Below are positions 1-64,000 of a stretch of DNA of 64,000 bases, piece by piece (the first letter of the stretch is position 1; each line of letters opens with the position of its first letter). The translations under genes were made by a program, and so were the position numbers. The stretch lies in contig JAYKXP010000187.1 of the NCBI GenBank assembly GCA_037176845.1, forward strand, positions 18,060-82,059. Reading direction: 5' to 3'. A model generated the notes under the pieces. The model ran no database searches and was not told the origin of the DNA. It saw nothing but the letters and a program-made list of their open reading frames with translations. The stretch is from Paramarasmius palmivorus. Lineage: Eukaryota > Basidiomycota > Agaricomycetes > Agaricales > Marasmiaceae.

Positions 1-740
1 GCGGCAAACGCTTTACGCGTTGACCACCATGTCACTTTCCTTCTCTAGATCTAGCCTTCCGTTCACAGGTACGTCTATACATTTCTACATTCCTAGCAGT
101 GTGTTTGATCCATCCCTTAGAGTAAAGTACATGTTGTGCATCAACAATCCGTCTTGATTGGTATTGAGTACGTGACCGATATTTCAACGCGTTTCCTGGC
201 ATCCTCGTACCCTGTTTACAGGCCTCGGTTTCCCGTCGAGCACTCGATAAGAACTTAGTGCCGTACCCAATCTCGATTCCTAGGCCTATCCCTCTACTGC
301 GACCGCCGTCGATTGCCACACTTAAGGCACTGGCATATGACTCAACGTTCTTGCAACGTTCCGACGATATCTAACTAGACCAACAGGTTCTCCGTGAGGA
401 AGATTACTGTATAGTACTAGGCAAAGGTACGTTCTACGTCTTATATCTGTACTCCTATACTGATACCAGAAATCCCATGCATTGAACAGTGCTATGCACA
501 CGAATACCAATGCTTTCACTTTCAAGATCGAAACTAGGACATTGATAGCACTCAAAATGTCCTGTCATTCGTGCTATCCAAAACAATAAAAACTGGTTTT
601 CTGCTACTAAAACCCCATGTGCGATCTTGTGATTATTCCTTCGACTTCGAGCTACGACGAGTGTCCAGGATTAATGCTTCACCCTCGAGTTGCCCACGCC
701 AATATCGGGATCTGTGCGCAAACACCGAACTAAGGCTGTT
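1..740. repeat. Partial copy of a dispersed gene-like repeat unit
   Basis: This stretch aligns by eye, in the same order, with about 44,740-45,420. Both contain a GACCACCATGTCACTTTCCT block, a CACAGGTACGT-type donor, a CCTAGCAGT block, an ACAGGCCT acceptor, an ATACTAGGCAAA block and a TTTTTCTGCTACT tail. The paired GT and AG signals suggest a once-spliced plus-strand transcript. No long ORF survives, so I treat it as the 3' part of a repeat unit rather than a gene. Confidence 0.6.
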
Positions 741-996
741 TGTCTAACATCTGTCCGGGTATAAATAGATCTATAAGTCCTCAGTTACGCTCATCCCATG
801 GTGCAACCAGTACCCAATCCGCACCGCACATTGATTGTGTGCAATGTCGGGTACAAAAGCACCAGGCCATTGCTAGATCCCAAACCTCCGGAATGGTCTT
901 TCTGTATATGGATAGAGCAAGTAGCGTCTTCGTATCCACTGAATCCTGTTCTGCCACTGGCAAGTTAATGAACGCAGTCGAACTGATTATACGACG

Positions 997-3187
997 TCAT
1001 TGTGTGCAGAACATCTGAAAAATATTAAACTTACCTTCACTGTTATCCTTCTCAGCTTGAGTGGGCGCTACACCCAGATCTCCGTCGTGTCTCTGCCCGT
1101 TCATGGTCGTAGCTATATCCTGATTCCTGTCATCTTGAATATAGTCCGAATTAGAGCAGTCTCGGGGGGAACGAGGATACGAAACATACCGTCATCTTTG
1201 ACTTCTTGAAAATGCGCGTTACTGCCAATGACCTCAAGGTTTGGACATCCCAGGAATTCAGAGAGGTTTACTGACACGGGATCAAGACGTCTACGACGAT
1301 TGACCAAGGTCTGGATCGCATGGTAGGCATCACAATCCCACCATTTATACCACACTTCAACAGTGATCGTGAACGACGAAAGTCCAAATCTTGTTCGCTC
1401 GGCCTCCAATATCTCTTGCCCAGAAGGACTGAAGGACCAATAGTGTTTTTCCCCTCTCAGCCAAGAGTCCCATTGATCTTCACCATCAGATGCGCAAGGG
1501 ATTGGTCGGATGAATAGGTAGATGGGCACTGAAGTTGTGGTATCCATACGCATGTGTGATGCTTCCGCATCTTCACGTTCGAAGAACAGAGAAAAGTGAT
1601 CCAAGGTACCTGCAATACAGTCAGCTAGCCACGACTAGCGGATAACGCGTTGAATAACTCACAATACTTTCCCCACACATCCTCGTCGATCCCGAGCCGA
1701 TTAAAGATAATATGTGCTTGTGAAATCCAACTATCCAAAAACGAATCCCACGTTTTCCTGGGCTGAAGATCGTAGAATAACCTAAACGATTCGATGCCTT
1801 CAATGTCCGATAACACAAGCTGAAACCTGTGTTAAATTCCCAATCAGTCTGAGCAATCACTTCGAGACTATTTGAATCCTAAGCGCACCTCAGCGTTCCA
1901 TCCTCCAGTGCGAGTACGTTCCCTTGCATGACATCCGGTACGTCAAGTTGTTCCGCCCACGGACTATAATACCAGCTTTCTCCGTCTCCCGGATATCGAG
2001 CAATGACCATCCCCGAGGCTCTGTTGTAGATCCCACCAGGTAGGTGTGACAGTATGGATTTGGCGTTCCGATTATCTGGCCAGTCTGGGGTTACTCTATA
2101 GGACCAGCGAATTCCTTCGATGATATTTCGCACGGGAAGAACTCCAATGAGGTAGTCGGAAAGGACGCTGCTATTGTTATATGCCTGCGTCGCCAGACAG
2201 GGTTGATCGCCTTCAGGTAATGAAATTGTCTGCCACGACCAGACTTGGTAAGTGAGACCGGACAAGTCCTCGACATAAGGTCCTTTTTGTAATGCGCTGC
2301 TTCTCGAATCCATCCAGAGCTCACCGAATAGCTACAGGGTCGCCTGAGTATCCGAGGAATATCTCAGTCTTGTCTCCCTACCGTCTGTGCGCCATATCCT
2401 TGTGCTATCGCCGACTAGGAGAAATCAGACTGAGAGCAAACGGTAATATTTGGCTGGAGCGCACATAACAGAGATACATCTCCAGAATAGACGGGAATCC
2501 GTTGCGTTCGAATATGTGCGACACCGGTACGAGTTCTTCATCATAGTTAGTATAAATCTGACATTGAGGATCATCAACTCACCGTCGTGAAAAACAAGTG
2601 CAGGTAATGTGTTTGAGTTGATATAGCCAAAAAGTTCTAGCCAGTTGACGTTCCTACGCAAACATCAATCTATACAGCTCTGAGTCAATGACGCGGACTA
2701 CTGACTTGATGCCAGAGAAGGTTTTAAAATCTTTCTGATACGCCTGTCCAGACGCGAGGTTAGTGACAGCCGATATAGAGAAGAAGTATCTTTACCTGAT
2801 CGGCGTCAGGTCCAATGTGCTGGACATGCAAAAACTCTTTTTCGTCGCCTTCACCATGGATGCTCGCAGCGTGGATGATTCGATGAGCATCCAAAACTTT
2901 ACAGCCTTTGGCATCCCGTATCTTGACTGTAGTCTCCACGATCTTCCGTTTGAGATGGATATTCCCCGTCTGGAGTTTTTGATACTGCAGCGTGTGGTTC
3001 AGTAAAAGAGGAATCAGATAACAGGGATCCGATAACGAACCTGATCCCGAATGGGCAACTGCCTATCCTTACTCGGATCGCAAAGTTGCACTAGGTCGTC
3101 GCTAACGAAGTAGTTACGCTGATCCCCTGCGACAGTCAAGGATACACCACCATCGATGATAAAGTCGGAGCACCTGTCCAGCGACAC
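997..3187 (-). CDS. Gene 1: uncharacterised agaric-family protein, 10 exons, family start codon changed to GTG
   Basis: Hand-built exons (minus): 3187-3041, 2984-2796, 2743-2706, 2653-2583, 2535-2465, 2414-2382, 2331-1889, 1826-1663, 1609-1190, 1133-997; all introns are GT-AG and phases agree, giving about 570 codons. Exons 3-8 have exactly the same lengths (38, 71, 71, 33, 443, 164 nt) as gene 2 at 36,948-39,220. Visible blocks: an N-terminal IIDGG...VAGDQ motif, ELVPVSHIFERNGF, LPVRNIIEGIRWS, and a C-terminal YLFIRPIP plus HYWSFSPSG. From memory these match a large agaric family of unknown function; I give it no function. The codon that is ATG in gene 2 is GTG here (3187-3185). The frame stays open upstream to 3742, so translation may start upstream (nearest in-frame Met about 41 codons up), at the GTG, or not at all. 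Confidence 0.7.
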
Positions 3188-3742
3188 GAGATGATGGGAG
3201 TGTAAGATAGATGTGTTGACGCACGAAAGGTATATTCCCTCCGACAACGTTTTGACATCTGTCCAAACTCTATTGGTAGTGTTCTTGCCGTATGGCTCAC
3301 AGCATGTCATTGGAAGCGCCCATGCTAGTGACACGAGGATAACTTTGAGCGAGGCGCCCTGGGGATTAGATGCTGGGTCAAAGATTTCGTCGGCAGCTGT
3401 ATCATGGTTATAGGCGAGAAAGACTGAAAGGAAGCGGCACCCAAGATTACCGAGGTTTCTGCAGTTCTGGGCTCGGGTTCCACCGTATATAGGGCTCGAA
3501 TAAAGCGAAATATCCGTCGGTATCCATGTCATCGAGGTGATTCGACTGGAGCGTTCAGTTGTCCCCTTTAGTGTTGCTATGCCCTCCGTGGCAGCGGCAT
3601 ACCATTCTCTACTCTCCATATTTCCGCCTTTTCGGAAGTTCGTGCTCTTTCTGACCCTGGCATCACCGGTACCCAACATGACCTGAGGAGCGCCATGCGA
3701 TGTGGGTTTCGGGAGCGCAGTCTTCGAGTATTGTGGGCGCAA
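3188..3742 (-). other. In-frame open extension upstream of gene 1
   Basis: The reading frame of gene 1 exon 1 continues upstream without a stop for 185 codons, starting with a methionine at 3742 and with further methionines at residues 22, 42, 71 and 145. Gene 2 has no equivalent. It could be a real N-terminal extension that replaces the lost ATG, or a chance open frame. I recognise no domain in it. Confidence 0.35.
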
Positions 3743-4343
3743 GGTGAAGCTTCAAGCTTCAAGGCCAGCGGCAACTGATCTGAACCACCCGTGAGTCGAC
3801 GTTCCACCCTATTGGTAGCAGGAATAGGGTCTAGGCAGCGAAGTACAGTCTAAAGCGCATACCGCCTTGCGCTCGCATCCAGACATAGCCGAACCATCAT
3901 GCGTCAAGACCGGACCGCTGATGACATCTGCATCGGGGGCTCGAAATTCAGCGCGAGCGATGCTTGATGGTGGGAAGTAGGTGAGAGGTTATAGTCTTCG
4001 TACTGGATGTAACGGTGACCGAGCTATGAGATTTGGAAATAGGGGTGTTTGGATGGGGAATTGGTGTACAAGAAGGTGCTCAGGGTTCTGTAGTTTGATT
4101 GAGGCTGTTGTCTTTGTTGCTGCTGCAGATAATGCGCCGTCAGTAAAACTCATTCAGAAACGGGAATCGGGGTAGAGAGCACTTACATCTACCGAGTTCT
4201 TCTGCCTGAGTTCTCAGTACTTCCCTGACCAAAGAACGAGGATGAGCCACAGAACACAAGTAGTAGATAGCGAGAACACACTGACTGGATTAAACCCCGA
4301 ACGAGACATAGTCATTCCCGTTAATGAACGTTTATCACCTGGG
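3743..4343. other. Intergenic, no gene supported
   Basis: No convincing ORF. Around 4,190-4,343 it resembles 40,390-40,560 (shared order of TGAGCCRC, AGTAGRTAGC and an AACCC block). A minus-strand donor GTAAGTGC (about 4,180) and an acceptor CTGCAG (about 4,125) look like a decayed intron. Confidence 0.4.
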
Positions 4344-7300
4344 AGGCGAGTTCAAGAATGGATGTTTGCGTTCGGCAGCATGTGGTCTCTCGGTGTAGTA
4401 TAGCCTATACCATCAACCCAACCCGATGCTTGTCTATCTCGTTCAATATGTGCATGACTTTTTTTGTCCCACTATCCCCGCTTTGCGTCGATGGATTCAG
4501 TGGTGGATGCTGTCCTAGTTGGAACAAGATATCAGGAAAGGAAGAGCTATAACGAAAGGAACAGACGCACCAATGGCCATATTGATTATTTCGTTTCTTA
4601 TATCTCGAGTTCGAGTACTGGCCGGTCAATGTTTCAATATCGACGAGTTCGAGCAGAGGTGAATGCCCGAAAGAAGGTACCTTCGTCGACATGGCACCTA
4701 GTCAAAGGCGGGAGTTATCGATCTTTCTATGGCCTTGCGCTGAACACGAAGGTCAGCAAAAGAGAAGCATCATACGGAGAAATATCAATACGTACCACTG
4801 CCAGTAAAGATATCCATTCGCTGATATCAGCGAGTCGCTACCAGCAACCAGGTTTATCCCAAACGTTCTGAGCCACTCTTTCTAACCCTCGCCTGCACCC
4901 AATCCGCCATCCATCACAGACTCAACACGATACCCAGATGCCATCGAGCCAGAGGAAACGAAGTAGCATCGATTTGCTGGTGTCGGAACCTCAGGGCGAC
5001 ACCTGTTGTCTATCCAGAAAGTTCGGGATAAACGATAGGTATCGACACCTCAAGACTCATTGAGCCTCCAACGTTCAACAGCCGATATACGACGACACCT
5101 AGGAAGAGTCCAGATCTCGGCGAAAAGGCACACTGAGAACACCGCCACGAAAAACGAAGATCTCGGGCTCGTGCAATGGGACGTGGTGTAGGCACTACTC
5201 CCAGAGCTGCCAGCTTCCAGCTTGATCCTTTGATGACATAGATCCACATCTACATCCGAGTCTTGGTTGGTAGATCAGCCGGCGAAGCTTGATGCAGCTG
5301 AGGGAGCTAGGAAGGCTCACAACCCGAGCTCGGTGTATGGATCTGAAGGACGGCGTCGGAAATATAGGGCTACGAGGCGAGATGAAGGTGAAGAGTTGAT
5401 GTTTGCGCTAGATCGAGATGGTCGTGTATCGAGGAGGTATGTGTGGGTGTGGTAATGATAACGAGGCAAAAGAAGGACATGGCTGCACGCTGCCACTACA
5501 AAAACATCGTTGCTTGCTATGGATGACACGATATCAGTGAGACGGATCGAAAAAGTGTGGTATGAAAACTTACTGCTTTATGCGGTAGGACACCAACAAT
5601 TGAACAAACCGATCTAAACCGTCATTTCCACCATGAAAGTTGTATTTACAAGCCTTTCGTCACCACAGCGAGCAGCTTTGTGGCTTGTTGCAATACACGA
5701 GATAGCCGGGCTCGATAGCTACGCGGAGAAAACGAGCAGGTGGAACTGGGATCGGTTATTCTGAGTGCGTTGGCATTGGGAATGTTCATGGCTGCGGTAG
5801 GAGGGACAATATATGAGGAATGAGGCTGGGAGACTCGTGGAGGCGTTTATCCAGCAGAGTCTCGAGAGGTAGGTGCAGGAAACGTACAGCATGAGGACTA
5901 CAGGACGTGGGCAGTAGAGCAGAGGACAATGGATGGGTTGCAATGGGAGTGGGAGGTATGAAAGAGTAGTTCAAGGCCCATGTCGCGTAGGTAGCGCAAC
6001 GGAGGCCTAGTATCCTTGACTGAGGTTGCGTTGAGTGTACCGTAGCGGTTTGAGTCTGGAATTGGGAATGGGGTTGAGGTGGTGTCGAAAAGCGCGTTTG
6101 GAAAGGTAATACAAAGGTGTTGGATTAATGATAGGGAATAATAGGTCTTTGCTGAAGGTGTTGATGATGTTCTAGGCTTGCATTTGCCTTGGAGAAGCTA
6201 TGAGTGACAGTGAAAAAACGTAGAGTAGCGTACACCAGAAACCCGATGTCATACCTTCAACATGATTCTATCATGAAGTCGATCTTGCTAGGATACTGGA
6301 AAGGTATATTAAATCTGAGAACGGAGCATAGAGAACGTTTCACCATACCTTTATAGCACTGTGAATGGATGCACATGGCCCATGGACGAGGTGAACGTTT
6401 TGGAAAGAGAAGCGCCGGCACGGCGAAACGCTTACACCTCGACCATCACGACCCTTTTCCTCACTCATCCAACGCTCCTCTGAGGATTCCAATTCCACAT
6501 ACACGCTCCTTTTCCAACACCACGAAAGGTACTTGTTTCTCTGACTACATCCTTTGCCGCACTCTCAAATTATCTCTTAGGGCAAAACCACGCGCGTTAC
6601 ATCTCCGACCTCAACATCCCGGCTTCTTTCGTTGCTATGAGTAGGCTGGATGGCTAGCAAAGGTGCATTTTCAAGTTCCCCACTCAGCTCCCGCTCTCAT
6701 AACCTCAACTCCTGCCTAGGATTTGCACTCGAAGCTCAACACGCCCTTCCAGGTCCTGGTCCTTCCACCTCGGAACTACAACCAACAACACCCTCGGGTA
6801 CACTCCCATAGTTCCAGTCCTACCGTGCACCCTGCCGACTATACTCTGCCTCCGCTCCAAATTTGCGCTTGCCAGATGAATCCTCGCGTCATGGAATCGA
6901 TGAAACTTCTCTCGCGCCCAACCGACACCAAGACCCCAAATCCACACCCCTCGGCTTCGGTAGCCCAGCTCTAGGTTATCTTCACCCAAACCTGACGGTT
7001 GACGGAGAGCAGATTGCGTAGTTGGCTCTATCAGCCGGGACATAGGGCTTGAAAGCTTGAACGTTGAACTTTGTACAGGTGAGTACCATCCCATATCTAC
7101 GTCAAGGCCTTGCTTTTACTTACTCCTACCGTAGCCTAGATCCCAAGAATACGCATGCACATCTCAAACCTGAACGACTACACAAACATCAACACACCCT
7201 GCCTCCCACTGCAGTGAATGTCCTTGTATTCCCGCATCTCGATGATCACCTACCGAACTTCGTGCAGATATTGGCCGTCCTTCAACGTTAACAGCTTCAA

Positions 7301-8810
7301 CATCGGACGCAAAGACAATTTTAGGTTATTGGGTAGCCGGAGCTCTGGGTTATATTCTAACGTTCGACTGGGACATTAGCTGGGATAATCGTCGAGGTCG
7401 ATTGAGGGTTGAGAGCAAAACTCGAGAGATCCTCGAGAGGAGCGGTCACAGAGCAGGGTAAGTAGCATTGAGATACAAGCATGTTGCTATCGAGACCCTG
7501 ATCCTTTTCTAGGGCAACGTAGAAAGCTTGCACCCAGATGTACCTTACCCGAGTTCTTTCCATTTTTGGAAGGACCTTTACTGTATATGTACATCGACAT
7601 TGTAATTCGGAATCGAAGAAGTGTTGTGTGTACGTATAAGATACATGGTTGTAGAATGGATAGTGGAAAAAATTCTGATACGGGATATCATCATGACCGC
7701 TATCCACGTAGACCTTTTCGAAACAGAAGTGAGAAAGGCACATTTCCAATTTCGCGATGCCCGGAAGGCAGTGGGTGTCTTCAAGAGTGGTTTTTGAGAA
7801 TCTTTCGCGACGCTAACTGTCGTTCGTTCTTGCTGTACAGAGAACGAAATCGATATCGGTTGATAGCGGAAAAAAAGGAGGAGTACCCACAGAAACAGCA
7901 AGAATAGTAGCGCTCCCAGCCTTGCTTCATGCACCGCTTTTCTCCCACCCAAGGCCAACCAAGCTTATCCCCTTCCCATCTCCTCATCCCCTCCAATGTC
8001 GCCGTGTTTGAGTATAGGAGGCGTCCAATGGGTGCTCGAACAATACCCCCAGCTGACAGCTGCCAGTTTTACTTCGAGAACTTGGCCCAAACGACTAAAC
8101 GGCCTCATCTCGTTGGACAGGTCTTGTCAGCGAAGTGAGGAAGGTGCCAGAGCTCGAGTGAAGGTGGAGCTGGGGGTGTAGATCAAGGGAGCCGAAGAAA
8201 GGGAAATGTGAGCTTCGGTTGGCGGAACAACCAGCGAAGCCTCATGCGGCTCAGGAAGATTGGAACTCGACGATCTGGGGTTTGGGATTGTGAGAATGTT
8301 GGCTATGAGGAGGTAGGCAGGTGGAGAGTTGACGCGCTGACGTCTGGAGATCGAGGAGGAAGGACCTGTGGGTTTAGACACCGTAGTAAGGCGACAGGGG
8401 AGAACGCTCTTTCCAAGCCTGCCAATGGCTAGGACTGGGCTCCAGCGAGCTTTCGTTGCTGCTGCAGATCACCGTATGTCAGTAAGACGCGTCGAAAAAG
8501 TGGGGGATAGTGTCTACTTACCCCGCGATGTCATACCAACAAGCCAACTCAAACATTGTTTCTACCCTACCCATCCTTGTATCCAAAACCCCATCGCCAC
8601 CCTATGAACGTTATATGAACCACCATAAGCCTGTTCGCGACTTGGTGGAATGGACAACACAAAGCCCGATAGCTAGCGTGAACAAAGGGAGTGCGTAGTT
8701 CTGGCATTCTTGGTTGCAGTAGCAGGAGGGATTCACGAGGAAGGGGGCTGGTTATCTCATGGCGACGTTCATCGTGCAGTGTCTTGAGAGGTGGGGAAGG
8801 AAAAGGTGCA
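4344..8810. repeat. Segmental duplication copy A, high-identity part (partner 47,521-51,960)
   Basis: Starting at GCGAGTTCAAGAATGGATG the sequence is near-identical to the window from about 47,521 for about 4.4 kb, with only scattered substitutions and short indels (above 90 percent identity by eye). The offset is about 43.18 kb and the orientation is direct. No intact ORF above about 130 codons is present. The minus strand shows recurrent intron-like signals (GTGCGTCTGTTCC donor, CTGAT branch, AACTAG acceptor at about 4,510-4,570), so this is probably diverged or decayed gene sequence. Confidence 0.8.
5700..6660. repeat. Divergent spliced repeat unit, copy U2
   Basis: One of about nine copies of a roughly 1-kb unit. 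On the minus strand it keeps two intron signatures (a TTTCCAG acceptor near 6,300 and an ACTCATAG acceptor near 6,200). On the plus strand it begins with an AAACGCTTACACCTCGACCA block, followed by a CGAAAGGTACTTG donor and a TCTTAGGGCAAAAC acceptor. The plus frame reads KRLHLDHHDPFPH, close to the reading in U9. I cannot tell whether the copies are coding or relic. Confidence 0.55.
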
Positions 8811-9900
8811 GTGTGAGGACTACAATGCCAGGATGGAGTACATCATCATCATGTCACTGGACGCGTTGTAATGCGAGGGCGAGGGAAGCAAAGGTATGTA
8901 TCTAGCCCATATTGTAGAAGGAGGGAAACTTCAGCGCTCAGCCTCGGTTGAGGTGTATGAAGTTGTGGTGACGGTACTGTAGCGGTTTTAGCTTGTAGTG
9001 ACTGGCAATGGGGTCGTGGTGGTGTCGGGGAGTGCGGTTGAGAAGGTGACAGAGATATGTTGAGTTATCCACGGAGAAGAATATATTCTCGAAGATTTAG
9101 ATAGAAATTTGGGCTTGTAGTTGGCTTGGACGAGCTATGAGTGATGATGAAAAAAGACTAGAGAACATACCAACTGCAGCTTGGGTGATTCTATATCTTG
9201 AGGTCTGTTTTTGCTGAGGTTCTGAAGGGTATGTTAAATCCAAGAATAATACGCAGAAAACAGTTGAACGCACCTTTATAGGCCCACAGAAATGAAAGCG
9301 TTGAAGGAAGTGGTTGTTTCGAGGAAAGCCAAGCGCCGGCGGCGAACATGCTTGCATCTCGACCACCATGTCACCTTTCCTGCTTGTCTGAGGGCTATAG
9401 TTCGGCCGTACACATCTTTCTCAGAGTAAGAGGCACGCGTTCTTTTCTCTACATCGCTTGCAGCACGCTCATTTGATCCCAGGGCAAAGCTACGCATCAT
9501 CCCTCCGACCTCAACATTCCGGCTTTTGCTGCTCAGAGTGGGGACTTCGCCAAGTGAAGAACTATGAAAAGGTGCGTTTTTGACGTTTTAGCTCATTTCA
9601 CGTTCTCATAGCCTCGACGACACCCAGTAGTTGACCTCAAAGTGGCTTTGTATATCGAAACCACCAACATCTTGAACCAACACTGCATGAACTCTTGAAG
9701 CTCCAACCTACCCTGTACCCCCCTACTTGAATTTGTGTGCACAAGAGCATCTCATAAATATAACGACGGAAGCTGGCGACCGAGTGGAACACGATACCTG
9801 GAAGACTAAAGGTACGTTCTTGTCTTATTTCTCGTCTATAAACTAATCTCACCGTCCTTGATTATAGGATTCAGAGCGACAGAGAGTGTATGTACGCGAG
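8700..9900. repeat. Divergent spliced repeat unit, copy U3
   Basis: Same organisation as U2. The plus frame at 9,291 reads EVVVSRKAKRRRRTCLHLDH after a Met, which parallels U9 (52,393) and, without a Met, U6 (44,700). On the minus strand a CCTTCAG acceptor (about 9,225), a GTATGTTC donor (about 9,165) and an ACTCATAG acceptor (about 9,135) are retained. Confidence 0.55.
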
Positions 9901-11690
9901 GAGTGGCGTCTTGGATCTTGGTTCACCACTCGCAGTATCCGCACCAACCCTCAGCTGTGCGCTGAGCGTTGCAACCACCAGCTCCTCCAGGGCCTAGACA
10001 TTCCTGAACACAGAAAACTCACCTTTACCAACACTTCGTAGGCTTTAGCGTACCTCAGTACTTGAAACTGGGGACGTCAAATACCGATACGCAACCCTTT
10101 CGCTTGGTACTCCCCTGTCAGATGGTTACAAACTCTTGACTTCTCAACATCCCGAGATCTTGGCTCACGGAATAGCGCATTCGTTCGATTGGGGTGCTTT
10201 TGAGCGAAGAATAGTATTGGGATATCTGCACGCGAGCCCATTCTACTAGCTCAGAGGTGAACGTCAGCTTGACCTTTGTTTCGAAGGTGAACGACGCATC
10301 TCCATCTCTAGACTATGCACGTTTACTCACTACGCACCGTAGGTTCCAAACGCGAACTAGTGTTCGTTCTACTTAGGCCCTACATTGTGGCAAGGTGGAT
10401 CCCAAGGATCTCCGCGGTACAGAACAAAAAGATAGCCAAGCTACCGTGTTGCCCTGCCTCTGCGAACGTGCTCTTGCTAGCACCTACAGGGATTGTCACG
10501 GAACCTACTGCCCCATTCTTGTATCAAACGTTTGGTCTCTACACGCGCGCAGCCGACACTAACACTCCAAGTCGACAACTCAAGGCTTTGGTGGTCTAGA
10601 AGTCGGTTTATCGTCACTCAAGGGCCCAGTGTTGTAAGGAGAGTGGACCTCTATAGGCGTCCGCTTGAACTTTGATACTAAAGGTGAAAACACGTCTCTC
10701 AGAGTCATAACGCAGCTTTGACTCATTATACACCCTAGATCCCAACACCTTACAACCCAAACCTGAACAAGAACACGGACACGTTGCGCCCCATCCACCT
10801 CACATTCTTGCACCTCAAGAATTGCTCATACCCCCGCCGACATCTACAATTCGACATACAACCTATTCCCATACCTGAACCAGCGCGATTGATACCTAGG
10901 ATTGATGTTGTCGCCGAGACGTGACGTTTCAGTGGTACAGGGCTAGCTCATCTGCTAAAGTTGGATGCGTCGACGATTTGGGGTATCGTAAAGCCGCGTT
11001 TCGGGTACTATACCAAGGTTCAGCATTGGATTGGAACATCAGTTGGGATAGACGTCGAGTGGTTCAGTTGCTAGTTGAGCTTAGGAGATCATTGGGAGCG
11101 GTGAGAGTCTGGTAAGTAGCCTTGGAATTTACTAGCCGGTCGTTTTCAAGGCGCTGATTCTTTTCTATAGCAATGGGCATAGACGGGGTGTACAAGGGCT
11201 GTGTGAGCTCACCCTGTGTTTCCTAGGCCTTTCCCGAAATGGAAGGATGTTTACCGTCTTCGGAAATCATGAAGCAAGTGCATGATCAATAGGTATCGCG
11301 TTGCCGTATAAACAAGGACTATGGGCTACATAGCGATAATTTACAAGCTAGTAGGATGCACAAGTCCCGCCACAATGAATCTCTTGTACACTCTGATACC
11401 AGATATAATGTGTCGTTCTTCCCTGGTGCTCCCCAAGGATCCGGGCTGATATAGTTGATTCTCCACGGCGCAGTAACCATCTTCACACCAACATCAAAAC
11501 GATGATGGTTGAATCAGGTAATGGCAGCTGTGATTCCGCATCCATACGAGGGGTCGCGGGCGAAGTACCAGTTGAATGAGAGATGTTTTCTTGTCTTGTG
11601 CGCGTTTGAAGCAAAGTCGAAAGTCATCGATGATGGCTATCATGACTTGATTAGCAGTGGTTCCTCGACAAAAAACATGGACGGTTTACA
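8811..11690. repeat. Segmental duplication copy A, diverged part (partner about 51,961-54,660)
   Basis: Collinear with about 51,961-54,660 but much more diverged than the preceding 4.4 kb. Matching landmarks include CAAGGTGGATCCCAA (10,391 and 53,472), TTCAGTGGTACAG (10,928 and about 54,087), TTTCGGGT.CTATACCAAG (about 10,997 and 54,159) and CTTTCCCGAAATGGAAGGATG (11,230 and 54,409). No intact gene is seen. Confidence 0.7.
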
Positions 11691-13251
11691 ATGCTGTTCC
11701 CATTCACCTACGGAATCCCGAGCCCGCTGAAGATAGCATGTCCCTGCGACATCCATAAACGCACGAAAGCATCCCACATTTTCACCGCCCGTACATCGTA
11801 CAGAGACTCGAAAGATCTAAACGTTCGAAGACTTCAACACGAACCTACATCTCCAATCAGTCCCAGGAACCGCGGGACCAACTCAAAACGTACCTCGCCG
11901 CACAAGTGTATCCTTTTGCATAACATCTGATACGCCAAAACACCAAAATGCCTCTCCAAAGGGAAATATAACCCTTTGTCTTTGTCTGCCGAACAATTTC
12001 TTGGGATAGACTGCGCCTAGGATAGAATGAAAGGACGGATTTTGCATCTTGGTTCCTCGGAACCGCTTTGACCTGTAGATCCCTTCGAGATAGTGCGCGC
12101 TGGAAGAACCCGGACGAGATACTGGAAACATGCGCTAGTGTGGTTGTAGGCCTGGAGATCGAGGCCTGGGAGAGGATAGTTGCGGCCAGAAAGTGCGGTG
12201 GGCATCGTTGACCAAACCAGGTGTGAAGCGAATGAACCACAAGCATAAGATCCCTTGCGCAAGTTGCCAGACATAGGTTCGATCCAAGGTTTGCGAAGCA
12301 GCTAAACACTCGACTATGAATCATCAGGTTGATCTTCTGGAAGAGTGACAATGACATACCATCCGCTCATCCAACCCTTGTGCGCTAGCCAGCTAAGAAA
12401 GGAGACGTTAGAAATCAGATACAGAAGGACTCGGAGAGAAGCAAGTCTTGGACACACATAAGAAAAGTATATGAAGAACATCGCAATCCAACCCAGTCCA
12501 ACTCTTCTCTGTTGCGTATCCAGGAAACGATACAAACCACGCTCTCCCAGCGATATACTCTTGCCGGACACGTATCCTGCGCATCTTCTCTGCAAAAGAC
12601 GGAGCAAAAGAAAGAGGCACCGAGCATATTGTTCTTCCTCCTTTGGCGGGCACTGAAGACGCGTACAGTGCTTTCCCGGACACAAAAAGCCTCGGTAGTA
12701 GACGTCGAGACCATCATGATTGCAGGGTGTGATGTCGGTTCATGATGGAGGAAGCGCGGCTGAATCTCGTTCTTGTAAGTGTCGTGTTGGGGATCCACAA
12801 TTCCTCGCATCTCCTGCATGCCACATAGTCTTCGGTGCCTCATTCTCGCACAAATCTGAAAACGCGAATGAATGGTTCAGTCTGGGGGATATTCACTGCG
12901 GAGCGAGGTTTACACACCTTGCCTAAGATATTCACGTTGACATCCGTGTGGTTTTGGTAGTTTTCCCTTGAGCCTTCGAGCTCAAGAGGTACTAGAGATG
13001 CACCTTGGCTTCCACCACCGATCGTATCCTATGCTTGCCTGCTCTTCATGGGCACTAGAGCCCTTCGTGACGATGGAATTTGGAGCCAGCAGTAGTAATA
13101 GCCAAATATACCAGCTAGAGTAATTGTTGGCGTCAGAAACTGAAGACCGAGGAAGAGGAAAAGGTACAGATGTACCAATGCCCGCATCATCCCACCTTCG
13201 AGAACAACCAATTACGCATTCGAACGAGGAAACCTTCTTTGGAAAAGACAT
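11500..13251 (-). pseudogene. Decayed third paralogue of the gene 1 / gene 2 family
   Basis: Collinear fragments of the family lie on the minus strand. They are a candidate start at 13,251 (MSF...), an exon-5-like end followed by GTGTGT (about 12,460), an exon 6 reading SAQGLDERM (about 12,370), exon 7 reading LDLQAYNHTSACFQYLVRVL (about 12,060-12,300), exon 8 reading MWDAFVRLWMSQGHAIFSGL (about 11,720-11,790), and traces of exon 9 near 11,560. Frames are broken by stops and indels, for example a stop at the start of exon 7 and a frame break at the end of exon 8. The upstream end lies about 75 bp from the TIR element at 13,325. Confidence 0.7.
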
Positions 13252-13324
13252 CGTATCGCGCTAAACGTAACTATCAGTAAAAGACAATACGCTGACTCGG
13301 TGAACGTTAGAACATACCCATTTA

Positions 13325-14435
13325 CAGCGCTTTCGGAAAACCTTGAGACCTGAGCATTTTTTTGATCGCCTGCATCAGTAAGTTTACATCATGCCCTTTT
13401 TCGGCACGCCAGCGACACGCAGGCAACCTTTTCGGCACGCTGGCCAAAGGTGGCAGGCTAGACCCACTTTACCTAAAGGTCGGCCAATTTTTTCGGTCCG
13501 AGGAGACCCTAGTAAAGGCCGAAAAGGTGCCAAAGGCGGCAGGCGGCAGGCTAGGTACCTCTCCCGAAAGGTTGCTTCGTCGTCAAACTGACCGCGGACC
13601 AAAAATCATTTCATATATATAGACTATGTATGTGATATACTAGGATTAGTATTACATAGGACACAAAATCAGAGGCATCTAAGTCAAAGAACCAAGAAGA
13701 AGCCAAGCAAGTGCGGGAATCGGCACTGGTATCAAGAAACGGGTATCAAATCTGCTGTTCCATTTTTCGGACGCTTTGGAGGCATACTATGTTAAAAAAT
13801 ACGTTAATCATACATCCTATGAATTCATAGAATAGTCATTGTATGTACATTTATTGTATCTCAAATGTCAAGTCATCGGCCTTTTCGACCTTTCGACCGT
13901 TGGCCTGCGAAAAGGTCGAAAAGGTCGGAAAGGCCGGAAAAGGCCCGAAGGCAAATTGTTAACTTACTGATGTGTAAAATAAATCAAATTAATTCCGGAT
14001 ATAGTAATTCTTCACGCCTGCCAGTCTTTTTGTGGTTCTCCCACTCGCAAAGTGCCTGTAATTCATGAGCCCTACATTGTTAAATATTAGAGTGTGTCAT
14101 GAGCAGAGTTTAGGATTAGGAACCAGTCTATGGGGCTTCAGGATATCCAACGGGGTGCTGATATGGAAGGCACTGGATAATAAATGAACACTCACCTTCC
14201 AGTCACTGTCCTGATAACTTTAACAACTGAAATAACCTGATATGACTTGACATGCCACTTTACCTGGTCCGAAGCATTAGAAACAACTAAAAGATACCAA
14301 AAGGCGGGACAAGACAGTTGCGTGTCTAAACGATTTCGGCGGCTAAGCCATGGTTTACTATATCTGGAATTTATTTAATTTATTTACAGGCCATCAAAAA
14401 AAGTGCGCGGGTCTCAAGGTTTTCCGAAAACGCTG
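13325..14435. mobile_element. Non-autonomous TIR DNA transposon, Tc1/mariner-like (TA duplication)
   Basis: The left end CAGCGCTTTCGGAAAACCTT (13,325) is matched by the inverted right end, which reads CAGCGTTTTCGGAAAACCTT on the other strand and ends at 14,435. Similarity continues through GAGACC and a poly-T plus GAT block, so the TIRs are about 45-50 bp with few mismatches. Both ends are bordered by TA (13,323-13,324 and 14,436-14,437), as in Tc1/mariner/pogo elements. The 1.1-kb interior has no transposase ORF. It is made of GC-rich sub-repeats (GGCACGC, AAAGGT, GGCAGGCTAG; 13,400-13,560) and a palindrome-rich patch of TTTCGACC/GGTCGAAA (13,870-13,950), separated by AT-rich sequence. Confidence 0.85.
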
Positions 14436-14437
14436 TA

Positions 14438-15189
14438 ACGATGAGCTTTGCTACGATGCTATCGAATCCTCGGTTTAGCGGCCCAAGGAACCACGATGAC
14501 CGCGGAAAACCCGGAACCGAGGAACATGCCCAATTTTACACCTTCGAAACTGTAGAGACGCACGCGGCCACCTGGCAGCTGCCATCTTTCTGATAGACCT
14601 AATCCTTCGACAACAACTTTTTCTCGAGTCCGAGGCATTGCCTATACCCCCAATAGTATCGGGGGAATGACCATAGAACATTCCACACCCAGATGAACCG
14701 GGAATCCCCAAACGTGAAGCGGAATGGGAAAATGGGATGGGAAGAGTCGGGTTACTGGTCAGGAGATAGACAGAGCATGAGTCGTTGATATTCTGGAACC
14801 AACTTGGGTATTGATGAGGTGGTGTGTTGGGTGCAGGACGAGGTTGAGCAACTATGTGTTTGACTGAAAGCCTTGAGCTAGAGCTCTGGAAGATACCGCT
14901 GTAGATGAATGTAAGTAAAACGCGCTGAAGGGGTGAGGAACGAGTACTTACCCCGGGCATTATATAGTAGGTAGAACCAGCAATCACACCTCCAAGTAAC
15001 TTCCACCGTGCCAACCTCTGCATCTGTGCTTATTGTCACCAAAACAACCAGCAAGAGGTTTTTCGCGAGTGACTTGGCTGGAAGGGCCGGCTGAAAAAGG
15101 AGCAGATCAGGTGTGTTTGTGTTGTGGACTGCGTTGGGGGACCAGCGGTCTGGGGCAGCCGTCAAATACAAAGGCAAGAAAGTCCCACA
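14438..15189. other. Intergenic, no supported gene; one minus-strand ORF
   Basis: A minus-strand ORF of 182 codons (14,475-15,023) is open but shows no recognisable domain, its arginine- and serine-rich composition looks like chance, and a GTAAGTACTC donor falls inside it. A weak plus-strand ORF lies at 15,033-15,224. I do not call a gene here. Confidence 0.35.
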
Positions 15190-15270
15190 CGTATGCTACA
15201 ATAGTCCCGCGCGCCTGTCCATAGATAGACCACCCGCGGGTACACATTCCTAATATATCCATAGTACACA
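15190..15270. repeat. Left arm of an imperfect inverted repeat bracketing the KDZ core
   Basis: The reverse complement contains TATGGATATATT, then GG...GTGTAC..., CGGG, and TATGGA at the same spacing as 35,215-35,262 on the plus strand. In the 38-nt part compared base by base, about 29 match, next to 8 exact bases. A GTGGGA.TTT block follows in both. The sequence between the arms is about 20 kb. Confidence 0.5.
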
Positions 15271-15839
15271 CACGTGGTATCCAGTTCACATGATTAATAC
15301 AATGTGTTACAACTTACCCAGGAGTGTGTTTATTCTTCCATTCGAGTTGCTCAACGATGATCCTCAGTATGGTGGTGCGTATGTTCCTCTTATCCGCTGC
15401 ATCCTTTTTTGCTGATATTCAGAAGGAATATTGACGGCTCCTGTCAGTGCGTTGGCAGATATAGTGCATCTATTCTGTGTATGAGAAGGAGTGTGACGGG
15501 GCGTTCGCACTAGTTGTCGCTGGGGGTTGTGCATTGTTTGTGAGTGGTGCTGGCATTCTGTCTTTGACCTACTGACGACGCTTTGGGCCATAACAGCTCA
15601 ATGTCAGCTCCAGGGACTGTCGCACCGTGTCCTCCGGATTTTAATGGATGCTGGAATGCTCGTACCTCGACACACAAGGACGAAGGAACTCCCCCACACA
15701 ACTCGAATGATCACTTTCCACTCCTTTCCACTCCTGCGCAGGCATTCATAATTCAGCCAACCCATGACACTCCATAGTGGTGCTTGGTACACTTTTTCCT
15801 TCCTAGATTCAACAGTCTCGGAATCCCCGTACTCCACTC
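15271..15839. other. Intergenic stretch leading into the tandem array
   Basis: Short ORFs only. From about 15,600 the sequence begins to show degenerate array-like elements (GGACTGTCGCACC, GGATGCTGGAATGCTCG). No gene is supported. Confidence 0.4.
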
Positions 15840-17900
15840 TACCGGTACGGTGATTCCATCGTCGAATCCAAGGTCTGCATGGGATCTTTACACTGTACCT
15901 ACCAGCAGTATTTGCAAATAATAACACCTGACAGTCTGTGGTGCGGGTGTACTGCCACCGCATAGGGCGCCCACACCATTCGCCTCCGAAATCCGACGTT
16001 CCTGGAACTATCGCACTTCACCGTGCAGGTATGGGGATTCCATTCTCCCAGGAGCTACCACCAGTGCTCACCAGTTCGACACCTGGCACTGTCCATGGTG
16101 TGCCTGCACTGGCCTGACGCAGTGCGTCGACTCCATTCCGCTTCGAAACTCGCAGTTCGCGGAATCTCCGCACTCCGAGGCGCTGGTATCGCGATTTCAT
16201 CACTGAAAAATCGCTCCGCGTGGCATCCTCTCACTGCAGCTACCACCACCAATACAACGCCTGACGGTATCCATGGTATGCCTGCTCTGGTCTACTGTAG
16301 TGTGTCAACACCATTCCTCTCCGAAACTTGATGTTCTCGGAATTCTCGCGCTTTACTGCACTGGTACGGGTATTCCATCGTCGAAGGAGCTACCACCAGT
16401 ATTCACCACTCCGACCCATGGCACTATCCATGGTGTGCATGCACTAGCCTGATGTGGTGCGTCAACTCCATTCCGGCTCGAAACTCGCTGTTCTCGGAAT
16501 CCCTGCACTCCAGGGCGCTGGTATGGCGATTCCATTACTCACAGAAAGGTCAGCCTGGGATCTGGCCAAATCAATACCTGACAGTGTCCAGGAGTGCCTG
16601 CACTGGCTTGCCGTAGTGTGCCGACACCGTTTACCCCCGACATTTGACTTCCTCGGTATGCTCGCACTGCACCCCGCCGGTGTGGTGATTCCATTTGTCG
16701 ATACAAAGGTCAGCATCTGATTCTCTTACTGCAACTACCACCATACTCACCAATCCAACACCTGACAGTGTCCAGGAGTGCCTGCACCGACTTGATGTAG
16801 TGCGCCGACACCGTTCCCGACCGAAACTCGAAGCCCCTGGAATCCTTGCCCCCTTGCCTATTGGTAATGGTATTCCACCGTTGGTCGGAATGACAATGAA
16901 GAAATGGCGAACGTCACAGGAGCTTGCTATACCGGTGGATGGTGCTGCTGTACTCTCTGTCCGTGGTACACTGACACCATTGCGCTTCGAATATCCCCAT
17001 TACCAGAATGCTCGTACCGTACGGCGTCGGTACTGGGATTCCACCATCGAACAAATGTTCTCACCGTGGGGTCCTCGCACTGTAACCACTACCAGTATTC
17101 GCAAATCCAATTTCCTCAAAGTCTACTTGGGGCAGCGACACTGCTTTCGCATGGTGCGCGGATACAGTTCCCCGGAAAAACGAATGTTCTTGGAATATTC
17201 ATACCCTCCACCATTGGGACTGATCCCACCGTCGTCATAATTGTTCACAGGTACAATTCCACCCCATAAAAGTCCACAGGGAAGGCCAATGGATTGGTGT
17301 CGTGGTGCCGTCATACATCCTTCCCATGGTTTGTCGACACCATTCCCTCCGAAACTCGACATCCGCGGAATCGTCGCACTCGGCGCTCTCGGTATGGCTA
17401 TTCCACCATCAATACAAGGATCTCAGCGTTGGATCCTTGCACTGCAACTACCACCAATACAACTCCGAACAGTGCTCATGGTGTCGATGTACTGCCTGGC
17501 TGTAGTGCGCTGACACCACTCCCTTCTGAAAGACGACCCTTTCGGAATTTTCGCACCCTGCGCTGCCGGTACTGGAGTTCCACCGTTGACAAAAACCAAT
17601 TCAATGGCGATCACTGTGCTACCGCCGGAACGTTTGCACCCTACACTCACTATCTCAATTCCGGAATATGTACACCGGTGTTGTGATACCACACCCGTAC
17701 GGTGCGCCGACACAGTCGTCCTTACAACCCACAGTTCGCGGAATGGTGGCACTGGTGCTGCAAATCTTCACTGCCTGTTGTAGGGTTGTGTAATTGCCTC
17801 CACGTGGTGCTACAGTTCTGCACCTTTCAATACCTAATGGCCCTGGAACGCCTGCATCCTCGCTCACTGGTACGATTATACAATCGTCGACAAGGTGCAT
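15840..17900. repeat. Degenerate tandem array (i), period about 160-185 bp
   Basis: The core GGTAYGGNGATTCCAYCGTCG recurs on the plus strand at 15,844, 16,028, 16,184 (degenerate), 16,363, 16,520, 16,678, 16,863, 17,029, 17,250 (degenerate), 17,391, 17,568, 17,677 and 17,870. Several units carry the accompanying blocks GTGCG(T/C)CRACACCATTCC, CCGAAACTCG, CTCGGAAT and CTACCACCA-(A/G)TA. Spacing is mostly 141-193 bp. The array lies immediately downstream of the KDZ stop codon (17,964). No continuous ORF spans it. Confidence 0.8.
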
Positions 17901-17963
17901 TCATTTTACTCATACCCCACTTCATTTGTGCTAAGATTATGACATAACAGTATTTGAAAATTG

Positions 17964-20900
17964 CTATGAAGGTGTACACATTGCCAGTATCCGGAGACGA
18001 TTCCATATCGACACAAAAACCTTTGTGAACAGGATAGCTCGGTTCTGTCGCATGTAACTGACTGCTTTCCGAATACGTCCTATCCCACTATTCCCACACT
18101 CTGCAGCACTCGAGTTAAGCTTGGACAGCTTGGCATTTGTCTCCGTGTATGTGGATAAAAGTGTCGCCGAAGAGCACTTTGTATGTCCTTTTGCATGAAA
18201 GCCATCGACAAGGAATTGTGTGCCGCTGAAGAACTCGGGCTCCCGTGTCATGCAGTATGGACCCAGAGCGCATGCAAAGTCGTAAATTACTCTTTTCGGG
18301 GCCTTTGGCCAGCGGGTGATCATGGCTGAAAAGACGTCATTTCGTCCTTCCCCCCGTGGTATGCAATGGAAACCGTAACAGATGCTATGTGTACACCATG
18401 CGCACATGAGCCCCCCTGTCAATCGGCGCTCGCCATATGTCGAGTAATATTTTGCACACTTGCCTCGGTCGCCACTCTTCTCGTTTCGATCGGGGTCACG
18501 GTCTCCGGTCAGCCTAGGATACTTTGGACGATGACGAATCTGCGGTAGCCCATAGCAACATCCGGTCTAGGAACTCTCAGTAACACTCTAACTGTTGAAT
18601 CACTATCACCCACCCTTTGCCAATCGCCAACCTCGCTGTGTTCAAGGAGTGGCAGTGGGGGTATGGATCCCTTCTTCAGATCACTAAGAACCTCCTCTAC
18701 CCGATTGATCATCCAGGAACACACTGCCATCATGGTACTTGTGTATCCTTGAAAAACACGCATTTCTGCCTCCAGGACCATGAGGACAGCAGGCACTTCC
18801 ACCAAGCATGAGGCATTGTAAACTGTTGGGCAGGCTACGAGCGCCTTCATCAATGCTACTGCCTGCTCGTTGACCATTTGCACAGCCGATTCCTCCCCCG
18901 CCAGCTATCATCCCTCACTATCAGTCGACCAGCCATATGAACATGATACAACCACTCACCTGTTCAAACAAGCAAAGGTAGCGTTGCCTCAAGTCCACGT
19001 CGTGTTTTCGGTTCTCATCTGGGGAAAAGAATACATGTTTGAATAGATTACCCAGTGGCAGAGCTTCGCGAGTCAAATCGGCGACGAGTAAGCCGAGGTC
19101 TTCACCTCCCACACTCGTTATTGAACCTCGCCTCGACTTGTTCTGTCGCACCCAATCAGCCAGTCGACTTCGGACGGTCTTACCCCTTGCAGTTGCCGGT
19201 AGCCATTGAGGCTTCACAGGGTACCTTCGATCTCGAACTGGCGCATCATCGTGCTCGTGGGTCGGCGGACATAATCCATCATTCAAATGCTTTTTGTTGA
19301 AGCCCGAAGTGACACCGTCAAAAATCATATTCTCCGGCTCAGTACCGCACTGTGGACAAACCATATCCTTGGCCAGATCCTGAATCGAAGCATATGCAAA
19401 CCATGCCTCTCGCAGCAAGTCCTCTCCAACAAACTTCGAACCTCGGCTCTCGTAAACGGCAGCCATTGCCTCGGTGAACGCGGTGAACGGAGTCACGCTC
19501 CTCGTGAAGCGATTCGTGTATTCATCCAACAGCTCATGCGTGAATAGCGCAGAGTTGTTGTAATTGAACAGTCCCAGTGATCGAGGATCAGGTCCAACTA
19601 AGCAATGTCGACGAGGTGGGCAAACTGAACAATGCTGTACCTCTATCGAACGAGAGACAGATCCAACCAGACCATATACGGTGCATTCTCGTACAAACTT
19701 TCCGAGGTTTGGGTTATACTCCACATGCGCCTTGCATGCCGACCGTCCTTGTCCTGCCAATAACTGTATAAGCGCGGGGATCTCGGTATTGGGATTTGTA
19801 CGGATGTAATGGACGGTATCAGATGGCAGCTGTGCCCATTTCGGAGGCATAATAGGAAGGTACGAAACTGAGCGCTCTTCATGCTGCCCTCCACTTAAAT
19901 CATCCACTAGGCACTTGGAATCAGTAGCAGTCACCAACCATTTTTGGGATATTCCTTACACATATATCCTTCAGCCCCTTGTGTATCTCCAACATCTCCG
20001 TCATCCCATTCTTGCTCAGCCTCCTCTGAAATACGCAGCACTTCCCGGAGAAATGCCCGTGCAAATCCTATGTGTTCACATCGTGATCGGTCTCGAGCAC
20101 ATCTCCAAGTGCCCTGTCCATTGTCCAGCCCCTCGTAGGTGACTATGGCGCGCCCCTTCAGTCCTCCACCGTGGCTCTGAACCGAAAAACGATTCAACCA
20201 GACATCTTCGTCACCCGTCATTTGCCTCCAAAACATTACCGTCTTGCCCTCTGATGTGGTGATCAGCAATTTACATGACTCGCAACACCACAGAGAAACT
20301 CACCTCGAAACCATAAATCTTCGTCCCTTCGGAATCTCTCATCTCTGAACTCCACATAGAATAGCCGATGCACACACAGCTCATTCTTATCGCCGTCAGG
20401 GCACAGACACGTCAATTCCAACTTGGATCCCACATTCCTTGATTCCAGGTGGTAGAAATGTTTCTGTGAAGGTTTGATCTCAGTACCCATGTGGAACTCC
20501 GGCATTCTATCACCCACCGTTGGTTCTCGTTGTCTAGCATTCCACCCCTGGACCACATAAATGTACCGCGCAATGCGGATGAACTTAAGGGATCCTGATT
20601 CCACCAGTAAGACATAGTCTTCAAAGGAGGCATCCGCGTCTTCAGACGCAACAAACGAGGCACGCTCGTCGCTAACACCAATCTCTATTCCTGCACTCTC
20701 CCCGCCAACCTCCGGTTCCCAGTTATCCCATTGCTCTTCTACCCTTGCACTGTTGTCATTCATTGACACGTCTGCATCCTCTGTCTCTCCTCGCCTCCAT
20801 TCGGCCACCACCTTGGAAGAGACCGCAACTTTGCGGCCTCGTCGTTGTCTGAGACGGCCTCTGTATGGCTTTTGCGGACTCGGCGTCTTGCGGATGTTGG

Positions 20901-21009
20901 TGAGGAGGGAGTGGCGTTCGCCAGGGTATGATATTTCTCCCTTCAGGTCTTCTCGACCGCCGGGATACGACCGCGGAGGTGTCTGCTGTCTTTTCAGGTG
21001 TGGGTACAT
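17964..21009 (-). CDS. KDZ-superfamily DNA transposase with SWIM and CxC zinc motifs, apparently intact (940 aa)
   Basis: Exons (minus): 21009-20304, 20250-19962, 19893-18960, 18904-18614, 18566-17964; introns are GT-AG and every phase closes. KDZ (Kyakuja-Dileera-Zisupton) transposases are RNase H-fold DDE enzymes that cut and paste their own element. Seen: a basic, disordered N-terminus (1-130); SWIM-like CxC-x8-CxH (C201, C203, C212, H214); a second zinc motif C286..C293.H295; the CxC region (C402, C420, C423) followed by CPPRRH; CPQCG (511-515) just before the presumed catalytic D524 (IFDGVT); D836 in IYDFAC; D861-H864-H868-C871; E896 in NSSAAEC. Exon 5 opens with CYGLPQIRHRPKYP, typical of the family. 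Start chosen as the first Met of the open frame. The exon 2/3 junction uses a GTGTAA donor and is the least certain. Gene A starts 69 bp away on the other strand. Confidence 0.9.
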
Positions 21010-21078
21010 CTTCGTGTTGGACTATTTGGCACAAATCCGTTGCTAAATTTTGTGACATGTGTGACATATCTCTCTTGA
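21010..21078. promoter_or_regulatory. Short divergent intergenic region between the KDZ transposase and gene A
   Basis: Only 69 bp separate the two start codons. This implies a shared bidirectional promoter or overlapping 5' leaders. No clear TATA box was seen. The placement follows from the two start choices. Confidence 0.4.
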
Positions 21079-22589
21079 ATGGCACCTTGCACCTCCCCCC
21101 GCCGCTCACCTCGCAAAGCAACCAGTCTATCAATTGCTCCCAAAGCCCGACATTGTAACCGCTGCCCTGACAAACCTCTTCTACGAGAATGCAGCATCCA
21201 CAGTGCCAAAGCAAAGAAAGCGGTGAGTATGATTTTACATTCACCACTCATCCTCGACGCTGACCTGTGCATTGGCATATCTCAGGCTCGTTCCTCAAAT
21301 CAAGCTCCTACCCCCATTTTTATGTCAGAGGTAGAGTAACATCCCTAGCTCGAATGTTCCCGCTTACTGACAGCAGGCATCAGAATCAGCCAGCAACAAA
21401 CACTTCTAAAGACAACAGAGACTCTACGGTGCGTGTCTATTGTATACTCATAGCTACTTTTGTCGTCGATACAATGCTTCCTTGTCCTAGTACCGGGACA
21501 AGAAAAGCTCATGACTTCGCATTTTTTTCTTCAATACCCTGGTCTCACCGAGTGCTAAATCGCTGACTAATCAACCAAGGACTTTGTACTGGATCCTCGT
21601 CTTGTTGAAGAGGACCGTCTCCGAGATGCTGCTCGTCAAGCATCTGCATCTGAAGACCTGTTAAGGAATGCTGCTCGCCAATCATCCCCCGAGGTACGTG
21701 AATCCTCATACTCCGCATGTCGTTTACTGATGGTGATAACAGGGAGCAGCTGAAGGCCAGATACAGAACCACATTCCATCACAGCTATTCCCGCCTAGTT
21801 CTCCCTTGCATGATCCTACGAGCGACCAGACCCTTATCAATTTTGAAGGCGACCCAGTGCATGGCACACCACTCCGTTTTGTCAATAGCAACCCATCCGG
21901 CCTTTCAACACCTTCACGAGCCTCTTCTGTCACGGTTGCCTCTCAGAGTCAAAAGAAAAAGCGAATTCGTGTCAGTGGCAAGACACAACCTTTTGGGCGA
22001 GTCAAGGGTGCTATGCGCGGTGAACTGGAATGGAGTATGTTTTCTTCCTTGCTACGTTTGACGTCGAACTAATCTTTATGCCAGATATACCACGCCGCCG
22101 TGAACGGGAACAGTACGAGTCATCACGAGAATTACGCACCAAGTGCTTCAACGTTCGAATTGAACGGATAGTTCAACGAGTAAGTAATCAAGGCATGGTG
22201 CTCGGGTGGTTTGCTAATTTACCGCAATACAGTGCGAAGAAGTTGCAAGAGCCACGGGATGTTGGCTTTATTTCTCTGCACAACATCGCTTCTCCGACCA
22301 TGGGTTCGTGCACTATGCATCTGATAGACTCCTATCTGATGGCGGGGACTTAATCAACGAAGTCCACACACTCCATTCCAACATGTACGATGCCCTGCAA
22401 AAGGCAACGATTCGCGACGTCGCGCAAGCCGAGATGGATGCAGCCAGGGCTCGAGAAGGTGAACAGGCTGCCCTCAAAGATGTCGCAGCACTCCAGGATA
22501 CTGTAGCCAATAAAGACGTTGTCATTGAGAAACTCCGTGCCGTAGTTCTCGCCAATGGTCTCGATCTTGATTCGCTTTCAGATATGTAA
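21079..22589 (+). CDS. Gene A: unknown protein with N-terminal Cys motif and C-terminal coiled coil (363 aa)
   Basis: Exons: 21079-21222, 21286-21330, 21384-21428, 21580-21693, 21743-22034, 22085-22179, 22233-22589. All seven join in phase through GT-AG introns of 50-151 bp, which strongly supports a real gene. The N-terminus is basic with a possible zinc motif (HCNRCPDKPLLREC, about residues 26-39). The middle is polar and low in structure, with a lysine-rich KKKKRIR patch. The C-terminal 119 codons contain a compact block (TGCWLYFSAQHRFSDHG) and a long heptad-like helix rich in Ala, Glu and Asp. I do not recognise the family. It is divergent to the KDZ transposase and could be an accessory gene of that element, which is inference. 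Confidence 0.8.
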
Positions 22590-22649
22590 AATTACTAGTC
22601 TACTACAATAATAAAAGCCCTTGCTCTACACTGTCAGCACAATTCCAAC

Positions 22650-23218
22650 CTACTTGAACTTGTTCATCTGACGAGCGATAACACCGGCCAAAAACTTCAG
22701 TAGCAGGTGAAAATCTGCATGACTCGAGGTTGCATGGGCTTCACTCGCAACACATGCTGTTCGGAGGTGAGGTTGGGGGTTTGGTTCAGGTGATGGTTCA
22801 GGTGATGGTTCAGGTGATACCCTACATTCTGTACAAGGAGAAGTGGTTCTGCTGGTTGGTGTCGATCTAGAGCCAGTCGTTATCATGAATCCCAGTTCAG
22901 CAATTATATACTCACTGCGGCACCAGACTTCGATGTCGGTGTCGAGGGGGACACGCATTACTATCGTCTGTTTCTCTGCACAATCTCGAAGGTGGTGTTC
23001 CCTTCGCGCTCTGGATGCGCCTTGTAGATCCCGCTCGCAGTTTCTCTGACAACCGTTTTCGACGCATCCGTTCTCGCCCCGATTTGCGACACTCCTCAGC
23101 ATTTCTTGTAGAACTCAGCCAGAGATATCAGAGAAACTATACAGAAGGCTCACCTTTTGCGGTAATTTGCAGCCGATACTCTGTTTGAGGCACGGCGTTT
23201 TTCCAGACTGCGAACCAT
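22650..23218 (-). CDS. Gene B: small protein with basic N-terminal motif (141 aa)
   Basis: Exons (minus): 23218-23154, 23104-22916, 22821-22650; phases close across GT-AG introns. The N-terminal half is very basic (MVRSLEKRRASNRVSAANYR followed by further Arg/Lys pairs to about residue 45) and resembles the start of gene C at 23,616-24,461. A short SPEP tandem repeat follows, encoded by three copies of a 12-bp GGTTCAGGTGAT unit (on the plus strand at about 22,780-22,820). The basic part resembles a bZIP-type basic region in composition, but no leucine zipper is seen. Convergent with gene A, 60 bp between stop codons. Confidence 0.7.
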
Positions 23219-23615
23219 TTCGAAGTGGAGGATGTTTTGTGACGTAGCCAGCGGCTAAGCGATACAGCCCTTTGCCAAATAAAGCCAAGCAATGCCCTTC
23301 CTCCTTCCGTCGTCGTAGGACCTGCTTCCGCCCTGATGGGAGCTCACCTAGGCTGCAGAAATGCTTTCAAACACAGCAACAATCTCTGCCAGGTCTTTTT
23401 TCGCTTGATTCACTCCATTCTAATTTACTGACAACCTCACTCACAGCATTCAAAAGGATTTCGATTTGGTCTGGATTGGGAGGATGCCACGCAGGATGAG
23501 AAGACGTGCCAACACACCCTATGGAACATTCACCACATCCATTCTATTGCCAATGTACTACCTACAGTTCCATATACATAACAATGGCCACCAGTTTCTA
23601 CCTTTCGGCCTAATT
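23219..23615. other. Intergenic between genes B and C
   Basis: No ORF with supporting splice structure. It contains the upstream region of gene B and the 3' end of gene C. Confidence 0.4.
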
Positions 23616-24461
23616 TTACCCACTATACGTCCATGCTGCAGCTCCTGTGATACCGTCCACCGCCGCACGCCAGAGCTGCTGTTGGCACTTAAGATTTCCT
23701 TCATTGTACTGCTCCTTCAGGGTTCCATCGAAGGCCGCATTCTCCAAACTTTCCAGAGCGTCACTGATACGCATTAAACGCATATGTATCTTTGATGCTT
23801 CCTGATATGGTGGTGAGACACCCTGCTCCCTTGATATGAGCTCCGTGTAACGCTCAGCATCCTCATACAAGCGTTTAAACACCCGAGTTGGCTCTGCCGC
23901 AGGAGAGAGTGTTCTCAGAACGGAATCTTCTCCACCACACCAGTCCAAAAGCTTTTGTAGAATGCCGTCGAAGTATTGGGAAACTTTGGGACACCGCAGA
24001 AAAGCGACCATCTCATTTTCTATGCGCCGGATGTGCCAGATGGGATCGCTTTCTTTCAGTCAATAAACATGCCTCAGTGAAAGATGATGACAACGTACTG
24101 GGCTTGGTGGTGGACAGCTGCCTGTCGTAGATTCCTACGGTGCATCTCCTCTTGATGACGCTCACGAGCCTCCTTCAGAGCCTTTCTCTGCTCCTGTCTA
24201 AACCAAGACCATTTAGCCAAGTCATTGACACCACAGCTCAGATATATAAACGAACTCTTTGGCGTGGTGCTCTGCTGCCTGGCGCTTTCTTGCGGCTTTC
24301 CGTCGAGCTAGGATCTGTTCCCGCTGCCTGTAAGAGATGTGAGACCACCGGTAAAATTAACTTCATCTTGGAAAACTGTACCTGTCATAGTATTGCTTGG
24401 ACTTTCGACAGATGGCCTGGCGCCGTGCCTCTGCGTTGGAATATACTTTACGGCGTGGCAT
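23616..24461 (-). CDS. Gene C: basic N-terminal motif plus helical C-terminal region (227 aa)
   Basis: Exons (minus): 24461-24382, 24327-24256, 24197-24099, 24048-23616; all phases close. The first 85 residues are a strongly basic helical segment (starts MPRRKVYSN; CRKSKQYYDRQREQILARR) sharing a pattern of Ser/Lys, Tyr-Tyr and Arg-Arg with gene B. It continues as a Glu/Arg/His-rich coiled coil (EARERHQEEMHRRN). From about residue 85 a more globular helical block begins (DPIWHIRRIENEMVAFLRCP) and ends with an Ala-rich tail. The family is not recognised. The basic start suggests nucleic-acid binding, which is inference. Same strand as gene B, 398 bp upstream of it. Confidence 0.75.
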
Positions 24462-25127
24462 GTGAAGGTGAAAGAGAAGCGCCCACAACCTGCAGACAGA
24501 CGCGCGCTGGTTCAAAGTTGCGAGGTCTCCACACAGATCCTCTCATTAAAGTCGATATTCAGCGACATGAGAGGTGCTGAAACTATGCCAAAGAATGATA
24601 GGTAGTGGTTAGTATCATTTACCTAGCCTGTCAGTACACCCTTTTCGGTGAGGACTCATAAAGATGCACAGCTCTGCCCTTGAGTGTATGTATGTACTCG
24701 ATTGCATAGACCGCCTTACAATCGATGGTCTCACCGTTTCAAAATCCATAATTTTTTTTTGTAAGGTCTTTGTCAATGGCCATATGAAGACAGGCTATTC
24801 AGTTACGTCGAATTCTCGCATGAAAATATTCAAGAATTTTTTTTTTCGTGCCGCCACTTAGTCACGACAACCCTCTGCGGCCATCCAGGGCTCATATTTG
24901 CCCACAATAGTACTAACATGATATTTAGTAGCGTAGAACAACACTATCTTGACATGGATCTCAGTGGACAGCCCCGGGAAAGCGTGAAAGCACAGGCATT
25001 GGATTCCAAAGTGCAGTAGTGATAACAGTGTGACACGACAGTGTTGTTGACTATTAGAGCAGTAGCTAGATACATAACGATCCATATGTATTGAGAACCA
25101 GTCTGTGGTAGAGTCGACAGCGTGCAT
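24462..25127. other. Intergenic between genes C and D
   Basis: AT-rich with two T-runs (about 24,750 and 24,840). Short ORFs only. It holds the 5' region of gene C and the 3' region of gene D. Confidence 0.45.
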
Positions 25128-26180
25128 TTAAAATTCAGCAGTCCACCCGCATGCAGCGTGACCGAGTCCATCTACAACAGCATCCTGAAGGTCTTCCGCA
25201 GACAGTGTTCCTCCGCACAGAGGGCACTCGGTCGTCTGTTCACGGGGCGGATAATCCCACAGAAATGACAGGTCTGCATCCGGGTGAAACAGTAGGTGGG
25301 CCAGGTACTCGGCCACTTCACTTCGATCGTGATCTAGCCGGTAACTTGCGTCAGCGCATCTGTATCTCCAAGACCTGATAGACACTTACTGAGCCATTTA
25401 GCCAAAGACAGGAGCGCCGTTACAACGGCATCTCGTGCAACGGGGGTTATTCCTTCAAGCTGGTCTCGGAGCACTTCGATTTGAATTTCTGGGATAGGTT
25501 GAGTACTCATAGATCGATAATGCCAAGTGATTCTCGTACCGTAGGCAATCGTATGTGCAGTATCAATGGTCAACCAACTGAAGAAGTCATGCGGGTACTC
25601 TCTCTCCTGCTCTGCTGGGTTTGGTTGAGACCCCTCTGGCCCAGATGACATCGGCTGAACGGTGGTAGAATCGTCCATCACGAGAAAAAAAACGCCTGTA
25701 AAATCGTCAGCACATGGTTGTGACTTTCTCCCAAAGAGCTTTGATCCAACCTGCTGTAGTTTGAGGGTGTACAGTGACTGGGTTCTTGGAGAAGACGAAA
25801 CTGGAGGAAAGATACGGTTGCACTCGGGATTAGTCACCAAGCACATGACTCGGGCTTGTGCGTGTGCTTGTGCGTCACCCGTAGTGAATAGACCGCGAGT
25901 CTTGTACTCAAACCTAATATTCTATCCATGAAAATTTTTAATGGGTCCTGAAGGCATGCAAATGAAGAAATACTTACTGTTTAAATTCATCTTCGTTGTT
26001 GCAGACTACAAAAGCAGCGGAAAAGAATTTCCAAATGTTGTGATACGGCGCGTGATAAGACAGGTGTGACGCACTCCTTTTGCCCCTCAACCACGATGGG
26101 GCTCCTAGAAAAACTTTCAGGTGAGACTCCTTCCATCGTAACATAGTTATCGGATGCTGATATACGGTAGAATGTCCCAT
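25128..26180 (-). CDS. Gene D: unknown protein with C-terminal Cys-pair motif (about 310 aa)
   Basis: Exons (minus): 26180-25978, 25913-25390, 25333-25128; both introns are GT-AG (64 and 56 bp) and in phase. The C-terminus carries CPLCGGTLSAEDL...HAACGW, a likely zinc-ribbon-like knuckle. Upstream is a helical block (EVLRDQLEGITPVARDAVV). The 3' two exons are convincing. The first exon is uncertain, because a second minus frame from a Met at 26,244 also looks protein-like over 26,050-26,244 and because gene E may overlap it. A shorter start at 25,678 would give 164 aa. Not recognised as a known family. Confidence 0.6.
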
Positions 26181-29100
26181 CGCTAGCTCTGGAGACCTTG
26201 AAACTATTCACCAACGTGAGTTTTTTTTTTTTTTTCGGGGCCATGCGCTGTGAGGACCATGCTTACTGCTTCCTGTACAGTTAAACAATCCCTTGTTCAG
26301 ACCCAGGACGTCCTGCAAACGGATAACGAAGAAGCACGTCGTCAGCTCAAGAAACATAACGACGGCCTCGCCAAGCTCAGGTTGAAGGCAAACCCCTCTC
26401 CAGCCTTGGTCACCACAACAGAGCGTGCCGCCTCCGAGACAAAGAAGAAACACTTGCGTCTGGCTCTGAAAATCGATGTGTATACGAAGGCCATTCGTTA
26501 TTTATCAGAGGCAGAAGGTGCATCGTCTGTTTGTCAGTCTTGTGACCTTGACTGACTTGCGCCAACAGAGGTGATTCATATCAACGAAAAATTGAAGATC
26601 GAAAAGAAGAAAGGTCGTCGTACAGAGATGGAGAAGGTGCTGGAGCAGCACAAGTCCGCAATGCAGCTCATGCTCCAGTTCGTGAAGGATAAGGGTGGGG
26701 ATGAGAATTATGACGATGGTGAGAGGTCCCCTGTAGCCCGCCACGACATTCTTCTCAGTTCATTCATAGCCTTCGGTAGCTCAGATTTGAGCGAACTTCC
26801 TGAGAGCGACCTTGAAGGTAGGCCTCTGATTGGTTTTCCACATTGAACCACAATTAATGAATTCACAGTGGAAAAGCCGCTAATCGAAAGCAAATCAAAG
26901 GCTCCACTGCGTCGCAGCAACAGACGTGCATTGGGCCAAAATGCACCAGAGACGCAACCTGTTGTCTCTGCGAGTCCAGAGAAACCCGTCGGTCGGAAAA
27001 TCCCAACAGGTCGTGTTCCAAGGGGACCAATGGGGAAATCCAATCACCAGGTTATGGCCGGTGGCATATCTCAAGCCGCCCCTGCAACGGAGCATCGGAC
27101 CAATCTGGCTGCCGAACCATCTGCCCCTCAAGAAGGTTCTCTGCCGCCTGCCGTATCCAACCCGGGTGGCGACGACCAAGGCATGGTTTCCCCAGAGTTT
27201 GTTGCCGAGACAATGCCCCACTCCAATGCCTCCAAGGGGTCTCCGAAACCTGCCAAACGAGTTGCCGGTAGTCGTCATGTTGTCAAGAACCCTCGCAAGC
27301 GGGGACGTGAGAGCGATGGTTCCAGCAACCCAGCTCCGTCTGCGAAAACCCGCAAAACTATCAAAGACTCCGAAATGGAAGCTGGGGATAACGATACACC
27401 TGCAACACCCATTGAGCCTCCGGCTGGGATAGACGCAATGGAGGACATACCACATGTTGACAGTCGAGACAAGGAGGATGCCTCAGATGACGATATCATC
27501 CCTGCGCCGCAGACGCCGCAGAGATCTTCTGCCAAGTCTTCCATCATCCTAAACAGGAGAGAAGTTTCACCTATGGCGCATCACAACAACACTGCCGACA
27601 ATATCCATGACCATTCCCAACAACTACTCACAAAAGCGAAATCTTCCTCAGCACAGAGAGTGGTGAAAGATGATGACGACAGTGCCGATGATGAAGAGGA
27701 TGATGACGACAGCACTAGCGATGGCTCTGACGACGAGGAGGATGCTGGTGCTAAGAGGGATGCTGACGATGACAACGATGACGATGATGAAGCGCCAGGG
27801 AGAAGAGGTGTTCATGCCACCACTCGGATGCTGATTGTCAATGACATCAGTGACAGTGACGAGGATGCTGCACCACCGAAACATCACCCTGCAATGAACG
27901 CTCGCAGTATACCCCAGCCTGCCAACACTATCAATCCTCGCAATACCAAACAGAAGATTCCTATGGCGTCTTCGAGTTCAGCTCGTGCTAGGGATACAGA
28001 CCAGGACAGTAGTCATGAATCCGATAGTGACGAAGATACCGAGCCCCCGAAGAAACCAGTCTTGAATCGACTGACTACGGGTAAACGTGCTGGCGCTGTT
28101 GAAGACGATGCGGCTAATGTTGGATATTCCTTTGGTCCGAAGAGCAAAGTTGGAGGTGGAAGGAAACACCTGGTCATGGCTGCTAAGGAGGATGCCGGCG
28201 AGGTTTCTGATGACGACGATATTGTTGAGGTTCCCCCTCCAAAGAGGAAAGGTCACGAAACTGCAGCAAAGAAAGGCAAGGGCGCGGCGAGACAAGGTGG
28301 ACAGGCTGGAAGGGATAATGATGAAGAGGTTTCTGAGGTTGAGGCGCGTATTGCTGCGACAAAAAGGAATAGGCCTGAGGTGGTAGCGAAGAGAGGCAAA
28401 GGAGGTCCAGCCAAACACAGTGCAAAGGCTGCAAAGGCGGATGAAGAAGTTTCCGATGTCGAACGGCCTATCAAGGCGAAGGGCGGTGCTCCCAAACGCA
28501 GCGTAAAGGCAGCAAAGGGCGATGGTACAGAGGAGGTGCCCGTCACGAAGCTGAAGGGAGGTCCAGCTAAACGTGGTGGAAAGGCTGCAAAGAATAACGG
28601 TGAAGTGGCTTCTGGTGACGAGGCACCTGTCAAGAAGAGGAGGGGAGGCAGACGCAAGGATGGTGGAGAGGATTCTGAGAAGGTGCTGGTGCCGGATCAT
28701 GAGAACAGCGACAAAGTCGTGTCGGTTACTGAAGGGGGAGTCGTTTGGAACCACCGCGTGCTAAGAAACTTGTGCCCAGACGTACTGGCAGCATTGACGG
28801 CAGCACGTCGAGAGGAGCTAGATTGGTGTGAGAAGAAGAAAGAAAGTAAGTTTACAAAGGCTTCTGTGTAATAATTCAGTACTCACCTGCTACTCCGAAG
28901 ATCTTGCCAACCGTTACATCCTCCAGTATCTCGCAAACCCGACAGAGGCGAACCTAGACATGCTCGACGAGGGGTTGCGCAAGTACATCCGTGATGATTC
29001 CCGCACTGTGCCTCTATCCACTGCCTGCCTCCCCATCATCGAAAGGGTTCTCACGACGGGAAAGAATGGCCAAGGTCTCACAAAATGTGTATACCATCAC

Positions 29101-29811
29101 TACGCCAACAAACTCAAGAGCACAATGATCCACGACCAGGCTGCCGAGTTAGCTTGGGATCGCCTCTTCAAAGAAGAAGACAGCGACGACGACATCGTTG
29201 TCAGAAAAGTCACGATTCGAGAGCTGGAAAAGCAGATCATGCAGGACATTCCATTGGCGAAGCTTAGAGTGAACGGGGCTGCTCGCCAGGGACTCCGCTC
29301 TGGCCAAGGAGGCCCCGAGTTAGGATATTGTCACTGTGGTTGCTCCCGACGAGATGCAGCCATGGGCTTCGTACTCTACAAAGACCTGACTATCACATCG
29401 GAGGCCGGCACGGTCGAGGGTTGGAAGTGGCAGAAGCAGGATGTCAGAGATCGTCAGTTTCTGATGGCTGCCATCCTGAAGTACGGCCTGCTCGAGCTGG
29501 AGGACATACTGCCTTACAAGTTGGTCACAGAGAACGGCAGGACCTATTACCGTAAACGCGACGAGGTGGAGTTGATGGATACCGTGATTGAACGCTACCA
29601 GACGAAGCGTAAAAATCTGTTGGAAGAGAGGAAGGCAAAAGAGAAGGCGAAGCAAAAGCAAGAAGAGGAGGAGGACAACATGTGCTTGTTGTCAGATCTA
29701 GAGACCAAGCCGTCTGGTAAGAAGTATCTGAAAAGGTCCAGAGTGACGGAGGAGATGGACGCCGAAGAGGATGATGATGGGGCAGATGACTCTTCCGAGT
29801 CAGAAGATTGA
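26096..29811 (+). CDS. Gene E: large charged nuclear-type protein, coiled coil + acidic + Lys/Ala-rich repeats (about 1130 aa)
   Basis: Exons: 26096-26120, 26171-26215, 26281-26517, 26569-26718, 26770-26817, 26869-28845, 28901-29811; all phases close. Residues about 20-155 are a charged coiled coil. About 170-430 is disordered and Pro/Ser-rich with basic KRGR-type patches. About 436-476 is almost pure Asp/Glu. About 600-750 holds Lys/Ala-rich repeats (KHSAKAAK, KRSVKAAK, KRGGKAAK) like linker-histone tails. The last 330 residues look folded, with VVWNHRVLRNLCPDV, a GWKWQKQDVRDRQFLMAAI block, and an acidic tail. Likely nuclear and chromatin-associated by composition; no domain recognised. The two small 5' exons overlap gene D antisense; the alternative start is the ATG at 26,259 inside what would then be an unspliced first exon. 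Confidence 0.8.
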
Positions 29812-29981
29812 CAGATTTGGCACTGGTAATAATTAGTTTCATGGACGATATCATGTAGAGAAATTCGTACTTAGTGAACTGGAAACTTGTGTCCACGTCA
29901 ACTGAAGATGCTGAGTCAGCATTAGGGAACATGTGACCGGTCTGCATTCGAGTTCGGGATCTGACACTAGACAGTCAACCA

Positions 29982-31083
29982 ATGCTTCGCCTTCGAAAGC
30001 GGCAGCGACTGCCAAACGATGTGGTGGTCGACATCCTAGAGCGACATGTGAGGACAGTGGGGTGGAAGGGTAACATGGAGCTGTTGCTGATGAACCGGGA
30101 GGTGACGCAGAGGTGAGCACTCAAGAATCCGTTTTGAGCACTTGCTGAAAGTCGGATGACCTTTCAGACTCTATCCAGCGTTCTATCATACGGTGAAAAT
30201 ATGGAAAAAGAAGCAGGTCAAGCGCCTGTGTGCAACGCTTTTGTTCCATCCGCGCCGAGTTCGGTTCATTCACGCCTTGTTTGTCTGCCTTGATCATCGT
30301 CACCCTTGCTCGCCAGTGTTTCTCACACCAGACTATCCTGAAGCGTTCAAACCTGGATCCTGGCATGGAGATTGGATTTCAGAGAAGATGTTTGGGGCTA
30401 TTAACCACTTACTGGAGATCACCTCGCCATTTTTGCAACGGCTGACTATTGTCTCGAAGACAGATCACCCAGAGATCACCGACGCCATGCAAAAACTGGT
30501 TTTACCCAATTTGACGGACTTGGAAATCTCTTCAACCGCCATGTTGGACTTACAGCCAGGGCGATTGAAGTCGTTGACTTCTCTTCGCCTCGCGATCGAC
30601 CTGAGCGTCGAGGGATGTACGCAAGTGTTGGAGAACGGTTCTCTGGAGGGATACATGGATTTGTCTCGCCTCTACCTCTCCTATGACAATGGACACATCT
30701 TGGACATGGAGGACAAAGCGTTCAAGCTTCAGACGCCACAGATGATTCGTCTGCTGGCTATCGAGTTTGATTCAGGGCTGCACCTGCCAATGGAGTGCTC
30801 TGTCTTGTGGAGATATGAAGTTCACCCGAAGGTTGTGTTCATGGTAGATGAAGAGTGGGAGCATTGTGCCACTTATGGTTTGGATGCAACAGGCGATAAC
30901 AGGTGGCGAAAGGCTCACGTGGAAGATCTGATGTTGGTGGGGGTAGCTGGGAGAAGCGACGTGTGGAAACAGGTGGAACTGAAGGTTCAGAAGAGGTGGA
31001 TAGGGTTTGAAGAGGAATTTGCGGGACTGGAAGAGGAACGAGACGAGATATTGAATAGCGCCACTCATTTTGTTCTAGTGTGA
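29982..31083 (+). CDS. Gene F: F-box-like protein (348 aa)
   Basis: Exons 29982-30112 and 30168-31083 join in phase over a 55-bp GT-AG intron. The N-terminus, LPNDVVVDILERHV at about residues 10-23, fits the start of an F-box (LPxDxxxxIL). A Leu-rich region follows (FLQRLTIVSK, LPNLTDLEIS, LKSLTSLRLAI), as expected for degenerate leucine-rich repeats used in substrate recognition by SCF ubiquitin ligases. F-box-like families of this kind are greatly expanded in agarics. Start is the first Met. Gene G follows 208 bp downstream on the same strand and looks like a distant relative. The Skp1-binding role is inferred from the motif only. Confidence 0.7.
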
Positions 31084-31291
31084 AGGCGTGCAGACCGATC
31101 ATTTCAGTAGAATCGCCGATATTTATGTACCATCGTTCATGTTGATCACTGTAGTCAGCAACATTGGCGTAATGTTGAATCGCGAGCAATTTCGTCTGGA
31201 CGGTTGAGGTGTGACGGGGGTGACAAGCGTGACCCATCCAGTCTCCCTCTGTATCTCATCGAATTGTCGTTGCAAGCGAAACTTTCTAACC

Positions 31292-32691
31292 ATGCCATTG
31301 TACAGGTGAAGCATACGCAGCTTGACAGAGGATGGACACTGATTTTGCTTTAGTACCAGTGCCGCCGTCAACATCTGTCCTCCAGAACTGATCGAAAAGA
31401 TAGCGGATTTGCTCCTTGGGACGTCGTTCGTCAATGACCAGACCTTGCGGCTGGTGATGTACCCCCAGGCGATGAAGGATTTGAACAGGATGACGGTGTT
31501 CCGAAAGAGCTGGATTCCTGTTGTGAGGTCTCTGCAAGCTAAAAGCTTGTTTGGAGAGCCGGTACTGAGGTCGAAATGGGATAGGTTGGTAGAGGTGTTG
31601 AATGGCGAGGTTTCTAGCTCGTTTGCTGGACAGACGGACTCTTTCTACATCTCGATGTGGGATGCTCCCGACGTGAGGCCTATCAGACCTGGCTTCTTCT
31701 TTCGGTCAGGTTTCGGGCCAAGCGAGTGGAAGCGTGGCATCAATCCCTATCTCAACTTCCTCTCGACGACTCTGACATCTGGCGAAACCGTAGGAGAGGT
31801 TCTCTACAGCGGCACAAAGCAGCTCGTGCTTGTTGCGGTACCACACCCTCATTACCTCCTGCCAGCAGAGATCAATACTATGACTCGCGCCTTTCGGAAT
31901 ATTACGGACCTAGAGATCCGGGTGACGTGGTCGGTGAAGCGGTTCGTGGACGCAATTACATTCCTAGGTGCCTTTGAGGCATTGGAGAGTGTGATATTGC
32001 GGGAGTTATACGTTGTGGATGATGAAGAGAAGGCGGCATGGGAGGTGTTGGAGCGAGAGATGGGGGATTGTCGTTTGCCTAACTTGGATTATGTGGTGGT
32101 CGAGTCGCGTTTTTCGCCATACAACATCATGTTATTGCTCGCCTTGGGTCCCTTGCCGGCTTTGAAGCAGCTGGCCTTGCACGTCAAGGGAAAAGATTTG
32201 CAATGGATGGGCGACAAGACGGCAAAATGGTGGCCAAGAGTGGCTGGACTGCTGTCTGGTTTGACTTTCCTGGACCTGTTCGCAAAAGAATCTTCTGAAC
32301 GTGAGTCGAATTGCATAATAAGGATGTTAATAACACTGACAACAGTAAAGGTGATTGGGAAGGCTTCGACCTCACTGTAGCATCGAAGCTTGTTGAGCTG
32401 GAGGTACGAAGCGGCCGGGATATCGACTTCTCCTCTTTCTTGCAAAGAAACTCGCCATGGAGAGCAACAGAAATCCTGACCATTCCTGATCTGATGGGTT
32501 TCAAGGACCTTGCTGCTCTGGATATAGTTCTTGCTAGCCAACCTTGTCTGAGGGTGGTTAACTTCGAGGTACCTGTAGCCATTTGGGAAGACGACGGCGT
32601 GATCCAGGAGTGGGCTAACATCATCTCTGATGCAATGCCTCTCTGCAAAGGACGAGACCTATTGAAACCGAAAAAGGTCAAGAGAGGATAG
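31292..32691 (+). CDS. Gene G: F-box-like / LRR-like protein (433 aa)
   Basis: Exons 31292-31305, 31354-32300 and 32351-32691 join in phase. The first exon encodes only four and two-thirds codons (MPLY...), and the AGT codon is completed across a 48-bp intron. This fixes an otherwise missing start, since the second exon's frame has an upstream stop. CPPELIEKIADLLLG at about residues 11-25 resembles an F-box start. Later Leu-rich strands (LPALKQLALHVKG, LLSGLTFLDLF, ASKLVELEVRSG) look like LRRs. Probably related to gene F and tandem to it. Function as an SCF adaptor is inferred. Confidence 0.7.
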
Positions 32692-33829
32692 GCTCGAGTG
32701 AGTGGCATTCCGTTGAGCGTTGAAGGGAATGTGTTGATGGTGTTCTTCCAGGAAATAGATCTGCAAGACAGATTGTTCCCGGCGTCTTGATGGTTTCCGT
32801 AGGAAAATCGTTAGAGGTTGGATTCTATGTATCTCCCTGTCAGTGTTGGATAATTCAAAATCTTCGTGTTACGCACCTTCGTAGAATGCGGTTTTATTGA
32901 CGACACCAAAGGCAAAAGTAGGGAACTTTGGTTGACCAGACTCTGGTTTGAAAGTGATTATGGTCTAAGGAATGTCCATTAGCTATGCATTGACGAGTGA
33001 GCCAAAGGAATCGTCGCACCGGCTTGCTATGGTGCGATTGTTCTGCATGAACACATCACGCGGCGAGTTACTCGTTCATAAGCGGGGAGTTGAGGTATAT
33101 CCTCTCCTATACAGCAGATAGTAATGGTAGGTCAATGAACTGCGATTGCGTTGGGCAGAACGTTGGCACCATGAGTCGCTGGTCGTTGATGAGAGTGGGC
33201 AGGTTGCGTGGGAATTGTTGCGTGTTTGGTACTCAGCTCCCACGAGCCATTGAGTCCTTAGCTTCCTGGTGCATCTATCCTTTGTATCTATTGTTTCTTG
33301 GTGCTATATCGCGTATTGGTTCGTCTTCAAGAGATTCAGCTATGGCTGAGTAGTTACTCAAAGCTCAGTTCTATCGTCCTTACCAGGAAGCACTCGAAGG
33401 GTCTATATTCCGTCTTGGCATAGTGCTGCCATTCCTGCGGCTTTGTGTTCCCCAGCTTATCTCCAGCTATTTCAAAGTATAGGCTTAACTATGGTACGGA
33501 ATATTTGCACTTGGGTATGTGTTCTGCATGTTTTCAGAGCGTCTGCACCATCCCACGTACGGTACTCCCGTTCTTTCGGCTGTGTATCGTTGAGTTTGTG
33601 TCGTTCTAGGACAACACTCGAGCTCACAAAGAACAGAAATCGGGGTGCACAGTTACCATGCTTGGGTGCAGACATTCTTTGTGCTACTGGGTACAGTCAT
33701 TCCCCCGAGATTTCTGTTAAACGTTGATCCTACACTCAGATTTCAATGCGTTTCCGGATACCTGAGTAATGGCTGGGTTGAATATCACCATTGAATGTCA
33801 AAGTCTCTTGGTCGGTGTCCGGCGTTGAA
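32692..33829. other. Intergenic with possible minus-strand exons
   Basis: On the minus strand an acceptor-flanked open stretch (about 32,970-32,880, reading TFKPESGQPKFPTFAFGVV) followed by a GTGCGT donor and a short terminal exon ending near 32,814 looks like the end of a small gene. A candidate upstream exon (NNRTIASRCDDSFGS, about 33,060-33,000) would need an implausibly short intron. I could not build a complete model. From 33,400 to 33,830 I see nothing convincing. Confidence 0.35.
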
Positions 33830-35160
33830 ATCCAGACGGTACGACTGTATCTTCCGAGGGCTGCAGAACAACGGCCGTTGGCTTGTAGGATGGTGTCGTG
33901 GTTTTGTCTGGATATGGTGCAAGAGTTCCGTACCGTACCACTGTGTCCATGGTAAATCACCGCTAAGTATGATTCTTCGATCTTGAGTCTTGACGGTATT
34001 GAAGCAGTGGTTTTGTTCTTCGATTTCGGTTTACCATTTGGAGTAGGTGATAAGAGAAGGGGGTGGTGCCATTATACTTACTCCGAAGACAGCCTGAGGC
34101 ATTCTACCCCACCAATCCTTCTCTGTTGGTGCATCGATTCTATCTGTTGGAGAATTGGCGGACTGTAAGTTATTCCGCTTCTATTTATCATTCAGCTTAG
34201 AGGAGTACTATGGGGTGGTACGATTATACCCTCTATTCAGATGTTCAATGCCCTGACCGTATCTGGTGCGTCAATTCCATCTAAAAAGAGCGAGCCTGAA
34301 ACTGATGTCAGTTCTTGGTGTAACCGTGTCGTTCTTCTACTATATGTCCTACTGTGAATACCATTCAGTGTAGCGGATAGAGTATAAAGTGGTACATTCG
34401 TACTCTGAAGCTCATGTCGCCCTAGTAATCCATCTCCAGTGGTACATCAATTCTATCTTTCAGAAAATTGCGGTCCATTCAGTATGATGGTACCTTCTCT
34501 GATGTTTATATCTACTGAACAATCCATCTCCACTGGTACGTATATTCTATCTTTCGGAATGTTTGGTGCATTCAGCGTCACGGTAGCGTCGGAGAGTATG
34601 AGGTGGGGCGACTGTACCTTCTCTGATGTTCATATCACCTTAGCAATACATCTCCGCTGGTGCGTCAATTCTATCTTTCGGAAATTTTTGGTACATTCAG
34701 CGTGGTGGAGAGAGTATGAAGTGGTGCGACTGTACCTTCGATGGACATGTCACTCCAGCAAACTTTCTCCGCCTGGTGCGTTAATTCCTGTGTTTCCGAC
34801 AATTTTGGTTCTGCGAGGTCCGTGTCTATTTCTCATTCTGCGTAAGCGTTAGGCGATTGTACCTGCTCTGGAGAATAATCCCCTTTCACTGGTGCGGGAA
34901 TTCCGTCCTCTCAGACGAGCGAGATAGATGTTCTAGTGGCCTCTGGTGCGTCGATTCCGTATACCTTCGAAAGAGTGGAAAGGCTTCGGACTGTAGGTGC
35001 TGTACCTGAACACATGGCCGTCGCTGGTGTGGCAATTCCGTCTTCTCAATCGAGCGAGATGGATGTCCTAGTGGTCTTGGCTGGTGCGTTGATTCCGTCC
35101 CCTTTTGAAACAGAGAATTCGGAAGAACTTCAAGCCCTGGTGCTTCGATTCCATTCCTGG
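33830..35160. repeat. Degenerate tandem array (ii), related to array (i)
   Basis: The core GGTGCGTCAATTCYRTCTTTCGG or a variant recurs on the plus strand at about 33,838, 34,215, 34,263, 34,392, 34,440, 34,535, 34,659, 34,775, 34,891, 34,945, 35,025, 35,083 and 35,142. The best block (34,440-34,900) has units of 95-124 bp with shared GTACATTCAGCG, GAGAGTATGA and GACTGTACCTTC segments. TGGTACGATTATAC occurs both here (34,213) and at the end of array (i) (17,869), in the same orientation. No gene spans it. Confidence 0.75.
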
Positions 35161-35214
35161 CCGTGTGAATATCTCTCCGATCAGCTAGGATTTTGGTGTG
35201 GAAAGAGTGTTTGT

Positions 35215-35297
35215 TTATGGATATATTTGGTAGGTGTACAGGCGGGAGGGCTACATATGGATTGGTGAGTGCGTTTATAACGACCCGCGCGTGGGAG
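35215..35297. repeat. Right arm of the imperfect inverted repeat bracketing the KDZ core
   Basis: TATGGATATATT, GGTGTAC, GCGGG and TATGGA occur in the same order and spacing as in the reverse complement of 15,190-15,270. The arm lies just outside array (ii), as the left arm lies just outside array (i). Confidence 0.5.
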
Positions 35298-35299
35298 TT

Positions 35300-36250
35300 T
35301 AGAGGTATTCAGATCAACGGTTATCCGAGCGGTCTCTGGACACGACGATAGCAGTCTACGAGGGGGAACGTGAGAATGTTTGAAGGAGGGAGGAATAAAG
35401 AGGAAGCAGCGTAGTGGATTCATGAGGAGGAATGAGGGTGTAGTACATGCATTCGAATTGGGGTGCGTATTGGGTGCGGGAGTTGAATTGCAGCCGAGTG
35501 AGGAAAGATGACGGCTCGTGCTTTTATGTAGAGTAGTGGGAAGACATGAATAGCATGATCTCCTACTAGTAGCGGGTACTAGAGTACTAGAGGTTGAAGA
35601 GATTGGGAGTGCGGAATGTGTGCCCGAGAACGGTATAGAACGTTGTTGGACTGGCGACGCATTGGATTCAGGAAGACATTGATTGGCTATGGGACAGAAA
35701 CCATCGAAGGAGGTGTAGTTGATGATCTGGGCTTGTACTTGAGTAGGAAGAGGAATGAGGAATGGTGAAAGTCGTAGAGTGAACAGGGTACATACCGAAT
35801 TCCACATATTGTCGTGCCTTGGGTATTTGAAGCTTGGAGCTGGACCTGCTGGGCTGCTTGGATGTATTAGAGCTCAAGACAATGAGCAAGTATTGGCTGT
35901 GCATACTGTTATAGGTCTATGAAGATGAACGCGGTCTGGAAGATGGTGGTTTAGAGCGAAGAGTAATTGCCGGCGGCACACGTTGGACACCCTTCTGACG
36001 ACCACCTCTTGTCCATCCAATGCGCCATCAAGGTTCTCAATTCACCATACACACATCTTATCCGACCTCACCATAGGTACGTGTTCCTCCATCACATCCC
36101 TGGCAGCACACTCAGCCCATCTCTCAGGGCAACACAACACAACGTGCCTTTGATCTTCGATACCCCAACTTCCTTTGGTGCTCAGAGTGGGGATTTCGTA
36201 GGCCAAGTAACTAAAGAACAGGTGTGTTTTTAGCCCTTTGCTTCATTCCT
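35300..36250. repeat. Divergent spliced repeat unit, copy U4 (diverged)
   Basis: Contains the unit's landmarks: a GGAGGAATGAG block, a minus-strand GGTATGTACC donor (about 35,790), a GATGAACGCGGT...GGTGGTT start, GCCGGCGGCACACG, a CATAGGTACGTGTTCC donor and a CTCAGGGCAACAC acceptor on the plus strand. Relic or transcribed unit; no intact ORF. Confidence 0.5.
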
Positions 36251-36947
36251 TGCTCTCACAACGTCGTCACCATCTAGACCTTGACCAGCCTCAATATCAG
36301 GATTCAGATATACATGCCTCAGCCTTAGTCACCCTACGAAATCAAAATCCTCAATCTTTGACATATCCATCGCTCTACTCCCTCTCTACGCGCACTAGAA
36401 CCCAAACCTACATCGCAGTCCTACCCCCAGAGCCCACACTGCCTCTCCCTTGCTATTTCGGCACTCCTTCAAATTTACGCCCTGTATCCCCCGCCAAACT
36501 CGACCTCCCGCACCTATACCTGCACACCAAGCATAACCATGGCTCCTCCCGATCCTATCCAGCACTCTCCGCCGCTGCTGGCAACTATCTCACACCTACG
36601 CCTATTATCAAACCCAAACCCGAGCCCTGAATACTCGAGGAACGATTACGCTAGCAGGTATCCAAGCTGGGGGCGTTGATAAAGATGGGTTATGGGCCAT
36701 CGGAGCTTCTGGGGGTGTAGGTGGTGACGAAAGGGTAAGAGGTTGGATTTGCGCGTGCTCATGGGAGCGACTACACCTCGGCGCTGGTACCAGTGACCTC
36801 GAATGTCATTCATAATCTTCATCACTTGCAGACATAAAAATTATATTAATTTACACTAGCACTCTCAGAAAGTGTACTTAGGATAGTCAGGCAAATAAAA
36901 ACAGAGTAACACGACACAGAATATGATAGGAACGCAGACAAGAACAT
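36251..36947. other. Intergenic between U4 and gene 2
   Basis: A plus-strand ORF (36,238-36,630, 130 codons) is rich in Pro, Leu and Thr and resembles the low-complexity downstream parts of other repeat copies. I do not regard it as a gene. From 36,830 the sequence is AT-rich and holds the 3' end of gene 2. Confidence 0.4.
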
Positions 36948-39220
36948 TTAATATGGCCTTTGCTTTCGACGCCCAAAGCGCTGAGCGACCTTGGCCGTCA
37001 TCCGTCGAACCCACGATTTCCTGAAGGTAGAAGGGGGCTTTGAATGCACGTCCACGGTAGGGCTGAGCTGGGCGTCCATGGGAGCTTCAACACCAAAACT
37101 CCCGCTCTTGCCATTGCTCGGAATGCTGACCGCATCTTCCACTTCCTTGTCTTGCAAATACATTGTGTTAGAGTTATGCATCAACGGAAGAACAGGGGAA
37201 CTTACTGTCATCTTTAACCTCCTCAAAACGCGCGTTACAACCAACCACCTCGAGAATCGGGTAGTCAAGGGATCTGGCCAAATCCATCGACGTGGGATCG
37301 AAGCCCTGGTGACGATTGACCATTTCTATTGCATCATAGGCGTCGCGATCCCACCAAAGATGCCATAATCTGATAGAAGTCTTGAACGACGGAAGGCCCA
37401 ACCTCCGCCGCTCACCCTCCGACAGCTCCTCTTTCCCAGCAGAGTCAAATGACCAGTAGTACTTCGTCCCTCCCAGCCAAGCATCCCACTTGTTTTCATC
37501 ATCGGAGAGGCGGGGGACCGGTCGGATGAAGAGGTATACCGGGGTTGAGGGGGAGATGCAAGTGCGTATACGTGATCCTTCTTCATTCCGTTTCCGTCGA
37601 AAGTAGACCCGAAAATTACGTAGCAAGACTGGCATACATCAATCAGTACCTTCAAATCTGACAAGAACCACAATAAACTCACAATACTCCCCCCATTCAC
37701 CCTCTTCAATCCCAAGCTGGCTGAAAATCCCATGTGCCTGCGACACCCACGAATCTGCAAAGGAATTCTGCACACCCCCAGGCAGCAAATTGTAATGTAA
37801 CCAAAACGACTTCGCGCTGGCAATGTCCGCTGGCGTCAACATAAACCTATACCCCCAATCAGCCCAAATAACCACTTTGACACCATTTCAAACGCACCTC
37901 ACCGATCTATCATCCATCACTAGCGTGTTTTCTCGCATAGCATCCGGTGCGAGAAACTGCTCCTTCCAGGGGTAGTAAAACCATTGATCTCTGTCTCCTG
38001 GGTAGCATGTGATAACCTCTCGAGTTGTTCTGTGGTAAATTGTGCCAGGGAGAGATGAGAGGATGAGTTTGGCGTCTTTGTTGTTGGGCCACTCTGAGGT
38101 TCCTCTGTTGGACCAGCTGATTCCTTGGATGATATTGCGTACAGGAAGAGTTTCAATGAGGTATTGGAAAAGAATGCTGGTGTTGTTGTAGGTCTGGAGG
38201 TCGAGGGAAGGAAGCTCGCTGCTGGGAAGTGTGAGACCTGACCAAGACCAAACATTGTAATTTATATTGGATGAATCAGCCACATAGGGCCCTTTGTGAA
38301 GTGTGCCATTTCGGGGGTTGGTCCATAGTTCACGAAACCACTAAAAGCTAGATTATGAGAATCAAGTTGGTATTTCAAGGAGTTTACATACCGTTCGCGC
38401 ATCCACTCCTTGCGTTATTGCTGACTGGGTAAAGAGGAAAGTTAGAGCAGAGAAAATGGAATATATAATGAGTTTCACCGCACATAGCAAAGATACATCT
38501 GCAAGATGGACGAGAAGCCATTTCGTTCAAATATGTGCGACACCGGCACAAGTGCTACATCATGGATGGAGATAAGCATGGTTTTATCACAGACAGGAAT
38601 CCTTAGCCTCACCGTCATAAAACACGAGTGCCGGTAACGCGTTGTAGGCAATATAGCCAAATAGCTCCACCCAGTTGACGTCTCTACATCTTTATCAGCA
38701 CACGGAAGGCTTGGGAACAGGGATATGGGCCACTCACTTGACAGTAGAAAAGGTTTTGAGATCGTGCTCATAAGCCTATACAGATGCAGGGTGATCAGCG
38801 ATGTTAGAATTGAAAATGAGGGTATCCTTACTCGATTGGCATCAGGGCCACTATACTGAACATGTAAAAACTCTTCATCTTTATCCTCTCCGCGGATGCT
38901 AACAGCGTGAATGATACGACGAGCATCTAAAGTTTCCCTTATCCAGCCTCTTTTATCCAGTCTTACCACTGGACTCTCCGCAATCTTTCGTTTGAGACGG
39001 ATATTCGCCACTTTTAGTTCATGAAACTGAGGTGTTTCAACGTCAGAAAAACGAGACAGATGCCAGCAATCTATCAACATACCTGAGCCAAAGCCGTCGA
39101 CTGTCCCTCTGTCACCCGCACTACGTTTCCTTGGCTATAGTTGTTGTTGTGTTGATCACCTCCGACAGCTGAAAAGACTCCACCATGAATAGTAACCTGG
39201 GAGCAACCTGTGAACGACAT
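36948..39220 (-). CDS. Gene 2: intact uncharacterised agaric-family protein, 10 exons (592 aa)
   Basis: Exons (minus): 39220-39083, 39026-38832, 38775-38738, 38683-38613, 38554-38484, 38424-38392, 38340-37898, 37846-37683, 37628-37206, 37150-36948; all GT-AG, all phases close, stop TAA. The start MSFTGCSQVTIHGGVFSAVG is the signature N-terminus I recall for a large agaric family. Further blocks: EFLHVQYSGPDANR, WVELFGYI.YNALPALVFYDG, LVPVSHIFERNGF, LPVRNIIQGISWS, VYLFIRPVP, YYWSFDSAGKEELSEGE, and a basic tail RRMTAKVAQRFGRRKQ. No signal peptide or membrane segment. Function unknown; I assign none. It is the intact sister of gene 1 and of the decayed copies at 11.5-13.25 and 54.7-55.05 kb. Confidence 0.85.
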
Positions 39221-41800
39221 GCGGAAGGTGGTGGTTGAGGGTTAAGGTGTGCCAATGCGTGCAAAACACATGTTCACCCCGAAGCTGTACCAACACAGCA
39301 GTCGGACGTTGAGCGCCTGAATGAGAATGATATCGATTGGAACTGAATGGGAGTGAGTCATGCCGCACGGCGAACATGAGAAATGTCACTCACAGCGTCT
39401 GTGAATAGCTTGGAACAAGCGCCTCGAGATGGCGTTCCGTAACAGGCGCAATCTGCGTCTCTAGATGTCTTGGTTGCAAGGTAAAGGAAAAGCAAAGGAG
39501 TGGCGGGAACACCTTGCATGGGATATCGTAGCTCTGAATTCGATGGCGTAGAGGTAATCCCAGATTGATCGAAGGACGTAGAGCGGGTGCTCATGGTTGG
39601 ACTGGAAACATTGCTGCTATGGACAGGACACAGTTAGTGAACGGTCTGGAGAAAAGGTATGTAATCAGAATCCTCACCTCACGATCTTGCTCAAACTGAA
39701 AATTTGAGCACCATCCAAAGCAACCTAGCTTCTCCGTCCAACCAGACCTTCAATCCCCGAAGGTTACGGCGCTCTTGAACACTCGGCTGGGAAACCTTGG
39801 ATCGTTTAGGTATTCCGGCTTGCAATGGGTACGTTTTCGTTGGGATGATCGATTGGTCTGGTATGTGTTTGATATCCAGATATAGGTAAGATGACACCTT
39901 GACTTCAGTTGATTTCGACTGCAGATTCCCGGAGCAGTCGCCCAGGCTAGATAAGGATACACTGCTGGATAATAACGGACCATCGGCAGCCTTTTGCGCG
40001 AAGTATTACCCTGAATTTGTCGAATGGAACGGGCTGTATGGCCGTGTCCAAGTCAGCCTTCAAACGCTATCGAAGATCCTGGGTTCCCCCGCTGACTCCG
40101 ACACCTGACTCCAGAATCGCACGAACTTGGGTGTTGATAGTTGGGGCGAGCGACGGTACGGTGGTCTTGTACCACGTCTTCTGTTGTACTTCGTACTCCA
40201 GCGCACCCAGACCGTGGAAGGCGTGTGTATCGCCAGATATACCTAGAAGAACGCAAGAGTTAGATCACGAAGGCGAAAGGCACAAGCAAGATAATACCTA
40301 CAAATCCCATTCCGACATGGCATCTCCGGGGCAAAGGTTAGTCATTCAGAGTTGATGTGGGTGTTTGAAGGCTGAAGAACATGTAAGGGTAGCGAACTAA
40401 ATCCTGAGTCCTGCTATCTTCCCGATTAGAAAACGAGTATGAGCCGCGGAACAGATAGTAGGTAGCAAGAACTCACCAGCCGGGTTGAACCCATGAGCGA
40501 GGTATCTCATTCCTACTAACGAATATTCACCAGTCTAAGAATTGAATCACTCAGCGCAGTGTTTGAAATAGGCAATCATGCATGTTTACCGTCAGTGCGT
40601 AGTTTCTCGACGTACTACGCCACCAGCCCTATTCTACCGTCGTTACATATCTTCTTCAATACAAACATGACGTTTTGCTCCGGAAGTCGATGGATGTTGG
40701 TGTGAAGTGCTGCGTTATCTGGGGCAGCGAGACATCAGTGCTCAGTAACGAAGAGCTATGACGAGAGGAACAGACGTACCGTTGATACCTGGCGCATGCT
40801 TTCATTCCTCTTCAATGTTGACTGGTCAAGACCTAGAGCGTAAAACAACACGACTACGTTCGCCGGTATGACACCCCGTCAACTTGTTAGAGACGGCAGT
40901 TGGCGTCTACCTCCAGCGGAAGTTGTCATTCCTTGTACTAAACACCATAATCAGCAAAAAGAAGTATGACGCGAAGAATCAGAACATACCGATGAGTATA
41001 TCCATTCGCAGATATCAGCGAAGCGCTCCCGACCCCAAACTTCGACGCCTCTTCAAAACTTCGTTCTCTCTCTCTACTAGCTCTCGGCGTACCCTTCACA
41101 GCCTGCACCCGATACGTCTTCCTTCACAGGCTCGACACAATACCAGGTGCCCTCGAGCATGAGGAAATACAGGTAGTGGCATTGATTTGCTGTATTGTTG
41201 GTGTGTCAAAACCTTGTCGAAACGTGCTGTTCTGGCAGTAAAGTTTCAGATACATGATAGGTATCAACACCTCAAGGCTAGTTGAAGCTTCAATGTTCAG
41301 CGCTCAGCCCTCGAAGGAACGATGATACCTAGGGGAGTCCAGGATCTCGGTGAAAGGGTAAATCCTTCCACGAGAACACCAGCGCGGAAGCCAGACGCTT
41401 GAGCTCGTGGATTGGAACTTGGTGCGGGCTTAGCTCCCAAAAACTACCACTTTCAGGACCCATTTCTTGACGACGTAGTGAGGCAGCACCACATCTACAT
41501 CCGAGGCTCTTTATGCTGCCTAGACGGCGACGACTCTGAAAGCTAACCCAAGCTCTCAGCCTCAGGGTAGAAATTGAGAGGATATGGGAAAGGGTCGGAT
41601 TGCGAGATAGGATGAGGGTGGAGGCTTTACTGTTGCTGCCAGGCCGAGATAGTTGCGTCTCGAGGAGGAAGCAGGTGCGGCATGACAGCAGCATGGTAAC
41701 GAAAAACGTTGTTCCTGGTTTTGCCGAGTCGATTGAAAGTCTAAGGTTGGGCTACTGAGAGGTTGTAGACGCTGTTATAGCTGATATGGTATCAGTAAGG
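39221..41800. other. Repeat-derived spacer upstream of gene 2
   Basis: No intact gene. 40,390-40,560 matches 4,190-4,343. 40,720-40,800 matches 4,500-4,570 and 45,500-45,590, with a minus-strand GGTACGTCTGTTCC donor and CCCCAG acceptor. 41,020-41,170 matches 4,830-4,970 and 45,800-45,960 (peptide-level similarity APG(Y/I)-V..V on the minus strand). This indicates a third, older copy of the left part of the segmental duplication. Confidence 0.5.
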
Positions 41801-43000
41801 CGCGCGTTCAGAGATCGAGGAACAGGAAGTAGTTACCTGAATATTGTGCAATAGAACTCACAAACCCAACTCGATCATCTGCTGCACCACGACGCCTTAT
41901 GGATCCAAGCCTATTATCCCTAAGATACCACCAAAACCACGTTCGCGACTCTGTGGAATATACAAGACCAGGCCCGACAATGGGTATGAGCGAAGGGAGC
42001 GTGCGGAAGTCTAGTGCTTGGAAGTTCATGGTTGCAGTATAAGGGCAATATACACGAAAGTATGTTGGGGGTTTCGTGAAGAAGCTTGTCCTACAGAGTC
42101 CGGAGAGGTAGGGACGGGAAACGTGCACCGTGAGGACTATAGGATGCAGGCGGCAGAGCGTAGGCAACCGGACGCGTTGTAATGGGAGTGGGAGGCAATA
42201 ATGAGAAGTGTAGAGCCTATGTCGCGTGGGTAGCGCAACTGGGGGCTAGTCTTGTTGGCTGGGGTTGTGTGGAGGCTACCGTAGCGGTTTGAGTGCTAAG
42301 GAACTAAAAATCGGGTTGGGAAGGTGTCGAGAGGCGTGTTTGAGAACGGTGATGGAGGATAAGACCATCTTCAGAGGTATATATAGCGTTCTGGGCTTGT
42401 ATTTGCCTAGGAGGAGCTATAAGTGACAGTGAACAGCGTCAGGAGTAGCGCACATACCGGAATCCTGAGGGCATGCCTTGGATGATTCGGAATTAGAGTT
42501 GATCCTTCTGTGTCGCTGGAAAATATATCAGATCAAATAACGACGCAAATAAACAGTCGAACATACCTCTATAGGCTTGCAGAGACGAACACCGTTTGAA
42601 CGAGGTGGTCGTTTTTGTAAAGAAAAGTGCCGGCGGCGAAACGCTTACACCTCGACCACTTTGACCCTTTTCCTCACCCATCTAAGGATTCCGATCCAGC
42701 ATGCCCTATAGCGCTACTCTTTTCCAATATCACAACAGGTACGTACTCCTCGTTCTACATCCCCAGCAGTACGCTCAATCCATTGCGCAGGAAAAAACTA
42801 TACATCATGTCTTCGGCTTCAATACTCTAACCTGTTTCGGTGCTCACAGGAGAGATCTTGCTGGCTAAATGACTACAAAAAGATGCGTTTACAACGCTCC
42901 AGCTTACATCCCACTCTCATAGCCTCTACATCTCAACACGCCCTCACGCGTACTCCCATAGTCCCAAATCTACCATGTTCCTTGTCAACTACGCTCGGTA
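41800..43000. repeat. Divergent spliced repeat unit, copy U5
   Basis: Minus-strand introns are kept (TTTTCCAG acceptor about 42,520; GTATGTGCGC donor about 42,455). The plus-strand AAACGCTTACACCTCGACCA block at 42,639 is followed by an ACAGGTACGTACTCC donor and a GCGCAGGAAAAAAC acceptor. A minus ORF of 119 codons (41,808-42,167) is not shared intact with other copies. Confidence 0.5.
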
Positions 43001-44049
43001 CTGGTCGGCCAACCACGATACCCCAAAGACTGAAGGTACGCCCTTTCTACCGATGTCATGCCCAATCTCACCATCTAAATTCCGTAGTTTTAAGATATCG
43101 ACATCAGGAGCGGGGAGTAGTAGGAGTAGTAGAGGCGCACAGAGCGTTTGAAACAGTTTTAGTGTACTGCAACAGTATTGGCCGCAGCATGAAATAGTAC
43201 TCCTGCGACATAGATAGCGTTCAATATCTTCTGTCATTCATGATATCTGGTATAATACAAACACGGTTCTGTACCAAACAATGTCCTGTAGCCGATGATT
43301 TTGTGCGCCGTGATTCAATCAATCTCTACTTCCTACAGCACCCGGACAGGCATTAACATTGCCCATGTCTTCGAGCTACAAGGAACGCGGGGGTCAGCCA
43401 GCAAATCAATCGAACGAGAAAACAAACGACATACCGTCGATACAGAGATCAAACGCCGCTCTGAGACTAACGCTATCATTCACCACCATTGAGCGAAACC
43501 GGCTGCCAAAGCTAGCGTGGTTCACCTAGTACTCGCTCCGCCTTCCTCCTCGCTACACCCCCAGTTGAGGCCACACCTAACGTCGGTGTACGTAGCGCAG
43601 AACAGGTGATGTGGATGTACGCTCACTCCCTCGAATTCATCTTTTCCCCTTCACGCCCACGCTACCTCTTCACCCCCGTCCCAATCCATACCCCCAGCCC
43701 CAGCCCAGCCCATATGATCCCAACATCCACGGCCAACGTCCCGATCATACCCCGTAGTAAACCCAAACCCGAAGAGAACACCCAGTTTCGGAGTTGGGGG
43801 TGATATGGGGGCAAGGTTCAGCGGCGGGTGTATCGACACCGAGACATCGTCTACACCCGCATCGCTTCTTGGTAGGACGACTTTGAAGGAATACCCCAGC
43901 GCGCTAGGTGTTTAGGATGGAGAACCCGGATTTGAGAGGGGGTAGTACAGGTGGATGTCCCCAGGATTCTTTTCAGGTGCCAAATCGATGTAGCGGGGGT
44001 TATTTGTGTAAGGAGGTCCCGAAAACTTCGCAGGTATCGGTTTGAAAGA
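43001..44049. other. Intergenic, no supported gene
   Basis: Short ORFs only. 43,200-43,300 shares the GACATAGATAGC...TTGT..TGT tail found after other units. 43,600-43,810 is Pro/Thr-coding low complexity similar to 36,400-36,630. Confidence 0.4.
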
Positions 44050-45420
44050 AAGCTATAGGTGCTAGGGTCAGCAAAATGGGCGGAAAAAGAGTAAAAAAAA
44101 GGTACAGACATTGGGCGTTAACGTAAGACCAGTATCCTTCCTTGACAATCTTTCTTGCCTTGCTACCAGCTCTTCGTCGGCAAGAAACCCATTCTTGGCT
44201 CGGTTGGGTGGGGCACAATAACCCAAGGGGATAGCAAGATAGACTGGACGATTTGGTGGGATGCGCGAGGGACGAGGTCGAGGAAGTCGTATAAATGCTG
44301 CCTTCCGGTGGAACACAGATTCCTCAGACGTGTAAGGTCTTGGTCCAGTAATCGTAGAGGATATAGCAGGCTCATTTCGAGTGCAAAAGGCGATCATCCT
44401 GGTGTTGGCGACAATGTGTCTGTTCATGGGTTGGACGCGTGTCTGTGAGGGTGAATGGGTGTTGCTGGGTCGGAGCTGCAGTGGAGTGCATTCTAGGGGG
44501 GTGTATATGATGAATTGGGGGCTGCTTGCGTAGGAGGAGGAATGAGCAACGACGAAAAACATAGAGACAAGAGGTAATGTACATACCAAAAGTCCAGAAA
44601 ATCGTGCAACGGGTGATACTTGAAGTCGATTTTGCGGAGCTATTGGCGGGTATGAGAATGGAAAATGTGAGTAGGGAATAGTTGAACACACCTGAACGCG
44701 TTGAAAGAGGTGGTGGTTTGGAAGAAAGTCAAACGCCGCGTTGAACGGTTTCGCTTTGACCACCATGTCACTTTCCTCAAAGTGCCCTAGCCTTCCATGC
44801 ACATCTTAGTAGGTACGTCTACACATTCCTACATCCCTAGCAGTATGGTTGATTCATCCCTCAGAGTAAGACACACTCAACATTTCGTGTCGATGAGGAA
44901 ATGTACGTTCCCGACACTTTGACACGTTTCCCATTCTCATACCGTATTCAATAATTCACAGGCCTTGATTCACCATAGAGCACTCGGCAAGCTCCCTTAA
45001 CTCAATATTCAAACCCACACCTATACCCAGTTGCTTCAGTTCTACTGCAACCGCCGCCGATTACGCTCGAGGCTCATGGCCCAAAGTTCCAACGATGTCA
45101 AGCTAGGTTGGGATGCTCTCGGGGAAGAAGACCATCATACAATACTAGGCAAATGTGCACTCCACGTCTTATGCCTCTACTCTCCATGTTGATACCGAAT
45201 TCAGGGATAAACTTGGAGCTTCAGTATTAAATCCTTCGCGTCACTGATAGCACTCGAAGTCCCTGTCATTTACGCTAGCAGCTACAATACAGACTTGTTT
45301 TTCTGCTACTCAACCCCCGAGTGCGATTCCTTCAAACTGCGAAGAATGTCTACGATCAACGCTTTAGCTTCAAGTCGTCCTGCCACGAGTCGTTGCTGCC
45401 TTGCTACACCCCATGGCTGA
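44050..45420. repeat. Divergent spliced repeat unit, copy U6, with the part matching 1-740
   Basis: The minus strand has a 244-codon ORF (44,068-44,802) covering the region that in other copies is spliced. The plus frame from 44,700 reads KEVVVWKKVKRRVERFRFDH, matching U3 and U9 at peptide level. 44,740-45,420 is collinear with 1-740. The long minus ORF is Ser/Pro/His-rich and I do not assign it a function. Confidence 0.5.
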
Positions 45421-47520
45421 GTACCATGGCTCGTACTCCATCGCCATCTGTGTGCGTAGCTCCCAGTCAACTATGTTCGCCCTAACCTTCCATTTCAATA
45501 CTTGGTATTGGATGCTGCGCTAGTCGGGACAGCGAGATATCAGTGAGGAAAGGGCTGTAACAAAAAGAACAGACGTACCGGCAACCGTGTTGAAACCTTG
45601 CGCATCTTCAGGTCTTCTTATGAATATTCACCTCTGCTTAGCCTCATAGCCAAGCCCTGGAGTTTGAACCATCAACACGTTTGTTGGTAGGTACTGTACG
45701 GCGCCTTGTCGAATCAGATAGTAACCTAGTGCTAAACACGAGTATTAGCGAGGCGAAGCGTTATGCGTAGAATCAAGACATACCAGTGAGGATATCGGTT
45801 TGCTACATCAGCGAATCGCTAGCCACGAAGTTCAGTGTCATCCCAAAGGTTTTGAGGTTCCCTTTCTAACCTTCGGCATACTCTTCACCACCTGTACCCG
45901 ATACGCTGTCCTCCACGGACTAAACACAATACCCAGGAGCCACAAAGGAGACGAAGGGGATTGTCGTCTATTTGCTAGATCGTAGGCGTGCTGGAACCTA
46001 GGCAAAAGCTACTGTCCTGTCTAGAAAGTTTGAGATAAACGATATGTATCGAACCCTTGAGGCTTGTCGAGAGTTTAACGTTTAGCAGCAATAGAAAGGT
46101 GTTGGGTGAGCAATGCCGATGAAGGATGATACGCCCTAGGAGGCGGCATTGTTTTTTTTTTTTTTTGGCTCGTACTTGGTAAGAGAAGCTATGAGCGACA
46201 GCAAAAAAACGGTGAGAGTAAGGTACATACCGAAATCCTGGCTCATGCCTTGAACGGTTCTAAGCTGGTGTGGATCCTGCTGAGTTACTCTAGAATATAT
46301 ATTAGATCCAGGAAAGATGCATGCAGAAGAGTTGAACATACCGTTATAGTACCGCGAATAGACGGACATACATAGTTGAACGAGGTGGTCGCTTTGCGGG
46401 GAGCGTGTTCGAGAATGTGATTAGACGGCGGTTTGGGCTCATAGTTGCCTAGCAAGAGCAATGAGTGACGATGAAAAGCGCGGGAAGTAGCACATAGACC
46501 GACAATCATTATCGTAGTCATACCTCGGATGATTCTATCTTGACGTGTATCCTGGAATCGTCATTATCGAGTTACTAAGAGGTATGTTAGATCCAAGAAT
46601 GACATGCAGAAAACAGCTGAACCCACCTTTGTATGACCACAGAACCTCAAAACAAACGATACTGCATTTCGTGTCTATAGCCCAAGGAAAAGGCATATAC
46701 AGCCCAGATCTCCCACAATCCAATGTTTGATCGTCCTTCGTCGAGCTAGCTTCGGAAAGAAAAACTACAATCTCTTCAAAGAAGCTTCAAGTTCTAAGCC
46801 CGAGTCAGTCATCAATCAATACCTCGAACCGTGTACATACCTCACTGAACCATGTCCAGGAACTTGGGAGCAACTTTGAGGCGAATAGAAGCCCGAATTA
46901 GGTCGCCTCTGCCAATATCAGGAATTCAACCAGACTTGTACCTTCTTTTGAAGATAGGAACAGCGGCGGAAGCGAGGAAGGCGAAGAGAACTTCAAAGAA
47001 CTTCCCGAAGCCACCTTGCAAAGACGCCGCTTCGACGTCATGTCCGCTGGAAGAAGCGATCACTTTTACTGCAATGAAGCTTTGGTATCTGGTAGTGAAG
47101 CGAGAACAACTGAGAGCGAGCCAGGCCTAGGCCGCTAGATGATAACTCCAAAACCCTGCTCACAGCACACCGTCAGAATAGTAAAGGGATGACTCGGAAT
47201 GTTGGCTCGAAGAACAAGATGGAGCTAGGCGTTGAACACCAGATACACGCTTGGCCACGGTGTGGTGTCTTTTCGATTCGTCGAACAGGCATCGGCGTGT
47301 AGAAGCCAGTCATTCTCCAAATTGATCTTGCGTAGATAACACGATTTCGGTGAAGGTTGAATGGTAGTGTCGTGGCCTTGGCTAGGTGTATCTTGAAGCT
47401 TGACGTCTATATTACCGAACTGTTTTAGATCTGTTAGAGCTCCAAAACCACGAAGGTGTAGCGGCCAAACGTACCGTTTTAGGGTGAGCAAACACTCTTC
47501 CGCCTTTACCACCACCACAG
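45421..47520. other. Repeat-derived spacer with partial copies and one open frame
   Basis: 45,500-45,960 repeats the module seen at 4.5-5.0 and 40.7-41.2 kb. 46,136-46,660 holds two head-to-tail partial copies of the divergent unit. A plus ORF (46,852-47,130) and a minus ORF (47,225-47,557; reads KQFGNIDVKLQDTP) are the longest open frames; neither is recognised. A 17-nt T-run lies at about 46,149. Confidence 0.4.
46136..46660. repeat. Two tandem partial copies of the divergent unit, U7a/U7b
   Basis: The GCTATGAGYGACRGYRAAAA block, an ACATACCGAAATCC block and a GATCCAGGAAAGATGCATGCAG block occur once at 46,180-46,330. Equivalent blocks occur again at 46,455-46,620, so the minus-strand half of the unit is duplicated head to tail. 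Confidence 0.5.
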
Positions 47521-50500
47521 GTGAGTTCAAGGAATGGATGTTTGCGTTCGGCAGCATGTGGTCTCTCGGTGTAGTATAGCCTACACCATCAACCCAATCT
47601 GACGTTTGTCTATCTCGTTCAATATGAACATGACTCTTTGTTCAGTTACCCTCGCTTTGCGTCGATGGTTGTCCGTGGCGGATGCTGTGCTAGTTGGAAC
47701 AAGATATCAGTAAAGGAAGAGCTATCACGAAAGGAACAGACGCACCAATGGCCATGCTGATTATTTCGTATCTTATGTCTCGAGTTCGAGTATTGGCCGA
47801 TCAATACCGACGAGTTCGAGCAAATGCCCAAAAGAAGATACCTTCGACGATATGGCACCTAGTCAAAGGCGGGAGTTATTGATCCTTCTATGGCCTTGTG
47901 CTGAGCACAAAGATCAGCGAAAAAGAAGCATCATACGGAGAAATATCAATACGTACCACTGCCAGTACTAAAGACATCCATTCGCCGATATCAGCGAGTC
48001 GCTACCAGCAACCAGGTCCATCCCAAACGTTCTGAGCCACTCTTTCTAACCCTCGCCTGCACCCAATACGCCATCCTTCATAGACTCAACACGATACCCA
48101 GGTGCCATCGAGCCAGAGGAAACGAAGTAGCATCGATTTGCTGGTGTCGGAACCTCAGGGCGACACCTGCTGTCCCGTCCAGAAAGTTCGGGATAAAGAA
48201 TAGGTATCGACACCGCCAGACTCATTGAGCCTCCAACGTTCAAAACTCCGGGGAGCGACGACACCTAGGAAGAGTCCAGATCTCGGCGAAAAGGCACGAG
48301 AACACCGCCACGAAAAACGAAGATCTTGGGGCTCGTGCAATAGGACATGGTGTAAGCACTACTCCCAGAACAGCCTGTTCCCAGTTCAATCTTTCAATGG
48401 CAAAGACCCACATCTACATCCGAGTCTTGGCTGGCAGATCAGCCAGCGAAGCTTCTTGCAGCTCAGGGAGCTAGGATGGCTCACAACCCGAGCTCGGTGT
48501 ATGGATCTAAAGGATGGGATTGGAAGAGTAGGAGTGCGAGGCGAGATGAGAGCGAAGAGTTGATTTTCGCGCTAGATCGAGATGGCCGTATATCGACGAA
48601 GTACGTGTGGGTGTAGTAATGATAGCGACGCAAAAGGACACGGCTCCCTGGTTTGCCGGTCTGACTGAGAGCACGCTGCCACCACAAGAATATCGTTGCT
48701 GCTATAAATGACACGATATCGGTGAGACGGATCAAAAAAGTGTGGTATGAAAACTTACTGTTTTATGCGGTAGGACACCAACAATTGAACAAACCGATCT
48801 AAACCGTCATTTCCACCATGAAAGATGTATTTACAAGCCTCTCGTCACTACCACGAACAGCTTTGCGGCTTGTCGCAATACACGAGACAGTCGGGCTCGA
48901 TAGCTACGCGGAGAAAACGAGCAGGTGGAACTGGGATCAGTTATTCTGAGTGCGTTGGCATTGGGAACGTTCATGGCTGCGGTAGGAGGGGCGATATATG
49001 AGGAATGAGGCTGGGAGACTCGTGGAGGCGTTTATCCAACAGAGTCTTGAGAGGTGGGTGCAGGAAATGTGCAGCATGAGAGCTACAGGATATGGGCAGT
49101 AGAGCACAGGTCATTGGATGCGTTTTAATGGGAGTGGGAGGTATGAAAGAGTAGTTCAAGATCCATGTTGCGTGGGTAGCGCAACGGAGGCCTAGTATTC
49201 TTGGCTGAGGTTGCGTTGAGTGTACTGTAGCGGTTTGAATCTGGAATTGGGAATGGTGGTGTCGAAAAGCGCGTTTGGGAAGGTAACACAAAGGTGTTGG
49301 ATTAGTGATGGGGGAATAATAGATCTTTGAAAGTATTGATGCCGTTCTGGGCTTTTTGCCTTGGAGAAGCTATGAGTAAAAGTGGAAAAACGTAGAGTAG
49401 CGTACATACCAGAAACCCGATATCATGTCTTGTATGATTCGGACTCAAAGTTGATTCCTACTGGGATACTGAAAAGGTATATTAGATCTCAAAACGGTGC
49501 GTAGAGAACGGTTCATCATACCTTTATAGGACTGCGAATGGATGTATATGGTCCATGGACAAGGCGAGCGTTTTGGAAAGAGAAGCGCCGACGGCAAAAC
49601 GCTTACACCTTGACTTGACCATCACGACCGTTTTACTCACTCATCCAACGCTTCTCTGAGGATTCAATTCCACATACACGCTCCTTGTCCGAAATCACGA
49701 AAGGTACTTGTCTCTTTGACTACATCCTTTGCCGCACTCTCAAATTATACCTCAAGGTAAAACTACGCGCGTTACGTCTCCGACCTCAACACTACTGCTT
49801 CTTTTGTTGCTCTGAGCGGGCTGGATGACTAGCAAAGGTACGTTTTCAAGTCCTCAACTCAGCTCCCGCTCTCATAACCTCGACTCCCACCTAGGACTTG
49901 CACTCGAAGCTCAACACACCCTTCCTGGTCCTGGGCCTTCTATCGGAACTGCAACCAACAACACCCTTGCGTATACTCCCTTAGTTCCAGTCCTACCGTG
50001 CACCCTGCCGACTCAACCCTGCCTCCGTCTCCGATTCGCGCTTGCCAGAAGAATCATCGCGTCATGGAGTCGATGAAACTTCTCTCGCGCCCAAGACCCC
50101 AAATCCACAGCTCCGGGTTCACCGTCACTCTAACCTGACGGTTGACGGAGAGCAGATTGCGCAGTTGGCTCTATCAGTCGGGACATAGGGCTTGAACTTT
50201 GTACAGGTGAGCACCATCCCATATCTACGACAAGGCCTTGCTTTTACTTACTCCTACCGTAGCCTAGATCTCAAGACTACACATGTACATCTCAAGATCT
50301 CAAACCCGAACGACTACACAAATATCAACACACCCCGCCCCCCGCTGCGGTGAATGTCCTTGTATTCCCGCATCTCGATGATCACCTACCGAACTTCGTG
50401 CAGATATTGGCCATCCTTCAACGTTAACAGCTTCAACATCGGACGCAAAGACAATTTTGGGTTATTGGGTAGCCGGCGCTCTGGGTTATATTCTAACGTT

Positions 50501-51960
50501 CGACTGGGACATTAGCTGGGATAATCGTTGAGGGTTGAGAGCAAAACTCAGGAGATCCTCGAGAGGAGCGGTCGCAGAGCAGGGTAAGTAGCATTGAGCC
50601 ACAAGTATATTGCTGTCGAGACCCTGATCCTTTTCTAGGGCAACGTAGAAAGCTTGTACCCACAGATGTACCTTACCCGAGTTCTTTCCATTTTTGGAAG
50701 GACCTTTACTGTATATGTACATCCACATTGTAATTCAGAGTCGAAGATGTGTTGTGTGTACGTATAGGGTACATGACTGTAGAATGGATAGCGGAAAAAA
50801 TTCTGATACGGGATATCATCATGACCGCTATACGCGTAGACCTTTTCAAAACAGACAGTGAGAAAGGCACATTTCCAGTTTCGCGATACCCGGAAGGCAG
50901 TGGGTGTCTTCAAGAGTGGTTTTTGAGAATCTTTCGCGACGCTAACTGTCGTTCGTTCTTGCTGTACAGAGAACGAAATCGATATCGGTCGATAGCGGGA
51001 AAAAAAGGAGGAGTACCCACAGAGACAGCAAGAATAGTAGCACTCCCAGCCTTGCTTCATGCGCCGCTTTTCTCCCAGCGAGGGCCGACCAAGCGTATCC
51101 CCTTCCCATCTCCTCATCCCCTCCAATGTCGCCATGTTCGGGTGTAGGAGGCGTCCAATGGGTGCTCGAACAACACCCCCAGCTGACAGCTACCAGTTTT
51201 ACTTCGAGAACTTGGCCCAAACGAATAAACGGCCTTATCTCGTTGGGCAGGTCTCGTCAGCGAAGCGAGGAAGGTGCCAGAGCTCGAGTGAAGGTGGAGC
51301 TGGGGGTGTAGATGAGGGGAGCCGAAGAAAGGGAAATGTGAGCTTCGGTTGGCGGAACAACCAGCGAAGCCTCATGCGGCTCAGGAAGATTGGAACTCGA
51401 CGATCTGGAGTTTGGGATTGTGAGAATGTTGGCTACGAGGAGGTAGGCAGGTGGAGAGTTGACGCGCTGACGTCTGGAGATCGAGGAGGAAGGACCTTGG
51501 GGTTTAGACACCGTAGTAAGGCGACAGGGGAGAACGCTCTTTCCAAGCCTGCCAATGGCTAGGACTGGGTTCCAGCGAGCTTTCGTTGCTGCTTCAGATC
51601 ACCGTATGTCAGTAAGACGCGTCGAAAAAGTGGGGGATAGTGTCTACTTACCCCGCGGTGTCATACCAACAAGCCAACTCAAACATCGTTTCTACCCTAC
51701 CCATCCTTGTATCCAAAACCCCATCGCCGCCCTATGAACGTTATATGAACCACCATAAGCCTGTTCGCGACTTGGTGGAATGGACAACACAAAGCCCGAT
51801 AGCTAGCGTGAACAAAGGGAGTGCATAGTTTTGGAATTCTTGGTCGCAGTAGCAGGTGGGATTCACGAGGAAGGGGGCTGGTTATCTTGTGGCGACGTTC
51901 ATCGTGCAGAGTCTTGAGAGGTGGGGACGGAAAAGGTGCAGTGTGAGGACTACAATGCGG
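47521..51960. repeat. Segmental duplication copy B, high-identity part (partner 4,344-8,810)
   Basis: Direct-orientation partner of 4,344-8,810. The 5' edge is sharp: 47,521 onward matches and the preceding 300 bp do not. Differences are mainly short indels, for example a shorter stretch near 50,090 relative to 6,915-6,980. No intact gene. Confidence 0.8.
48900..49850. repeat. Divergent spliced repeat unit, copy U8
   Basis: Counterpart of U2 inside duplication copy B. It has the same minus-strand acceptor (ACCTTTTCAG, about 49,475), GTATGTACGC donor (about 49,408) and plus-strand AAACGCTTACACC block (49,598). Confidence 0.55.
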
Positions 51961-52930
51961 GAGTAGAGTACATGTCATTGGACGCGTTGTATCGGGAGTT
52001 GGGGGAAGGAAAGGGACGTATAGGACCTATATCGCGAGATGAGGGAAACTGCAGCACATCTGAGGTGAATGAGGCTTTGCGGGTGGCACTGTAGCGGTTT
52101 GAGCTACAAGTGACTGGGAAACGAGGTGGTGTCGGTTTTGAGAATGGGATGGCGAGGTTTTGGGTTATAAATGGGGAGGAATACATTTTCAAAGGTTTAG
52201 ATGGCATTTTGTGGCTTGTACCTGCGTAGAAAGAGCTATGAGTGATGATGAAAAAAGGTAAGACTAGCAAACAGACCACGATCTTGAGTTGTTTCTCGAA
52301 ATCGATTCACTGAGCTACTAGAAGGTATTAGATCCAGGAGCGATACGCAGACAGCTGAACATACCTTTACTTAAAATTATAGGTCCACAGAGATGAACGC
52401 GTCGAACGAGGTGGTCGTTCTGAGGAAAGCCAAGCGCCGGCGGCGAACACGCTTGCACCTCGACCACCATCACCTTTTTTCTTTTCTATCCGACACCTGC
52501 TTGTCTGAGGGCTCTAGCTCGGCCGTACACATCTTCGGTGTAACAGGTACGTGTTATCTTGCCCACATCTCTTGCAGTACTCTTAGCCAATCTTCCAGGG
52601 CAAAACTACTCATCATACCTTCTACCTCAATGTTCCCAATGCTTAGAATGGCGGCTTTGCGAGCTGAATGGTCAAGAAAGGTACGTTCTCAACTCTCCGC
52701 TCCCTTTCCTGTTCTCATAGCATCGACAGCGCCTAGTGTATGGCCTCGAAGCGGCCTTCCATCTCGAAACTACAATCTTGAGCCAGCAAATTTGCAAGCT
52801 GCGCGCACTCTTATAGCCCCAACCTACCAACTTGCCCCCTGCAGATTCTACAGCATCCTATCGATATGAAGACCGAAGCTGATGATCGAGTCAAACACGA
52901 TACCTCGAAGACGAAAGGTACGTTCTTTGA
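51820..52930. repeat. Divergent spliced repeat unit, copy U9
   Basis: Counterpart of U3. The longest plus-strand reading of any copy is here (52,393-52,869, 158 codons), starting MNASNEVVVLRKAKRRRRTR. Minus-strand intron signals are retained but the second donor is GTCTGTTTG. This is the best candidate if any copy is still coding. Confidence 0.5.
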
Positions 52931-54660
52931 CCTATTTCCCGCCTATCAACCAGTCTGACCGCCTTGTATTTCAAGGTCCAGGGCGACAGATAGACTGCGG
53001 AAAAGCATCTTGAATATCGGTTCAAGTCGTCGGCTCGATTGCTCATGGTATCCACACCAACCCAAAGCTGCGTGCTGAGCTGTTGCAACCACCAGCTCGA
53101 CATTCCCAACGACAGTAAATCGCCGGCACCGCTTTATATCACAGGCTTCTCAAGCTTCGGCGTACTTCGGCACTCAACACTTGAAGCTAGGGATGTAACC
53201 GGTCTCTTCGGTACTCCTCACTTCCGAACTTCTATCGTCCTGAAATCCTGGTTCATGGGCTAGCACCTCCGTCTCCTCTAGCAGTTTTGAGGATGTTTTT
53301 GGGCTAAGAGTATTACTGAGATATCCGCACGCGAGTTTATTTTACTAGCTCAGAGGTGAATACGAACATGATTTCTGTTTCGAAGCTGAATTTCCCCATC
53401 TCTTTATCATACATGTTCACTAACTACGCGCTCTAGATCCCAACACGCACTAGCGTCCATTCTACCTAGGCCCTATGGTACGGCAAGGTGGATCCCAAAG
53501 ATCTCCGCAGTACAGAATGAAAAGACAGTCAAGCTACTACGGTGAACATGCTCCTGCTAGCATCTACAGGGATTGTCACGAAACTCACTGCTCCTGCTGT
53601 TGTATCGATCATTTGGTCTCCACGCATGCCAGCCGACACCGACACCCCAAATCGACAACTCAAGGCTTCGGTGGTCTAGATTGCGGTTTATCATCGCTCA
53701 AGGCTCAGCGTTGTATGAAGAGTGGCTCCTTAGCTGACTCTGTCAGCTAGGACATAGGTGTTAGTTTGAACTTTGATGCTAAAGGTGAAAACTCGTCTCC
53801 CAAATTAATGATGCAGCTTTAACTCACTCTACACCCACAGAGCCCAAAGCTACGCATCCCAAACATGAACATGAACAACACAAACACATTCCGTCCCCGT
53901 TGTGGTGAATGTTCGCCTCGCATTCTTGCACCTCAATGATCACTCATACCCCGCCAGCCTCTACGACTCGACACAGATACTGCTCTCGTTCTTGAACTAA
54001 TGCTTTCACTTTCATCGCATATCAAGGCAAACATCCCAGGTTGACATTAGCTCTGGACGTCATCGCATTATCGTCGATTTGTGAAGATTCAGTGGTACAG
54101 AGCTAGACCACCTTCTAACGTTGGATGCGCCGGCGAATTGGGGGTACCGGAAAGCCAAGTTTCGGGTGCTATACCAAGTCCCAGCGTCAGATTAGGATGT
54201 CAGTTGGGATGGACGTCGAGTGGGTCAGTTGAGAGTTGACATTAGGAGATCCTCAGGAGCGATCAAAGAGTTCGGTAAGTAGCATTGAAATTTACTAGCC
54301 GATTGTTATCAATGTACTGATTCTTCTCTATAGCATTTGGCGTATACGGGGTGTACAAGGACTGCGTACGGTAGTACTAGCATGCTCGCACTCCATGTTT
54401 CCGAGGCCTTTCCCGAAATGGAAGGATGCTTACTGTATTCGGAAATCATGAAACAAAACCATTATACAGAGATACCACATTGCTGTATAAACAAGGGCTA
54501 CATGCTACATGGCGGAATTTACGAGCTATTGGGATGTTAAATCGCCACCGTGAATCTCTTGTATTCAAACATTCTGATATCAAATATAATATATCGTTCT
54601 GCCCTCGTGCTCCCCAAGGACTTCTGTAGTCGATACTTCGCGGCGTGATACCCATCTCCA
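51961..54660. repeat. Segmental duplication copy B, diverged part (partner 8,811-11,690)
   Basis: Collinear with 8,811-11,690 but with many substitutions and indels. No intact gene is seen. Confidence 0.65.
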
Positions 54661-55050
54661 CAATCAGCTTCGAGACAATGATGGTTGCATGAGACTGGCA
54701 GTTGTGAGTCCACATCCATACAAGGGGCGAAGTACCAGTTGAATGAGATATATCAGTCTCGATGTCGGCGAAACAGAGTCTGCACGTTGTGAGATGCTTC
54801 CTCGTCTCGGGCGCATTTGAAACGAAGCCGGAAGCCATCGATAATGGCTGTTATACATCAATCAGAAGTGGTCCCTTGAGAAGAAACATGGACGGCTTAC
54901 AATGCTGTCCCCATTCACCCTTCGGAATCTCGAGCTGGCTGAAGATAGCTTGTGCCTGCAATACCCATGAACGGACAAAAGCGTTCCACTCTTTCACCGG
55001 CTGCACATTGTTCAGTCTCGAACGATCTCAACGTTCGAATACTCCAACAC
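54660..55050 (-). pseudogene. Truncated fourth paralogue of the gene 1 / gene 2 family
   Basis: The minus strand reads NAFVRSWVLQAQAIFSQLEI then PKGEWGQHC with a following splice-like GT (about 54,905-54,995), which is family exon 8. Downstream, LIYLIQLVLRPLYG (about 54,715-54,755) corresponds to the exon 9 YLFIRP region. Upstream exons are absent: similarity stops near 55,080, a few hundred bases before the retrotransposon. Confidence 0.6.
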
Positions 55051-55331
55051 GAACCTATATATCTAATCAGCCCAAAATCCCAGCCTTTAGCTTTAATGTA
55101 TTCATTTACAGAGTCTTTACGAGTTCGAAAGAAATGAGAGCTCGTTCTTTATGGTGGAACCGGATGTACATCTATCGTGAAAATTCTCCCACGAATTTTG
55201 CACAGGTTTTCAGCTTTTCGGCCCCTCTCAGTTTCTTCCTCACTTTGGGGTAAAGCACGTCGTACGAGGTCAACGTAGAGTATATTCAATATTTCTAGAC
55301 TAGGTACTCGAACAAGGGGTTAACAGCTATC

Positions 55332-55502
55332 TGTGAATGACCGAATGGGTCGCCCTGCATCATCTATTGCCGCAAACGCCTGGTCGAAACGTCGGGACCA
55401 AATGTCCCTTCTGCGAGCGAGACCGATTCAACGGAAGGCGTATTCAAGTCTATCCCTTGAAGGAAGGACATGGTACGGGTCACTTCCTTCGAGCAATTTG
55501 AG
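55332..55502 (+). pseudogene. RING-finger-like gene fragment interrupted by the retrotransposon
   Basis: Read with one frame change, the plus strand gives CIIYCRKRLVETSG followed by KCPFCERDRFNGRRI, with Cys spacing like the second half of a C3HC4 RING. An upstream in-frame TGA and a one-base frame break near 55,394 mark it as decayed. The LTR element is inserted at the GAG preceding a GTAAGA donor, which continues at 61,624 after the element. Confidence 0.4.
55498..55502. repeat. Target-site duplication, left copy (TTGAG)
   Basis: TTGAG directly before the 5' LTR equals TTGAG at 61,624-61,628 directly after the 3' LTR. Five bases is the usual duplication size for Ty3/gypsy integrases. Confidence 0.9.
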
Positions 55503-55947
55503 TGTGATGGAGCGTAGCTTTTTCCTTTCATTTCTCTAAGTCCCCTTATCTATTTTCTTATCTTCATCTTATCATTTTCCACTTATATCGCGTACAGCCT
55601 CTCATCCACCGGAACATTCCACATCATTCTTCCATTGTTCTACATCTTTCCGTATCATTCTGATTGCTTACTTGTACAATTCTCGCCGAGACAGACTCTT
55701 CACATATAAACCGTAGCTGTAGATGCCTAGTTCCCCATCTTGACCTCTTGGTCATTTGGGCTAGGCAAGTCATCTTGTATTTTATTCCTTTAGTTATGCT
55801 AACTTGGTCATTTGGGCTAGTATCTGACTTGTGTCTGCCTGCTCAACGTCGTATAGAGCCTTGTGCCTGCGCCGGATCACCCCTTTTTCCCTTATCATCA
55901 TCGCTCAGCACCGCTATCTGTAGAGAGGTAGTTGGTTCGCCCTCACA
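55503..55947 (+). repeat. 5' LTR
   Basis: Begins TGTGATGGAGCG and ends CCCTCACA. Same length and, as far as I can see, same sequence as 61,179-61,623. A TATA-like CATATAAA at 55,703-55,710 lies about 30 bp before the probable transcript start. Confidence 0.95.
55704..55710 (+). promoter_or_regulatory. LTR TATA box
   Basis: ATATAAA. The sequence about 27-33 bp downstream (ATCTTGACCT, 55,737-55,746) is exactly complementary to the site just after the LTR, which supports this as the promoter element of a self-primed transcript. Confidence 0.6.
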
Positions 55948-55949
55948 TT

Positions 55950-55959
55950 AGGTCAAGAT
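55950..55959 (+). other. Primer-binding site, probably self-primed
   Basis: AGGTCAAGAT, two bases after the LTR end, is the reverse complement of ATCTTGACCT at 55,737-55,746 in the LTR. It does not begin with the TGG expected for a tRNA 3' end. In Tf1/sushi elements the first bases of the mRNA fold back onto such a site to prime reverse transcription. Confidence 0.65.
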
Positions 55960-56216
55960 CTCATTGAACGCCGTTGACCTGGTAGCGTCAACCTCGTTCA
56001 AGGTACACCCTGGCAGACACAGCAACCGTTACACCCCCACCTCCTTTTGACTGTTCCTCCTGCGCACACTCCTATAACACTGATAACCAACGTGACAACC
56101 ATCTCCGCGACGATGACTACTGGTGGAACTGTGACACCAGCCCCTGTCCAAACCGACTGCACAATCCATTAGATTGGGCCGACGACATCTACAAAGACCC
56201 CCGCTTATTTCCTGCC

Positions 56217-57419
56217 ATGTCTGATAACGTACCTCCACCTCCTCCTCCTGCACAATCCCAGAATGAAACCCTACTACAAGCACTGCTTACAAGCCAGAAG
56301 GCGCTCACCGACTCGGTGGCCCTGCTCACCACCCAGATGTCGTCCAAAGCAGACCAGCGAAGCCGCTCTGAGAAGCCAGCGGTGTTCGCAGGAGATGGAG
56401 TCGCAGCATTCTCAGTCTATGGATGGAACTCCAAGAGGGAGATGAATGTCCAGGATGCAGACGGCCAGTACTACCGCAACGACCGGGTGTGGATTAGTAC
56501 AGCACTGTCGTTCATGGTAAAGGATGCAGCTCTCTGGGCCACTCCCTACATGGAGGAGTACTCGTTGGGAAGACCCATATTTGATAACAACTGGGCCACG
56601 TTCGAGGCAGCTTTCAAGCTCCGCTTCGAGAGCGTAGACGAAAAGGAGGACGCCAAGCACCGCCTCAAGGCTCTCCACCAGGACAAGATGACGGTGGCAG
56701 AATACACAGCCAAGTTCAAAGAGCTCATGGGACGCACCGGCTACTCCACAGAGGACCTCCGCGACCGGTTCTACGATAACCTCAGTCGTGCGTTCCGTGA
56801 TAGGCTGGTCCTTGCCATTGGGAGGAGCACCAAAACCTTCGACGAGTTGGTCCAGACGTCAATTGAGGTTGACAACCACTTCCGTCAGTATGACGCTGAA
56901 AAGCGTTTGGAAGCACAAGCAAGGCCCCAAGGTCCACGACCCTTCTGGAGCAACCGCCAACTCCCCAATCCCCCACGTACCTCGCCTTTCCCTGCCGCTG
57001 CGCCAGCACCGACATTTCCAACACGTGACCCGAATGCCATGGACATTGACGCCAACCGTACCCGTGCAGACTGGCTTCGCCTGATGAATGGCAAGTGCTT
57101 TGGCTGTGGCTCAACAGAGCACCGGCAACGTGATGGGGGCCATGAGAGGGAGATCTGCAACTGGTGCCGCAGAAATGGACACCGGGAAGCAGTCTGTTTC
57201 AACAGGTGGCTAGGAAGACCTCGTGGGACGAGTGGACAGTGCGTTGCCGCCACTGAAACACCTACCACTGAACAGGCGCTACCGGCTCCACCTGCTGCAG
57301 CCCCAACAACCCCAACTCCAGCTCAGACCACACCATCAACGGGTCTGGACGCTCTCATTGCGCAAATGGAGCAGCTCCAGATGCAGATTGCCACCATTCG
57401 TGCCAAGCAGCGTTTTTAG
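56217..57419 (+). CDS. gag: Gag polyprotein (400 aa)
   Basis: Retrotransposon capsid/nucleocapsid protein. A Pro-rich start (MSDNVPPPPPP) is followed by a capsid-like region of the retrotrans_gag type (WISTALSFMVKDAALWATPY; FRDRLVLAIG). Near the C-terminus are two zinc-knuckle-like motifs: C294-x2-C-x4-H and a canonical C314-x2-C-x4-H-x4-C (CNWCRRNGHREAVC). Length is typical. It ends TTT TAG, with pol in the -1 frame, overlapping at the stop. Start is the first Met of the frame, 270 bp after the LTR. Confidence 0.9.
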   Translation: MSDNVPPPPPPAQSQNETLLQALLTSQKALTDSVALLTTQMSSKADQRSRSEKPAVFAGDGVAAFSVYGWNSKREMNVQDADGQYYRNDRVWISTALSFMVKDAALWATPYMEEYSLGRPIFDNNWATFEAAFKLRFESVDEKEDAKHRLKALHQDKMTVAEYTAKFKELMGRTGYSTEDLRDRFYDNLSRAFRDRLVLAIGRSTKTFDELVQTSIEVDNHFRQYDAEKRLEAQARPQGPRPFWSNRQLPNPPRTSPFPAAAPAPTFPTRDPNAMDIDANRTRADWLRLMNGKCFGCGSTEHRQRDGGHEREICNWCRRNGHREAVCFNRWLGRPRGTSGQCVAATETPTTEQALPAPPAAAPTTPTPAQTTPSTGLDALIAQMEQLQMQIATIRAKQRF

Positions 57420-57420
57420 A
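57410..57420 (+). promoter_or_regulatory. Candidate -1 frameshift site at the gag stop
   Basis: The gag frame ends CGT TTT TAG; pol continues in the -1 frame as TTT TTA GAA. The five-T run allows the P-site tRNA-Phe to re-pair after a one-base backward slip at the stop codon. It is not a perfect X XXY YYZ heptamer. Confidence 0.45.
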
Positions 57421-57421
57421 A

Positions 57422-60400
57422 GGGGTGTCTCCTAAGGCTACAAGAGTCGCACCCCCAAATACATCTTTTATCTCCACCTCGCCGTCGTCATATGATTCTG
57501 TTTCATCATGTACAATATCTATCCCAGTTGTCGACAAAAATGAAAACCATTTTCACATACGCGCGTGCTTGAAAGGACACAATCGAGAAAGAGATGTAGT
57601 AGCCATGATTGACAGTGGAGCTACTGGGCTGTTCATTGGAAGAAGATGGGTGGAAGAGCAATGTGTTGAAAGATACCGCCTGCGAAGGCAGATTCCACTC
57701 TACAACATCGATGGGAGTCGGAATCGTGCAGGGAGTATTGAGGAGTTTGCTAGATTGAGGATGAAGATCGGAGAGCACGAGGAGGAAGTAGAGTTGTTGA
57801 TCACTGACCTGGGCCCCGAGGACGTGGTGCTAGGGCTACCTTGGCTGAGAAAGGTGAACCCTGCCATCGACTGGGCTAAAGGCGTGATGAAAATCAAAAT
57901 AGAGGAAGAGCAAGAAGAAGAGTGCCAGATAGAGGAGACAAAGCAGTGGGAGCAGATCAAAGGCAACAGAAGACAGCGTAGGCAGTGGCAGAAAGATGGG
58001 GTGTTGGAGCATGCGAGCGACAAACTATGGGTGGCAGCAGGAGTGACGTATGCAGCAGAGCTGGCGTTTGAGGAGTCGAAAAGGAAGGAGAAGAAGAGCA
58101 TGGAGGAGATCGTGCCTGAGGAGTACCACCAATACCACAAGGTGTTTTCGGAGGAAGAGTCCCATCGACTGCCTGAGCACAAACCCTGGGACCACACCAT
58201 CGACCTCAAGCCCGATGCCCCAGAGACTATCCGATCCAAAGTATACCCCATGTCGGTCAATGAGCAAACCGAGCTGGATGCCTTTCTGGAAGAAAACCTG
58301 CGCAAGGGATACATAGTTCCATCCAAGTCGCCCCTCGCCTCCCCAGTCTTCTTTGTCAAGAAGAAGGATGGTAAACTTCGGTTCGTACAGGACTACTGCA
58401 AGCTCAATGAATTCACTGTCAAGAATCGATACCCCCTTCCTTTAGCTACCGACATCATCAACCGCCTGAAAGGTGCCAAGTACTTCACCAAGCTGGATGT
58501 TCGGTGGGGATACAACAACGTGCGCATCAAGGAAGGAGATGAGTGGAAAGCAGCATTCACCACCAGTCGAGGCCTGTTCGAACCACAAGTCATGTTCTTT
58601 GGCCTCACCAATTCCCCAGCAACATTCCAGGCCCTCATGAATTCCATCTTCACAGACCTCATTGCCAAGGGCAAGGTAGCGGTATACCTGGATGACATCC
58701 TCATCTACAGTGCGACCATGGAGGAACATCGTGCCACAACCCACGAAGTGCTGAAAAGACTTCAGGAGTACGACCTCTACCTTCGGCCAGAGAAGTGTGA
58801 ATTCGACCAACAGCAGGTGGAATATCTCGGTATGGTAATACGGGAAGGCCAAGTCACCATGGACCCAGTCAAAGTACGAGCAGTCAAAGAGTGGAGCACA
58901 CCCCGCAACCTTCGTGAGCTTCGCGGGTTCATCGGCTTCGCCAACTTCTACCGACGATTCATCAAGGACTTCTCCAAGATCGCTTGACCCCTGCATGACC
59001 TCACCAAGAAAGAGCAACGGTGGGACTGGGGAAGGCGACATCAGGAAGCCTTTGATACCCTGAAGAAGGCTTTCACTGAGGAGCCAATACTGGTGATGTG
59101 GGATCCGGAACGGCCAACCCGAGTGGAAGTGGACGCCTCAGGCTACGCTACTGGCGGAGTTATCCTTCAACAGCAGGATGATGGATTATGGCACCCAGTG
59201 GCATATCGATCAGAGAGCATGGCACCAGCTGAGAGGAACTACGAGATCTACGACCGTGAGATGTTAGCCATCATCCGAGCCCTTGAGGACTGGCGCCACT
59301 ACTTGGAAGGACTCCCTCAGTCATTCGAGATAATCACCGACCACCGAAACCTGGAGTACTGGAGGACAGCTCAGGACCTGACTCGTCGTCAAGCCCGATG
59401 GGCGCTTTGGCTGTCACGGTTTGACTTCCGTCTGACACACAAACCTGGCAAAACGAACACTCAGGCAGACCCCCTGTCGCGAATCTCAGAGCTGCAGGTG
59501 TTGGATGCTGAGGACAATCGTGAGCAGGTAGTTCTGAAGCCAGAGATGTTTGCAAAGATTGGAGCTGCGCGAGTAGGAGGAGATGCCCTAGAGGAAAGAA
59601 TACGCAAGGGAGTAGAGAGAGAAGCGGAGGTACTGCAGGCAGTAGAGGCGCTGGAGAAGGACGGGGCGAGGAAGTTGGCCAATGGTCTAGTGGAGTGGGA
59701 AGAAGACGACGGCCTGGTGTACTATAAGGGGAAGCTGTACATTCCGGCAGATGAAGGTTTGAGGAAGGAGATCCTAAAACAGTGCCATGATGCGTCTACA
59801 GCGGGGCACCTGGGAAAACACGGGACACTAGAACAGGTGAAACGTTACTACTGGTGGCCTAACATGTCCTCTTTCATAGAGAAGTATGTTCAAGGGTGTG
59901 AGCGCTGCCAACGCACCAAACCAGCTGTTCATCCTGACGCAACACTCCAACCCATGGAAGTGCCAGAAGGACCTTGGTGTGTAGTAGGAGTTGACCTTAT
60001 CACAGGACTCCCCCTCAGCAATGGTTACGATGCCATCATCACCTACATCGACCTGTACAGCAAGCAAGTCCACATTCTCCCCACCACCACTACCCTTGAT
60101 GCCAAAGGAGTCGCCGACCTTCATTACCGGGAGATCTTCCGTCTGCATGGGATTCCCCACAAGTTCGTATCTGACCGAGGCCCGCAATTTGCAGCACAAG
60201 TAACCCAAGCTCTGTACAAGCGACTAGGGCTACAGCCAGGACTAACTACTGCCTACCACCCTGCTGCCAATGGTCAGACAGAAAGAGCCAACCAAGAGGT
60301 GGAACGGTTCTTACGCCTATTCGTGGATAAACGTCAGGACGACTGGTCAGACTGGCTCCCAACAGCAGAGTTTGTACTAAACTCCCGAGTCCACACAGCA

Positions 60401-61183
60401 CACGACCGTAGCCCATTCGAAGTCATGTACGGCTACACACCTGACTTCACCATCCCAGTAGGACGCCCAACCCGATTCCCAGCATTGAACACCCGGCTAG
60501 AGAACCTAAGGGAGGTGCGCAAAGAGGCAGAAGCGGCATTGCGCATGGGCAAGGAGCGGATGAAAGAGACATACGAGGCAGGAAAGAAGAAGGCACATGT
60601 GTTCGAAGTAGGAGACAAGGTGTGGCTGTCAGCAAAAGACATCAGAATCCACCAAGCAAGCCAGAAGCTGGGACCACGGCAACTAGGACCCTACGAAGTC
60701 ATTGAAAAGGTTGGCGAACTGGACTACTGGCTTAAGCTTCCTCCGGCTATGAAGGTACACAATGTCTTCCACGTCAACCGGCTCTCACCCTGGAAGGGCA
60801 ATGATGTCAATGGATCACGACCACCACCACCTGAAGCAGTAGAAGTAGAAGGAGAAGAGGAGTTTGAGGTTGAGCAGATTCTGGACAGCAGGATATACCG
60901 AAGGGGGTTGCAGTATTTGGTGCGATGGGAAGGCTTTGGAGAGGAAGACGACAGTTGGGAACCAGCAGCCAACGTCAAGAATGCGGGTGAGAAGATAGAG
61001 GAATTCCACCAAAAGCATCCCAATGCGCCAAAGAAGATAGCAGCAGCCGTCTTCAGCTCACTACCCTGGCGCAAACTGGAAAATCTGACTGAAGGACAGT
61101 CCATGGATCTAGAATGGGAGGAGGGACGGATTGCAGGTTCTAGCCTATCGCGGACGATAGGCATTAGGAGGGGGGTAATGTGA
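57422..61183 (+). pseudogene. pol: Pol polyprotein (PR-RT-RNase H-IN-chromodomain) with one in-frame TGA
   Basis: Aspartic protease DSGA at 57,611-57,622. Reverse transcriptase from about 58,200 with FFVKKKDGKLRFVQDYCKLN and catalytic YLDD at 58,685-58,696. RNase H from about 59,110 (VEVDASGYATGG, E in YEIYDREMLAI, D in ITDHRNL). Integrase with HHCC (H...H...CERC, about 59,790-59,920) and D-D-E (GVDLITG, SDRGPQF, E in QTERANQEVERF). Chromodomain at about 60,865-61,010 (YLVRWEGFGEEDDSWEP). The frame is continuous except for a TGA at 58,985-58,987, between RT and RNase H, where relatives usually have Arg or Lys followed by PL. A CGA-to-TGA transition at a CpG would explain it. Readthrough is possible but unproven. 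The true stop lies 5 bp inside the 3' LTR. Confidence 0.9.
61166..61175 (+). other. Polypurine tract
   Basis: AGGAGGGGGG, three bases before the 3' LTR, in the standard position for plus-strand priming. Confidence 0.8.
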
Positions 61184-61623
61184 TGGAGCGTAGCTTTTTC
61201 CTTTCATTTCTCTAAGTCCCCTTATCTATTTTCTTATCTTCATCTTATCATTTTCCACTTATATCGCGTACAGCCTCTCATCCACCGGAACATTCCACAT
61301 CATTCTTCCATTGTTCTACATCTTTCCGTATCATTCTGATTGCTTACTTGTACAATTCTCGCCGAGACAGACTCTTCACATATAAACCGTAGCTGTAGAT
61401 GCCTAGTTCCCCATCTTGACCTCTTGGTCATTTGGGCTAGGCAAGTCATCTTGTATTTTATTCCTTTAGTTATGCTAACTTGGTCATTTGGGCTAGTATC
61501 TGACTTGTGTCTGCCTGCTCAACGTCGTATAGAGCCTTGTGCCTGCGCCGGATCACCCCTTTTTCCCTTATCATCATCGCTCAGCACCGCTATCTGTAGA
61601 GAGGTAGTTGGTTCGCCCTCACA
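61179..61623 (+). repeat. 3' LTR
   Basis: 445 bp, TG...CA, matching 55,503-55,947. The LTR-embedded 95-codon ORF is identical in both copies, which supports very recent insertion. Confidence 0.95.
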
Positions 61624-61628
61624 TTGAG
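61624..61628. repeat. Target-site duplication, right copy (TTGAG)
   Basis: Matches 55,498-55,502. The following bases (GTAAGATTTCC...CGCAG) look like an intron of the interrupted RING-like gene. Confidence 0.9.
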
Positions 61629-62291
61629 GTAAGATTTCCGCTTCATCTTTCCTCGCAGGACCTATCGAAGACGGTCGAAGGACGGTGTGCAGTGTAGTCG
61701 GTTGCTCGGGACAAACCTGTTCCTTGCATTCTTCTAGCTCATGTTTTCCGTGGTCCTAGAACAGCATGGTAAGCGGACAGTTCGAGAAATGAAATACCAA
61801 GTACGCACCTGAGTGATAGGGCTAATGACCCAAACAACCAGATCCCAGCATTCCAAGCCGTCACCAGGCTTCGTTGATCTGAGTGCGAGTGCGTCGTCGA
61901 CGTGTTCTTGTGTCGTTGTCTTTGGTCTGTAGGCGAAGGAGGGCGACCATGAAGGTTGGTGAGGAGTGTTGACTGCCGTAGCGCGCAATTCCGTTCCAGA
62001 AACATAAGACCTAAGAAACGGTCAGCGCATGTCAGTGCCGTGACCAGACATATTGTTTCAAGCACTCACCTTCAAGTTCCTAGCACCATGGATCGTGGTA
62101 TGGACCAGGAGAAGGTTTGATTCACTGGGCGCCCTGTTCAGAGTCGGACATATCATGTGCTTGTTTGAATGACTAATTGCTGTCACACTCGAGTCACAGT
62201 CGACGTGTCGCTCGCTCCTGCCTCTCTCGCTCTCCTCAACTTGCTTTCCGTTCCACCACGAAACTTGCTGCTCAGATTCTGCTTCTCGCGC
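61629..62291. other. Intergenic with a possible small minus-strand gene
   Basis: A minus-strand Met at 62,156, a GTGAGT donor at 62,069 and a TTCTTAG acceptor at 62,011 give an in-phase two-exon reading of about 80 codons with an Arg-rich end. The same region also has a second open frame (DDALALRSTKPGDGLECWD). Neither is recognised, so I do not call a gene. Confidence 0.3.
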
Positions 62292-64000
62292 ATGATGTTT
62301 GCTTTCAGAAATCATGGTGTTGGACCTTTCATTGGTGCTTTTGGTGCGTAACATGCTCATCTACCTGCTTCATTGTTCTGACTGTCAATTTTCCACCTAG
62401 CACTTCTGTATTTCGTCTCGCGCCTGTATGCACAGTCGTTTCCCGACGACTCTACAGTTGCTGCTGCCTTGATGGTCTTACCTATATCTGGATTCTTCGC
62501 TTCACTTACTGCTCATGTATTCGATACTGCTGATCCACAGTATCGCACCGGAATTCATACATGCAGCAATCAATCTACTCTTGTCACTACTCTTGTCGCT
62601 ACCTCATTGCAAGGTGTACTCATCTCTGGATTCGATACCCCATTTTCGAGGGGAGTTACAATAACCTTTGATGCCCCATTCTCGAGGGGAATTACAATAC
62701 CGTTCAGCACCCCGTTCTCAAGGGGAATTCCAATACCGATAGTCACCCCATTCTCAAGGGGAATTCCAATACTGTTAGACACCCCGTTCTCGAGGGGAAT
62801 CACGATACCATCTGACACCCCGTCTTCAACGGGAACCACTGTGACCTCTGATGCCCTGTTGTCGAGGGGATTTGCTCTAAATATTACTACCACATTCTGG
62901 GATAGAGTTATGTTTGAATTCAGTGCCCCATCTCAGAGGGGAATCTTGTCTACTTTCAGTACACCGTTTCATGTTCTGATCTCATATTTATGCTGTTCAG
63001 CACCAGAGAGTGCTTTGGCTCAGTGGATACCCGTATCTGCTGAAAGCAATGTTATCTTATTACCCCCCAAACAGACCGATGATATCTTATCACTCCCCAA
63101 ACAGACTGATGATATCTTTTTACTCCCTGAAAAGACTGATATTCTTGTATCACTACACATATGCTCACTGTTGGTCAGTGATATGGACATATCATATCCA
63201 TCCTTTGAGCAATTCATGGCTGACACCCTTAGTGTCAACAGCTGCAATGAAATACCATGTAGTTTTATGGTTAAGCCTTTGTATAGGCTTGATCTACCTT
63301 TGTCCCAGCTATATAGTGCTTGGGTACTTATTATTGATGGCCTTCAGCTTGTTGTTGAGCTTGTTTACTACTCTCTACCTTCCCTTGTGTGTCTATACCA
63401 TGCTCAAGATACACTGTTCCATATGATACAGTCTATTGTCAAGTATGTTCATATCAAGTTGGTGCAGAACTTTATCCTTCGCCATGACTTTTATGCCATG
63501 CTCTATTCCTTGCATTGGGGTCGTCAATATATACAAACATGTAACAGTCCTTCTGAACAGATTCTCTATGGTGGGGGGAGAAAGTCATTGGTGCCCTGGG
63601 ATGTTTTCATGTCATATATTCTTCCATGTAATGTTCTGCCAATATATGATCATACTTATCGATACCATGTTGTTGAACACAATCTTGTAACCCAGCTAGA
63701 ACAGATTGACTACAGTACCCACTTGATATCAAATGTTCCAGTTGGACAGATCATCTCCTATTTTGGTATACAAGCTGCTCGTCAAGTCACTAGACTTCAT
63801 TATGCTTTGAAACATTCTACTATGACTGCCAAAGAGATCCAGGCTTACTTTCATGATCATTATTGTGCAGTTTGCTCAGAGACAGTAACTGTTATACATT
63901 TCCAGCCTTCAGTCAAAGTACAGCGTCAGATTAATATTGCACAAAAGCGCACTAACCAGGAAAGTCTCATTCAATCTTTACTACTTCCAGATGTTGATAC
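62292..64000 (+). CDS. Gene H (3' truncated by window): repeat-rich protein, possible Helitron-like N-terminus
   Basis: ATG at 62,292; exon 1 to 62,343, a 57-bp GT-AG intron (62,344-62,400), then an uninterrupted frame to the window end (about 550 codons so far). After a short hydrophobic start (LMVLPISGFFASLTAHV) come about eight 12-residue repeats of the TPFSRGITIP type, then three 10-residue PKQTDDILSL-type repeats. The last part reads MTAKEIQAYFHDHYCAVCSE then TVTVIHFQPS and R-rich sequence. An H.C..C...F arrangement like this precedes the replication-helicase region in basidiomycete Helitron proteins as I recall them, so a Helitron is the leading guess; the helicase would lie beyond 64,000. 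Base composition here is more AT-rich than the rest. Confidence 0.55.
62625..62950 (+). repeat. Coding minisatellite, 36-bp unit (12 aa)
   Basis: Units near CACCCCGTTCTCGAGGGGAA recur every 36-37 bp at about 62,636, 62,672, 62,708, 62,744, 62,780, 62,816, 62,852 and, after a gap, 62,923. The unit length is a multiple of three, so the minus strand is open too (IPLENGV repeats), but only the plus frame continues past the array. On the minus strand the units read GGTATTGKAATTCC, similar to the core of arrays (i) and (ii). Confidence 0.85.
63060..63150 (+). repeat. Second coding repeat in gene H, 30-bp unit (10 aa)
   Basis: CCCAAACAGAC(C/T)GATGATATC occurs twice, 30 bp apart, followed by a third diverged copy (CCTGAAAAGACTGATATTC). 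It encodes three 10-residue repeats ending in a hydrophobic pair. Confidence 0.8.

Follow-up and report, generated by a model that had tools for sequence, protein, structure and literature searches.

Here we describe a complete KDZ-type DNA transposon of 20,176 bp at positions 15152-35327 of the window, the whole 64-kb stretch of Paramarasmius palmivorus DNA that was analysed. Judging from its sequence, we assign a probability of about 0.92 to the reading that this 20.2-kb element is a complete and autonomous DNA transposon of the KDZ superfamily that moves by cut-and-paste and was inserted relatively recently. The initial annotation had proposed a 20-kb KDZ element with accessory genes, and this proposal is supported by a target-site duplication (TSD), a paralogous empty site and copies elsewhere in the genome that share its ends and genes. 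KDZ elements are common in mushrooms, and descriptions of their ends and gene content are scarce in the accessible portions of the literature examined. One lineage now has exact ends, TSDs, an empty site, a near-identical copy pair and a conserved set of companion genes (Table 1). Two questions can thereby be tested: which functions beyond a transposase a large DNA transposon requires, and how one genome can accommodate dozens of transposon lineages that have diverged yet are intact. Genes B-G also pose a practical risk, as annotators of mushroom genomes could mistake them for host genes.

The element is bracketed by a perfect 8-bp duplication, AGCGGTCT, as had been anticipated near 15.1 and 35.3 kb. 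The anticipated empty site was found as well: at another place in the genome, a paralogous sequence carries one target copy, AGCGGTCC, without the element, and its flanks match across the junction at 700/716 and 1161/1240 bases. Treating the region as one large unit was thus correct, while the ends first placed at 15190 and 35297 have moved to 15152 and 35327, outward by 38 bp on the left and by 30 bp on the right. An imperfect inverted repeat had been noticed just outside the arrays, and it is real: 15179-15273 aligns with 35207-35300 at a score of 67, against 46 for the best of 969 random pairs of 400-base pieces of the window. It is the inner part only of imperfect terminal inverted repeats (TIRs) of ~130 bp, which start 27-38 bp further out and end the element in GGGGCA../CGGATA...

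Table 1. Features of the KDZ element in the window.
Feature	Position	Strand	Remarks
Complete KDZ element, 20,176 bp	15152..35327		TSD, empty site, termini common to relatives
Left target-site duplication, AGCGGTCT	15144..15151		single copy AGCGGTCC in empty site
Right target-site duplication, AGCGGTCT	35328..35335		perfect 8-bp match to left copy
Left terminal inverted repeat, begins GGGGCAGCCGTC	15152..15279	+	79/128 aligned bases equal to the right one
Right terminal inverted repeat, reverse complement begins CGGATAACCGTTGA	35200..35327	-	termini recur in relatives
Left sub-terminal repeat array: both orientations, core GGTRYG..ATTCC	15640..17900		limits approximate
Right sub-terminal repeat array	33990..35180	+	limits approximate
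KDZ transposase gene, several exons	17967..21247	-	approximate span, ~3.3 kb
Last transposase exon: proposed second D (YDFAC), FHxxGHxxC, E (SSAAECGN)	17967..18566	-	83-87% aa identity, five relatives
Transposase exon: CxC4 cluster, proposed first D (IFDGVT)	18924..19955	-	48-53% aa identity, five relatives
Gene B: CEEVA..TGCW motif, then probable coiled coil	21740..22586	+	approximate; adjoins 41/51 KDZ loci
Gene C	23619..24542	-	approximate; clear by tblastn in C214 only
Gene D	25131..25921	-	approximate; conserved segment 25131-25385
Gene E: long protein, acidic and basic runs	26220..29808	+	approximate
Gene F, leucine-rich-repeat-like (weak)	29937..31080	+	approximate; LRR_8 E 0.016, window copy
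Gene G	31343..32688	+	approximate

The initial annotation had suggested a search for further copies with these ends as a check; such copies exist at unrelated loci, and both the termini and the gene set recur there. All seven elements fetched on both sides are 16.9-21.7 kb long with matching termini and perfect 8-bp TSDs, and their TIRs are 58-88% identical over 90-128 aligned bases, the C2 element having the lowest value (58%). Terminal repeats were found again at both ends in 4/4 of the first relatives fetched. In the relatives, the complete gene set lies between the termini, which are not placed close around the KDZ gene (17.9 and 21.1 kb in the window). Two elements at unrelated sites, C214 and C314, show no difference when compared inward from the left terminus (1320/1320 and 1383/1383 bases identical). 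At C47, C267, C116 and C159, of which only the left side was fetched, there was no convincing matching left end; the blocks common within C47/C267 and within C116/C159 begin at other sequence, and C47 carries GGGGCAGCCG ~2.6 kb further out. When each end and the left array were used as DNA queries against the genome, the window itself was the only match; the relatives are too diverged at the DNA level, and protein searches were therefore used. Pattern searches for the termini (at most one mismatch) gave 54 matches against 22 for the reversed pattern, and 74 against 48, hence with much background; the known ends are among these matches, and a right terminus appearing in this search partly determined the choice of C19.

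Sub-terminal repeats lie within both ends. With at most one mismatch, the window has 39 matches to the core GGTRYGNNNATTCC, where 3.2 would be expected, and 0 of 100 shuffles reach this number. Arrays with one shared core on both sides had been claimed, and 17 matches do fall at 15.4-17.7 kb and 12 at 33.0-35.2 kb, the remaining 10 of 39 lying elsewhere in the window. The further description of two tandem arrays in direct orientation suits the right array, which is nearly all plus (11 plus, 1 minus) and is the only one reported by Tandem Repeats Finder (34490-34809). The left array is mixed, not purely direct, because it has 9 plus and 8 minus core copies, and its repetition is looser, the units being spaced 157-184 bp or roughly double that distance apart. 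The two arrays resemble each other weakly in direct orientation (score 44, against at most 38 in 100 shuffles), and the array comparison in C30 gave no resemblance between left and right. In 12/12 sub-terminal regions, at both ends of six elements, repeated 8-mers are more numerous than in any of 100 shuffles; for comparison, flanks have 0-6 and internal stretches up to 58. In the six elements tested, the sub-terminal arrays at both ends are element-specific.

The transposase gene proposed initially is present. Its minus-strand ORF 18924-19955 matches Pfam CxC4, a KDZ-associated cysteine cluster, at E 3.4e-39, and ORF 17967-18566 matches Pfam KDZ (PF18758) at E 1.3e-4 and 22.2 bits, under the curated cut-off of 26.6; the KDZ domain appears to be split over exons. 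The catalytic D, D and E are a proposed assignment from conserved motifs. The motif of the first D occurs in 11/11 loci holding that exon, that of the second D in 15/15 loci covering it, and that of E in 15/15 (12 in a first scan; C80, C74 and C30 in a second). An AlphaFold2 model of a Candolleomyces relative has a mean pLDDT of 56 and falls below 50 over most of the stretches proposed as catalytic, too low a confidence to confirm an RNase H-like fold. The CxC4 exon had no match in the plasmid collection. Of the segments compared, the last (catalytic) exon is the most conserved. Gene conversion was rejected as the cause because synonymous sites in this exon are about as diverged as elsewhere.

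Five other elements carry the companion genes in the same order and strand as the window (5/5 collinear), with gene C weak and the last exon of gene G in 2/5 relatives. Alignments of the gene C ORF with C2, C80 and C30 reach 26-33% aa. Gene E has a conserved C-terminal domain (GYC.CGC..DA, R.R) at 28822-29808, and its protein is probably nuclear. Protein database searches with the conserved part of gene E, limited to candidates of 0.55-1.75 times the query length, returned nothing, a negative of little weight because the whole protein is probably ~1,000 aa by our estimate. Searches of PDB sequences gave one chance-level match for gene E (E 0.79) and none for gene G. The predicted structure of gene G, at a mean pLDDT of 40, alternates between strands and helices in the manner of leucine-rich repeats; the model has no PDB match at E <=0.001, and those listed are meaningless at such confidence. 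Gene F of three relatives had no Pfam match in the scan. An NCBIfam scan assigned no family. The idea that genes F and G encode F-box proteins came from reading their first residues and was dropped, as Pfam gave it no support.

The window might be thought to hold a small ordinary KDZ copy at ~18-21 kb beside unrelated host genes, the arrays and the inverted repeat being coincidental. The KDZ gene alone spans ~3.3 kb and the array orientation is mixed or direct, both of which would suit such a copy, but it is the full 20 kb that lies between the two TSD copies and is missing from the empty site, and unrelated loci carry the ends and genes again; the empty site refutes this reading, and we leave it almost no probability. 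It is also very improbable that KDZ elements were domesticated at these loci and gave rise to gene clusters that no longer move: the perfect TSDs in 7/7 elements, the empty site and the two near-identical copies at different sites speak for mobility, even though last exons are open at 51 KDZ loci and purifying selection is strong. We see a similarly slim chance that the element is non-autonomous, a composite mobilised in trans by a different transposase, its own KDZ gene being a passenger. The genome does have many other KDZ genes, and the window transposase is a predicted enzyme; against this, its catalytic exon is the most conserved of the segments compared and the candidate triad is found in every locus examined that covers it.

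Genes B-G could instead be captured host cargo, for host benefit or accidental, as in Starships, and not a fixed core. That the scans made linked them to no known family of transposon proteins would agree with such an origin, as would four gene G fragments outside KDZ loci. However, gene order and strand are fixed in six elements, and B and E are almost without matches away from KDZ genes. Gene B lies divergent beside the transposase at 41/51 KDZ loci, against 0.13 matches expected by chance, and has no match at the other 10. Occurrence of the genes apart from KDZ, which the initial annotation had named as a counter-sign if met in related species, is hardly seen for B and E in this genome, as 43/44 matches of gene B and 24/25 of gene E stand beside a KDZ gene. 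For gene G, 6/11 matches are in the expected place, and C10 has one copy on the opposite strand; the four outlying fragments, of which 2/4 contain stops, could be what is left of former elements. Synonymous differences are 0.49-0.95 per site and nonsynonymous ones lower in every pair compared, which indicates that the companion genes are under purifying selection. Divergence runs in parallel in six gene segments, the matrices correlating at r 0.80-0.98, values reached by 1-9 of 720 permutations. Genes A-G belong within one element, as first suggested, but with their purifying selection and a divergence pattern shared with the transposase they behave as a fixed core evolving with it and not as loose cargo; captured cargo is unlikely.

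In the mechanism that we propose, the transposase would bind the terminal repeats and arrays by means of its CxC4 half, which evolves fast, of companion proteins such as E and B, or of both. The transposase would pair the element ends, its conserved catalytic half would cut them, and joining of the cut ends to staggered target DNA would produce the 8-bp duplications. The companion genes would be helpers of transposition or host survival, not passengers, with candidate roles in end recognition or chromatin, the LRR-like proteins perhaps meeting host factors. Old lineages would keep moving at low copy number, since near-saturated synonymous sites go together with perfect target duplications in each two-sided element. 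Tentatively, and at somewhat under even odds, this one mushroom genome would harbour dozens of long-separated ~20-kb, seven-gene transposon lineages, mostly in 1-2 copies, each intact and mobile. Their catalytic half would be nearly frozen while the CxC4 half, companions and arrays co-diverge, as if each lineage had private recognition and copy-number control.

The CACTA/En-Spm and MuDR two-protein transposons combine sub-terminal binding-site arrays with an accessory DNA-binding protein; they are other superfamilies, and the window element resembles them in layout only. Starships move by a tyrosine recombinase, are not known to have TIRs and carry variable cargo. They are large multi-gene mobile elements of Pezizomycotina fungi, according to the accessible text (PMC12134995). 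The window element differs from them by its DDE-type enzyme, TIRs and fixed gene set, and the main ORFs scanned gave no Pfam match to a tyrosine recombinase captain, showing a KDZ/CxC4 gene with TIRs instead. Marasmius oreades belongs to the Marasmiaceae, the family of the host. KDZ and Plavaka elements are present in M. oreades, KDZ being abundant, and their TIR motifs have been characterised, as given in the accessible part of that account (PMC8290104).

Among KDZ elements, KDZ1, KDZ2 and KDZ3 of Cryptococcus neoformans are ~9-11 kb long with a CxC1 cluster, TIRs of 139-241 bp and TSDs of 8 bp (4-8 bp for KDZ2/3), as far as the accessible portions of the accounts go (PMC12810828; PMC12510652). 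They share with the window element a CxC-type KDZ transposase, TIRs and 8-bp TSDs, whereas the window lineage is about twice as long (16.9-21.7 kb) and has CxC4 and several companion genes; the same portions make no mention of sub-terminal arrays or a conserved companion gene set (PMC12810828; PMC12510652). In the accessible portions of the literature searched, we found no description of a 17-22 kb multi-gene KDZ element. Zisupton and Dileera have 8-bp TSDs, and Zisupton has TIRs, in the accessible text (PMC12730594); the window lineage is like both in its TSDs (7/7) and like Zisupton in its TIRs, a likeness of structure. A TET/JBP dioxygenase had no Pfam match in the ORFs scanned, where a divergent PE type could be missed. 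Kyakuja of Agaricomycetes, which has the KDZ superfamily and mushroom hosts in common with the window element, is reported there with 7-bp TSDs, CA..TG ends and no TIRs in Laccaria families (PMC12730594). Assignment to Kyakuja was rejected on the 8-bp TSD, the GGGGCA/CGGATA ends and the TIRs, and the window element fits the TIR-bearing, 8-bp-duplicating KDZ transposons.

The 20-kb KDZ element that the initial annotation placed at 15190-35297 is borne out, but its ends lie further out: after alignment with relatives the left end is GGGGCAGCCG and the right end CGGATAACCG (reverse complement). The inverted repeat holds up, scoring 67 where the best of 969 random pairs scores 46, and a search for other copies with the same ends recovered the window's terminal repeat on both sides, in the correct place and orientation, in 4/4 closest relatives (on contigs C2, C80, C74 and C30). 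Identity between the two terminal repeats of an element ranges over 58-88 % in alignments of 90-128 bases, the lowest value, that of C2, saying little on its own. The target-site duplication (TSD) sought at these ends is present as a perfect 8-bp copy in the window element and six relatives, that is, in all seven elements fetched on both sides; C19 was selected partly since its right terminus had turned up in a terminus pattern search.

Coordinates, lengths and 8-bp TSDs of the window features and related elements
Feature	Window position	Length (bp)	TSD	Remarks
Window element	15152-35327	20,176	AGCGGTCT	perfect
Transposase	about 21.2-17.97 kb			minus strand
CxC4 exon	18924-19955			transposase exon
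Last transposase exon	17967-18566			conserved; proposed catalytic residues
Ty3/gypsy ORFs	56217-61183			plus strand
Period-36 array	62637-62851			minus strand
C2 element		16,908	CTTATCTC	perfect
C80 element		17,823	GATTTGAC	perfect
C74 element		16,990	AAAACGTT	perfect
C30 element		17,826	GCAACAGG	perfect
C214 element		17,767	CACTTCGG	perfect; ends GGGGCAACCG and CGGATATCCG
C19 element		21,723	GAAACCCC	perfect; more distant; length by hand from end positions

An empty site was also found. The DNA left of the window element is a genome repeat with 59 matches including the window, and its copy on contig C156 matches at 96 % right to the insertion point. When both window flanks were joined with one target copy retained and aligned to C156, identities were 700/716 and 1161/1240 on either side of a single AGCGGTCC, with the element absent; this site is paralogous, not allelic. 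The insertion target itself (window 11000-15151) is multi-copy, with several matches clustered on C136, C156, C87, C171 and C69. The element has been inserted as a single unit with an 8-bp target duplication.

C314 and C214 carry the same element in unrelated flanks, with 1320/1320 and 1383/1383 bases identical from the left terminus inward. These blocks are separated by a 1,261-bp insert at positions 1321-2581 of the C214 element (L042:6962-8222), absent from the C314 copy. The insert contains a 373-aa ORF that reads like a Tc1/mariner-like transposase. Farther in, over the KDZ transposase, the C314 copy (L055, C314:17500-24000; left side fetched) has dozens of short gaps relative to C214, which we take for decay or assembly error. 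C47/C267 and C116/C159, fetched on the left side only, do not fit the pattern: their shared blocks start at sequence other than the known termini, and these elements may be truncated or end differently. Beside the transposase, C47 (L049) and C267 (L050) are identical over 2074/2074 aligned bases and diverge abruptly at CACACC(C)GG; in C47, GGGGCAGCCG occurs 2.6 kb beyond that point.

The window is bases 18060-82059 of contig C187, in a genome of 68.3 Mb and 393 contigs with at least 178 matches to the KDZ Pfam family; a named relative of the transposase is Paramarasmius palmivorus VNI00_003864. The CxC4 exon has 60 genome matches, 48 of them (the window's own counted) with identities of 44-100 % and E values no worse than 6.1e-75, and the surroundings of its four closest relatives (C2, C80, C74, C30) were fetched. 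The last transposase exon has 69 matches, of which those sharing 74 % identity or more across no fewer than 193 residues form a 51-locus set; the 18 left out are more distant relatives and fragments. No stop is reported in 50/51 of these exons, the one TGA, in C30, lying where its open frame ends. Some loci form pairs whose scores are equal or whose DNA is nearly identical: C47/C267, C134/C302, C116/C159 and C214/C314.

Genes A-G had been proposed as cargo. They do travel inside the element, but not as loose cargo. A search for other copies with the same genes, by tblastn of the window ORFs, showed that the five further complete elements keep the transposase and genes B, D, E, F and G in identical order and strand (5/5), with a weak gene D match in C30 and the last exon of gene G matched in 2/5. 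Gene C is clear by tblastn only in C214; its ORF alignments with C2, C80 and C30 (C74 left out) give 26-33 % identity. Across the genome, 43 of 44 gene B matches are divergent and lie 2.6-5.3 kb from a KDZ locus of the 51-locus set or three further anchors, and gene B is present at 41/51 loci against 0.13 expected by chance. Likewise, 24/25 gene E matches adjoin such a locus (19/51 loci, 9.0-14.5 kb away). Gene G has 11 matches: six where expected, one in C10 that is reversed in strand and four fragments elsewhere. Nonsynonymous divergence matrices for two transposase exons and genes B, E, F and G in six elements correlate at r 0.80-0.98, with 1-9 of 720 permutations as high. Together these patterns point to the companion genes as core of the element.

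Pfam gives a CxC4 match plus a weak KDZ match in the transposase, a weak leucine-rich-repeat match in the window copy of gene F (E 0.016) and coiled-coil-like matches in gene B (best EzrA, E 1.2e-5, under the curated cut-off); scans of genes C, D, E and G returned no useful family. Gene E has a conserved domain whose GYC.CGC..DA and R.R residues are invariant in seven aligned sequences. Structure predictions were too low in quality to judge the catalytic fold or to name genes.

Synonymous differences per site are 0.69-0.95 (0.49-0.62 for the closest pair, C80-C74), estimated from stop-to-stop ORF segments with introns not modelled. At nonsynonymous sites the last transposase exon differs by 0.02-0.13 and the CxC4 exon by 0.11-0.34, with values reaching 0.54 in other segments. 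High synonymous divergence together with perfect duplications argues for old lineages residing in insertions young enough for their duplications to stay perfect.

In published accounts, Cryptococcus KDZ1-3 measure about 9.2-11 kb with terminal inverted repeats (TIRs) of 139-241 bp and 8-bp TSDs (4-8 for KDZ2/3) (PMC12810828, PMC12510652), and Kyakuja of Laccaria has 7-bp duplications and CA..TG ends without TIRs (PMC12730594). The window element differs from Kyakuja in TSD length, ends and TIR presence, and on those grounds falls outside Kyakuja. As judged from structural features, its TSD fits the Zisupton/Dileera type, as do its TIRs, which are reported for Zisupton (PMC12730594). Published sources also describe CxC2 preceding intact KDZ elements in Pleurotus, and many KDZ elements in Marasmius oreades, with TIR motifs given in the supplement (PMC8290104). 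Our literature search found no KDZ element of such size with a conserved gene set, which does not prove absence.

Judging from the superfamily, transposition would proceed by DDE cut-and-paste. The anatomy suggests that the sub-terminal arrays could be binding sites for the N-terminal half of the transposase or a companion protein, and that companion proteins might help to pair the ends, deal with chromatin or evade control by the host.

The related arrays noted on both sides (GGTRYG..ATTCC core) are weakly alike in the window, in direct orientation. The window holds 39 occurrences of the core motif where 3.2 would be expected, and 29 lie within the two arrays and their edges. Repeated 8-mers exceed all 100 shuffles in 12/12 sub-terminal regions (six elements, both sides), the weakest being the right side of C30 (19 against 9); flanks have 0-6 and some internal windows 20-58. 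Within an element, the left array is similar to the right one in 5/6 cases, C30 being the exception; between elements, arrays are mostly unlike (exceptions include C74/C80 and C2/C80). The relative orientation of left and right arrays is direct in the window, C2 and C80 and mainly inverted in C74 and C214; it varies among elements, and direct orientation, thought to weaken the case, is therefore no weakness. Near the contig end, a period-36 array of GGTATTGTAATTCC-like units could be a sub-terminal array of another element. The window also holds Ty3/gypsy retrotransposon ORFs (gag, protease, reverse transcriptase, RNase H, integrase and chromodomain).
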